From Diospyros lotus (taxonomy: Eukaryota; Streptophyta; Magnoliopsida; Ericales; Ebenaceae), in contig NC_068343.1 of assembly GCF_014633365.1 (NCBI RefSeq), forward strand, positions 23,715,307-23,779,306: a DNA stretch of 64,000 nt, in the 5' to 3' direction. The position numbers and the translations under genes are program-made. The notes beneath the pieces were generated by a model. The model was not told the origin of the DNA and did not search any database. It saw only the letters and a program-made list of their open reading frames with translations. Positions 1 through 64,000 of this stretch are shown here, piece by piece. Position 1 is the first letter of the stretch. The number at the start of each line of letters is the position of its first letter.

Positions 1-2
1 CA

Positions 3-3000
3 GCATTGTCACGATACGCTCCAGAGTTGGTGTCCAGTGAAGCAAAGAAGGCCGCCAAATTTCAGAGAGGATTGCGTGCGGATATCCGACATGCTTTTGG
101 AGGAGCTCTAAGCGTGGATTATGCCACGGTGGTCCAACGAGCATATGCTATCGAGCGAGATCGCAACGAATGGAGAGCAACACAAGCAGCCAAGAAGGGC
201 ACAGGTACATCTCAGGGTTCGTCCAACAATAATAAGAAGAGGAAGTGGACAGTCGGACAAGGAAATAAAACAGAGAATAATCCACAATGTGGTCAGTGTG
301 GAAGGAAGCACGGAGGACCGTGCCTAGCTGGGAAGAACGTTTGTTTCAAGTGTGGACAAGAAGGGCATAGAAAGAAAGATTGCCCGAGGAATCAAGCAGC
401 ACTTCCCGCGCCAGAGGTCACTTGTTTCAGGTGCGGACAAAGAGGACACACAGCCAATCGGTGTACTCAACCACCCCAAAATAGAGGTCAGCAGGCTAAT
501 CAGAGGCCACCAGCAGCTAGAGGGCCAGGAGCGGCACCTATACCAGCACTACCAGTAGCTCAGCATCCACCGCCCGCAGATAGACAAGTGCAGGGTAGAG
601 TTTATGCCCTTACCACAGCTGAGGCAGAGCAGGGCGACGGGACTATCCAAGGTATTCTATCCCTATATGGTCATGATGTGCGTGCATTATTTGATACTGG
701 TTCTACACATTCTTTTATTGCACTGCGCACAGTATGTTATGTTCCCCACTCTCGGATTTCTTTGCCGTATCACTTGATTGTGTCTACGCCGGGAGATAAG
801 ATTATGATAGCTAGAGAAATGTTTGAAAATTGTGAGATCGAGGTCCATGATAAGAAGCTATCGGGAGATTTGGTAATTCTTGATGTTAAGGATTTTGATT
901 TGATCCTTGGCATGGATTGGCTATCACGACATTATGCAAGAGTCGATTGTCGGCGAAAGATTATTGATTTTGAACTACCTCAACAGCCAATTCTCATTTA
1001 TAGAGGAGTCAAGCCTATGTCTACGATTCCTATGATCTCGGTGATGAAAGTTGAAAAGCTAATGCGTGATGGATGCGAGGCCTATCTAGCCTTTGTAACC
1101 ACTGATGAAGGAAGCAAGAAGAATTTAACTAAGGTACCAGTAGTACGAGATTTCCAAGAAGTTTTCCCAGATGAGCTACCAGGATTACCTCCTCGGAGAG
1201 GATCGGAGTTTACTATTGAATTATTGCCTGGTACGCAGCCTATCTCTAAGGCTCCATATCGGATGGCACCTAATGAGCTAAAGGAGTTGAAGGCCCAATT
1301 AGAAGAATTAATAGAAAAGGGTTTTATCCGACCCAGTTCATCCCCGTGGGGTGCACCAGTATTGTTCGTGAGGAAGAAAGATGGATCTTTGAGATTATGT
1401 ATTGACTATCGTCAATTGAACCAGGTGACAGTGAAGAATAAATATCCCTTACCTCGAGTGGATGACTTGTTAGATCAATTGCGAGGAGCTAAGGTATTCT
1501 CGAAGATAGATTTGAGATCGGGATACCATCAGGTGCGAGTTAGAGATGATGATATTCAGAAGACTGCTTTCAGGACTCGCTATGGACACTACGAGTTTGT
1601 GGTAATGCCATTTGGGTTGACGAATGCTCCAGCTGTTTTCATGGATTTAATGAATCGAGTTCTACGTGAGTACCTAGATCGATTCATTATTGTCTTCATC
1701 GACGATATCCTAGTCTACTCATCTAATGTGGAGGAGCATACAGAGCATCTTACTCTGGTATTACAAAGACTTAAAGAAGAGCAACTGTATGCCAAGTTCA
1801 GCAAGTGTGAGTTCTGGCTCACTCAAATTGGATTTCTAGGTCATGTGGTGTCTAGAGATGGTATTTCAGTGGATCCAGACAAGACCAAAGCAGTTATGGA
1901 TTGGCCGAGACCTACGACAGTGACAGAGATACGTAGTTTTCTGGGTCTTGCAGGCTATTATAGACGATTCATCGAAGGGTTTGCTCGTTTATCCTCCCCC
2001 ATGACTAAGCTAACAAGAAAAGGAGAAAAGTTTGAATGGAATGACGCGTGTGCACGTGCCTTCCAAGAATTGAAGCGAAAGTTAACTACTGCACCAGTTT
2101 TAGCCATTCCAAGGAGTGGAGAGAAATATTCCATTTACAGCGATGCATCCCATTCAGGTTTGGGTTGCGTATTGATGCAAGAGGGTCGAGTTAATGCTTA
2201 TGCATCCAGACAATTGAAGAAACACGAAGTGAACTACCCTACTCATGATCTGGAGTTGGCAGCGGTAGTATTTGCTTTGAAGATATGGCGACACTATCTA
2301 TATGGTGAGAAAGTTGAAATTTATACAGATCATAAGAGCCTACATTATCTTTTATCCCAGAAGGAATTGAACATGAGACAGAGACGATGGGTCGAGTTAT
2401 TTAAAGACTTCGACTGTGAGATTCTATATCACCCAGGAAAGGCTAATGTAGTAGCCGATGCTTTGAGTCGGCGAGGAGCTTCTATAGCTACGATGATGGT
2501 TCAAGAATGGAGGTTATTAGAACAGTTGAGTGTCTTATCTATTTCAACCCCAGAAGATAAACCAGTTGTGAGTTGCGCTTATATGAGAGTACAACCCGAG
2601 CTATTTGAATTGCTCAAGACACAGCAATCGAAAGATGTGAAGTTAGCACAAATCTTAGCAGATATTGAGAAATTTTCTCCTTTGGGATATACTCTACGGA
2701 GTGATGGTATACTTTTATTTCAGGGACGTATTTGTATACCCGATGGTGGAAATCTTAAGCAAGAGATTTTGAATGAAGCACACAAGAGTCGTTACACTAT
2801 TCATCCGGGTGTTACGAAGATGTACCACGACCTTAAGCGACAGTATTGGTGGAGTGGTATGAAGAAAGATGTAGCCAGATATATTTCACAATGTTCAGTA
2901 TGCCAACAAGTTAAAGCGGAACATCAGAAACCCGCAGGTTTATTACTTCCATTACCCATTCCGGAGTGGAAATGGGATAATATTGCTATGGATTTTGTGA

Positions 3001-4028
3001 TGGGTTTACCCAGGACTACTAGAGGCTACGATGCTATATGGGTGATTGTTGATCGCTTAACTAAATCAGCCCATTTTCTTCCTATTAAGAAGACTTATCC
3101 ATTAAATAGATTTGCCAAAATTTACATTGAGGAGATCGTGAAGTTACACGGTGTTCCATCCAGCATTGTATCAGATCGAGATCCTCGTTTTACTTCTCAT
3201 TTTTGGGGAGCTTTGCATGAGGCATTGGGATCTCAGTTGAAGTTTAGCACGGCATTTCATCCGCAGACAGATGGCCAGTCAGAAAGGACTATTAGGACTC
3301 TCGAGGACATGTTGAGAGCTTGCGTTTTAGATTTCCAAGGTAGTTGGGATGAGCATTTACCTTTGGTGGAATTTGCCTACAACAATAGTTTCCATTCAAG
3401 TATTGGAATGTCACCATATGAGGCTTTGTATGGGCGACCATGTCGATCGCCGATATGTTGGGAAGAGATTGGAGATAGGGCTTTATTGGGCCCTGAAATT
3501 GTTGAACAGACGACAGAAAAGATCCGAGTGATCAAAGCAAGAATGAAGATAGCACAAGACAGACAGAAGAGCTATGCAGACAAGCGACGACGAGACCTCG
3601 AGTTTGAGGTAGGTGACCATGTTTGGTTGAGAGTCATGCCTATTAAAGGTGTGCGAAGATTTGGCGTAACAGGAAAGCTTAGTCCCCGTTACGTTGGTCC
3701 ATTTGAGATTTTGAGACGGATAGGGACTTTGGCATATGAGTTAGCTTTGCCACCGCAGTTGTCCCATGTCCACAATGTATTCCATGTTTCGATGTTGAGG
3801 AAATATGTGCCAGATCCTCAGCATGTGATCGATTTTCAGACTCTTGAAGTTAAAGAAGACGTATCTTATGAAGAGATGCCTACCAGTATTTTAGAGCGTA
3901 AAGAGAAGACCTTGAGGAATCGATCAATTCCTCTTGTGAAAGTTCAATGGCAGCGTCACTCGGTAGAAGAGGCGACGTGGGAGCTAGAAGAAGAGATGAG
4001 GCGTCTTTACCCCTCATTGTTCGAGTAA
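3..4028 (+). CDS. Ty3/gypsy chromovirus gag-pol polyprotein (Tekay/Del-like), 5' partial
   Basis: This frame is open from the left window edge to the stop, so the true gag start lies outside the window. Numbered from the leucine codon at base 6, the order is: end of Gag; two CCHC zinc knuckles (about 113-126 and 140-153); aspartic protease with DTGS (230-233); reverse transcriptase with FIDD (564-567); RNase H beginning around YSDAS (711); integrase zinc-binding H926/H933/C963/C966; integrase core D996, D1057, E1093 with the expected 35-residue spacing; and a C-terminal chromodomain-like tail (about 1290-1338, with VKVQW and EEATWE). The single gag-pol frame and chromodomain are typical of chromoviruses. 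The products would form cytoplasmic particles, reverse-transcribe the RNA and integrate it, with the chromodomain steering target choice. No stop or frameshift is visible. The codons lead to a polypurine tract and LTR just downstream. The clade call is from memory of the family; the domain calls are read directly. Confidence 0.93.
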
Positions 4029-4060
4029 CCAGTTACGAATTTGGAGGACCAAATTCTTTT

Positions 4061-4074
4061 AAGGAGGGGAGAAA
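4061..4074 (+). other. Polypurine tract of the chromovirus
   Basis: A purine run (AAGGAGGGGAGAAA) lies 32 bases after the gag-pol stop and one base before the LTR's TGTAAC start. This is the expected place for the plus-strand primer of a Ty3/gypsy element. Confidence 0.8.
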
Positions 4075-4405
4075 TTGTAACGACCCATTAGAGAGTTTAG
4101 ATTCTTATTTAGAAATTATTGAATTTCTTAATTAGTTTTGTTTGGAGAATTTTTGCCAATTAATTGTTAATGTGGCAATTTAGAGATTTAATTGAGAAAA
4201 TAGCATTTAATTATGTTTAATTATTGAGAAGATTAAATGCAAGGACGTGTTGGTCATTTAAGGATTTGATATTAGAGTTTAGTTGTTAAACAGAATTAGT
4301 GTGATTAAGGGATTAATTAACCCAGCCGTGAGAAGGATTCGGTTTGAAAGACTCCTAGTTATATTAGGAGAGAGAGATGACATTAGGGTTTCTCTTAAGC
4401 ATATG

Positions 4406-4416
4406 TATATATATAA
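4406..4416 (+). promoter_or_regulatory. Candidate TATA region of LTR-A
   Basis: A TATATATATAA run is followed about 25-40 bases later by a transition to GA-rich leader-like sequence (AACAACAGAGAGAAGAAGAAG). This fits the U3/R boundary of a plant LTR. The position of the transcription start is inferred. Confidence 0.4.
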
Positions 4417-4482
4417 TAGTCATTAGCCATGTTGTCTTCGCCGTGTGAAGAACAACAGAGAGAAGAAGAAGCTTCAACAGTG

Positions 4483-4790
4483 AATTAAAGGCTTTGCGTT
4501 GGAGGCTTCTGTTAGATCATTGGATCGATCAGAGAGTTTGAAAGGCAAGTTATTCTCCCTGTAAACTTTTCTTACGAGATCGTATATTAGCATTCGATCA
4601 TCAGTTCCAGCAGTTCTTCGTTTAAGTTTCAGATTTATGTTACAGTTAGTGTATATATATATATATATAGGCACGAGCAGTGAGTTCAAGTCTTGCATAG
4701 GAGGCTCTCGTGAGATCATTAAGTCGATCAAGAAGATCATAAGGCAAGTATCCTTCCCCTGTAATCCTTTCTTACAGGTCTTGATTGAGT
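4483..4790 (+). repeat. Diverged direct duplication inside LTR-A
   Basis: Two copies of a segment of roughly 110 bp, about 195 bp apart. Copy 1 (from about 4483) contains GGAGGCTTCTGTTAGATCAT and copy 2 (from about 4679) contains GGAGGCTCTCGTGAGATCAT. Both are followed by GGCAAGT and CCTGTAA phrases. It lies just downstream of the candidate promoter. Confidence 0.7.
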
Positions 4791-5092
4791 TGGATATCAG
4801 ATTTCCATAATTGAATCAGTTCCAGTGCATGTATATTCATATATGTGCGTTACAGTGAGTTATATCAGTTTAGTGCATGTTTATTTATGTATTTTCATGC
4901 GTACAGTGAGTTCCAGCCAGTTCATGTATATTCCTTGCAATGTTTATATGAGTTATGATCAGTAAATCATCCCTCAAGTTGTTAATATATCAATTGGGAT
5001 TGTTCTCCCAAGATTTCTTTTGGAATGGTGTAGTGAAGTTAAGTTTTGATTCAAGATACGATCTCTGTTATCGTAAGTTTTATAGTTGATAA

Positions 5093-5665
5093 GATTCCAG
5101 TCATTCGAATAAGTCTTGTATCATTCGAATGAATTTCAAAGCATTCGAATAAGTTTCAGTGTTATCGTAAGCTTTTCCCTTATAATATTCTAGTCATTCG
5201 AATGAATTCTTGGTCATTCGAATGAGTCATGTGTTATCGTATCATTCGTATGAATTTTTGAGGTTTTTTGACTGTCATTCGAATGAGCCTTGTTGTCATT
5301 CGAATGAGCCCTTGAAGATGTGAGTAAGTTGTTGCTTTGTATAGTCTGTCATTCGAATGAGTCTTCTTGTCATTCGAATGATCTTCAAATTGATTCGAAT
5401 AAGGTTACTGTTGCATTCGAATGAGTCGCATTTTGCCAGTTCAAAAGTTGAAATTTTCCAAAATTCATTCGAATGAATTTGAGAGTCATTCGAATGAGTC
5501 CCAGATCAGATCCGAATAGCCTTTGAAAATCATCAGTCATTCGAATGAGCCTTCTGTCATTCGAATGAGTCTCTGTCATTCGAATGAGTTTTCTGCCATT
5601 CGAATGAGCTTGCTGAAATCCATTTTTTTTTCATTCGAATGAGCTGTTTTTTCATTCAAATTGCT
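5093..5665. repeat. Cluster of CATTCGAATG palindromes in LTR-A
   Basis: At least fifteen copies of the 10-12 bp palindrome (T)CATTCGAATG(A), spaced mostly 15-50 bp apart, with one-base variants such as CATTCGAATA and GATTCGAATA. The spacers are unrelated AT-rich sequence, so this is neither a tandem satellite nor a CRISPR. Each copy puts one CpG in the middle of TTCGAA. Confidence 0.9.
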
Positions 5666-6727
5666 TCCTTAGACTTTCTCAATCATCCAAATAGTATCAA
5701 ATGGCATCCAAATAGCTTCCAATGAATTCTTGATTCAAGTATTAAATTTAATATAAATATTCAATTATTCAGATATTGAATTTTTATGCCAAGATATGAC
5801 AAAATCCAATATGCCATGCCTATACTCAGAAATTTCAGAATATTTGAATCTCAACATTTCTAGTAAAAATCATATACCATGTTTAGCAGTTCATTATGAC
5901 ATGGTCAACATTATTTTGTGAGATTATGTGCATACACATTGTATGAGCATTGAGCATGACTTATGTGGAGCACTACATATCGTGTGCTAGCATTAATATG
6001 AGCATTGCATTATGCGCGCCAGGCGGCTTGTCCGCGGGGATCCCACTAGTATCAGTATAATTATATCTCAGTTATGAGTTGCTCGCCTGATGTCGACCAG
6101 GGAGCTAGGGGCATATTGCCCAAAGTATGTGCTTACAGTTTTTATGTTTGCAGGACTCAGATCAGTCAGGTATGTGTTACAGTTATGTGGGCCTACGTGC
6201 CAAAGTTGCATACCTGCATTTAGTTTACAGTTTATGTGCATTACATCTTATAATGCCATCCAGTGATTATTATATCTCTCAGTACAAGTTCAGTAAGTAT
6301 TTTTATCAGTATCGATATTCTTCGATTCAGCTTCAGTTATTCTTTCTAGTTTATTACTTGCTGAGCTTTGTAGCTCACCTTGTACTCTTCACCATTCCAG
6401 GTCCTAGTGGGGGAGTACCAGACGTGGGGCCTAGCAGCAGTGTCCAGTAGTGTGTGTACGTGGAGCCGCTCAAGACCAAAGATGTCTGGGAGTTATTAGT
6501 TATTAGTTGTTAGTTAGTGTTTGATCAGTTTAGATTCATTTTAATTTCCAGTTTAGGGAATTTCCCTTAGATGCAATTATGATTTCAGTTTTTGTTGACT
6601 CAGAGTCTTATTACAGTTAATCGATATATATACAGTATTGGTATCAGAATTCAGTTATCAGTTAGTTTATTTTTATTATCCCCAGTAACACCTCTTCTCG
6701 GGCAGTTCTAGGAGAGGGGGTGTTACA

Positions 6728-8039
6728 GTCACCCTACAATTCCACAAGGAATGATGCTTTCAGGTTAAGGGATGACTTGTGTGTGCTTTTCCCCCACTTT
6801 TGTTGCATTTGGGTATGTTTCGAGGGGTTTTTCCTTGTTATCGGTCGATCATTTTTCCATAATCGATCGACAGTTGAGTGTAGAGAGTTTTTCCAGTTGA
6901 CTGTTTCCTTAATCATTCGACAATTTGGGTGTCAAAGCCACTGTCGGTCGACAGTTTCTTTCCCATCGGTCGACCATTTTTCGCATTTACAACCTACGCA
7001 TGCTCCGCTGTTTCGAGCATAACGTTTTGTAGAAATATCGGATTTGTGAACTGTTTGAAGCATTGTAAACTAGACTCAATAGGTTTCGATTTGGGATTGA
7101 ATTCAAGTCATTTGGATTATTTTTGAGTATTTTTTTATTGGTTCCAAAACAACTATAGATGTTTTTAAGGGGTGGTTATGCATTCATCGTCATGGCATTG
7201 GTGGGTATGAATTAGTTATACATGTCTTGTGTATGTGGTGCTAGTAGACCTAGTCATTGGGTGGGAGTGGATTATCCTTAAGGGTGTATGTACTCATGAG
7301 CATCACCCTAGGAGTGAGCTTTCTAGCCCTAGTGACCGTGTGGCTGGTGTTGTGATTGTGACCTTGGATGGGAGCTGAATGTCCTCATGGATTGTGGGGC
7401 ATGAGGCCTAGCCCTAGGAGTGAGCTTTCTATCCCCAAGTGTCAGTGGTGGTGGTTGGTGTTGGACGAGATGCCATAATACTACTTATGTTACTTACGCA
7501 CTCATGGGTTATTTGTTATGCATGGCTTTAGCATGATTCCTTAGCTTATGTTCTTGTCTTATTGAGTTGCTTGTGATGGGTTGTTGATATTTCTTTATTC
7601 TTAGATCAATCCTTCTTTACTCGTTGTTATACTTGCTGAGCTTTGTGGCTCATTCTTTTCCTGTGCATCATTCCAGGTAAGGGCAAAGATAGGGCAGAGG
7701 GCAAGTCTAACTGGGGCTAATTTTGTGTCTGTAGATGTGTATAGAGCTCACCAGAAGGGAGGTCCTGGGATGTTTTGTGGTGTACTGCTAGAATTAGCTA
7801 GATTCTCGAGCCAAGGATGTATATATGTTTTTGGTGGTTATGACTTAATGTATTTTATGTAGAAGATGTATCTTTGGTTCCGGTTGTATGTGCATGTTTA
7901 ACGGTTCGAATATGATATTTCATCTATTTTTTGTGGCATGTGATGGTGGTGTGGATTAAGTTGCTTTTATATCATTCTACTAATGACCCTCTCACGGATC
8001 CTCTATGCTAGCGTGGGCTCCGGGAGACGAGCCGTTACA
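6728..8039 (+). mobile_element. 3' portion of an LTR (LTR-B) interrupted by the chromovirus
   Basis: This segment is alignable by eye with the LTR at about 15700-16905. Both have GGGTGGGAG, GTGTATGTACT, CCCTAGGAGTGAGCTTT, ATCATTC(C/T)AGGTAAGGG and an end reading GGCTCCGGGAG(A/G). LTR-B ends CCGTTACA at 8039 with no primer-binding site after it, so it is a 3' LTR or a solo LTR. Its 5' part was displaced leftwards by insertion of the chromovirus and lies outside the window. Confidence 0.75.
6838..6985. repeat. GGTCGACC/GATCGATC-type palindrome cluster in LTR-B
   Basis: Several TCGA-centred motifs in 150 bp: TCGGTCGATC, AATCGATCGAC, CATTCGACAA, TCGGTCGACAG and TCGGTCGACC. The related LTR at 15770-15910 carries a similar cluster (GTCGATAGATGGC, GTCGACAGATGG) at a comparable distance from its 3' end. 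Confidence 0.7.
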
Positions 8040-9605
8040 ATGTTATTCGTTTAACTTGACTAAAAATGGATATTACTTGATTAACAAGTAAATCTTAGTC
8101 AATTAACTTTTTTAGTATAGAGAAGTAATACTTGACTGATACACTTAATACTCGGCACAAATAACTCTTAGTCAATTAATTCTTTTAGTATTGTGTTTTA
8201 CTCGACTAATTAATGTTCATTACTCAAGTAATGTTTGAATGGTAGTTAAAACTGAATTTCCCTAAGATAATTACTCGATTAACTTAAAGTTGTACTTGAG
8301 TAATATTTGAATATTAGTTTAAACTAAATTTCCCTAAGATAATTACTCGACTAATACAGAGTTGTACTCCAGTAATGTTTAAATGTTAGTTTAAATTGAT
8401 TTTCCTTAAGATAATTACTCAACTAATGCATAGTTATACTCGAGTTATGATTATGTCAATTGATTAACTAAGTATATTACCCAAAAAATAAATTTTCAAA
8501 TTTTATTTCAACAGTTGCTATTTTTATTATCTTTAAACATATGTTTTGGGATAAGCATCAAAATCACAAGTTCAACAAGTAAAATACAAAAACAATAAAA
8601 TTAAGAACAATAGTCAAGTAGTCAAACTGAGTGAATTTGTGCTTCACAAGATTTTAAAAGATTAAAGTGCACAACAAAGATGAATAAGAAAGAAGAAATT
8701 AAGCAAAGATAACACAGTATTTATAATGGTTCGACAACTTGACTACGTCCACTACCTTGACTCGTTGCCAAAGATTTTTAAATCCACTAACAAAGTTCTT
8801 TTTGAATAGGTAAACACTATCCTCTATACAATCACTTTTCAGTGATATTGTGTTGTTTACATAGGTTCAAGCACCTAACCTTTCTTGTGGCTTTTCACAA
8901 ACTCAAGCACTAACTTTTATAATGCTTTCTAAAGGGCTAACATAATAGCCCATGTACAATGTGAAAAACAGATTAGCTTAAGAGGGGTGAATTAAGTTAC
9001 CCAAGAAAAATATCTACTTAAATGTAAAGAAGATAATAATATAGAATAGATATTTTTAGAGTGGTTCGACCCCAACTGCCTACTCCACTACCTTAACACT
9101 TTGTTAAGGATTTTAAACAACTTACTATCAGTAGCTTTTATAGCCTACACTATAATCTTTACATAGCATTTAACAAGATGAAGTTGAAACCTTTACAATC
9201 TGTGCTTTTGAGGAGAAAGTACTTAACCTTTAACAAAGAGAATGATATTTTCAAAGTAAACACTTAGAAAGCTAATTGAAATATGCACACTATATAAAAA
9301 GAGGCTTCTCACTTGGTTTTAGAGAATAAGGTTGTATATCTTTTATGATCTAGTTCTCTGAAACAAAAGAATAAGAGTATAGCTTTTAAGCTTTATCAAG
9401 ATTTTAGTATGTATTTTTGGATCAGAAATCTCTTGTTGTTGTCTTGATGTTTCTCATATTTATTGTTTTTCCTTCTTTAATGCTTTTGACAATTTATCTA
9501 GTGGATAAAGGTCTTAACCTAAAAACCTACAAAAAAACATTCCCTTATCCTATAATGACTCGTTAATGGGTTCAAATGATATATTTTGGGGTGGAACATG
9601 TATTT
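8040..9605. repeat. LTR-derived non-coding sequence with ACTCGA motifs
   Basis: No coding region is recognised. The first 420 bp contain many ACTCGA(C/G)TAAT and TACTCGAGTAA motifs. Later come TGGTTCGACAACTTGACTAC (about 8728) and AGTGGTTCGACCCC (about 9060), each followed by CC(T)ACTCCAC- or GTCCACTACC-type text. The same phrase occurs at 13366 (GTGGTTCGGCACCCGC). A phrase AGAGGGGTGAATTAAG (about 8980) matches AGGGGGGTGAATTGGG near 12963. These look like partial copies of one LTR family. The boundaries and lineage are unresolved. Confidence 0.5.
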
Positions 9606-12600
9606 TGTAACGCCCCACTTTCCCGGGCGCGTTATGACTTGGGACAATCTTGGGAGGATAATTTTTTTTTTCCTTTCGAACTCATACTAAATCGCATCAT
9701 TCCTCGCATCATCCCAGAATTCCCATATATTTATTTTATCTCAAAAGAGAGAATTATCATACTCATCTATTGCGAAAGCTAGAATCGAACCTGACATCTT
9801 ACTTTAACATAAATCATAAATCAAATCTTTACATTACCGTTTCTCGAACTTAATCCTCAACATGACTTAAAACATAACATACGTTCTCGATTAACATCAA
9901 CCCTAACTAGGGTTCTACATCATCATTAACCATAAGGTTAAGCATCATCATTCATCAATCATAACTCACATCTTACATCATGGACTTCCAAAACGTTCAG
10001 ATTTCAATGTAGCAGAACTTAAACACATGGACTGCATCACATCATTCATTTCATCATGCACTTAGCTAAGTGCCATTTCCTTTCAAATCGATTCATTGTG
10101 CACTTGGAAAGTGCCGTTTCATGCCTCATTCGTCCTCATTTCTGCTACAATCTTCATCTGGAACGTTTGAATATTCCAGGGACAAAACTCAAATTAGATG
10201 ATGAATCATCTAAGTAAGCAGTACAAAATCATTTTCGTGCATGTATGCAATATGCAAAATGTCATCATTCATCATTTCCTTCCGTGAATTGACCGCACCT
10301 TATGCTACCCCCATTGCTACGGCTTTCTTTCCATGCCGAGGTCAATGGTGTAACGGTGCCGGTTCGCATTCCCATTTGCACCTTTATGCTACCCCTCATT
10401 GCTACGGCTTCATTTCCATGCCGAGGTCAATGGGTGTAGCGGTGCCATCGTAAACTCATATGCAATGCATGATTAATAACGTCATCGTGACTATCTGTAC
10501 ATTTCATCATTAAAACATGTAAATGCGATCTACATGACATAATCACATCAAAACATGACAACATGATAAAATCGTTCACATCAAATAATGTTTTGGGAAA
10601 ATCACTTTCAAATCAAGTATTTTTCATAAATCTAAATCCAGTTTGGTAAGTACTACTTACACATCAAGCATTTTTCGTAAACTAAAATCATTTGAGTAGT
10701 ATCACTTACCTCATACGCATCTCATAACATCTCGATTCTTGTGCCAGGCTTCTAACGTAATCAATTCGAATCCTCAACGTACCCTGGTCATCATATTCAT
10801 TTAATAACATCAATAATCTATTCCTCATAATTTTCCTCTATTTTTCCTATTTTCCTCAATAATTCCTTAAACATAATTTTCCTCAATAAATAATTCCTCA
10901 ATAATCCAAACTAAGCATTTCTCAAATTTTTCATCAAATATTTCTTTATACTAATTCATAAGATAATATTCCTAATTTATGGAACTTTCTAGGAAATTTT
11001 GCTTAGCATAACTTAGCCTCTCGAGCTGCCTCGGTATGCGTGCCCTAACCTCAAAATGTGTGATCGACCTCGATTGTCACGCAAGTCATCGATTCTCGCA
11101 CATCACCTCGATTCTCACGCACTACCTCATTTTTTGGCAACATCTTAATTGTTGTGCACCACCTCGATTTTTGCTCATCGCCTTGAAACCCGTGCCCAAA
11201 CTATTTTTCTCGTCATGATCTCCGGAATATTAATACATCACTATTTTCCATTTTTCTAGAATTTTCGGGAGCTTCCTCATATTTTTTTCCATTTTCTTCC
11301 TTTTCTTTCTTTTTCTTTTCTTTTCTTTTCTATTTTTCTTTTTCTCTTATTTCCGATCTACTATTCATCATCTTCTCCCTCCTCTGCTTCTTTAATGCAC
11401 AACCTCCTTTGCAACTCCTTTTCTTCTTTACTTTTTTCTTTCTTTTCTTTTCTTCTTTCTTTCTTCTTCTTCTTCTTCTTCTTCACCGTGCGAACTTGCG
11501 CACAGCCACCTCGCGACCATGCCCAGCCGCCCAGCTCCGCCTCGTCGGCCATCGCGGCCTCGCTCCAGCTCCACCGTGCGCCCCAACGACCAGCTTCCTC
11601 GCGCGATCGGCCTCCCCTGCGCAGCCTGCTGCTGCTGGCCGCACAAGGCAGCTTCTTGCGACTGCCATGGCCAACTTCGGCCGCTGGAAAATGGCCGTCG
11701 TCGCCCATGTCGGAAGCTTCCCGAGCCTCCATCGAGCCCTCCGCCATAGCCAGCCTCCCTTCTTCGCGGACAGCCATGAACCAGCGACTGCAAGCCCGAC
11801 CTGCGCGCTGCCATGGCCGCATCTGGCCCAGGCTCTCACGAGCCCTCCGTCATTCTCTCATCCGATTTCCCTCTCTCTCTCGGCTTCTCTCTTGATCTCA
11901 CACCCAGCCGAGCTTCCTCCCTGCTCTCATTGTCTCGGCCAGCTCCCAAGCTCTCTGCTTTCAGCCGCAGCTTCCATGCTTGCTGCCATGGCCGAAAATG
12001 GCCTCCCTCTCTCTCTCTCTATAACTCTTAATTCCATCACCTATTTATAGAGACCCCTGCCTTGGCCACCACTCATCCTCTCGACAACTCCCTCAATTCA
12101 ATAGCCCAAAGCTCCACGGTTGCAGTGCTTGCTCCCCATGCCTTCCAACATGCTGCAGAGACAACAATATGGTGCTTCCCCTTGCCCCTCACGCGAACGC
12201 ATATACATAAATGTATATTATATATTTTATATTAATATTACACTAATATAATTATAGAAAATATATATTTAATCCCCATAATTATTCTATATTACATTTT
12301 GAAAATCCTCTAATTGCGAAGATACCCTCTAAGGAGCAATTAAAATTGCATTATGATGCTTACGACCCATAATTAATAATTTCGAAATTACTCGACAAGG
12401 CTGATTTCGTCCTCGGGTTCCCACATGGCCCTTGATTCATCTCGCAACCACCAAAGGGTTGATCGTTATGAAAAATCGGAGCCCCTTTAGGGTTCCGTTG
12501 AATTCCCGAACTTCCCTTATGACAATTCGGTATTTTAGCCTCAATCACAACTGTATTTTAGCTGTATCAAAAACCGTCTCAATGTCGATTTCTTTTACTT

Positions 12601-12775
12601 TCATAAATCCTATCTCGGAACGTTCATCGAGACCATGCCATTTTCCATAGACATTTACATTCCGGGGCATTCCCTCCAATCGATCCGGCGATTTATTTTG
12701 CTATCAAGCCTATTTTTTCGTATTCAAACATCGCTTAAATGACGTGGCGACCTTACGCCGAAACGGGGTTTTACA
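9606..12775 (-). mobile_element. Solo LTR, 3.17 kb, with TATTT target duplication
   Basis: It starts TGTAACGCCCC and ends GGGGTTTTACA, and is flanked on both sides by TATTT (9601-9605 and 12776-12780). The matching 5 bp duplication without any internal region is the signature of a solo LTR left by LTR-LTR recombination. Minus orientation is inferred because landmark phrases (a CTGGAAC...ATTCCAGGG region near 10160) are the reverse complement of those in forward LTRs such as 41170. It includes a long pyrimidine tract and a GC-rich leader-like segment with long but low-complexity open frames on both strands. Confidence 0.88.
11280..11480 (+). repeat. Pyrimidine-rich low-complexity tract
   Basis: About 200 bp of TTTTC/TTC-rich sequence inside the solo LTR. 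It precedes GC-rich sequence at 11490-11980. On the minus strand, the LTR's inferred sense, it reads as a purine tract. Confidence 0.8.
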
Positions 12776-12780
12776 TATTT

Positions 12781-15099
12781 TGTTAGAATAGTAATTTTCG
12801 GTGATTTATATGTGATATTTGTAGATAATTGTCAAGGAAGTGGGAAAAGTAAAAGGGTTGACTTATACCGTAGTGAGACCCGCAATGGCTTAAGGTATGT
12901 ATGGGAGATGTTGTGTGGTGTTGGTGTTGGTTCCTAATGATGGCAAATATATCCCAAGAGGGGAGGGGGGTGAATTGGGATTAGGTAAATTTTTTATACT
13001 TTAAAATTTTGATTGATGGCAAAACACTATGTTTCGAAATGTAGGATATATGTTTCGAAATAAACCTTTCTATTAAGTAGGTTTCGAAACCTACTATATA
13101 TGTTTCGAAATATACTTTACTGTTTTGCTTGATTCGAAATCTTTTACCTTGTATTTCAAACTAATGATCTTTGGCAATAATGATTTACATAAGTAAGAGT
13201 ATACCAAAGATGTTTGTATATCAAAGATAGGTTTTCTATGTATATGTATAAACTTGTTCTCAAGAAAACTATTTTAGACTTTGATAACAAAACTTATGTA
13301 AGCATGTGCAATAGGCAATAATGATACATGAAAGCTAAAGAACACTTTGCACACAAGATATATAGTGGTTCGGCACCCGCCTACTCCACTACCTTCAAGC
13401 TTACCCACTTAAAGGATTTTGCAATCCCAATCACTTTTACTAGTGATCACCACAACAAAGGTTTTACCACAGTTTGCCTTAAAACCTTAGAATGTGAGTT
13501 TTTACGGGCTCAACTTAAACCTAGCATCAAGTGAGTTTTAAGGCTAAACTCAAACCTTTGACACAATGAGTTTTAGGCTCAACTCAAATCTTTACACCAC
13601 AATGAGTTTTAGGCTAAACTCAAACCTTACAACAATTAAGATAAATAAAGTTTATCTTTACAACCCAATGGAATGTATAGTAATGAATATCTTACCAATG
13701 TGGTTGTACAAACCTCTTAACTTGAGGTGAGGAAAGCTGGAGGATGGTACCCGTTGTTTGCACTTACTTCTCATTTTTCACATCACAATGCACATCTATG
13801 GATGAATGGATCTTCGTTGAATGCTTGTCAAACGGATTTAGATCATTTGTGCTTGTGTGTGTGTGTGTCTCTAGTGTGTGCTCACTTGTTGTATCTTGTT
13901 ATAGCTCAATCAATCTCTATCAAATCTTTTCTTGTCTTTAAATACCTGCTATTTATACCAAGAGCTAGAATTCTGGCCGTTTATAGCCGTTAGAGACAAG
14001 ACAGAAAAGTAGGTTTCGAAACATACTTAGTAGATTTCAAAACATCACATAAATGCACTAAGGTTTCGAAATATGGACAACAGGTTTCGAAACATACAAG
14101 CTTCCAGCTGGACAAAGCACTTAGAGACAGCAGACAAGTGGGAGACAAACACTTATGCCCACTTTGAATATTTTAAAAGCACTCACATTCAAATTCAAAT
14201 TTGAATCTCATAGCATGGAGAATGCATTAATAAAATAATGGAGAATAAATACAAAGTTGCAAAACAATTGCATCTCTGTTTTCAAATGATCTGCTGACAG
14301 AATGTCAGAGATTTCGAAACATGACATGATAGGTTTCGAAACATACCTCTCTAGAAATGAGGTTTCGAAACATAGACATATAGGTTTCGAAACATGGTTC
14401 AAAACTTGAATTGAAAACACATACATTACATAGATGTTTCGAAATAGCATACACTGAAAACATTGAAAACCTTTTCAAAGGGGTTTCGAAACATGCATGG
14501 AAACATGAAAGATATTCAGAAACATTTGCTTGAAAGCAAAATCCACAACATGTATACATCATAGGTTAAATAAAAGTAAATGTCCACATTTTCTTTTATT
14601 TATATTTTACCTCCATTTACTTTAATACATAAATGTAAATAACGAAGTACCCCCTATTTGGATTCAATAAAAATACTTAGAAAATCAAAATCTAAATAAA
14701 TAAGAAAGTAGATTTTGGATTTTAGTACAAACTCAAGTTTTAGCAATAATACCACCTCCAAAATATATACTTTCTATTTAATGAAAAATTCATTAAAAAT
14801 CGTTTTAGCACCAATGAATGTTAGATATCAAATTACCGGGAGATAGTTTTCTAAAAAGAAAACTCTTTCTCATATGTCTCCTTATAAGGTGCTAACCTTC
14901 CAAACTTAGTCAAAAATAGGGTTTTCATTTTCATAAAGAGATACTTGATATACTTGATATTGAAATTGATATATATTGAAAACCACATACTTGACTCATG
15001 ACTTAGGGATTAAACCAATATATGTTTTTCATCATTAAAATTATTGTACAAAAAGTACAACAACAGTTGGTGGTGTTTAATTAATGCTTAAGCTAGCAT
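12781..15099. repeat. LTR-derived non-coding sequence with TTTCGAAA clusters
   Basis: This continues the sequence interrupted by the solo LTR. No gene is recognised. GTTTCGAAAC-type palindromes are clustered at 13030-13140, 14010-14100 and 14300-14500. Between them lie direct repeats of GAGTTTTAGGCT(C/A)AACTCAAA (about 13530-13625) and the GTGGTTCGG...CTCCACTACC landmark also seen near 8728 and 9060. It is probably one LTR of an unclassified retrotransposon. Confidence 0.55.
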
Positions 15100-16905
15100 C
15101 TAAACATGGGGGTATTTCATGTAAGTGTTAAGGGAATTTAAGTAATTTTATTTTATATATATATATCTTATATATATATATATAAGAGAAAGACACATTT
15201 TACATGAGAAGAAGAAATGAGAAGTTAAAGGAATAAAAGAGAAGGGGTGGCCATCGGGAGAGAGAGAGCAAGGCAAGTAGGGTTTCTTCTCATACTTCTT
15301 CCTTGAGTGTTTAAGCTCTAAAGAGGTTAAGAGGTTAAGGACATCTTCATCTTCTCATTCTCTTTCTATTTTGGTAGTTAATCTTGTTGATTATAAGAAG
15401 TAAAGAGATCTTGGGAGCTTATCATCTCAAGTGAGCCATCAAGAAGAATTTTAAGGCATATTCTTCTCATCTTTTGCTCCCCTAAACTCTTGGACTTTGG
15501 TGTGTTGAAAGTATGAGCTTGAAAACCAGGTTTTTCAAAGGTTTGTTCTTATTTGGTGCCTATGTCAAAATGATTGTAAATCTCCCTAGTCTCTTGATTT
15601 ATCTTGTGTGTCTCCTTTGAGTTTTGAAAAAGGGTTCGTTCTACCCTATAAACCTTTAGGAATGGTGCATTTTGTGTTAGGGTGTAGATCATGTAAGCAA
15701 AATTGTGAGACTTGCATGCTTGGAGCCCCTATCTTGAGCTAAAACCCTCTATTAGTCGATAGATGGCTTAACATATGTTGACCAATAGCCCCAAAGGCTG
15801 TTAGTCGATAGATGGCTTTGCATTTGTTGACTAACCACATCTTTTAAAGGGATTGGTCAACAGATGGTTGGGCCTTTGTCGACAGATGGTTGGGCCTTTG
15901 TCAACTGATGCTGTGGGTTTTCCTCCTCTAGAGGTTTGGTTGTGTTGGGAAGCTTCTCTTTTATTTCCAAATCATATTAAGTGATCTTGGGGGACTAAAT
16001 GAGCATTTTTTTGTGTATCGCCAATTGAGTTATGGCTCTTATGAAACTTACCATGAACCTATGGTTATTGTGCATAACATGAGCATGTTTTCATTCCTTT
16101 TCTTGTGTGGTGTGTGGGTGGATTAAGGCATTGGGTGGGAGCGAATCATCTTTAAGGGTGTATGTACTAATAAGCATAGCCCTAGGAGTGAGCTTTATGG
16201 CCCCAATGACCTCATGGTATGTGGTATGAATATGACCTTGGGTGGGAGTTGTTGTCCTCAAGGGTTGCGTGATAAGGAAGCGCAACCCTAGAAGTGAGCT
16301 ATCGGGCCCCAAGAGTCACTTGTGGTGGTGGGTGCAAGGCTTAGAGTATCGTGGTGTTGTTCATGTTTATATCATTCATGGGCTCTTGTATGCATGGCAT
16401 GGGCATGATTTGTTGGCTTATTTTCTTCCTATTTATGTTGGTTTATTGTGGCTTACTCGTATTGGTTCATGTTTTTTATTATTCATTGTTACACTTGTTG
16501 GGCTTTGTGGCTAATTCTTTTTATTTGCATCATTCTAGGTAAGGGTAAAGATAAGGCTAAGAGTAAGTCTAGTAGAGGTTGATTGTTTGGATAAATATGT
16601 ATAGAGTTCACCTAGAGGAAGGTCTTGGGGACTGTTGTGCTGAGAGGTTAGAGCCAGTTAGGCTCTCGATCCCTTAGGGTGTGTATGTATATGTTTTGTG
16701 CTTATGTCCTGATGTATTATCAAAAGGGGATGTAACTTTTATTTTAGCAGAGTATATGTGCCTACTTACTTCATTACGGTGTTTTCATGAGAGTTTATGT
16801 GGCATGCTTTAGTGGGTTGGTTTGAGTTGCTTTTATATCATACTACTAATAACCCTATCACGAATCCTCTATGCTAGCAGGGGCTCCGGGAGGTAGTCCG
16901 TTGCA
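15100..16905 (+). mobile_element. 5' LTR (LTR-B family) with primer-binding site downstream
   Basis: A long TATA run near 15155-15190 is followed by a GA-rich leader. The 3' half is alignable with LTR-B (6728-8039). It ends CCGTTGCA at 16905 (LTR-B has CCGTTACA), and a methionine-tRNA-type primer-binding site begins two bases later, so this is a 5' LTR. The left boundary is approximate. GTCGA(C/T)AGATGG motifs cluster at 15760-15910. Confidence 0.7.
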
Positions 16906-16907
16906 GT

Positions 16908-16920
16908 TTGGTATCAGAGC
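16908..16920 (+). other. Primer-binding site, initiator-Met tRNA type
   Basis: TTGGTATCAGAGC lies immediately inside the LTR end. It is complementary to the 3' end of plant initiator methionine tRNA, the usual minus-strand primer of many plant LTR retrotransposons. Confidence 0.85.
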
Positions 16921-17069
16921 AGGTTATCTAGGATGAGCTTTTGTACACATGGGCATGTGAGGTAGAGTTAAGAATATGTCATATGGTCTTATGTAAGTCT
17001 GAATAAGAGCATGTATTACAAGTAGACGTGGGTAAATATGGACTTTAAGTTTTAATTGTGCAGGATCAT

Positions 17070-17469
17070 GAGTGCACAAAGAGAAAGGCTACTAAAGTGG
17101 AGTCAGGGTTGTGGACGGTCCGCACTCGTACTTTCTGCTGCTTTTGAGTCTCCGAGATAGCCGAGTTGAGAGTAGCGCCAAGAGATGGCAGAACTACAAA
17201 GAGCGTTAATTGGGATGCAAAGGGTTGTGAAAATGCTTACTGTCGACTATGCAAAGCAAGACTAAGTGACTCACGAAGTTAGGGGGAGTTCGGTGGAAGA
17301 TAATGTGAGTCAGACCCACAATCCAGCGGTACAGGGGGTGGAGAGTAGCATAGGTGGACAATTACTTAAGGACTTTATGGCGTTACGACCCCTGAATTCT
17401 ATAGGGGCGTGGATGTTTCGGCAGTTGAAAACTGGATGTTACTTATAGAAAAGCATCTATGTTCAATGG
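17070..17469 (+). pseudogene. Decayed Ty3/gypsy gag start
   Basis: Downstream of the primer-binding site an ATG (17069) starts MSAQRE, but stops and frame changes follow. A gag-like stretch (DFMALRPLN, then in a shifted frame ENWMLLIEKHL) is recognisable near 17370-17455. It matches the conserved Gag region in which a Trp-Met-Leu motif follows FxxLxPP. The frame is cut at 17469, where another LTR begins. No intact product is possible. The lineage is probably the same Tekay/Del-like group as the 5' LTR, by inference. Confidence 0.6.
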
Positions 17470-18531
17470 TGTAATACCCGAAAACTTTGTAAAGCTTATA
17501 TACATAAAGGAATGGAACATTTCAAATAGTTAAATCCTGTTTACATAAAGAAATGGAACATTTCAAAGAGTTACGAAAATTTTGGGTCAAAATAGTAGCC
17601 TCCAAAATGGGGGTAGAAGTGGAGTTTCAAAAAAACTTAGGGCACAAGTGTAATTTACTAAAATGCCGGGGTATTGGCATAATAAATCTTTTCCTAGGGG
17701 TAGTAGGGAAATTTAAGGATGGCCCAGGGACCAAGTGGCGAGGGGTCTAAATGTAATTACCCGAAAAGCTCGGGCCAAGGAATAATTTTTGAAACCCCAA
17801 AACTAGAGCATTAAAAATGAATTAAACCAACTAACCATTGAAAGTAATTATGAGACACGCAAAATGGAGCATGAGGTGGCAGGGGTAAGTGGCAATGTAA
17901 TAATCATGGCGCTAGGTGGTGGGACACTTTGCAGAACATGATTGGTCCGAAAAACTATAAATAGGGCCTTGAGGGTGATGAATGAAGTATTTGGGTTGGA
18001 ATTTAGGCTAGATTTTTGGCTATTTGAGAAGGGTGGAAGATAGGATTTTGTTCTTAAAAAAGAATGGAAAATTCTGCAAAAAAAAAAGGGTGGAATCGGA
18101 GAAGAAACGAGGGAGAATGTGCTTTGCTAGAGTTTTCGAAGCTTTTGCGGAATCTAGGCCGAAACTACCAAAAAATAGCCAAGTAAGTCCGATCTAAACT
18201 TATATTTAGGTAGATGAGAGAAAGAGTGAGCTATAGGAAAAAATGGAAGTCGAATAGAAGTTAAAACGAAGGAGAAAAATGCAAAAAATAAAGGCATCGA
18301 CGAATAGTCGCCTTCATTTTTTGCAATTTTCTCCTTCGTTTTAACTCCGATTCCGACAACAACGAACAACTGCCTCCATTTTTAAGGCGTAAGTGAATTT
18401 TTTATGGGCTTAAGTGTAATTTTGTTGGGGCTGAAGTATAATTTTTTAAAGTTATTAGGGTAAAAGTATAATTTTTTAAAGTTAGGGGGACTAAGTATAT
18501 TTTTTTGGAAACTTGAGGACTTGAGGGTAAC
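17470..18531 (+). mobile_element. 5' part of a forward LTR inserted in the gag relic
   Basis: It begins TGTAATACCCG right after coding-like gag sequence (left flank AATGG). It has an ATTGGTCC...CTATAAATAGGG promoter-like stretch near 17945-17970. It is then interrupted at 18532 by a reverse LTR. The right end was not located, so the target duplication could not be tested. Confidence 0.6.
17958..17970 (+). promoter_or_regulatory. Candidate TATA box in LTR
   Basis: ACTATAAATAGGG preceded by GATTGGTCC, a CCAAT-type element on the opposite strand. This is a compact LTR promoter pattern. A second one (GGCTATAAATAACC near 21020) belongs to another LTR. Confidence 0.5.
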
Positions 18532-20570
18532 TGTAAGACCCCGCTTTTCCCAGGGCATTAGATAATGTAAGATTTCGAGGATATTTTTTTTCCAACAGAC
18601 ACTCCACTCAAATCGTTCCCCAACAATCCCGTTACACTTTCTCAATATATCAAACTTAATAATTAATAAACTAAAACAGGTAAATCATCTCAAATGCGGA
18701 AACTAGATCATAACCTCAAACGGTATATAACCGAACTCATCTTATTCATAACATGAAAAGTCTTACCATCGTTTAACATGACATCATCATAATCCAAAAG
18801 ACATGCTACGAACACCTACAAGTTGTCGTCACTCCTTGGCAATTCATTTCCCTTTGGCACCGCTGCTTTCACCTGGAATGCTTGGATATTCCAAGGACAA
18901 AGTCCAAATAAGATGTTGGATCATCTAAGTGAGAGTTTAAAATACTTTTTCTTGAATGTATGCAAGACATGAAACAAACCGACATAACCCGACATGTCCA
19001 AGCCCAAGAAAATCCCACATAACACTTAACCCTAATCGGGAAAAATGCAATCTCTCTAAAGGCAACATAACCACATCGACATATTGGCATAACACAATCC
19101 TGCTTAAGAGGGACAATCTCAATGCATGAACCTGGGTATCACCTCTATATCATGTTAGGCACTAGGCTCCCACTCAAAACCATTCCGGATCTCAACACAA
19201 CCCTAGCCACAAGATGATCAACACTATCCCCGGAATCAATGTCTACCTAGGCAATAATCCTATTTCTCAAAGGAACCTAGGGTGATGTCCACTCTCAGCC
19301 CGCCACTTGAGTACCATAGGGTGAAGTCCATCTCAACCCCTTCCCAAGTGAGTCACATAACATTAATCCTTGGCACGCATCTTGAGTGCTATCACTCAAG
19401 TGCCACAACATAGGTTGAAACCCACATCCCACATGGACAACACACAAATATGCCAATATCAAATACCATGATTCGATGCATCATATAAAACAACATTTCA
19501 TGTACATAATTTATCACACAAAATTAAATGCACATGCATAAAAAATTTTGGGACGAACCTCCCACATGAACACAACCATAACAAGTTCATCCATTCACAT
19601 GCAACAAAACCCTTTGCATGTAATCAAATCAAGTTTAGGTAGAAACAAAACCAAGTTTTAGGATGGAACTACTCACAGTAAACCAAATTTTAAAGTAAGA
19701 ACACTTACGTTGAATGAAACTCAGAACACCTTGAATCTCGTGCCCAATCTTGATTCTTATGCTAAACTTCTAACGGTTCTCAAACCCGTGTCTCAACGTA
19801 CAATGACCATCATATATATTCAAGGAATTCAATATTCAATCTCTCATTTGTCCATTTATTCTCCAACTTCTCCAAATGGTGCCTCCTATTTATAGGCCTT
19901 GGAGTTTAACCACCAAGTTTGTTATATTTCTTAATCATTTCAATTTTTTTTCAAATCTTCTAAGATTTTTTACAATCATTTCAAATCTTTTAAGATCTTC
20001 TATAATAATTTCAAATCTTCTAAGATCTTCTCCAATCATTCCAAATCTTCTAAAATATTTTTCAATCATTCTTATCAAATCAAATCTTACCCAAATCTTA
20101 TCCTTGAAGTCATCATAAGCATTTATCCTTATCTCTAAAGTCATCATGAGACTTTATCCTTATCTCTAAAGTTATCATGAGCCTTCATCCTTATCTCTAG
20201 AGTCATCATGAGCCTTGATCTTATCTCTAAAGTCATCATGAGACTTCATCTTATCTCTAAAGTCATCATGAGGCTTTATCCTTAATCTCTCGGATGCCCC
20301 TAAGAAAAAGGTTTCAAGAATTACACTTTGGCCCAAAATTTTTGGATAATTACACTTAGACCCCTTTTTTTAATTGCATTTATGCCCTTAAAGAAAGGAT
20401 TTATTACACTAATACCCCAAAGTTTTAGATAAATTACACTTTTACCCAAACTTTAATATTTATGATTTTACCCCTGGCTCAGAAACTCCACTTTTATCTC
20501 AAGACTTTCATAATCCTTTGAAATGCCCTATTTCCTCAAATATTTGAATATAAAAATCTTGGATATTACA
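18532..20570 (-). mobile_element. Reverse-oriented LTR (TGTAAGACCCC...GGATATTACA)
   Basis: The start TGTAAGACCCCGC, the segment with TGCGGAAACTAG, the CACCTGGAATGCTTGG/ATTCCAAGG region (about 18870) and the end GGATATTACA align with the solo LTRs at 9606 and 21136. The flanks GTAAC (left) and TCATT (right) do not match, so either this is not a clean solo LTR or one side was rearranged. Tandem ATCTCTAAAGTCATCATGAG units occupy 20105-20290. Confidence 0.65.
20105..20290. repeat. Minisatellite of about 33 bp units
   Basis: About five imperfect tandem units of the form CTTATCTCTAAAGTCATCATGAG(A/C)CTTTATC. They lie inside the reverse LTR at 18532-20570. Confidence 0.75.
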
Positions 20571-20789
20571 TCATTTATGATCATTCAGTTTTCCAGGCTA
20601 AAATTAGTTATACCGAAAACTATCTTTGTTCTGATTGCTTTCAGTGTCATAAATCCCATCTCAAAACACTTATCAATGACATACCTTTTTCTTTAGATAT
20701 TTACATTCTGGGGTACTCCCTTCCATCAATTTGGAAATTACTTAACTAAATTCTCAAACCAATTTTCAATTCCTTGAACTTACTTAACA
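20571..20789 (-). repeat. Fragment of a related reverse LTR
   Basis: This stretch (TTTACATTCTGGGGTACTCC and its flanks) is alignable with 12540-12700 in the solo LTR at 9606 (TTTACATTCCGGGGCATTCC). It has no recognisable terminus and no coding content. Confidence 0.5.
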
Positions 20790-21135
20790 CTACGCAATAT
20801 GCTGTATTATAGCAAGGGGGTAGAAGTGCAAGAGAGCAAAAGAACAAAGACCAAACAACAAAACTGGTGTGAACACTACAAATGACCAGCAGCCATAGTG
20901 CGGCTACCGACCATGGGTGTCAAATCACTAGTTAAAGAATGAGGCAGACCATCATGGCCTAAGGGATAAGCTCAGGGCTGTGGGACGACCTGATTGGTTG
21001 GAGGAATAGCCGAAAATGGCTATAAATAACCGAGGTTAAGGCCGAGAGTTTCATCAAGTTTCATGCAAAAAATTTGGGTGTTTTGGGAAAAATTAAGAGG
21101 CTTGGATAAAGGGCTTTGGTTCCTGAAAGGTTATG
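20790..21135 (+). mobile_element. LTR-Z, first visible segment (U3 with promoter)
   Basis: It contains GATTGG and GGCTATAAATAACC (about 21010-21030) and runs into the solo LTR at 21136. The LTR resumes at 22906, is split again at 23493 by the Helitron, and ends at 41522 next to a primer-binding site. The 5' end is not visible. Confidence 0.55.
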
Positions 21136-22900
21136 TGTAACGCCTCACTTTTCCAAATACACAATGATGTAAAATATAAGCCAACATCATCCCCAGCGTT
21201 ATGGAAACCCTTGCCAACGGAAGCATTTGGATCGAACCTGAAAGCTTAACGAAAGCTAAACAAATGGGGGTTTCCACTATATTTCCTTTACAAGTGCAAG
21301 AAATGTAAAAGACTCTCAATACTCCAAAAGGACACAACTTATTACTGTAGTACAACTATAGGGCACCATTTTATTACAAACTTGAGTACCTAGGTGTTAT
21401 TACAATACATCCTTGTTATATGATTACACGGGTACATAATAAGTCAAAAACTCAAAGCTAGCGGAGCTCCACCTCCTTGCCCATGTTTGAACTGGAACCT
21501 GAAACACCTGATACTTCTGATATACCTGAAACGTGGAACGTTCCAAGGGCATCAACCCAAGTTAGATATTACATCTAAGCAAGTGAATCCGAAAAGGAAA
21601 TGTATGTGTGTGCAAATGCAATAATGCCATTATAAAATCCACCCCTGTGGTAGTAATGCCAGGGTGTTGCAATCACCCCAGCGGTCATCATAGTCACCCC
21701 TGGCTCACCGTAAGAGCACGAGTTCTTCCATGATGGCCCAACAACTAGCCACAGTCACCAACACAAACATGATATATGACAAAGCAGAAGGAATATGCAT
21801 AGCTAAGGGAAAATAAGACGTGTAAGCCACAAAGGCATGTTATGCAAGTTAACATCCACACACAAGTGAAGCAACAAATGCTCAAAGTGTTACAAAACAT
21901 GCAGGAATCACTCACCTTGACTAATCACCTTAGGAAGCACGATTTACAACGAGCGGGATTGGTTTTCTGATTGCTTGACACAAACTTCGAGAAAGACTCG
22001 AAAACTCCGTCGAGGCCCATTCCCCCTCGATTCTCCACCGATTTTCTTCCTTCTTTTTGTAGGATTCTCTCATTTTTCTCAAGAACAAGACCCTCTCCTT
22101 TGTTTCCCTCAATTTGGAAGAGATTATCCTCTAGAATGTTTGAAATGATTTGTGATTAACATAGGCCCCTATTTATAGAATTTTCTAACCAACCACATGT
22201 CGCCACCTCATGAGTCCTTAACTTAGCTTCCAAGTAGTCCAATGGTTGCTTTCCATGTGTCCTTGAAGATAAGATTTGGAGACTTTATCAAACTTGGAGG
22301 CTAAATAGTTTTTATGGCCAATCACGCGATGCCACCTCATGGGGTCATTATGAGCCATCGTGTGATCTTATCTTTTCTTCTAAATAACTAATGGAAGCTT
22401 ACCACATGTCTTTACCTTGGAGACTAAGCAAAAGACTTGGAGAAGACTCAGAAAAGACTTAACAAAGACTTAAAGAAGACTTGGAGAAGACTTACTTTAA
22501 CAAAGACTTGGACTTGGATTTCAAAATGATCCAAAGCTATATTTGATTTGAGTTTGAAGTCTAATATATTTTGAAGCAATATTTTAAGGTTTCAACAAAC
22601 GACACTTCAGCCCGAATTTTTCACGTAACTACACTTAGACCCTTTGCAACTTGGTCCCCATTTTTAATTGCACTTTTTGGTTCTTAAAAAATAGATAAAT
22701 TACACTTAGCACCCTAAGATTTTAGATAAATTACACTTTTACCCAACTTCAATAATTATGATTTTGCCACTGGTTCAGAAATTGAACCTTTGTCTCAAGG
22801 CTTCTATAATCCTTTGAAATGACCTATTTCTTCAAGTATTAGAACCTAATAACTTTAGGTATCACCTCATATTTGAGTTTAAAAAATCTGGGGTATTACA
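21136..22900 (-). mobile_element. Solo LTR with TTATG target duplication
   Basis: It begins TGTAACGCCTC and ends GGGGTATTACA, with TTATG on both sides (21131-21135 and 22901-22905). It is alignable with the reverse LTRs at 9606, 18532 and 42700. It has no internal region. It is inserted in LTR-Z. Confidence 0.88.
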
Positions 22901-22905
22901 TTATG

Positions 22906-23493
22906 GATCACTTTTGGAGAATTTGGGGAGTTTTTGTGTTGATTTGAATGTGTTATGAAGCTTAGCCAGAAAGTTGGGTATGGCCGAAGTCGAGGATTAA
23001 TCGGTCGATTTGAGGGTGCTTTGGCTAGAATTTTAAGCTAAGAATGGTTCCATTGTATTCAGGAGAAAAAACTGAGCCAGAAGAGGAAGAAAAATCAAAG
23101 AAATAAGCCAAAACCAGGTCACCACAGTGAGAGGATCATCGAAGAAGATGACCAGCAAATCAGGCGCATGAGATGCATGCGCTAGGTGAGTGGCTGCAGG
23201 TGCATGAGAAGGTAAGAAAATAGGGGGAAAGGAAAACAATAGAACAAAATAGAGAAAATGGGAAAAAATTTAAAAAATTAGGAAATGAAGTTTTATTAAT
23301 TTTTCAAAAAATTTGACCCAAAAATTATCTGCGCATGAGTTTTGAGGATAGGGTACCCATACCAAGGAAGCCAGAGAAGCTAAATCAAGGTGAGTGGTTT
23401 ACCCAAAAAATTTACACTTGATATGTTGCCTAAATAAGTATGGATTTTACAAGGGATTTGCCAAGTTTGTGTGCATCTTGTTATATATATATA
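22906..23493 (+). mobile_element. LTR-Z, second segment
   Basis: Non-coding sequence continuing LTR-Z after the solo LTR and its target duplication. It ends in TTATATATATATA, where the Helitron begins. The matching continuation is at 40802, which starts TATATATATATTC. Confidence 0.5.
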
Positions 23494-23639
23494 CTAGCGT
23501 ATACCCGTGCCTTGTAAATAATATTAAGATTAAAATGCAATAATGTTCACTAATATTGCAAAAAAAAAAAATCGTAAACACTGAACAATTTATATTATTT
23601 TAATTAATAAAAATAGAATTAAAAAAATAAATGAATTCC

Positions 23640-24360
23640 CCCCACCGTCATCGCACCTACCGATGGTGTGGGTGGGTGGGTTTGTGAAAGAGAGAAAGAA
23701 AGATAGAGTAAGTGGTTGTCGCACCTGCTGTCGTCCCTCTCACCCCTCTCACTGTTGTCGCACCCATCAGCTTGCCGTCACACATGCCGATAGTGTGGGT
23801 GGGTGGGTCTGTGAGAGAGAGAAAGATAAAGGGAGAAATAGATAGGCATTGAGTGAGGGAGTGAGTGGTCGTCGCACCTGCCAGCCCCCCACCCATTGTC
23901 GTCCCTCTCACACCCCCTTCACCGTTATCGACCTTCCTTTCCCCCCCACCGTTGTTGCACCCGCCAATGACGTGGATGGGTGGGTCTATGAGAGAGAGAA
24001 ACACAGAGGGGGAGAGGGAGATAGTGAGTGAGGGAATGAGTGGTCATCGGACTCGCTGGCGCCCCGCCGTCATCTCTCCTGCCCCCCCATCGCCGTCTTA
24101 CCCACTGGTTCCCCACCCTGCCGTCGACCCTCCCTTTCCCCCCACTATCGTCGTACCCGGTGATGACATGGGTGGATGGGCTTGTGAGAGAGAGAAATGG
24201 AGAGTGAGGGAGAGAGACAATGAGTGAGAGATGGGCGGATGGGTCTGTGAGAGAGAGAAAGAGAGAGGGAGAGAGAGAGAGACAGTGAATAAGAGGTGGG
24301 TGGGTGGCTCTGCGAGAAAGAGAAAGAGGGAGAGAGAGAGGCAATGAGTGAGAAAGTGAG
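23640..24360. repeat. Diverged minisatellite with G(T/C)GGGTGGGT and GAGAGAGA blocks
   Basis: Several imperfect units of roughly 130-190 bp. Each has a GTCGCACC/ACCGTTGTTGCACC part, a GGGTGGGTGGGT part and a GAGAGAGAGAAAG part. Open frames on both strands here reflect the repeat composition (Ser/Pro/His-rich translations) and not a gene. Confidence 0.8.
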
Positions 24361-24490
24361 TGGGCGGGAACATCATTCATCTCAGCCAATGTCAACCATT
24401 GATATATATTTAAAATTCATCTCAACCATTAAAATATCTCTCTCATATATTTTACATATTTTCAAAAACTCTTCTGCTTTATTATATAGA

Positions 24491-25332
24491 AGGTTAAGGA
24501 GTATTGATTTTACATAAACACTTTAATTAGTGAAATTAAATATTTCAATTATATGAACATTTTTTTTTTGTCCCTAATTATATAAACAAATCTAACTATT
24601 TTCTTTCTTTCTCAATTTTATTTTTTTATTTTTAAAATTTTGATATATATATATTTTTGCAATTAAAAATATTTTTTGTAATTTAAAAATATATTTATTT
24701 GTTAAAATTATAATTTTAATCTATTTAGATAAAGGGACAAATTGATCTTTTAACAATTAACTCACATAATTGACATATTTTTTTACAATTTGACATATCA
24801 AATAAAAGATTGATATAACTTTAAATTATACTTTTTTTTTTACCAAATATAAACCAACATTATCTAATTTTATCGGTATTTTATATCTTAAAGTTTTATA
24901 TAAAATATGATTAATTATCTTAAAATTTTTGAATTTGTGTCAGAAGTTGCCATTTTGTGTAAAAGAAACCAGTGCTTAAGCCACCAATCCAAATTTAAAA
25001 ATCTTCAATTAACAAGAATACCCCAGATTCCAAAAAAGACCATTTAAACCATGTAGTATTTTAAATTCACAGCGTAATAAATTTCAGGAATCAGTTTCAC
25101 AAACTTCAGAATTGAGTTGAAGGTAGAAATTTATGCATATTCTGTCTTCAGCAGGTGAATGGACCCCATTTCCATTAAACCAAAATAACCTAAAGCTAAT
25201 GTTTGAAAACTATGCTTTAACTGCACTAATAATGCAAATTGCATAGAGTACTGACAAAGTTAAGAAAAATTTTTGTTTTTTTTTTTAAGTGAAAATGCAT
25301 TAATATTAAGTAGAAAGAAAAATTTTTGTTAC
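24491..25332. other. AT-rich non-coding stretch
   Basis: No coding region, RNA gene or clear repeat boundary is visible. I looked here on the minus strand for the next PIF exon (helix 2 of the bHLH) and did not find it. Confidence 0.6.
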
Positions 25333-25924
25333 CTTGTTGTAGTTCGGTATGAGTTCTTGTAGCACACGCATCTTTTCATTGATCCTATCTCTTCTCCGCT
25401 GTTTGTGAACCACAGAAATTAAGTAGTACAATAAATCCCCAAATAATACTTTGAAAAACAAATATCACTCTAAGTCTTATGGAGTGGATTTGCTCACCCT
25501 TTAGATAGATTGTGCACTTTTGCTACTTGACTTCTTTTAGAACCTGTACCTTCTCGAGCAAGAGTTACCTTTTTGATACCTATTGATTCTTCTTCAACAT
25601 CCTGCAATATACTTCACTTTGGAACCTGAAGGAGATAATTTGAAAAAGGAATCGGCTAACCCAAATTTTGAAATATACTTCACTTTGGCCTTCAAAATCA
25701 TCACTATCAAGACGTTTTCTCTTCAAATTATGTGTTGGATCATTAGAAACTCCCTCTACATTGTTGGTAGAGCATACAGATGAAGAAGCAACTACTGGCT
25801 CCACAGGTTTTCCATTATCTGGCATTCCTTTAATTAGGGTTGAACTGAGAGCTTGATGTGGCAATTTGTCATTATTAACAACATCTTCTCGACAAAGAGC
25901 TTCAGATTGTTTAACACCATACAA
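25333..25924 (-). pseudogene. PIF-type bHLH transcription factor fragment, broken
   Basis: Three minus-strand exons are recognisable. Exon A (about 25924-25679) encodes VASSSVCSTNN and LKRKRLDSDDFEGQSE. A 77 bp GT...AG intron follows. Exon B (25601-25498) encodes DVEEES and GTGSKRS up to VHNLSK. Then comes an intron from GTGAGC to CAG, and exon C (25398-25333), exactly 66 bp, encodes [10 protein letters not shown] and LQELIP. This intron layout and motif order match phytochrome-interacting factors, nuclear bHLH proteins that bind E/G-boxes and are removed after phytochrome activation. Exon B is 104 bp, not a multiple of three, so the reading frame breaks inside the basic region. The conserved DNA-contacting Glu before Val-His is Lys (AKVH). 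The N-terminal phytochrome-binding part and the exons after helix 1 are absent. It lies within the candidate Helitron, which suggests capture of genomic DNA. Confidence 0.8.
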
Positions 25925-25971
25925 AATTTTAAGATATATGGGTATGTGTATGTATTTGAATTAGACTCATA

Positions 25972-26256
25972 ATGTGGCAAGTGTCCCAGTTTGCCTTGCA
26001 TATAGATATACACACAGAACACACATATATACATAATATATATTCACACAGTTAGTATATAAACACACACACATACATACATAATATATACACACGCGCA
26101 GTTAGTATATAAACACACACAAACAACATGGCATAACAGCCTTACAAATATACCCAATAGAAAATTTCTTAAATTCTGTTCACAGCAAAAATCAACAGCA
26201 AAAAACACATCATGTGGCAAGTGTCCCGATTTGCCTTGTATATAGATATACACACA
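25972..26256. repeat. Tandem duplication at the Athila insertion site
   Basis: GTGGCAAGTGTCCC(A/G)(G/A)TTTGCCTTG starts at about 25974 and again at about 26215. The intervening CA/TA-rich unit (AACATGGCATAACAGCC and neighbours) reappears on the other side of the Athila element at 40039-40240. So a unit of about 241 bp was duplicated, and the second copy is the one split by the retrotransposon. Confidence 0.75.
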
Positions 26257-27677
26257 TCAGTGGCTTTGGGCACCATCCTTGCCTTAACCCAAGAATCGAA
26301 TTAGCCACACATCTTCATAGGAAGTGCATGACTAAAACTAATCTCTACAGATGAATACACGATTCGTAAAGGAAATAACTGAGACAACAGATAAGAACTT
26401 GGTAAACTACTGCTGTATTGATTGCTGAAACGAACTACCACATGAAGCAGAAATTAAAATGAACTTGTAATACAGAACTCAGAATTAGCAAGAACAACTA
26501 GTGTAACTGAAGTGCTATTCGCAAAGAAAGAGATACAGACAAGAACAAAAATAGGAGAAACAGACAAAAGGAAAGGAAAATAAATCTGCGCTTCCAAAAT
26601 GATCTTCTTCTTTCTTGTATTGTTTTTCTTAGTATCTTCTGCACTCGCCAACCTCTGATTCCAAAGAATGTTGGTCCCTTTTTAAGCTTATGGCGCATGG
26701 AAGTGGGGACCATTTGTTGAAAAGTTGTTCAAAAAGTTGGTTGAATTTACCTTAGAGCCACCGCGTGTATTTGCGCATGTCAGAATTTTTGTTCGGCTAT
26801 TCATTCGAATGACTAGCAGAGACATTCGAATACTTGCTGAGTTTCTTTTGGCTGATCGGCTCATTCGAATGAATTTTAGTCCCATTCGAATGAATTTCAT
26901 GCTTTACTGTTCCTTACACGGCGATTTTCTCGGTCATTCGAATGCAACAGTACTTTCATTCGAATGAATTTCTAATTTTTCTCTTGACTTCTTCATTGCA
27001 TTCGGATGAACTGGAGAGCATTCGAATATGGCGTTCCTTGGGTTGCTTCTCATTCGAATTACTCAGCCTTCATTCGAATAGATTTCCTTTCTTCTTCAAC
27101 TTCATTCGAATGACTTGGATTTCATTCGAATATGTCTTCACTGCTTCCAAACGATGTGCTCATCCGAATTTCTTCTTATGCTCGGCTCATTCGAATGACT
27201 TGGATTTCATTCGAATATGTCTTCACTGCTTCCAAACGATGTGCTCATCCGAATTTCTTCTTATGCTCGGCTCATTCGAATGACTTGGATTTCATTCGAA
27301 TATGCACAATCTGGAGATCTTGATTTTTGTTACTTCTTATTCGAATTAGGCCAAGCTCATCTGAATACATACCCGATATCTTGCATATTCGAATGTCTGA
27401 ATGATTTTATTCGAATGTTTGAGCAGCTCTCTTCTGTTTTGCTCTATATTTGAATACCTTTGAAGACTTATTCGAATGGCTTTGGCTTTCATTAGGACAC
27501 TTTTATTTCTTGACTTTTTATTCCTCTTTCAATCATGCTTTTAGAGAGTATGAGTCATTCTTTCATCTCTTTTCCTTCTTTTGGGCTGCAACAAGCAATT
27601 CTGGAGATTTTAAGTCGATCAAATGGGTTAGGAGGTAATAAAAACATAACAAATATTGCATTTTTTTTTATCAATCA
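26255..27677 (-). mobile_element. 3' LTR of the Athila element, truncated
   Basis: It is near-identical to 38715-40038 of the 5' LTR. The 677 bp corresponding to 38038-38714 are missing, so the LTR stops at CATCAG (26255) and abuts host repeat sequence. It carries one extra 85 bp unit (27110-27290 region) and about 14 extra bases near 26998 relative to the 5' LTR. Confidence 0.85.
26799..27480. repeat. ATTCGAAT palindrome cluster, 3' LTR
   Basis: More than fifteen CATTCGAATG/TATTCGAATG-type motifs, including the 12 bp TCATTCGAATGA form that is also abundant in LTR-A at 5093-5665. The equivalent cluster in the 5' LTR is at 39259-39840. Confidence 0.88.
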
Positions 27678-27690
27678 CACCCCCCAACTT
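27678..27690 (-). other. Polypurine tract of the Athila element
   Basis: On the minus strand, AAGTTGGGGGGTG lies directly before the LTR start TGATTGATAAAA. The second Athila-related element has AAGTTGGGGGTG at the equivalent place (59860-59871). Confidence 0.8.
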
Positions 27691-29226
27691 AAACATTGCT
27701 AGTCCCTTAGCAATCAAATTAAATGCACGAATGCTTCAACATTCACAAATTCATTGATAGTGCAAATCTCGTATGTGAAGCAAAAATGTATGGTCAGTAG
27801 CATAGGGACTTCGGACAATCAAAGGAATGTTTATTATTTGAACTTTTGTCTCAGGCATATTAAGTTAAATCAATCAGCATATTGCATTCAATTCTCTAAG
27901 CTTTGATTGCAAGTTTCACTGGATATGTTTCTCTTCAATAAAATGTTCACTCAAAGTTGCTCTCAAGGATGTACCTCAATTTGGAGTGGATGTAAATCAA
28001 GTTCGAAGAGTTATCATCAATCATCAAAAATGCTATTAAGGAAGGAAAGGACCTGACATAGCTTCATGATTAGAATAGCATCTCAATGAATAGCATTTAA
28101 ATTTAACTAAGTCCCCTTACTCTTGAAATTGTATCCTGAAATTGCATGATTGATAAAACAAAGAGGGATCTTTCTGGGAAGAAATGGGGCCATATGGTAA
28201 TGTGGTATAGCAAAGGGGATGATGGAAATCAAGAGAGTTATTAGGTCCCGGGAATTTTCTACTAAGAACTGAAATTTTTTTTTTTTGATTGGTATCAGAG
28301 AAAATAAACTGCACATGTGATGCATTCATGCATCAATAGCCGAAATCATATCAAGGCACCTAAATCCAGTTGGTCGTATCCGAACCTGAATCTAACTGCT
28401 ATTCCAACTGATAGTGAACAAGCTTCCATTGCTTCACCCTCAATGGCTACGGGGGGTGTTTTTAATGTCCCAGACCTAGAGACAACCATTTATCTTAAAT
28501 GGTAAAGTGGTCTTTTAACGTCAGTTTCCCAGACGATTTTTTTTTTTTTTTTGGTAAACTACTGAGTAATTCCCGAGACCTAATCAATGGATAAGAAAAT
28601 GTCAAGGCTATGACTCGGACAGAGGGAATGATGCAACTGGTCATGAAGAGTTTTAATGGGCTATAAGTGGAAACTGATCAAAACAATAGGTTGATTGGCT
28701 CAAGTAATAGGAAAATGATCCCTCTATGATATTTCATAAATCAGCCTTATTCATTCAACTGGTTTCAAGCTTAGAGTCAGTTAAAATTAGCCGCGATCAT
28801 TAAAGACACTCAAAGCAAAATGTTGTTTTGAAGCTATTGAAAGACAAGAGAATCAACAAAATATTTTATTGCATGAATAGATGTTATTTCACTCAGAATA
28901 AAATGTCATGAAGCTCTAACACTTACTTTGGTAACAAATCTCCACTTAATTTGAGAATTTGGGCAATTTGCTGATTATTTCACATGTTTTGTATGCCATT
29001 CAAACAAATGAACAGAAATAAAGCACCCTAAGTAGTCCTGGTCCTGGTTCTAAAGCTCATACAGTTCTGTTTTCAAATAAAAGATTATCATTCAAGTAAC
29101 CAGTTGTGAATCTAAAGCATTGAGCACAATAATTTGAAGCATAGAGTAAGCAAAGTCATTTTTATTGACAAATGAAAATGTGATTAAACTTTGTAGTTCA
29201 TAGGTACAAAAATTAAACATGAAGCA
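27691..29226 (-). other. Athila 3' non-coding internal region
   Basis: No coding region is seen. The part next to the polypurine tract (AACATTGCTAGTCCCTTAGC on the plus strand) is alignable with 59872-59900 of the second Athila-related element. Confidence 0.6.
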
Positions 29227-30796
29227 TCAAATCCTATGACTACTCAGTGCCATCCGTGGCATCGTCAGAAGTAGAGTTCTCCTCAGTGGAGTTTCCAGAG
29301 GGGGTCTTTGATGAAGGATCAGCAGGAGGAATAGAGGTAGAAGATGGAATGGTAGGGTGAGAAGGTGCTGCATGCTCCGGCTGCGGCTGTGCCCCTGATG
29401 TAGAAGGTGCACCCTCTTCCTCTCGCCACATGTCAATGGTCTTCTGTATGCAAGTCTCAGCATCGGCCAACTTGTCCTTTGAAGACTTTTGAGGAAGCTC
29501 TTCTATGGGTGTGCTCAGAAATTGACCTACTCTCTTATCCATCGCAGTGTAACGTTCATTCATGGTCATTATTCCTGAATAGATGACTCTCTACCTCCAA
29601 TGTAGATCTTCATAAATGGCCTCCTGTCTTTCTTGGATCTTCTTCAGTGATTGCTTTACTAGGGCTTCATGTTTTACTTGCCTATCGTGCATTTCCTTGA
29701 CTATCTCATATAAGCCTCTGATAGTGTGACCCTCCTCTTGTCTCTCTTCCTGGTCTTCATGTAGTGGCAGTTCTTGAGTTGGTTTTTCTTGTGCTTCAAC
29801 CTGCCTGCCTGATGCTTCTCCCTTCTCAGGTGTTGTTGCTTCAAGCCTCTTTAACTGCCCACTGCTCCTTCGTGTAGATGCTGGGCTGATCCTTTCCATT
29901 GGCTTGATGACTTCAAAAGTTGCCTTTTCTTTTACCCCTTGCCTTAGTACAAAATAGGTAATCAACCCTCCAAAGGGTAGTCCTCCGCCCCCTTGTGCAT
30001 GCTTGGCCACTAAGTCGATGGTGTCAAAAATGTGCTTGGCCAAGTCTATGTGTACTCCCAGGATCATCTTTCCCATGAATGTGGCTTGCTTAACCGAGAC
30101 ACTGCCAGTGAATGCGTGGGGCATGAAATGAGAACAAAGAAGCCTATGTAAGATGATGCATTTAGGGGACAAATTCTTCTTTGGGAGGGTAGGCGCTAAC
30201 CACAAAACATCATCTGCTTCTGTCAACAACCTAGCCAAGTTTTCTTTTCCTAAGTCTGCACTTGCCTCCTCAATGTCTCTTGGTGATGCCTCTCTTGGGA
30301 TTTGGAATGTTTCAGCAATATCAGAGGGCTTCAACTCTATTTTCACCTTTCTTACTTCAGTGATCAAGCACCTATTCCCCGATTCATCTCTGTCACTGGT
30401 TATATTTGAGTAAAATTCTTTGACTAAGGGAACTATGGCCTTGTGTTGAAACTTAACCCAAGTTTGCCATCCTTTGGCAGTAATCAATGACAACAAATCA
30501 CATGGTGGTTCTTCAAATTGTTCAAGCATAATTCCCCTCTCACAAAGTACTGGCCTCTTAGCATACCCCTCAACATAGTTCTTTTCAGCCTCGGGGCTAA
30601 TGAATCTGATATTGGAATAGGGAGGGTTCAAATCAATGGTTGGGATGGTAGCGGGTTCTTTTCCTTTCTGCCTCTTCGAGGCCCTAGAGCTTTCTCCTAC
30701 GACCTTGGGGCGTTTTTGCTTTGGAGACATGTTGATTTGAGGAGTGTTTGGTCTAGGGAGTTGGTTCGGGGATTTTATTGAACAGTTGGTAGGCAC
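29227..30796 (-). pseudogene. Athila extra ORF (env-position protein), one in-frame stop
   Basis: A 401-codon frame (30796-29591) ends at TAG and continues in the same frame to about 29240 (second part contains MNERYTAMDKRV). The N-terminal part is basic (KQKRPK, SKRQKGKEP). Residues roughly 55-250 contain CERGIML, KEFYSN and VRKVKIELKPSDIAETF. This layout matches the 'putative plant transposon protein' domain of Athila third ORFs. The C-terminus is Glu/Gln-rich and probably coiled (REQ-type heptads), then Ser/Thr/Pro-rich. No signal peptide or membrane helix is visible, so an envelope role is not supported. The function is unknown in the family. The stop separates only the last quarter of the protein. 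Confidence 0.7.
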
Positions 30797-30960
30797 AAAC
30801 AGGTTCCTCTCTTTTCTTGTTCTTTCAACTTCCCAACCAATCCTCTCTTTGACACACTGAACTCCTTTACCCCCTCTTCACAACAACTCCTTCATCCAAT
30901 CAATTAAATTCGAATTTAAACAATGGGAACAACTCTTACCTCTCGGCTGTTCTCTTCCCA

Positions 30961-32045
30961 GAATATTCGAATGAAGCGGCCCCCTATTCGAATGCGAGCG
31001 GACTGTTCTTCCTTGTACGAAACCGAATTGATCTTCGGGTGGATGAATGAATGATGAATGAGGGTGGTTAGAACAAGGTAACAAGATTTATAGGAAGGGT
31101 TCGGGTGGATGAATGAATAATCGCACCGCTTAAGGAGGGGTTTCGATCTTTAAAGGGGGGGCGTCGATTCGGATTTCAGGGACGGTTATGCGGTTAAGAG
31201 GAGCATCATTCGAATGATACTGGGGTTATACGAATGATAGAGGAAGATTCGAATGGAGGTTAAGCAATTCGAATGATAGCTCGGGTCTTAGAACAATGGG
31301 TAGAAGAGGATTCGAATGAGAGAGAAAGAATGCGAATGTTCGCTGAAAGTTTTTAAAAGGCCAGACGCCTTATCCGAATGTGGAAAAATTCATTCGAATG
31401 AATTTTAAACAGTAACTTGGTTTATCGAAGGATTTGAGCCACTCATTCGAATGCAACAGTACTTTTATTCGAATGAATTTCTTGTTCATTCGAATGACTA
31501 TGAGTGTCATTCGAATGAATCTGGCAGCACACTCTCAAAGAGGGTATTGAATAGAATGATCATTCGAATGCAAAAATCTTCATTCGAATAACCTTGAACA
31601 CACTTTTTTTTTTTTATTATTATTATTTTTTTTTATTTTTTTTTATTATTATTATTATTTTTTTTTTTACGCAAATTAACTAATTGAAACTATATTCGGA
31701 TGTTAGAAATGGATTCGGATGAAGGGTAGGTTATTCGAATGAACTTGAGGATATTCGAATGCTGGCTTCAATTTTTTTAAGAAATAGCAGATTCATTCGA
31801 ATGACTTTTGAGTATGGAGAAATTCATTCGAATGAATTTTAAACAGTAATTTCATTTGTGAAGGAAATTGGCCGGTCATTCGAATGCAACAGTACTTTCA
31901 TTCGAATGAATTTTGAACATATTCGAATATAACAGAGGCTATTCGAATGCTTTCTTGCTTTCTTTTAACAGCTCACCGGTCATTCGAATGGTTTACAACT
32001 CATTCGAATGACTAAGCTCCATCCGGATACAGAATTCGAATAACA
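30961..32045. repeat. ATTCGAAT palindrome cluster in the Athila internal region
   Basis: About thirty ATTCGAAT-type motifs lie between the extra ORF and pol, outside any coding frame. They include TCATTCGAATGCAACAGTAC twice (about 31441 and 31876). The same phrase occurs in both LTRs of this element (26935 and 39394 regions), so internal and LTR clusters share longer units. A poly-T/TTA tract lies at 31597-31670. Confidence 0.85.
31597..31670. repeat. T-rich/TTA microsatellite
   Basis: Runs of T with (TTA)n interruptions. Low complexity only. Confidence 0.85.
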
Positions 32046-32425
32046 GTAAAGAAAGATTTTTTTTTTTTTTTTACATTTCCAAACACCTAAACACAAAATT
32101 CAAACCCACACAGAATGTCATTAAATGAGCAAGGATCAACACAACAGTTCAGGCATACCTTTATCCCACCCAACTTGCTTTGAACAATTCTTAAAAACGA
32201 GGATATAAGGGATACCTGGAGATCTTCAGAAATGACTTTGAACACAAAGGTCCAATTGCTTACTTGGATGTTGCTGGTAGCCTTCATTGCATGGGTGGAT
32301 CCGTGAGCTTGCTTCAGTACTTTAAATCAAAATAAAGGGTGATAACAGTTTATGAAAGCAGAACACTAATTAAATTATTATATATATATATATTTCTTTT
32401 TTTTTATTATTATTATTACTGACCA

Positions 32426-35400
32426 CTACCCAATGGGTGGATCTGTAAGATCCATGCTCTCTTCCTGTTTATTCAAAAATTCATAGTATGGTTTCAGGCG
32501 TTGTCCATTCACTTTGAGAATTTGACCAGATTGAAGATTTTCAATATCACATACACCATGAGCTGAGATGGAACGAATTTTGAAAGGCCCTGTCCACCTT
32601 GACTTGAGTTTTCCAGGAAACAGATGGAGCCTTGAATCGTAAAGTAACACATGTTGACCTATACAAAGAATTTTCCTGTTAATATGCTGGTCATGTAATT
32701 TCTTCATGTGCATCTTAGAAAACTTGGCATTCTCAAATGCCTCGTTTCTAAGTTCCTCAAGCTCATTTAGTTGCAACTTTCTGTTGAGTTCCACCTCTTC
32801 TAAACTTTCATTCATCTTCCTGATGGCCCAGTAAGCTTTGTGCTCAACCTCTACTGGCAGATGACATGGTTTTCCATAAACCAGTCGATAGGGAGACATG
32901 CCCAATATGGTTTTATGTGCAGTCCTATAGGCCCAAAGAGCATCAATCAACCTTAAAGACCAATCCTTTCGGTTGGAATTGACAGTTTTTTTCTAAAATG
33001 CGCTTGATCTCCCTATTTGCCAATTCTGCCTGGCCATTTGTCTGAGGGTGGTATGGGGTTGAGACTTTATGAACTACCCCATATTTTTTCATTAGTTCTG
33101 CCACTGGCTTGTTACAGAAATGAGAACCCCCATCACTGATGATGGCACGAGGCATTCCAAACCTACTGAAAATGTTTTCTTTGAAAAATTTTACCACTAT
33201 CCTGTGATCATTTGTCCTTGTTGGAATTGCCTCAACCCACTTGGAAACATAGTCTACAGCAAGAAGGATGTATTCATGACCAAGCGAGTTAACAAAAGGG
33301 CCCATAAAATCTATTCCCCAACAATCGAAAATTTCAAGAACCAGAATGGGCTGCAAAGGCATCATACTCTTTTTTGTCAGACTTCCTAACCTCTAGCATC
33401 TGTCACATGACAAGAAAAACTGGTGTACTTCTCTAAACATGGTAGGCCAGTAAAATCCACTTTGTAGGATTTTTGCTATGGTTTTCCGAGTAGAGAAATG
33501 ACCTCCACAAGCAAAGGTGTGACAGAAGTTCATAACACTATGTTGCTCATGTTCTGGAATGCATCTTCTCACAATTTGATCAGCACAATATTTAAACAGA
33601 TATGGTTCATCCCAGAAAAATGTTCTGACCTTTCTGAAAAACTTTTGTCTATCTGGCTTATTCCAATGACTGGGAACTGTACCTGCAGCTAAATAATTAG
33701 CTATGTCAGCGTACCAAGGGGCAGAAGTCAATGTACTCACATGAAGAAGATGTTCATTAGGAAAGTTATCAGGAATGGAACCCTCAGTAAGATCCTGACC
33801 TGGAATTCTAGACAGATGGTCAGCTACAACATTTTCTACTCCTTTTTTATCCTTGATTTCTATGTGGAACTCTTGGAGGAGCAGAATCCACCTAATGAGG
33901 CGTGGCTTGGTGTTTTGCTTAGTGAGCAGGTATTTCAAAGCAGCGTGATCTGTGTACACAATCACCTTTGAACCTATCAGGTATGACCTAAATTTATCCA
34001 ATGCAAACACCACAGCCAACAATTCTTTTTCTGTGGTAGTGTAATTTCTCTGGGCTTCATTTAAGGTTCTGCTAGCATAGTAAATGACATGGGGCTTCTT
34101 CTCTTTGCTTTGTCCTAACACAGCCCCTATGGCATAATCACTCGCATCACACATTAGTTCAAAAGGTAAAGTCCAATCAGGAGGTTGTATGATGGGTGTA
34201 GTGATAAGTGCATGTTTCAGCTTCTCAAAGGCACTTTGACAATTTGGGGTCCACTCGAATGGAACGTCCTGAGACAACAGACAACACAAAGGTCTTGCTA
34301 TTGTGCTAAATGAGGCAATAAATCTCCTGTAAAAGCCAGCGTGACCAAGAAAAGATCTAATGTCCTTGACATTTCTAGGGGCTGGAAGCTTCTGAATGGC
34401 TTCAACTTTGGCCTTGTCTACTTCTAGACCCCTAGATGAGACTATGTGTCCTAGGACAATGCCTTGGTTAACCATAAAGTGGCATTTTTCTCAATTGAGC
34501 ACAAGATGAGTCTCCTCACAACGAATCAAAACCTTCTCCAGATTCTTTAAACACAAGTCAAAACTACTTCCATAAACAGAGAAGTCATCCATAAACACCT
34601 CCACAATATGTTCAGCCATTTCACTGAAGATACTCATCATACACCTTTGAAAGGTGGCAGGAGCATTACACAACCCAAATGGCATACGTTTATATGCAAA
34701 TGTCCCAAAAGGGCAGGTGAAGGTTGTTTTCTCTTGATCTTCTAGTGCTACATCAATCTGATTATATCCTGAATATCCATCCAAAAAGTAGTAGAATGCT
34801 TGACCTGTTATCCTTTCAAGTGTTTGATCTAGAAACGGGAGGGGAAAATGGTCCTTTCTAGTCATGGAGTTGAGTTTTCTATAGTCTATGCACACACGCC
34901 AACCTGTTTGGAGGCGGATTGGGACTAACTCATTCTTCTCATTTTTCACCACAGTAACTCCGGACCGTTTAGGAACGACCTGAGTTGGACTAACCCATTT
35001 TGAATCAGATATTGGATAAATAATACCTGCATCCAGCAATTTGAGCACCTCTTTTCGAACCACTTCTTTCATATTGGGATTTAGCCTTCTCTGCATTTGC
35101 CTCACTGGTTTTGAATTTTCTTCTAAGAAGATCCTATGGGTGCAAATTAGAGGGCTAATTCCATGTAAGTCTGATATGGTCCATCCTAAAGCCTTCTTGT
35201 GTGCTCTCAGTACTTCCATCAACTGCACTTCTTGTTGGGTAGTTAGGCTGGAAGAAATGACTACTGGGTATGTCTCTCCTTCTCCTAGAAAAGCATACTT
35301 TAACTCATTCGGCGGTGGCTTCTTTTCAGGAATGAGTGGATGACTCACAGAGGTTGATGGTTTATGCAAAGGTTCTACAGGTTCTAGCTTAGGAATCCAT

Positions 35401-37937
35401 TGAGTCAATGGCATCTCACTTTCCTTTTTGATATCTTCCAAACAATTATCTCCTTTCACAGTTTGAGTGACAAACTCTTTCTCAAAATACTCTTCAGACA
35501 GAGTTTGAATCAAATCCACCTCTTCTATCTCACTTTCAGTGTTTTGTTGTTTGGAAATTCTGAAGATATTCATCTCCACAGTCATATTTCCAAACGACAG
35601 TTTCAAAACTCCATTCCTACAGTTAATGATTGCATTGGAAGTTGCTAGGAATGGTCTTCCCAAGATGACTGGAACTGGTGGTTGTGGACCATGATGGGGT
35701 TGAGTGTCTAGAACTATGAAGTCTACTGGGAAGTAGAATTTATCCACCTGAACTAAGACATCTTCCACAATACCCCTAGGAACCTTGACTGATCTGTCTG
35801 CCAGCTGCAGAGTGACTCTGGTAGGCTTAAGTTCTCCCAAACCCAACTGTTGATAGACACTATAAGGCAATAGGTTGACACTTGCTCCTAAATCTAAGAG
35901 CGCCTGGTCAACCTTCTGGCTTCCTATTATGCATGAGATGGTTGGACAACCTGGGTCCTTGTATTTGGGAGGAGTCTTAAATTGCAAAATAGAGCTCACT
36001 TGCTCAGTCAGAAATGCTTTTCCATGCACGTTCACTTTTCTCTTTACAGTGCAAAGATCTTTTAGGAATTTTGCATATGAGGGTGTTTGTTTGATCGCAT
36101 CCAAGAGTGGAATATTGATCCTTACTTGTTTAAACACCTCATATATGTCAGCATTTTGTTGTTCTTTTTTTGTAACACTCAGTCTTTGAGGAAAAGGAGG
36201 TTTAGGATGATATTGAATTTCTCTTTCAATGTTCTTACCTTTTCCATCTTCTTTTTGTTTTTGCTTGTTTTTTTCTTCATTGTTTTCATTTTTTTCTAAG
36301 ATTGGCTCCTGTCCTTCTGCTTTCTCTTTCTCAACAACAGTTTGGCTTATCCTAAGATCATTTGGTTTTTCAATCACCTTTCCACTTCTTAGGATAGTTA
36401 CAGATTGGACTTGTTCATGTGCATTGCTTTCACTACTAGAAGATTCCACCTGATTTGTTTGCCTAACTGGGTTAGGGTTGGTTTGTGAAGGGAATCTTCC
36501 AGGTTCTCTCACACTTAGTGTTTGGGTCAACTTTGTTATTTGGCTTCTCATATCCTCCACGGCTCTATTTGTTTGCTCTTGATTCTTTGTAAGCTGGGCA
36601 ACCTGATTGTTGATGCCCGTTTGATTTTGAATGAACTGATGCAAGGTGTCTTCAAAAGATCTCCTATGAGGAGGTTGGTAGGTATTGGATGAAGAACCTT
36701 GATTCTGTTGGAAGGATTGTTGATGTGCAGGGAAGGAGTTTTGAGAATGACTCCCAGCATCATGTCTCCATGAAAAATTGGGGTGATTCCTATTATTGGG
36801 ATGGTAGGAGTTGTAGTTTTGATTGTTCCCGTAATAGGTTCCACTTTGATTTTGATTCTGTCTTCCCTCAAAATTGTGTGAATTATTGTTGTTAGTCTGT
36901 CCATACAATACCTCCTTGAAAGCAGGTAGAGTAGGGCATTCTTCAGTTGCATGATCCATTGTTTCACACACAGCACATTTCACTTCTACTTGTTTAACAG
37001 ATTGTACCTTTTTGGGCTCCAGATTTTCAACCTTTTTTGTTAAGGCAGTTAGTCTTGCATTTAGATCATCATTCTCACTCAACTGGTATCTACCTCTCGG
37101 TTGTGGATTTTCCCTTAGATCAAATGAAGATGTAGGGCCAGCTTCCCAATTTCTTGTATTTTCAGCCAATGTGTCAAAGAAGTGAAACGCTTCTTCTGGA
37201 GTTTTCTCATAGAATTCTCCATTACACATTGTAGAAACCAACATTTTTAATTGGGGCGTGAGTGAGTCATAGAAGAAACTGACCACTCGCCATTGCTCAA
37301 AGGCATGGTGCGGACAAGTGTGGAGAAGATCTTTGAATCTTTCCCATGCTTGGGCAAAATTTTCAGTTGATTTACAGGCGAAGTTCATGATTTGTCTTTG
37401 AAGAGTAGCGGTTCTGTTGGCAGGAAAATATTTTTTCAAAAAAGTTGCTTGCATTTCTCTCCAAGTTCCTATAGATCTAGGTAGGAGAGTGCCTAACCAC
37501 ATTTTTGCCTTATCTTTTAGTGAGAATGAGAAAAGTTTTAACCTTACAACATCCTCATTTACTGTATGATCCATGCAAGTGCTACACACTTCCTCGAATT
37601 CCTTCATATGAGTGTATGGATTTTCAGAATCCATACCATGAAATGTAGGCAACAATTGGATTGTGCCAGGTTTAAAATTGAACCTATGGTGATTTATGGG
37701 AAGGATGATACACGAGGGTGTTGTCTGCCTTGGAGGGTGAAGGTACTCTCTAAGAGGTCTAATCAATTCCTGATCAACAGGATCAGGATCGCCATGGTCA
37801 CTCCCATGTTCGGACATGTTGTTTGGTTGAGCCATAAATGAGTGTGGCAATGAAAACTCAAAATCAGATGGAGTACTTTCTGAATGTAACACTTGTTCAA
37901 CCACTCTACCGGATCTAAGTCTCATACACCAGACCAA
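32426..37937 (-). pseudogene. Athila gag-pol with two stops and one frameshift
   Basis: The first open part (37937-34491, 1148 codons) has a Gag domain (FNFKPGTIQLLPTFHG), one CCHC knuckle (CAVCETMDHATEEC), protease with DLGASVN and reverse transcriptase with FMDD. A TGA at 34491-34493 replaces what is usually Trp in the Asn-Trp-Glu-Lys-Cys motif. The frame continues through RNase H and the integrase zinc-binding region (34475-33393). A TAG at 33393 follows CDRC. The same frame continues (33365-32943) through the integrase core ([21 protein letters not shown]). A frameshift at a T7 run on the plus strand (32986-32992) moves the integrase C-terminus ([15 protein letters not shown]) to another frame, 32950-32426. 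Most of the protein is well preserved, so the breaks are young. The start codon is only about 77 bp from the primer-binding site. Confidence 0.9.
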
Positions 37938-38014
37938 ACAGACAGAGAAGAGAAATTAAAGAACAGAAGTAAAAAGAAAAAGGACTAGGGATGATTATTT
38001 GGCTTACCTTAATC

Positions 38015-38032
38015 TCCCCGGCAACGGCGCCA
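38015..38032 (-). other. Primer-binding site, tRNA-Asp type
   Basis: On the minus strand, TGGCGCCGTTGCCGGGGA is complementary to the 3' end of plant aspartate tRNA, including CCA. It lies five bases inside the 5' LTR. Confidence 0.88.
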
Positions 38033-38037
38033 AAATT

Positions 38038-40038
38038 TGCTACATCACTCACCCTGCATTTGTCACTTTTTGTATTTTTCTTTCACTAATTCAGCTGATT
38101 TAGCAACTAATTATGTTCACAGATAGGATGAGGCGTTTAGACTCGCCAGTGCACGAGTGTGATTGTAGCAGAAAATTTATATGTAATTTTTCCGGGCAAG
38201 ACCGGGTCGACTCACAGGGAGATTACTCATGGAAGGAGATAACCACACCAGTTCTTTTGATTAACGGAATAATGAAATGAGATCAAACTAAATGTGATAT
38301 AACTGTAATCTGGAAATGGAGAGATCTTGGGTCAAGACAAATCTGGTGCCAAACCCAACTGATTCTCCGTATAGCTTTCTGTGATGTAACTAGCAGCTCA
38401 AATAGCTTGGGTTTTCAACCATTAAATGTACTACTGAGATGATGATAACTCTTTGTTCAAGCAACCTCCATACATGACATGGAGACTCTATGGTAAGAAG
38501 CTATCATAAATCAGTGTATAAATAATGTTTTGACAAAATAATTGCTCGGGGCTTGGGTATGAGAACGTTTCCAGGTCAAGCAGCCTCCATACATGGCATG
38601 GAGACTCTAAGTTAGGCGTACGAACCAATCCAAGCCTGAGGTTTTCGTTAATAATATTTCCCAAACTGCTTTTGCTTTTGTTACTTTGACATATGGAGTT
38701 CTGTTATATTGATTCATCAGTGGCTTTGGGCACCATCCTTGCCTTAACCCAAGAATCGAATTAGCCACACATCTTCATAGGAAGTGCACGACTAAAACTA
38801 ATCTCTACAGATGAATACACAATTCGTAAAGGAAATAACTGAGACAACAGATAAGAACTTGGTAAACTACTGCTGTATTGATTGCTGAAACGAACTACCA
38901 CATGAAGCAGAAATTAAAATGAACTTGTAATACAGAACTCAGAATTAGCAAGAACAACTAGTGTAACTGAAGTGCTATTCGCAAAGAAAGAGATACAGAC
39001 AAGAACAAAAATAGGAGAAACAGACAAAAGGAAAGGAAAATAAATCTGCGCTTCCAAAATGATCTTCTTCTTTCTTGTATTGTTTTTCTTAGTATCTTCT
39101 GCACTCGCCAACCTCTGATTCCAAAGAATGTTGGTCCCTTTTTAAGCTTATGGCGCATGGAAGTGGGGACCATTTGTTGAAAAGTTGTTCAAAAAGTTGG
39201 TTGAATTTACCTTAGAGCCACCGCGTGTATTTGTGCATGTCAGAATTTTTGTTCGGCTGTTCATTCGAATGACTAGCAGAGACATTCGAATACTTGCTGA
39301 GTTTCTTTTGGCTGATCGGCTCATTCGAATGAATTTTAGTCCCATTCGAATGAATTTCATGCTTTACTGTTCCTTACACGGCGATTTTCTCGGTCATTCG
39401 AATGCAACAGTACTTTCATTCGAATGAATTTCTAATTTTTCTATTGACTTCTTCATCTGGAGAGCATTCGAATATGGCGTTCCTTGGGTTGCTTCTCATT
39501 CGAATTACTCAGCCTTCATCCGAATAGATTTCCTTTCTTCTTCAACTTCATTCGAATGACTTGGATTTCATTCGAATATGTCTTCACTGCTTCCAAACGA
39601 TGTGCTCATCCGAATTTCTTCTTATGCTCGGCTCATTCGAATGACTTGGATTTCATTCGAATATGCACAATCTGGAGATCTTGATTTTTGTTACTTCTTA
39701 TTCGAATTAGGCCAAGCTCATCTGAATACATACCCGATATCTTGCATATTCGAATGTCTGAATGATTTTATTCGAATGTTTGAGCAGCTCTCTTCTGTTT
39801 TGCTCCATATTTGAATACCTTTGAAGACTTATTCGAATGGCTTTGGCTTTCATTATGACACTTTTATTTCTTGACTTTTTATTCCTCTTTCAATCATGCT
39901 TTTAGAGAGTATGAGTCATTCTTTCATCTCTTTTCCTTCTTTTGGGCTGCAACAAGCAATTCTGGAGATTTTAAGTCGATCAAATGGGTTAGGAGGTAAT
40001 AAAAACATAACAAATATTGCATTTTTTTTTATCAATCA
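38038..40038 (-). mobile_element. 5' LTR of the Athila element (2001 bp)
   Basis: On the plus strand it runs from TGCTACATCACTCACCC to TTTATCAATCA. It includes a region (38130-38240 and 38440-38770) alignable with the LTRs of the second element at 58043, for example CCTTGCCTTAACCCAAGA versus TTTGCCTTAACCCAAGA. This supports common descent of the two elements. Confidence 0.87.
39259..39840. repeat. ATTCGAAT palindrome cluster, 5' LTR
   Basis: Counterpart of 26799-27480, one 85 bp unit shorter. Confidence 0.88.
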
Positions 40039-40801
40039 ACAGGACACACACATATACATAATATATATACACATAGTTAGTATACACACACGCAACACAT
40101 GCATACAGATATAATATATACACACGCACAGTTAGTATATAAACACACACACACAACATGGCATAACAGCCTTATGAATATACCCAACAGAAATTTTCTT
40201 AAATTCTGTTCATAGCAAAAATCAATAGCAAAGAACACATAAAAAATTTCTAAGACCATCAAACAACAAATTATCAGCAAACATCACATACCTCTGAGAT
40301 CTGGCCGAAGTAGCGAACGGCAAGGATCGGGTCAGATCTTAAGCCTTATAAATGTGAGTGTATAAATCATATATATGTGCTTGTGTGTGTAAGCAAAAAC
40401 AAAGAGAAATGAGCAAAAACAGCCCCCCGATTTCCGGCAGCAAGCTTCTCAACGCCCACCTCTGGTGCGTGTGTTGGGCGTGAGACACAGCCCTCCATTC
40501 CTGTGTGCCTTATTCTTCTTCTCTTCTTTCCTTCTTTCAGGTGCGCTGAACAACACAACAGTCTTCTTCTCTCGGAAGGTTACAGACCGCTAGCTTCTAG
40601 CTAAGAGAGGAAGAAGAACATAAAGGAAGAGAGATAGATAGGGATGATGGGGAGACAGAGGGTAGACAAGGAGACAGATAGAGAGGAAAGATGGGTGAGA
40701 ACACACAAATAAATAGATTCATCTCAGCCAAATTGATCTCAGCCATTGAAATGTCTATACATTTGAGACATTTAAAAAACCCTTATGTTTTATTATATAG
40801 A
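40039..40801 (-). other. 5' part of the candidate Helitron, right of the Athila insertion
   Basis: 40039-40240 is the continuation of the duplicated CA/TA-rich unit (see 25972-26256). On the minus strand a CAGATCTCAGAG|GTATGTG junction near 40292 could be a 5' untranslated exon with a splice donor, possibly of the captured PIF-like gene. This is weak. 40690-40801 (TCATCTCAGCC, CCATTGAAAT, TTTATTATATAGA) matches 24370-24490 and forms the Helitron 5' terminus. Confidence 0.45.
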
Positions 40802-41522
40802 TATATATATATTCATTTTATATTACCTCAGTGAAATTGCATTGAGCATGATATTATTGGCATATCGATAATTGTGTCATCCATATGAACCATGGTGGGA
40901 TGGGATGTTGCCTTACTAGCATGGACACATTTCCCTAAAGTAAGAATTGTCGGAAAGCCGCTAGAGTCTCTTGCGCCGGGGATAGATTTTCCCCAAATTA
41001 AGAATTACCAGGATGACTACGTAAGGTTCCACTTCGGGGCTAGAATATTGATAAAAGCTATGCTAGGGTGTCGATTTATTCATGTTCTTGTATCATTCAT
41101 TCATGAAATTTATTTTAATCCTCACTTAGAAGGTTCATCTTCTAATTTGGACTTTTTCCCCTAGAATATTCCACGTTCCAGGTGAATCGAGCAATAAGAA
41201 GGGAAAAGGAGTAGTCGAAGTGTAATTTAATTTCAATTCATGTTATTCCCTATGTTTGAAGCCCAGTGTTATATGTTATTTTCCTTATCGGATATTGTAA
41301 TTTATTGGTTGTTGAGAACAAAGTGTACGGTTGTGTTTGTATAAAATTATGATATCCTTCAGGTTTCGATTCTAGCTTTTACAAGTGTTTAAGTTATCAT
41401 TCCTTAGCTTTTCATATGAAATGCTGAATGTATTTATATATGGGGATTTTATATTGCAGAATTTGTGATGAAAAAAAATTTCTTGAGAATAACAGCATGC
41501 CAAGGAAGGGTGGGTAGTTACA
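40802..41522 (+). mobile_element. LTR-Z, 3' segment
   Basis: It resumes after the Helitron. GAATATTCCACGTTCCAGGTGAA (about 41163) matches the LTR landmark in forward orientation. It ends GGTAGTTACA at 41522, followed at once by a primer-binding site, so it is the 3' end of a 5' LTR. Confidence 0.65.
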
Positions 41523-41524
41523 GT

Positions 41525-41537
41525 TGGTATAAGAGCT
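41525..41537 (+). other. Primer-binding site, initiator-Met tRNA type with one mismatch
   Basis: TGGTATAAGAGCT follows the LTR end; the usual form has CAG where this has AAG. Confidence 0.7.
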
Positions 41538-41644
41538 AAAAACATACTTGGAGACTTAAGAGATATTGATAAGGGATTTATGATTTTGAGGTTTAGAAAA
41601 TTTTAGTTACGGATACTGATCGAGGGAATTACTGGAATAACAGA

Positions 41645-42699
41645 ATGGCAGGTAACTATCTAGAACAATTTTGGGTAACACATTGGGCACAACGATTAGA
41701 AATGAGAGGACCGGTGGTCGCTGACTTCTTTGGATATCTTAATGTTCTAGAAGATATTATAGAGGACGTACCCCCAAGTAGTTACCAACAACCTAACCTG
41801 ATGCATGTCCAGATTGATTTCCTAATAAGCCATCTCGAGGGAGATTGGAGGGCTCTTACGGAATGGATCCAACAGATAGGCGACTATGAGTCATTCTACT
41901 TCTTTTGTGAATAACTCCGTGAACATGTCACACAATTATTTGAGGAAGTTGTAGAGGAAGAGGCGAATCCCGACCAAGGACAGGATAGGGACCCTGGAGA
42001 AGTAGAAGAAGTGAAAGGAAGTTTGGGGCATAGAACGAAGAATGAGAACTTCTAAGGTAATCGTCGATGTTTTCAATGCAAGAAGAACCACCCAGGAAGA
42101 AATCCTTGCTAAGGACTATCAAATGTTTCATATGTGGAGAAGAAGGGCATCTGGGAAGAGATTGTTTCAAAAAGAGAGTAGCACCTCCTGTGAGGAACCC
42201 AAGGAAAATCATATGTTATAGTTGCGAGCAACCTGGTCATATTGCACGAGATTGCCCAAAAAGGCCGAGAGTCAGAAAGGTTGGAAAGATGGAAGAAGCT
42301 CATGGAACTCGCAAGGGATGAGTTTTCAAGCTGAGAAAAGAAGATGTAAAGGCAGATCCTATAGTCATTCAAGGTACACTTTTCATACTGAAAACCCATG
42401 TGCATGCATTAATAGATCCAAGATCTACACATTCTTTCATATCGCATGCATTAGTTAGGGGAATGGAAATAGGAACTGAATCCTTAGGGTGTTTGATGAT
42501 TATCTCCACAACTATGGGAAAGACCATGGAAACCACGAGGCAAATTAAGAATTGCAAGGTTAACGTAGGTGACAGTAAATTCCAAGCTGATTTGGTATTG
42601 CTAGATGTAAATGATTTGCGTGTCATCATAAGAATGGATTTCCTGTCTAAGTATGGTGCCAATGTAGATTGTCAGAAGAAAATGGTGACCTTAAGAAAT
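41645..42699 (+). pseudogene. Short Ty3/gypsy gag and protease relic
   Basis: An N-terminal Gag-like frame (41645-41914, MAGNYLEQFW) ends in a stop. In another frame at 42067-42321 there are two CCHC knuckles (CFICGEEGHLGRDC and CYSCEQPGHIARDC). A protease follows at 42400-42699 (LIDPRSTHSFI, then VIIRMDFLSKYGANVDC). The catalytic triad is Asp-Pro-Arg where Asp-Pro/Thr/Ser-Gly is expected, and the usual Gly before Met-Asp is Arg. The copy is inactive even apart from its stops. It is cut at 42699 by a reverse LTR. The Gag is much shorter than usual, so an internal deletion is likely. Confidence 0.75.
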
Positions 42700-43045
42700 T
42701 GTAACAACCCACTTTCCCAAGGCTTGTCACTATGTTGGGATTTTTTTTCCTTAAACCGTTTCCTTTTCCCACAATACCGTCTCTTAATGCCACAAGTACC
42801 GAATTTAAAAATCCCTAACATACATATATATTTAACACTCCAAATGATAAGTTAAAGAATGATAAACTAACCACTTGCGGAAGCAAAAATTGAAACCTAA
42901 GGGAATATTGTAATTGTAAATGAAGTAAATCCATATAAAATCATTCAATAACCAAAATATTACAATATCCAGCAAACAAATTTAACATAAAATAGCCGAA
43001 ACACGCCACTTGTCATGATTCTCACAATTTCTCCTAGGAAAATTT
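42700..43045 (-). mobile_element. Start of a reverse-oriented LTR inserted in the protease
   Basis: TGTAACAACCCACTTTCCC with a following TGCGGAAGC...GAAACCT region is alignable with the LTR starts at 9606, 18532 and 21136. The left flank is GAAAT. The right end was not found. The sequence runs into the inverted repeat at 43046. Confidence 0.6.
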
Positions 43046-44340
43046 TATTCGCAACCTGTAGAATTACTCTTCATAGCTTACACCCCCACCAAATCCTTTA
43101 ATAATTTTAAAATTCCTATTTCACCCCCACAATCCACAACCCACTCTCTCATCCGACCACCCTTAATCCCCGGCTGTCGCCTCGTGTCTCCCTTTCTCTC
43201 TTGCACCATATACACACATACACACACAAACACATACATATATATATATACATGCCATTGCTGGGTCGGCCATGGTGGCCGACCCATACAAACACTCTTT
43301 CTCCATGCGATGGTTGCGAGGTCGGTCACAACCCACACACACACTCTCTCTCTCTGTCTCTTTGTTCCCTGAATACACACACACACACACAAACACACAC
43401 ATCTATATATGTACACACACACACACGCATGGTTGCGGCTGCCATGGCCACGGCCATGGAAGCGAGCATTCCCCAACTACTGCCAGTCGAAGAACTCAAT
43501 AGTTCCCCAATTGCCAGCAATCGGGGTACGTATTTTTTTATTATTTTAATTAAATTTTTTTATTATAATAAATAAAAAATAAAATTAAACAAATAATACA
43601 AATAAATAATGTTTTTTTAAATATCTGCATTTTAAGTAATTATAAGTTAACTAATTTTATATAGGTATGTATATAAATTAACTAATTTTATATATACATA
43701 GGTGTGTTTGTGTGTGTATATAATTAATACTAATTTTAAATTTTCTTAAGTATTAACTAATTCAACACCATGATTTAAAATTTAAAATTAGTTAATTTAT
43801 AATTAAATGTAGATATTTAAAAAGAATTTATTTATTTGTATTATTTTTTTAATTTTTAATTTTATTTTTTATTTATTATAATAAAAACATTAATTAAATA
43901 ATAAAAAAATGCGCTCCCCAACAGTCGGGGAACGTTGGCTTCCATGGCCGCGGCTATGCGTGTGTGTCTATATATATATATATATATCTGTGTGTGTGTG
44001 TTTTCAAGGAATAGATAGAGTGTGTGTGGGTCGACCGCCATTACCGACCCATCTCATGGCCATCGCACAGAGAGAGAGAGAGTGTGTGTTTGTATGGGTC
44101 GGTCGCCATGACTGACCCAACAATAGCGTGTATATATATATATGTATATGTTTGTGTGTGTATGTGTGTATATGGCGTAGGAAAGAAAGAGAGACACGAG
44201 GCGGCGGTCGGCATTCAAGGGTGGTTGGAGGAAAGAGTGGGTTGTGGGCTGTGGGGGTAAAATAAGTATTTTAAAATTATTAAAGGATTTGGTGGGAGTA
44301 TGGGCTGTGAAGAGCAATTCTACGGGCTACAGATAGAATA
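43046..44340. repeat. Long inverted repeat (foldback), arms about 600 bp
   Basis: The left arm (about 43046-43690) and right arm (about 43740-44338) are reverse complements over almost their whole length. Paired examples: CTGTAGAATTACTCTTCATAG with CTGTGAAGAGCAATTCTACGG, CACCAAATCCTTTAATAATT with AATTATTAAAGGATTTGGTG, and the GGCCATGG-containing segments. The loop is about 50 bp (around 43690-43740). Identity falls by scattered substitutions and differing CA/TA repeat lengths. Frames on both strands come from CA repeats and are not genes. Confidence 0.87.
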
Positions 44341-44349
44341 TACTACAAG

Positions 44350-44640
44350 AAAAATGCCGGCGAAATTTTCCTGGCGGTTTAAAGAACCGTTGGGAAAACA
44401 CCATAATTCCCGGCGGTTTACAAAATCGCCGGGCTATAGCATATACATATCCAGCGATTTTGAAAAACGCCGATTATGTTAATCCATCCCCGACGGTTTT
44501 CAAAATCCGCCGGTTATGTTGACCTATTCCCGGCGATTTTCAAAATCCGCCAGTTATGTTGACCTATTCCCAGCGGTTCTAAAACTGCTGGTTATGTTGA
44601 CCTATCCCCGACGATTTTAAAACCGCCAGGGATATGATTT
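44350..44640. repeat. Left subterminal repeats of the CACTA element
   Basis: Repeated CCCGGCGGTTT(A/T)CAAAATC(C)GCCGG-like units, alternating in both orientations and separated by TATGTTGACCTATTCC. These are typical transposase-binding subterminal arrays of CACTA elements. Confidence 0.8.
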
Positions 44641-44889
44641 ATATAAAACCCCCAAAATTCCCTCCCGCCCCGCCCAAATCTTCCCCTCACCTCCTTCTCT
44701 TCCAAAATCCCCCTCTGCGCGCAAACCCTAACCCTCTCTCGCTCATGCCTCGCCGTGTCTTTGTCCCTCACTCGTGCCTCGCCGTGTCTTTGTCCCTCGC
44801 TCTCGTTGCTGAGTCACACCCCAGCCAAATGAAATTCTGGATCTGGAATCCGGGAATCCAAGGGATTATTATTGGTGAAAGAGAGCGTT

Positions 44890-45230
44890 GCTGAAATAAA
44901 TCTTTCGGAATGGAAGGTGTGTGCGACGGAGATGGAGATGGATCAAGAGAGTGCTGCGTTGTCGGAGGAGATGGAGTCGCCGAGGTCGGTGGCGAAGGTT
45001 GGGCGGTGGATGGCAAAGAAGCTTGCGTCCGTTCACAGCTAGGTACTGAAGATCAGGGAGGAAGATTCTCACCTTGGTGAGGACATCGCCGAACATTTCA
45101 GCGCCAAGGATAAGATCGCTAGTCATCCTCACCATTTGGCTTCACGCGTCGATGTCATGCTATTCTCGAGGCCGATCTTGCCGGCGTTGCCTCTCAACGG
45201 CAAGACGACCATCAAGAATGTTTTCTGAAC
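44890..45230 (+). other. Coding-like segment inside the CACTA element, unrecognised
   Basis: After a TC-rich leader-like stretch (44640-44820), a frame at about 44930-45040 reads MDQESAALSEEM then VGRWMAKKLASVHS. After a stop it reads KIREEDSHLGEDIAEHFSAK to LPLNGKTTIKN. A GTTCG(T) donor-like site follows. The amino-acid composition looks protein-like, so this may be a captured gene fragment. A second exon-like piece (AG|GTGCATGACAGAGCTCAAG...) is at 46788-46870. I cannot name the family. Confidence 0.35.
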
Positions 45231-45789
45231 CAATCAAGGTTCGTCCCTATCTATTTTCCTTCTTGTGTGATATTTTCTTTTCCTGGATGCATGAGAAATT
45301 TCTGGCGGCATCTTCGTTGCAGTTGTTAATATACATCTGAACCAGAATTCCTCTTTGATGTCTCTGTTGATTGTTTATTGGGTGAGTTTCAACACAAATC
45401 TTGCTGTACTTTGTGCCTAGATAATTTCTAGACTTCTAGTTTAATTTATATTTCCTGCATTTCCACCTAATTTTGCGGTGAAATTTGACAAATCAAATGA
45501 AAACCACTTGTTTGATTGTGTGAAGCAGGTACTTTGGCAGGTGAATGCTTACTAAAGGCCTCAATCTACTGCACGTATTGGCAATGGTAACACAAAAATA
45601 GATTTAGATTTAGATTACGATAGGGATATGTTTCCTATTTTGATTTTATTTTGGATTTAGAAATTAGATTTAGATTAAGGTTTATTTGTTACCTTGTTAG
45701 TTTGGTTTGTTTTCATTTTTGTTAGATGATTATAGATATTATAGGATTTGGATTGGAATTATGTTAGGATTTAGATTCCTAATCAAACT

Positions 45790-45890
45790 ATAGTTAGGTT
45801 TACTTTTGGCCTATAAATAAGGCCCTCGATGTAACTTTTTATTCAGCTTTGATTATTGAATTCATTAATATTGATTTCCTCTCCTGGCTG
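45790..45890 (+). promoter_or_regulatory. LTR-like promoter segment inside the CACTA element
   Basis: GCCTATAAATAAGGCCC is followed by TGTAACTTTTTATTCAGC and GATTATTGAATTCATTAATA. This is the TATA-plus-polyadenylation layout common in plant LTRs. No LTR ends could be fixed. Confidence 0.35.
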
Positions 45891-46874
45891 TTCTTTCTTT
45901 CTTCTTCTCTTCTTAATCTCTTCTCTTTCTTCCCCATTTTATGCAATTCTTCATTGTTGTCTTGCATCATTGAACCTGCCAATAATAGAACCTACTTAAA
46001 TGGTTCAAAGAAGGCGAAAGATGGGTGTAGTTCACTTTTTTTGAATTACTTGTATACCTGTATGTTGTTTTATATTTGTATTTTCAAATCTAAAAGCTTG
46101 TATTTCTGGAAATTTATATAATCTGTCAGGATTGAGATATGTGTTACGAGGACCACTGGATTTTCTACATTCGAGTCTAATACCCCATCAATAACTAACC
46201 TGCTACAGTCTATGATGACTATGCATGCTACACAACTGTAGAAGTTGAATTTGTTCCTATCTCATAGTAGAACTCATGTATTTGACTGAGAAGTGATTCC
46301 TATCAAGTTCAATCAATTACTAGTAAGATTAATATTACTATACTAACAAAAAAAAAACAGTAATGTTACTACGAACTTATCTGGACTATTGCTGACACAG
46401 TGAAAGGAATGGTTCGTTGAAAAAGCGTTGTTAAGTTGGCTACATCAAGCTTAATTATATGTTTGAATTTAAACCTTTTACTAGTTTTGGACAAGGAAAT
46501 GTGATACAGAGCTCTTTATCATGGCAGTTTTGCTGTTTGCAAAACCAGATAGGGTTGTTTGAAATATGGTTCATGTGGCTTAGGGCTGCATTATTTTACA
46601 AGTATATTTGTTGTTTTTCTTGACTACAAATTTTTATCCCATATCCCATTGTGTTGCCTTCATTTTGCACCCTGAAAGGAAGCTACTCAGTATATTAACT
46701 TTTAATCCTAATTCATTCAACAACTAGAAGTTTTGCACAATAATTGAAGTGTGTTGCTGACTTGATGTGGAGTATTTATAATATGTAGGTGCATGACAGA
46801 GCTCAAGTGTTTATTTTGTGCCCTTCTAAAGATGATGCTCGAAGGCATGTATATGGGCACAATAGAGAGATTTA

Positions 46875-47365
46875 TTAATTTGTCGGCGGTTTTTAAAATC
46901 GCCGGCAAAGTTGCCGGCAGTTTCTTAACCGCCAACAAATACTTTTCCCGGCAGTTTATAAACCGCCGGTAAAAGTAAAACCTTTGCCGACGGTTTTTAA
47001 AAATCACCGGAAAAAGCTATTATTACCGGCGGTTTAAAACCACCGGCAAATTTTAAAAAACCTTTGCTGGCGGTTTTTAATACTTTCCCGGTGGTTTTTA
47101 AACCGCCGATAAAGCATGACCTTTGCCAGCGGTTTTATTAAATCGCCGAAAATTTATCGGCAATTTAGAAAATCGCCGGTAATGTTTTTTTTACCGGCGG
47201 TTTTCATAAACCGCCGGGAAATCTTATTTTCCGGCTGTTTTCAACCACCGAAAAACTTTTCCGACGGAGGTATTTCCGGCAGAAATAATTACCGCCGATA
47301 AAAATTTTACCGGCGATTTTTTTACTTTTTCCAGCAATTTTTTAACCGCCGAGAAAAATCAAATC
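46875..47365. repeat. Right subterminal repeats of the CACTA element
   Basis: A dense array of GGCGGTTTTTAA and TTAAACCGCCGG units in both orientations, the mirror image of 44350-44640. Confidence 0.82.
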
Positions 47366-47424
47366 TCTTGTAGTGATAGGGGCTACCAATACAATCATAT
47401 TTCAGCGATCTATTTTCCTTTTCT

Positions 47425-48140
47425 CACTACAATAGGATATTTAGCGACGATTTTAAAAATAGTCATAAAATACCATGTTTTGTGGTGATTTCTTTAATAT
47501 TTTTTGGTTGCTTTCAAAAACTGTCGTAAAATTTAAAAATTTAATAATTAAAAAATCAAAATTTGCAACGATTTCTCAAAAATCGCTAAAAAAATTAGAA
47601 AATAATTTAATAATTGAAAAATTAAATTAACTTAACATTTGTGGTGGTAAAAAACCAACACAAAATTTATTAATTTAATTATTAAAAATTTAATTTAGTG
47701 GTGATTTTTAAAAAGTTATTGTAAAATTTAGTATATAATTTAATAATAAAAAAATTAAATTGAATTAACATTTGCAATGGTTAATAACGGTTGCAAAATT
47801 TATTAATTAAATTATTTAAAAATTAAATTTTGTGATAGCTTTTAAAAATTGTCATAAAATTTATGAAATAATATAATAATTAAAAAATAAAATTCAATTA
47901 ACATTTGCAATGGTTATTAACCATCGAAAATTTATTAATTCAATAATTAAAAAGTTAATTTTACGACAATTTTTAAAAAATTATCTTAAAATTTAGAAAA
48001 TAATTTAATAAGTAAAAAAATTAAATTAACATTTGTGACGGTTAAGAACCGCCACAAAATTCATTCATTTAATAATTAAAAAAAATTAAATTTTCGATAA
48101 TTTTGAAGAATCGTTGCAAAATTTTAAAAAATAATCTAAT
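47425..48140. mobile_element. Second CACTA-like terminus with GTGACGGTT/AACCGCCAC units
   Basis: CACTACAATAGGATATTTAGCGACG begins 50 bp after the first CACTA element. It is followed by repeated (G/T)CGACGATTTTTAAAAAT and GGTTAAGAACCGCCAC-like units spaced 80-100 bp apart. The opposite TAGTG end was not found, so it may be truncated. Confidence 0.5.
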
Positions 48141-49399
48141 ATCAATATATTAAAAATATATAAAATTTTGAAAATGTGTAAAAAAAATTAAAAAAATATG
48201 TTAACTCTTGCGTTTATTTTTTAATCAATTAATTTATTTAATTTAATTCAATTAATTTAGTCTTAAGTGATTTTTTATATGATTTATCCAATGTTATATA
48301 TGTGTGGGTATCCAAGTATCTATGATTTTATATTTAAATTACAAAATGTAAACAAACGCTATATTTGAAAAATAAATAAAAAATTAAAAAAATATAATAT
48401 TGTTAAAGTTTTTATTATTTTAAAATTTGAAAATAACAAAAATGAAATGAGAGATGGTATTATATATAAAGGCGTCTAGGGACTACCTTGTCAGTCTCTT
48501 TTTCTCTATAAATAAGGAAACTTTCGTCTAAGTTAAAATATACTCACAATCTTATTGAAATTATAATTTCACTTCAGATATAAAAGATTGACTTATACAT
48601 CAAAAGATTTGCAAATGATCTCATTCGTGCTCTAAACTTATTTTTCTCTTTGCAAGTTTCTCGAAAACCCTAAGAGACACTCTTTTGCATCTTGATCAAG
48701 ATATTCTCTTGCATAAGAAAATTTATTATTATGCAAATTGACAATAATAATGTAAATTCAGCATATAATAATGGTTCTTAAAATTTAACTCGAACATATA
48801 ATTTTTATTAGAAATAAATTATTTTTAAAATAAATTCATAAAATGTCTTCTTATTTTTTATGAAAATATTATCAAAACCATTTCTAAACTCTTTTAATGC
48901 TCATCTTCATACGTCGGGCTCTTTGTTGCTTTGTTGATCATCGCTTGATTGTATGACAATCGTATATCGTTAGTTTTAAAAATTTATTCTCTTTTCAATG
49001 TTTAGTTTTATTTTCGTTATTTACAAGTTTTGCCTCATTATTTTTTTATAAGACTCGAGGTCTACCCTACTAATTTGTAAATGTTCTCGATCTTTATTTA
49101 ATGTAATTTTATTTATAAAAAAATTAATTATTTGAGATAACAAACTAATTAATAATAAATAATTCAATATATCAAACTAATTTATGATAATTATTAAATT
49201 TATAATATAATTATATTTTTAAATAAATGTTAATTTGAAATGCAATAATTTAAATTATTTTATTATTATATTTTAGATGATTATAATAAATTATTTAATA
49301 ATTATCATAATTAAAATTATTTTATCAATTATCATAATTTTAAATTATATTATTTTTATTTAATTATTAAATATTAAAAAAAATAAGTAAATTAAAGAG
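48141..49399. other. AT-rich non-coding sequence
   Basis: No gene is recognised. 48500-48760 (CTATAAATAAGGAAAC, then CTTGATCAAGATATTC) looks like a promoter/leader of an old LTR, without definable ends. Confidence 0.45.
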
Positions 49400-49660
49400 G
49401 CGGGAATCCGCCTCTTCCCAGATCCCCCCCCGCCGCCAAATCCCAAATTCCCCCCAAGTCCCCAAATCCCTTCATCCCTCACTGCCTTCCCCCCTATCAT
49501 TTTCCCTCTCTTCTTCTTCTTTCTGGTTTGTTTCTCCGAATCCGCTCTCACTCGTCGCCGACCGTCGATCCGTCGCTTCCGATTCCAGTCCCCCGTCGCC
49601 GTTCCTTACCGAAGATCGTTCCTTCAGTCGCTTCCGGTCGAACCCCGATCCGTCGCTGGT
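49400..49660 (+). other. Possible 5' exon of a host gene
   Basis: A sharp change from AT-rich DNA to GC-rich, TC-rich leader-like sequence, with CCGATCCGTCGCTG|GTATGT giving a good splice donor near 49660. This resembles a plant 5' untranslated exon. It may belong with the WD-40 exon at 53425 on the same strand, but no intervening coding exons were recognised. Confidence 0.35.
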
Positions 49661-50113
49661 ATGTTAATAAAACATCTAACCTACCCCGAAAGCCTATTAC
49701 TGGCGCTATGAAGTTTCACAGAATTACTGCCAAAATGTCGTATTAACTGTATGCTAGTATCAAGAAAAGAACAACGAAGTCTATACTTGTAATGAACTGA
49801 AGCTAAAAACCTTCTTCCCTATTTTATCATAAAAAAATCATCATCTATTATATATCCATAGGATTAGGTATAGGTTTTAACATTTGCTGCTCAAGTTCTT
49901 TTTTTCTTTTTTTAGTTTCTTTCACATTTTTTTTTTTCTATTTTTGTGGCATTCACCATCATAGAAGGCACAATATGCAGATGTCATGTGGAAGAGAGGA
50001 ACTAGTTAATACAAAAAGAAAAGATCTCTCCCAAAAAAATTGTAAAAAGGAGGTGAGGACATGTAAATAGCTAACAGCTAAAATAAGCAATGCTTGAGCT
50101 TGGAAGTCATTTA

Positions 50114-51023
50114 GGGCTAGTTTGGCTATGCCTTTTTTTTTTTTTTTAAGTTCTTAAGTTAGGTAGTGTTTAAGTTGGTTGTAGCGTTTAAATTGGGTAT
50201 GATAATGTGTTTGGATAAATGTTCTTTTAAGCTATTAATTAATAATTATGTGTTTGGTTTGAAAGAACTGATAAGGTATTATTATTTAATAAAAAGACAA
50301 AAATATACATGTTGTTAAATAATATAAAATTTTATCATTAAATATTAATAAATTATATATAATTATTAAAAAATATATTAATACACTATATATACACTTT
50401 ATTTTTTTCCTTATAATATATTATCATTAAATTAATATCACTATATATACAATATATATATATATATACACAACGAGAGCAGGCAGCGTGAGAGTAGGTA
50501 GCGATCGGGGCAGTCGCCAAGGATGGAGTCGATGATGGAGGTGTGGGCGACGATTGAGGCTGTGGCTGACGGCGGCAACGGCAGCGACCGATGGGGATGG
50601 GGATGGGAATGGGTTTGAGACGGCGGCTATCGGCGACGGTGGAGCTGGTGACAACAGTCGACGACGACGGAGGAGCTGGAGGCGACGGTGGGGGCGATGG
50701 CGAGGCGGATGGTGACGGATGACAGGCAACAATGGCGGCTAGAAATTGGTTGCAGAGGGTTGAAGAAGAAGAATATGGGTTGGAAATTGATGTTTTGGTT
50801 GAGGGTAAATAGGTAATTTTTACGATCAACTCAGCTTTTATTTTAGTAGCTTTTTGCAAAAGCTGAGGGGGAATAGCTTCTCAAAAAACTGTTGAAATAG
50901 CGTTTAAGCTATACAGCTTTTAAGCTATTTGAGTTTGCCTAACATGTAGTTGCAAAATATTTGACAGTGTATAAGCTAAATGAATAGGTTATAAGCGGTC
51001 AAACCGCATAGCCAAACTAAGCA
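50114..51023. mobile_element. PIF/Harbinger-like non-autonomous element, TTA target duplication
   Basis: The left end GGGCTAGTTTGGCTATGC and the right end (reverse complement TGCTTAGTTTGGCTATGC) form imperfect terminal inverted repeats. They are flanked by TTA (50111-50113 and 51024-51026). Ends resembling GGGxxTGTTTGG plus a TTA duplication fit Harbinger/Tourist elements. The 910 bp core includes a GC-rich GACGGCGG segment (50480-50740), with no transposase. Confidence 0.75.
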
Positions 51024-51026
51024 TTA

Positions 51027-52662
51027 GTCCACCATGTAGTGCCTACTTTTTCCTTCATATACAACGCTTCATGAAGCACCAAAGGACCAGTACTGTGCAT
51101 TCCTGTACCAACACCTTAAAACTGCTGGCTAACTCCATTTTATGCTTTTCAAGAAACAATATTAGACTTTTCATGCTTTTCTCCTGTTATCTATTTTTTT
51201 GTCTTCCCTTTTTCTGGCCATGGGGGTGAGGTCGTGATGGTGGTTCTGTTGGGGAATCAGTATAAGTGGTTTTGGAGTTATGTGTATTGTTTTGTATCGA
51301 TAATCATTTTAATGCTAGGCATTGTTTGATAGCTACATGCTAGTTTTGGGAAGGCATCATCATTGGGCACTCTCATTGCTTACCATGAATATGTCTTTCA
51401 CTCATATTATTAATCTGGGTGGGACTTTGCTTGTACAACTAATGTAGTTTGTGATACTACCTTCCCGGAACAATGAATTAGATATGCACTGTCAATTCTG
51501 CAGTAGACTCGGCCATACATGCCCCCTGTGGGAGGTTCTGATATCTATTTTGCTTTTTCTGTCGGGCTATTTTTGTATGTGACCAGTATTGTCCTTCTCA
51601 ATATACTATTGTGAGGTCCTTAAATTTAAGCTATTCGTGCAAATAACTTTATCTTTCTACATCATGAAAGCGATGTGAGATAGTACCCTTGAGCAATAAA
51701 ATCAGAAGATGTCAACCTAACATTATTTCATGGTAGGGTAAGTTTTACCCCCATTGAATAGATCTTGTATATTATTCCTTTAATTGTAGAACTGCGTACG
51801 TGAAATGACCCAACCCCTGTTTAAGTTAATGCTTTTTGGTCTACCCACATCCTTGATGGGCTCCATCTTCATTGTCTCTCTTTCTGTGAATAATATTCAA
51901 AACCCTATTTTGTTGTTACCTAAAATAAAATAACCCTTTAAGAAGCCATACTAACCAACTTTGAGCCACTAAGAACTAGTAATAATCAGTCCCAAACAGT
52001 CCCAAAATCCCTTTACCACACTGCCTATATCAGCTATGGTTGTTGCCCTGCATCAGCGAGAGGCCAAGGAAATATGTACTTTAACCACATGGAACAACTT
52101 GGACTCTACTGTATACTACCTTCTGCATGAAGAGGTTATACGAAGATTGGCTGTATACTACCTTCTGCATGAAGAGGTTATACGAATATTGGCTGCATAC
52201 CAGCTCTTAAACTATAGTTAATCTGGGAAAAAAGAATAAACGACCTGTTAATGTTGAGACTTAATACCTATAGATGTGGGGGTAATTTTCCAACATTTTT
52301 CTTTGACTGCTGAATTTGATTAAATGTTTGTGGAATTCCACCTGCCATTAGACAAAAGAATTGTCACAGACCAAGTTTTAGTTGTGCATTAGTTAGACTG
52401 TTGAGTGTGACATTGTTATGCATTTCTCAATTAGATTGCCATGGTACTGGATGAAGACAATTATTTTTTCATGGAAAAGTTGGGGTGGAAGGGTTGGTGG
52501 ATGTACTGGATGTTAGAATTATTTTCAAGTTCTTTGAGCACCTCAACAAGTTAAGATACCCAAATGCAGGCAACATGTTTCGAGAAGAGGGGAATGATTA
52601 TTAGGATTAATATCTAATAGTTGTGGTTTTTTTTATGGTTGAATGATGTATTATTTGGGAAC
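51027..52662. other. Non-coding sequence, possibly intron
   Basis: No coding exon is recognised apart from the short tandem duplication at 52109-52192. It lies between the possible 5' exon and the WD-40 exon. Confidence 0.45.
52109..52192 (+). repeat. Perfect-phase 42 bp tandem duplication
   Basis: Two 42 bp units starting CTGTATACTACCTTCTGCAT, differing at one base near the end (GAAGATT versus GAATATT). The length is a multiple of three, but no gene frame is established. Confidence 0.85.
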
Positions 52663-52670
52663 ATGTTTTT

Positions 52671-53395
52671 CAGTGTTCTAAAACGCGGCTGCTTGGCGGC
52701 GGAGAGGCACTAGGCGGCCCTTGGCCACCGTGAGTTCCTCCAAATCTGCCCCTTAGGCGCCAGCCCAATTAATCGGACTCGGACGACTCCTAGGCGACCA
52801 ATGCAGCCAAGGCGGTGAGGCGTCGCCTTGGCCGCCCAGAGGTGGATTGGGCACGAGACCTCTCACCCAATTCCATCAGTGATGGTCGTCGCCGCCACTG
52901 CCACCATATCGGCCTGGGTCACCCGACTCTATTGTTGTCGTCGTTGCGTCCATCGTTGGACAGGGACTGGAACAGCCTTTGGACTTACCTGTGGTAACAC
53001 AACGACAGTCTGCTTGGCATTGGCGGGGGGCAACGATGTGATCGAAGGAGGCAGACGATCCAATTGACAATGGCGGGGGGCAGCGATGTGCTTGGAGGAG
53101 GCAGACGATCCGATTGGCAATGGCAGGGCTAGCGATGTGCTTGGAGGAGGTAGGTTTAAGAGAGAGAGAGCTATGAAATTTGTGTGTGTGTGTGTGGGTA
53201 GGGGGGGGGGGGGGGGGGGGGAACTCGCTGGAATTTGAGGTGGTGGGGTGGGTGGGTGGGTGGGGGGGGGTGGGGGAAAGAAAGAATATATTAAAAAAAA
53301 AAAAAATATTAAATTTTTTAGGTGGCGCCTAGGCGGCCTAGGTGCTAGGCGGTAGCTTGCCGCCCGACTGGCGCTTAGCACCTTTTAGAACACTG
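52671..53395. mobile_element. hAT-type non-autonomous element, 8 bp target duplication
   Basis: The terminal inverted repeat CAGTGTTCTAAAA appears at the left and its reverse complement at the right. It is flanked by the 8 bp duplication ATGTTTTT (52663-52670 and 53396-53403). The interior is rich in GCCTAGGCGGC-type motifs near both ends, with a long G run and GT repeats at 53180-53265. No transposase is present. It lies just upstream of a splice acceptor. Confidence 0.92.
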
Positions 53396-53424
53396 ATGTT
53401 TTTGTAGTTGGTTATTGCTTGCAG

Positions 53425-53514
53425 TTATGTCGATCCTGGGGCTGTGGTTGGATGTGAGGATGGGACAGTTCGAGTATTTGACATGTATAGTCGGAGTTGC
53501 TCTCAAATTATAAA
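53425..53514 (+). CDS. Single WD-40 repeat exon of a host gene (partial)
   Basis: The 90 bp segment is bounded by TTGCTTGCAG (acceptor) and GTATGT (donor). It is open in one frame reading YVDPGAVVGCEDGTVRVFDM then YSRSCSQII. The GCEDGTVRVFD core is a typical WD-40 blade (Gly-x-x-Asp-Gly-x-x-x-hydrophobic-Phe/Trp-Asp), so the parent gene encodes a beta-propeller scaffold. It may be of the F-box/WD-40 kind, but that is a guess from one repeat. No flanking coding exons were identified within several kilobases, so either the introns are very long or this is a gene fragment. A hAT element sits about 20 bp upstream of the acceptor, inside the intron. Confidence 0.6.
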
Positions 53515-54467
53515 GTATGTATTCCAATATGATCAGCATCAATCCTTTATATTTCAGTTAATGCTTGTGATGGTGTTTTCAAGGATTAGAATATACAATC
53601 ACAAACATAATCACCCAACTACGAAGTTGAATAAAAAAGCAGTTCTTTTAGTAATTGGAAACTTTCAACTATAAAGTGTACTCGGTTGCACTTTGATGTG
53701 GATGATGGTATAAAGTGCAGGGAAGAAGAAAAGAGCAGATGAGGTTAGGTGATCCTACCAATCTTAGTTGTATTTTGGAATATCTGCACCCTGCCTTTCA
53801 ACATGAATTATTTATAAAATTATGCAAGATTCAATTGTCTAATCTGAGGATGTAAAATGGATAGAGTCCTCTAGCTATCATCTCCTCTGCACGTCTTTGG
53901 GAGAATTAATTATTTTATTTATTCTGAAACCAAGTGGAGATACTAACGAGCATTGTTTGAATTTATGAGACTAAATATAATTACTCTTTTATTGGACTTG
54001 AGATAGTTCATCTTTATATGTCTAAAGTGCAAACAAATTTATACAAGACACAGAGGCTAGTAGCTTTGTTCACAAGTACTTGAGTGTGAAAAGTAAAAAT
54101 GTAAGCTTATGTTTAGTTCAGCCAGATCTGAGATGTGGGCATGGTTTTTCTATAGGGAACTGATATATTGGGAGAACTCATGGGTAGATTCTTAAATATT
54201 TTCAAAAGTGGTGAAAGTAAGGGGGAAAATTATGTGGATTCGTCTAATATTGCAATATAGCATCCATATATCTTTGACCATGATTCATGCATCCACCTAA
54301 TTATCATACTTTTCTTTTCTTATTTAATCCCAAATGTTATCATCAAATGTTATTATAATTATTATTATTATTTGTTTATAATTATAAATTCTTTTCATAA
54401 TTATAACATTATATATGTGTTAATGTTGGTATTAAAAATTTCAACTTAGGGTTTTGGCTCCCCCCCC

Positions 54468-54503
<36 letters not shown>

Positions 54504-55612
54504 TCCATTTATCCAAATCTGTTCCATCTTCGATTTAGGATTTTGACCGTCTTTGGTTCTTGCAGTGTTGCATTTACACTGCAAGATTTCATTCCTCTGC
54601 TGCTATTTGACTGTAGTCTCTGATTTTTGTTTACGTTCATTCTTCATTTGACCTACACTTGCTTGTGCGTGCCTCAAATTTTGCTTAGATTGGGTTGGAA
54701 GAGCTTGTTTCCAGGGAGATTCCAATGGTTGTAGGTGTTCCTTATGTTGTTTTGGACTTTAGTCTTGGTTGTTGATGTTCTCGGCTTTGCATATGAAGGC
54801 CTTTTGGTGGTTGGTGCTTTTGGGAGTTGGATATTGAAGGTCTTATATCACTCTGACTTAATTAGTAATTAGTTGATCCCCTTTGTTGTGGAGTTTCGTT
54901 TTTGGAAATTGGAATTAAACAATTGAACGGTCGATTGGTGCCAAAAAAAAGAAAAGAAAAGAAAAAAGGCTTAATAGATGTAGTTGTGGTTTTTAAGGCT
55001 CATTATCATTCGTAGCTTCTATTTTTCACCTTCCTGGTCTGCGTTTAATTCCTGTGAAATATGTTGAATTCCCACTCAAATTGGGGAAGTATTCTGAACC
55101 TTGTTGAGCACCATTGTCTCTTCTTGGAGCCCTAAATAGCAATGGACAGAAGATATAGATTACATGATTGGACAATGCCTACAACAATGACATGTCAATA
55201 AAAAGGGTTAGTACTGCTGATACTTTGCAAATAAGCTGTCTTCGCAACTGTTGAGAGGAGGCATTACATGCAAAGGCAGCTGTGGTGGTGACTCACAGTT
55301 GTTGAAGTCATTCAGGTGAAGATTTGCTTAATGTAATATTGCATCTTGTCCTTTGGGGTATATGTTAAAAACGTAACATGTAAATATGTAGATGAAAAAC
55401 AGTGAGCACTTGGAGGTTTTTCCTGTGGAAGAAACATGGATGTTCGAGCCGTTTGAATTACTAATTAGAAACAAAATTGCACTTTCAAAAATCGTTTATG
55501 AGTCATAACCTAAAAGCTAATACAAAAAAAAATCAAAGAACTTTTTTTGTATTTCGTTTTGAGAGTTATATCATCCCTTTAGCCTTCATCAATATATATA
55601 TATATATATATA
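53515..55612. other. Non-coding sequence with a (CT)n(TA)n microsatellite
   Basis: No further WD-40 exon was recognised. A C-run, (CT)n and (TA)n microsatellite lies at 54460-54503. The remaining sequence gave no recognisable gene. Confidence 0.5.
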
Positions 55613-55760
55613 TTAGGATATACTCGTGCCTAAAGGCACGGTGTAAATAATATTAAGATTAAAATACAGTTATAATTTATACGTATTATGTTGTAATAAT
55701 TTTGTTTGTATTTAACGTTTTACAAAACTCAAATAAGAAACAAATATATAAGATTCATAA
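55613..55760 (-). mobile_element. Helitron 3' end, truncated copy
   Basis: On the minus strand it ends hairpin CGTGCC-TTTA-GGCACG, about 9 bases, then CTAA|T. Its 5' neighbouring sequence (GTAAATAATATTAAGATTAA on the plus strand) matches 23512-23532. The 5' end is not visible, and the sequence passes into a Tat-lineage relic. Confidence 0.55.
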
Positions 55761-55789
55761 TGTTTGCTAATAGACTGTCTGGACCCAGC

Positions 55790-57001
55790 TTACTATGGCA
55801 TCATTGCAACCTCTATTGGGTATTCGCGCGGTCACTTCTGATCTCATCCTCATTAATAGCGGATCTTATTCATATTAATGAGGGTCGCGTTGTCACCATA
55901 TTACGACCTGGGAACTTTCACGGGCATCGAACAGTCAGTCCCATCACTTGCAAACGCACGACATATGCATGCAGGAGAACGTCTCCTCCTCCTATATTAG
56001 TCAGCTCTACTTAGAGTCAAGATATGTTTTGATCTCTAACCTACTGATATGTTGCTTTTTCCTTACCTTCTTACTCACTTGAGTATCGGAGGGCTAGCAG
56101 GTGCCAGCCCCCCTACCCAGACGGATTCGTCGTTGGAGCCCGCGCTCTACTGTTGCAACCCCACCTCCGATCGTCCGCCTTTAGTCAGGAAGGAACATTT
56201 TGCACCCACCGTGGGGCTCGATAAAATTTACCTACCCCATAACTTCACTAAAACCTTTCAAACCAACCTTCCCGTTGGCATACCATGGTGCGAACCAGAA
56301 GCACCCTCGCTTAAGAACCGAATAACACCAACCACCTCTCGCAAAACCCAGCTGTCATGGAGGTCCTCTTCCAGACTGTCCAATAACTTCAAAACCAAGT
56401 CACTAAGTTAACTAGAAACCAACACAAAGCTCTAGGACTTCTGTCAGGAGCTTGACATCCACCGGGTCTTCACCTCAGTCGAACACTCTTAGACCAACAG
56501 CCAAGCAGAAGCCATGAACAAGGTCATCTTAGCGGGTCTAAAAAAACGACTCGATGGCGCATGGCCAAAAGAACTCCCCATGGTGTTGTGATCGTACCAC
56601 ACCACAGCTCAAACCTCGACCATGGAAACACCCTTTAGACTCACTTACGGGTCAGAGGCCATGATCTCTATGGAGATTGAAGAACCTAGCCCCAGGCGAC
56701 AACATTTTTGTGAGGACACCAACGGTAAAGGGCAGCGAGTCGACCTCGACCTTGTCCAGGAAATTCGAGACCAAGCCCAAATCCACGAACATACTGCCAA
56801 ACAAAGAGTAGCTCGGAAATACAACAAAAGGGTAAAACCAGAGGATTCAAGAAAGGGACTTAGTCCTAAGGAAGATTAAAGGCCCAAGTAAATAACCCGC
56901 ACAAGGAAAACTCAACGCTAACTGGGAAGACCTTTATCGAGCCTCTAACAACCTCGGCAATGGAGCTTACCACTTGGCCGAACTCCTAGGAAGGCCCCTG
57001 T
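55790..57001 (+). pseudogene. Tat-lineage Ty3/gypsy relic: LTR end, gag start, integrase fragment
   Basis: An LTR-end-like segment (GTATCGGAGGGCTAGCAGG) is followed near 56195 by ACATTTTGCACCCACCGTGG, a Tat-type primer-binding region. A Gag start follows (MVRTRS at 56285). Shortly after, at about 56500-56880, an integrase C-terminal part appears: QAEAMNKVI, KELPMVL, stop, then METPFRLTYGSEAMI. Most of gag and all of protease, reverse transcriptase and RNase H are missing, so there was a large internal deletion. Stops interrupt both remaining parts. The integrase signature points to the Tat branch. Confidence 0.75.
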
Positions 57002-57706
57002 TGTAATACCACGTATTACATGGTGATGGAAAAGATATAATTTTTAGTTATTTTGGAAGGATCTCGGGTGGTCCGGGAAAGCCGAAAGTCGATTTCGAGA
57101 AACTAATTAATAAAATTGTCGAATCGACGACAGGGAATGTCCCGGAACTTGGATGTCCAGGAAAGAGGGCATGATATTGGTAAGCATCTCAAGGTGAGGT
57201 ATATGACGTTGGAAGCAGTTCAATCGAGAATAATTTTCAGAATAAATTCTGTATAAGCTGAATGGGTGCTAGTATCGAATGGTCGTAGGGGACCCTAAGG
57301 GTGCTCTGGTTTTGCGAGTACTGCAACCCTAAAATGTTTTTTAGGTGGCATAAAGGTCTCATGCAGGCGCATGGATGAAGTTGATATTCCCGAGTAATTG
57401 TTGGTAATTAATTTTTGAGAAAACAAGATTTGATGTGCTAGTTTTGTGCCTGGGTCACCTTTGACTTATTACGTGACGAGTTGAAGAAAGGTAAAGCTCA
57501 CTCGGGTCTCGAGTCCCATCCGCTGTGCTTTTTTTATGTTTTGGGACTGATTTCTCGAGTGGAGCGAAGGGAAAGACGAACCCTAATGCCCACTTAGGGC
57601 GTTTCTTTTTGAAACATAGTCTAACCCTCCAGTTGTTGGTTTGTTATGTGAGTAATCCGGTTGATTATTCACCGGTAGCGCTCGTAGGTGGGAGCAGGTC
57701 GTTACA
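57002..57706 (+). mobile_element. 705 bp LTR followed by a primer-binding site
   Basis: It begins TGTAATACCACG and ends GGTCGTTACA. TTGGCATCAGAGAATGAC (57708 on) follows as a variant initiator-Met primer-binding site, so it is a 5' LTR. Only about 330 bp of internal leader remains before the second Athila-related element. Confidence 0.75.
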
Positions 57707-57707
57707 G

Positions 57708-57722
57708 TTGGCATCAGAGAAT
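57708..57722 (+). other. Primer-binding site (variant Met type)
   Basis: TTGGCATCAGAGAAT lies just inside the LTR end. It has C in place of T at the fifth position of the usual TTGGTATCAGAGC. Confidence 0.65.
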
Positions 57723-58042
57723 GACTAGCAATATGAGTAGGGAAAACTAGCGTGTTAGTGGTGTTATGTATGGTCGGTTAAGTGATTGAAGTGAGTGTAA
57801 CTGCCAGAGTTATGAGTTGGGAATTGTCTAGCATAATTTTGATGTAAGTCAGAATGTCGTAATTGCTGAGATGGGGTCGGGAACAATTGTTTGTAATTTG
57901 AGACTGATTTGATGGCCTCGAAAGTAAGGACATATGGTCCAAGAACCCTAAGGATTGGGTTAAAGTGGTGAGGCCTGTGATGATTTGAATGGTATGCTCG
58001 GATTTCCTATTATAAGAATAGGAAAATACCATGGGTTGAAAT

Positions 58043-59859
58043 CGGCTGCACTCTCACCCTGTAATTAAAACACAATAAAAATACAATAAAACTTTTATAT
58101 ATTTTTTTATTTTAATGAAAGATTTATACTCGTCAGTGTACGAATGCAGTTGTAGTCTAAATTTAAATTTGTATTTTCTGGATGAGTCCAGGTCGTCCAC
58201 TGAGAGATTTATTTATGACAAAAGAAAAAAAATATCATAAAGACACACACATTTGGATGAATTGGCAACATGATTTTTTTGTGGATTTTCAGATAACGGA
58301 TGCTAGGAAATAAAGCAAGGCATAAATTAAAATAAACATTGAATGTGAGAATATAGAATTTGATAACATTTGAGTTAAAACAATTTCAGCATCAACCCGT
58401 TGATTATTAATTTTTAGCAGAAAAAATTAACATTAATTTAATTTCAGATATGAGGGTTTGTTATTAAATGCAATTAGAAATGATGATAGTTCTAATTTAA
58501 GCAATCCCCATACATGATATGCGAGATTGTAATTTAAACAACTATCATAAATCTAATTACAATTAATACACAAAATAACTAAATTAATTATCCGAATTTG
58601 GGTATGATAGCGTTTCCAGTTCTAGTAATTCCCATACGTGGTATGAAAGCTTTAAGTTAGGATTACGCTCCATTCCAAATCTAATGATTTCTTAATAATT
58701 AAGACACACTGATACTAAAATTTAAATTAATGTTGCTTATTTAAAACGTAGCTTTCTTTGAGAATCATTGGCGTTGGACACTGTTTTTGCCTTAACCCAA
58801 GATTGGATTTAGAAAGCTTTAAGTTAGGATTACGCTCCAATTCAAATCTAGTGATTTCTCAATAATTACTACACACTGATACTGAAATTTAAATTAATGT
58901 TAGTTATTTAAAACGTAGCTTTCTTTGAGAATCATTGACGTTGGACACTGTTCTTGCCTTAATTTAAGATTGGATTTAGTTATTCATTTTCATTTAAAAA
59001 TTAATTGACAGAAATTTAAATGACAAGAATTAAAACAACAAAAATTAACTGGCCATTTAGGCGGTAGATAATAAAAAGATAGGAATCAAAATGACAGAAA
59101 TTAAATGGCAGAAATTAACTAGCCATTTAGGCGGTAGATAATAAAGTAATAATAAATGACATAAGAATTCATGAGAAGAAAGAAAAAAAATAAGATTACA
59201 AGAGAAAAGAAGAGAGAACAAGAGCAATTCTCAAAAAGAAATTCTAAAAACACAATTAGGTTTTGATTCAAGAATAATGACCTTCTCACAAGTGTATTCA
59301 AGTGAGCTATTTATAGCCGATAAGATGCAATAAGGACCACACAAATAAAATTATTCCATTATCACAAAACATAATCATAACTAAGCTAATGGAGTATTTA
59401 TAAAAAAAATACAAAAGATTTTAGGTGGTAAAGTACTCATAAAAATACAAAAGACTTTAGGTGGTAAATCACTCATAAAAATATAAAATAAAGAAAAGTC
59501 TTCTACAAGTTGGGCTTTGTTAGGCCTTTGGTTGGTCTTGGGCCTTCTATGTGAAAAATTATTGGGCCTTCCTTGTGATTAAAATGTTTGGGCCTTCCTT
59601 GAGTTGGACTCTATTTAATAGTTGATCCAATTGTAGTTAAAACATCTTCTACATTCAATAATTGGCCCTTGAATTTGAGCAACAATAATGGGTCATCCAA
59701 AGTTTTCGATTTATGTCCCTAATTAATTGTAGAAATCAACTTTCTCGCTTCATCCTAAAAATAATATGTAATGTGTATAATTATTTATTTTAAACATAAA
59801 TATAAAACCAAAATGGGGATATAATTCATTAAGATTTAGGAAACATTAGCCCCTTATCA
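58043..59859 (-). mobile_element. 3' LTR of the second Athila-related element
   Basis: On the plus strand it starts CGGCTGCACTCTCACCC (5' LTR counterpart TGACTGCACTCTCACCC) and ends GCCCCTTATCA just before the polypurine tract. It contains a tandem duplication of about 168 bp. Confidence 0.8.
58647..58981. repeat. Tandem duplication of about 168 bp in the LTR
   Basis: AGCTTTAAGTTAGGATTACG to AAGATTGGATTTAG appears twice in direct succession (second copy from about 58815), with scattered differences. A shorter repeat, CCATTTAGGCGGTAGATAAT, occurs at 59053 and 59123. Confidence 0.8.
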
Positions 59860-59871
59860 CACCCCCAACTT
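59860..59871 (-). other. Polypurine tract of the second element
   Basis: AAGTTGGGGGTG on the minus strand, directly before the LTR's TGATAAGGGG. Confidence 0.78.
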
Positions 59872-61750
59872 GAATATTGCTAGTCTCTTAGCAATCAGAT
59901 TATACACCAACCATGATTTAATCACAATACTTGTATGAATATAAAAATTTCAAATTCGAAAGCAAAATGCATAGAATAGAATAAGTAGTTTGGCATACAG
60001 TTGAACATTCTAATTCGGATTTTTGGTTAAAAGTCATACAATCTCAAGAATAGCAATCAGGATGACTAACACACAAACTTACTCCCTCGAAATTTTGACT
60101 TTAAACCTTATTGTGGATTTTTCCTCCAATAAAAATGATTCTTCAAGTGTACATATAAGGATGTGCACTGTTATAAGAGTAATTGTAGAACAAGTTCAAA
60201 ACTCGATGTCATCCCAAATACAAGGAACATATTTTCATAAAAGAACAGGGAAATTGACATAACTTCATGACTGGAATAATGCCTTAAATGAATAACTTTT
60301 GAATTTAAACATAATTCTCTACTCCGAACTCGAATCCTGAGATCACATGATTTATAACATCAAGAGAGACCAGACCGGGTTGTAATGGGGCTATGAGGTT
60401 AATACGGGTTGTCAAATAAAAAAGAGTAGAGTGTGCAAAATGTGTGTCGCAATATTTTTTTTTTAACACTAATATCTAGCTGGACATATTATTTTCTTAA
60501 ACATTTATTTTGAAACACTTGTGCTGAATAGCTAAGAAAGTTTCCCTCTATTTTTTTTGCTCATTTTTTTTTATATATATATGAAAATGCCAAGATAGAC
60601 TGATTCCTTAAAACACACCAAGTTTGGACAAACTTCATGAGATTGCGGTTTAGATGAGGATAAGAAAAGAAATTGTGCTAAGAACAGTTTGAATCGGCTA
60701 GCAAGAGAGGTTAATGTAAAGAAAGAAAAAAGTTATTAGGTCCAAATTGAAAGAAATTGATCCCCCTATCATGTTTCTACAAAACGATGTTACTCAGTCA
60801 ACTAATTCAAAGTTTGAAACCAACTAAATTCATCCACTATCATACTAGACATTCAAAGCAAATTGATGTTTTGAAACTATTGAAAAATTGATATAAACAA
60901 TAAAACACATTTAGAGTAAGTGTTATTTCACTTAGAATCAACATTTATTAGGCTCAAACACTCACTGAGGTAATAGTCTTCACTTCTGTTGAGGGATCAT
61001 GCAATATACTAATCAGCTAATTATTGTTACCTTTGACTTTATGATCGATAACTAATTTTTAATTTTTGAATACTCGATGAATGCAAATTACCTATTCTAA
61101 TGCATATACGTTTTTAAATAAGAAATCAATGCATTCATGTTTCGTATTGCAAACTTAACTAGCTATCAGTGCATAACTTCAAAACTTTAAAGCACACAAT
61201 TTTTTTTTTTTTTTAATAATAAGAGCTGATAAAGATAACCAATTCACACAAGACTACAAGCAAGCAATAGCAAATTCACAGTTAAACATGAATCAAATAA
61301 TTCATAACTAAACCTTGCACCCTCTCAACTTGAATTGCAGTAATAAAATAGGGTTGTTAGGAATATCTGTAACTCTACAAGTCTATATATTTACTGTGAA
61401 CTATTAAAACTTCAACAAACAATTAAGAATATCATATGTATATATATTTTTTCACACCAAAATAAAAAAAAAATCATGCAAGTCATAAGATAAACAAAAT
61501 GCGTCTCAAGAGTACAAAAAGTACTCCTTACTCAGCCATCTTATCATAGACTTGCATAACAACATTTCGCAATTTTTTTTTTTTTTAAGAACACAACCAA
61601 GAAAAATCCTACAAGTTGTAAAAATAAACATATGTGTTTCAAGAGTACAAAATGTACTCCTTACTTAGCCATCTTAACAAAGAACACTTTTTACAGTGAT
61701 AAATCTAAATTAATCGGACCCCTTTGGCGCTTGTTTCTGATTGTCTTAGA
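59872..61750 (-). other. Non-coding internal region of the second element
   Basis: No gene is seen on either strand. It contains several poly-T/A tracts (60452, 60550, 61200, 61573). Two near-repeats lie at 61500-61545 and 61630-61680 (AAGAGTACAAAA(A/T)GTACTCC). Confidence 0.6.
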
Positions 61751-62349
61751 TTAGTCTATTCGAGGCTCATAAGAATCGTGCTGTGGAACATAAGCGTGTA
61801 ATTTCTCTAGTAACTTCTCAGTGGTGGATGCGAAAATGAGAATCTTTCTTGCTGAAAGAGAAATGAATTTTTGGTCCACAGTCTGATCAAGAAAAGAGAG
61901 CAACCCATCGAAAAAATGGTTAACATTTAAAAGTCCAATAGGTTTGATATGGAGATTACTCTTGGCCTAGGAGATTATAAAGAATATTTCTTCAAGTGTA
62001 CAAAAACCTCATAGTAAAGCAATGAGGCATCTGACTGATAAATCTTACAAGCTATGCGCTCAAACATAGAAGTCGTTTTTATAAGTTGACCGCGTGTAAT
62101 TCCAGAAATGTGTGGATTAGCCAAAGGGATTGGCATTACACCTATCACATAAGACTTTCCAATATGTGCAGCGTGTGAAACATATCTATTTAATCCACGA
62201 CTTCCTCCTCCATATACCAAATTAATTTTTTTCTCTCCCAATTTTAAGCCAAGTTCACTTGCTGCAAGTGTGTAACAACTATCGCTTCCGAGTTGAGAGC
62301 CATATAATACACATATGGTATTGATTCGACGAACTAACTGGCTTTCCAT
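61751..62349 (-). pseudogene. LOG-like: LONELY GUY-like cytokinin riboside 5'-monophosphate phosphoribohydrolase, broken
   Basis: LOG enzymes release active free-base cytokinin from its nucleotide in one step. From the ATG at 62349 the frame encodes INTICVLYGSQLG, then INLVYGGGSRGL, SYVIGVMPI and a segment ending YQSDAS. A one-base loss near 62025 shifts the frame, and the apparent frame then ends at 61975. In the shifted frame the enzyme resumes: the catalytic PGGxGTxxE motif survives only as GFCTLEE after a TGA (62009-62011), a TAG (61967-61969) follows, then KPIGLLNVN, FFDGLLSFLDQ, SARKILIFAST and VPQHDSYEP to a stop at 61751. Total length is about 200 codons, close to a whole LOG. No introns are visible, whereas plant LOG genes have several. 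This suggests capture of a spliced RNA. It lies on the sense strand of the retrotransposon. It cannot make active enzyme. Confidence 0.88.
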
Positions 62350-62516
62350 TTATATTTGTTCTTTATGTATGCTCTGAAAAGAGGTTTGACGATCAAAAGT
62401 AGCTATACAATAATTCAATAAGAAACAAACTCAAAAATCATGCGTATGTACAAGTAGTTGTGATCGTGGCTCACATCTTCTTCTAGTTTTACGTCCAAAA
62501 ATGGCTAAAACACCTT

Positions 62517-63062
62517 CTATGAAGTGGGGATAGGCTTCCCATCCAATTTTCTTATAGATTGGCAAACATGGTCGTTTATAGTCAGATTTCCAAGACTATA
62601 GCATTGGTGGTCACTTATGAACTGAATCCATAAAGCAAGAAGTTCTCTTTGCACTATTCCACACAGATGCATCTCAAGAGTCAATCGGATATCATCCAAA
62701 GACTCCTTACTCAGTCAATCCTTTATGAAATTAATTTTAACTTCTCGATTTATGGACATAAACCCCACAGATTTGCATCGTGTGTTATAGGTCCATCGAG
62801 CACATTTGTGACAACCATTCACTCTTTTTGCTCTTCGTTTCTTCGCAAAACTACTCTTCCCCAAGCCTGAAAAATGCTTAAAATTAGGTAAAGTTTTGCC
62901 TAGTAATCGAACTTTTACTTCGATCAACCAACGAATATCTTCAGGGATGTTATTATATAGCAACATCTTAAGTCTTTCACACTTAGCGGCGTAAATTTTT
63001 TTCAAATCATTCATCGGGAGAGATGGATAGTACTTGCGAATTTTCGAGAGTTGAAGATCCAT
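62517..63062 (-). pseudogene. Small basic Cys-containing ORF, carlavirus NABP-like layout, one in-frame stop
   Basis: This is the first frame after the leader, in the gag position. It runs 115 codons (63062-62715) to TGA and continues in frame to 62517 (a part with LTLEMHLCGIVQRELLALW). Visible features: an IPEDIRWLI stretch (39-47), then GLGKSSFAKKRRAKR (66-80), then CHKC (84-87) and a third Cys (96). The order (hydrophobic IPxxI segment, Gly/Ser, basic RR patch, CxxC finger) resembles the cysteine-rich nucleic-acid-binding proteins of carlaviruses (Betaflexiviridae), some of which act as silencing suppressors. The fourth finger Cys is not obvious. I have not been able to search for it. Alternatives are a retroelement-specific protein or a chance basic ORF. 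The lower-coordinate part resembles nothing I know. Confidence 0.5.
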
Positions 63063-63745
63063 TTTTTTTTTTAATTAAAACACAACTATAATAAGAAAAA
63101 ACTAAAAACTATGAATCTTACAAAATGGATGAGAGTACCTGACCGAAGAACAACACAAAGGAGAGAAGACTAAGCTTGCTTGCAGAAGTGTGGCTTGCCT
63201 CCTACAAATATGGAGTCTCTTATAGAACAATGGACGTCACTATTCTACATTCAGCTCGAGACATACCATCATTGCACTGTCACATTTAGCGTCGTCTAGT
63301 GTCCATTTTTTCAACATTTAGCAATGTGCCTCTTTATTTATAGGGCAATGTGATTGCACTGCTTAAGAAAAGTGGCTACCACTAGCGTCAATTTTGTCTT
63401 TTTTTTTTCTCTTAAATATATATATATATTTTACTATTAATTATTTTTTATTTATTTATTTTTTGGGGGCCTAATAAAATCATATATACCACACAAGACA
63501 ATATTATCGAGTTAAACAAAATTATTTGCACATTGGATTAATTTCAAACACCAATGAATCAATTTTTAAGTACACCTTAGCCCCCAACTTGAATTGCGCA
63601 TTGTCCTCAATCGGCAATAAAAAGATAGAGGATAAGCATACCTAGCGGTCTTCAATGCATGAACTCGTATGCAAAAATTTTGTTTAGACGGATTTATTAG
63701 GAGATGCTTATTCTTATTTTTTTTTATTTTGTTTTTGCCTTAATC
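63063..63745 (-). other. Leader region of the second element
   Basis: No frame is recognised. The plus strand at 63579-63600 (GCCCCCAACTTGAATTGCGC) resembles the polypurine-tract neighbourhood (ACCCCCAACTTGAATATTGC at 59859). So a second polypurine-like sequence lies near the 5' end. This may mark an internal rearrangement. Confidence 0.5.
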
Positions 63746-63763
63746 TCCCCGGCAACGGTACCA
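63746..63763 (-). other. Primer-binding site, tRNA-Asp type with two mismatches
   Basis: The plus strand reads TCCCCGGCAACGGTACCA. The Athila element at 38015 has TCCCCGGCAACGGCGCCA, which matches tRNA-Asp. It is five bases from the 5' LTR. Confidence 0.82.
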
Positions 63764-63768
63764 AAATT

Positions 63769-64000
63769 TGACTGCACTCTCACCCTACAATTAAAACACA
63801 ATAAAACTTTTATATTTTTTTTATTTTGGTGAGAGGTTTATACTCGTTAGTGTACGAGTGCAGTTGTAGTCCAAATTTAAATTTGTATTTTCTGAATGAG
63901 TATAGGTTGTCTACTGAGAGATTTATTTATGGTAAAAGAAAAAAAAATGTCACACACACACAAGCGCATCTGGATGAATTGGCAATAGGATTTTTTTTTG
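63769..64000 (-). mobile_element. 5' LTR of the second element, partial
   Basis: It starts TGACTGCACTCTCACCC and follows 58043-58260 with many substitutions and small indels. It runs off the window. Confidence 0.8.

Follow-up and report, generated by a model that had tools for sequence, protein, structure and literature searches.

An old gag-pol-less Athila-like LTR element of Diospyros lotus with a broken LOG-like region and a carlavirus-protein-like open reading frame

Anatomy of the element and its Athila-like relative

The window, the 64,000-nucleotide stretch of Diospyros lotus DNA that was analysed as a whole, holds on its minus strand an LTR element without gag-pol that runs from 58046 to beyond 64000 (Table 1). 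Inside it, a leader of about 0.7 kb separates the primer-binding site (PBS) from the first open reading frame (ORF), which is virus-like, sense, open over its 115 codons and adjacent to a LONELY GUY (LOG)-like region. The LOG-like region is likewise on the element's sense strand, between the PBS and the polypurine tract (PPT). Among the ORFs of 60 aa or more between the LTRs, none encodes gag-pol.

Table 1. Features of the element in the order of its sense strand, with positions in the window
Feature	Positions	Strand	Basis
5' LTR, inner part only (the window end cuts the rest)	63772..64000	-	LTR-pair alignment
Primer-binding site, minus-strand letters TGGTACCGTTGCCGGGGA	63746..63763	-	match to the window's Athila-like element
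Virus-like ORF, first after the leader, 115 codons from the ATG at 63062	62715..63062	-	Pfam Carla_C4 and Viral_NABP
65-codon stretch in the same frame, past the stop of the virus-like ORF	62517..62714	-	without family match
LOG-like N-terminal part	61975..62349	-	2a33 and TIGR00730 matches
LOG-like C-terminal part, in a second frame	61751..61966	-	2a33 and Lysine_decarbox matches
3' internal stretch, about 1.9 kb, Athila-like in two blocks	59872..61750	-	BLAST to the window's Athila-like element
Polypurine tract AAGTTGGGGG, adjoining the 3' LTR	59862..59871	-	match to the window's Athila-like element
3' LTR, about 1.8 kb	58046..59861	-	LTR pair and Athila-like LTR stretches

Over 241 columns, the LTR ends at 58046-58283 and 63772-64000 share 83.4% identity, with a K2P distance of 0.122 over 226 sites (19 transitions, 6 transversions). 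This comparison is limited to the 63772-64000 stretch because the window end cuts the second LTR, and the 5' boundary of the 3' LTR is set by the PPT because the window offers a partner for no more than the final 238 bases of this LTR. The element is an old copy, the one known here within the 64-kb window. Between 58046 and 63771 there are seven A-runs of 9 or more on the sense strand versus one on the antisense strand. The 3' LTR contains a 167-bp tandem duplication at 58645-58978 (92% identical), and two 85-bp repeats, 80% alike, lie at 61466-61683, directly 3' of the LOG-like region in element sense. An Rfam scan of 56000-64000 returned no match, and a tRNA scan of the whole window found none.

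A second element on the same strand, at about 26000-40240, serves as the reference for classification. Its LTR blocks are near-identical (97.9% and 99.6%), and four of its five scanned ORFs match gag, aspartic protease, reverse transcriptase, RNase H, integrase and Transposase_32 families, the last in the ORF at 29591-30877; the ORF at 32426-32992 matches no family. Since its pol is split over several ORFs, as is its gag-pol altogether, this relative is not a demonstrated helper. A BLAST search of the element against the rest of the window gives seven matches, all inside the 26-40 kb relative. The PBS region (63735-63792) aligns with 38004-38061 at 85% over 59 columns and the PPT region (59856-59902) with 27674-27721 at 90% identity over 48 columns. 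Three LTR matches, two of them from one query stretch, reach 69-80% (58463-58699 at 69%, 58764-58812 at 80%), and the internal blocks 60255-60394 and 60753-60993 match 28054-28193 and 28711-28955 at 72% and 70%, respectively.

The PBS of the relative is presumably the Athila-type sequence, from which that of the element differs at two positions; the latter, TGGTACCGTTGCCGGGGA, we take to be complementary to tRNA-Asp. The relative is called Athila because of this PBS type and because no separate second RNase H family is listed in its five scanned ORFs. In the sister clade, Tat, the hallmark is an aRH domain (PMC6317226). At the level of sequence, the placement of the element as a gag-pol-less Athila derivative, made independently of a reverse transcriptase tree, appears well supported; the term derivative, rather than autonomous Athila member, is used because its own gag-pol is absent. 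The paired LTRs, the missing gag-pol and the relation to Athila, all proposed in the initial annotation, are thereby upheld.

The surroundings contain other repeat-like features. An open frame of 1341 codons at 3-4028 runs off the window start and reads by eye as a Ty3/gypsy polyprotein, and an inverted self-match of about 1.3 kb (69%) lies at 43042-44339. Just outside the 3' LTR, the sequence TGGCATCAGAG at 57711-57721 resembles what is presumably a methionine-tRNA primer-binding site, and may mean that the element lies within or next to another LTR element.

The virus-like open reading frame

The ORF at 62715-63062, which the initial annotation had missed, constitutes a second cargo reading frame with likeness to a carlavirus protein. 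Profile scans place it above the curated gathering scores of two Pfam families, Carla_C4 (27.0 bits vs 20.9, E 4.4e-6) and Viral_NABP (24.7 bits vs 23, E 2.7e-5). These are the only families listed at E up to 10, a range in which the HMMER filters drop most weak matches. None of nine shuffled versions of the ORF reaches any gathering score; four of the nine give a family match of some kind, the strongest at E 0.001 with 19.1 bits vs a gathering score of 27. The two matches span stretches of 33 and 66 residues, in which a basic KKRRAKR is followed by C-X2-C-X8-C, the fourth finger cysteine being missing. As the four-cysteine finger is incomplete, the ORF is filed as carlavirus-protein-like and not as a member of that protein family. 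The ORF is without visible truncation, and its 115 codons are not short for the family, of which the potato virus H protein has 10.87 kDa (PMC3689765). The 65-codon stretch past its stop, which matches no family in profile scans, may or may not be part of the ORF.

Carlavirus cysteine-rich or nucleic-acid-binding proteins are likewise small and combine a basic motif with a CxxC finger (PMC3689765, PMC12172455). The finger of potato virus H reads C-X2-C-X9-C-X4-C (PMC3689765), in contrast to the C-X2-C-X8-C that is found here within an LTR element. Carlavirus proteins of the nucleic-acid-binding family act as silencing suppressors, and p12 of CVB is described as a transcription factor that induces hyperplasia (PMC12172455). 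Within the scope of titles and the beginnings of abstracts, and with subscription literature mostly outside, a literature search found no carlavirus-type gene inside an LTR element.

Alternatively, the LOG-like sequence might have been captured as proposed, while the ORF upstream of it would be a degenerate zinc-finger reading frame of the host or of the element itself, its viral likeness stemming from a basic stretch that precedes a CxxC finger. The shortness of the match and the missing fourth cysteine fit such an origin, as do the searches beyond sequence profiles: the predicted structure is poor (mean pLDDT 52.6), Foldseek returns ten matches at E up to 10 and none at 0.001, and the scan of viral_contigs yields eight pattern matches and no relatives. 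Against it, two related viral families score above their curated cut-offs at the same place, a limit of E 10 adds no further family, and none of the nine shuffles passes a cut-off. In addition, the five scanned ORFs of the Athila-like relative match transposon families in four cases, none in one and a viral family in no case at E 0.01. This zinc-finger origin is therefore considered somewhat unlikely.

Two further stretches were compared with the virus-like ORF. A weak match within the window (25.5%, E 6e-4) lies at 23615-23755 and adjoins a repeat-rich stretch. The 85-bp repeats, starting at 61466 and 61599, were rejected as copies of the ORF: their scores were equalled by 56 and 1 of 500 shuffles, and the score equalled only once stemmed from an A-run in the flank.

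The LOG-like region: identity, breakage and divergence

LOG is an enzyme that releases active cytokinin. Both pieces of the region match At2g37210 (2a33), which is presumably LOG3: the N piece, 61975-62349(-), aligns through its own residues 6-110 with residues 10-114 (E 2.8e-15), after which the frame is lost, and the C piece, 61751-61966(-), aligns with residues 135-197 (E 1.5e-14). Each piece is half a domain, and this is how the profile scores are to be read. The C piece exceeds the gathering score of Pfam Lysine_decarbox (42.3 bits vs 27) and stays below the curated cut-off of TIGR00730 (36.8 vs 96.35), while the N piece exceeds no curated cut-off (TIGR00730, 42.6 vs 96.35 at E 5.1e-11; LDcluster4, 22.1 vs 26.3; Lysine_decarbox, 11.9 vs 27). 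Taken together, the two pieces are homologous to the LOG Rossmann domain. For the N piece, the scan of viral_contigs gave ten pattern matches and no relatives; neither this piece nor the virus-like ORF matched a PHROGs family. In none of 300 dinucleotide shuffles of 61751-63074 is the pair of longest sense ORFs (124 and 119 aa, stop to stop) matched; homology is decisive and ORF length is not, because shuffling the whole element interior yields a single ORF of 124 aa or more in 6 of 300 cases.

About 188 residues, from 10 to 197 of a 215-residue chain, are colinear and free of introns. In peanut, LOG genes mostly have seven exons and six introns (PMC13257298). The aligned pieces are separated by 59 bases where 60 (20 codons) are expected, and the loss of one base therefore fits. 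In the second frame this gap reads LL*GFCTLEEIFFIIS*A, with the TGA and TAG in the catalytic-motif stretch directly upstream of the C piece. The motif of the LOG family is PGGxGTxxE (PMC11593424); its position here reads L*GFCTLEE, so that the P and two of the three G positions are lost and a stop lies within. The region is accordingly a LOG pseudogene. The initial annotation had called it a LOG-like, intron-less, sense-strand sequence broken by a one-base loss, a TGA and a TAG, and in each of these points the alignments agree with it.

Identity of the region is 42% (70/168) to At2g37210 and 64/164 to At5g11950, compared with 68% (112/164) between these two Arabidopsis proteins. The LTR divergence translates into about 0.061 substitutions per site since insertion, and 400 simulated decays at this value keep a mean identity of 88%; a fall from 68% to 42% needs about 0.25 substitutions per site. 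Provided that an ordinary plant LOG was captured, most of the LOG divergence would be older than the insertion; the comparison assumes a starting distance from At2g37210 no greater than that of At5g11950. The stop count was rejected as proof of past selection, as two or fewer stops have a probability of 0.60 at 0.25 substitutions per site, and constraint and decay are not separated by it.

These results also bear on whether the cargo was ever carried. The alternative would be ordinary nested debris, with an Athila derivative that was already dead receiving a viral fragment and a processed LOG pseudogene in separate insertions, as the broken LOG and the absence of gag-pol would allow. A 14-base sense A-run at 61573-61586, about 165 bases past LOG, could be its poly(A) remnant, as a retrocopy would have; it is not telling, however, given that sense A-runs of 9 or more occur seven times in the element. 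Independent insertions are further opposed by the tandem sense arrangement of both ORFs between PBS and PPT, by a LOG divergence that exceeds insertion-age decay under the assumption of the simulation, and by the recurrence of LOG in Gypsy elements of other species (PMC9289625), and are thus judged unlikely. A fast-diverged host LOG paralogue that was captured recently, whose divergence would be uninformative on life inside the element, is compatible with a simulation that does not distinguish divergence inside the element from divergence in a host paralogue, but seems improbable with 42% identity far below the 68% between the two Arabidopsis LOGs compared.

Origin of the cargo and known systems

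The element is probably a non-autonomous Athila derivative that acquired a host LOG and a virus-like RNA as cargo. Its ends (LTRs, PBS and PPT) would be those usable by the reverse transcriptase and integrase of a relative, and the space of gag-pol would have been taken by two tandem sense ORFs, first the virus-like one and then the processed LOG. Most likely, the reverse transcriptase switched templates once or twice and so linked the cargo to the element's RNA, with a spliced host LOG mRNA as the likely source of LOG and an RNA related to flexiviruses, or its endogenised form, as the putative source of the virus-like ORF. For packaging and copying, RNA transcribed from the LTR would then have depended on proteins supplied in trans by an Athila-like relative, and LOG presumably diverged as coding sequence before the insertion. 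Capture through RNA had already been proposed from the intron-less structure; as a deduction from the missing introns it is reasonable, and it keeps that standing here. For endogenised sequences of plant RNA viruses, the reverse transcriptase of retrotransposons or pararetroviruses has been proposed (PMC3136472), and in a 2025 study of Retand elements, antisense extra ORFs are discussed as possibly stemming, among other sources, from recombination with an unknown virus (PMC11963269).

LOG cargo in plant Gypsy elements is already known. The abstract of Steinbauerova et al. 2011 reportedly describes two Athila-like elements similar to LOGL4, and the LOG-bearing elements of that study are said to be Athila-like, as is the element described here. 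A LOG (YgdH) domain is likewise present inside Ty3/gypsy LTR consensuses of Citrus sinensis and C. clementina and, under a laxer filter, of Populus trichocarpa, a finding that its authors call 'in line with' Steinbauerova et al. 2011 (PMC9289625). With this domain already in print, the initial view of LOG as an unusual passenger is weakened. Two differences distinguish the present element: the Citrus and Populus elements were selected by their reverse transcriptase (PMC9289625), whereas this one lacks gag-pol, and it has a virus-like ORF beside LOG, while the main text of PMC9289625 contains neither 'carlavirus' nor 'nucleic acid binding'.

Other systems share single features. The AlkB/2-ODD Gypsy elements of Phalaenopsis, sister to Ogre, also carry an additional enzyme domain, the type of which is found in flexiviruses too; unlike the present element, they are 25 kb long, retain gag-pol and are represented by 38 and 23 consensuses in two species, and their enzyme was active in vitro (PMC9289625). 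In cucumber, CsFRLS1 is an endogenised betaflexivirus sequence, i.e. flexivirus-related chromosomal DNA with retrotransposon-like sequence nearby; it differs in being replicase-related, and the passages of the source drawn on here do not describe it as LTR-element cargo (PMC3136472). Maize Bs1 and other gene-transducing LTR elements likewise carry transduced host gene sequence (PMC7264820); the cargo described there is of host origin, while a virus-like ORF is additionally present here.

The recurrence of LOG as Gypsy cargo in different plants hints at selection over accident. Were the ORF next to it to encode a virus-type nucleic-acid-binding protein, the element would be one of the rare retrotransposons with an RNA-virus gene. 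It is very improbable that the element family stably carries a two-gene host-manipulation module composed of a protein of a viral silencing-suppressor family and a cytokinin-activating enzyme; if true, the two together would relieve RNA-silencing pressure and hold the cell lineage in a dividing or meristematic state, through which new copies would enter the germ line. Existing genomes make it testable whether hormone and silencing functions are acquired by plant retrotransposons, and whether the pair of ORFs is retained under constraint where elements bear LOG, in Citrus and Populus as well as in this host.
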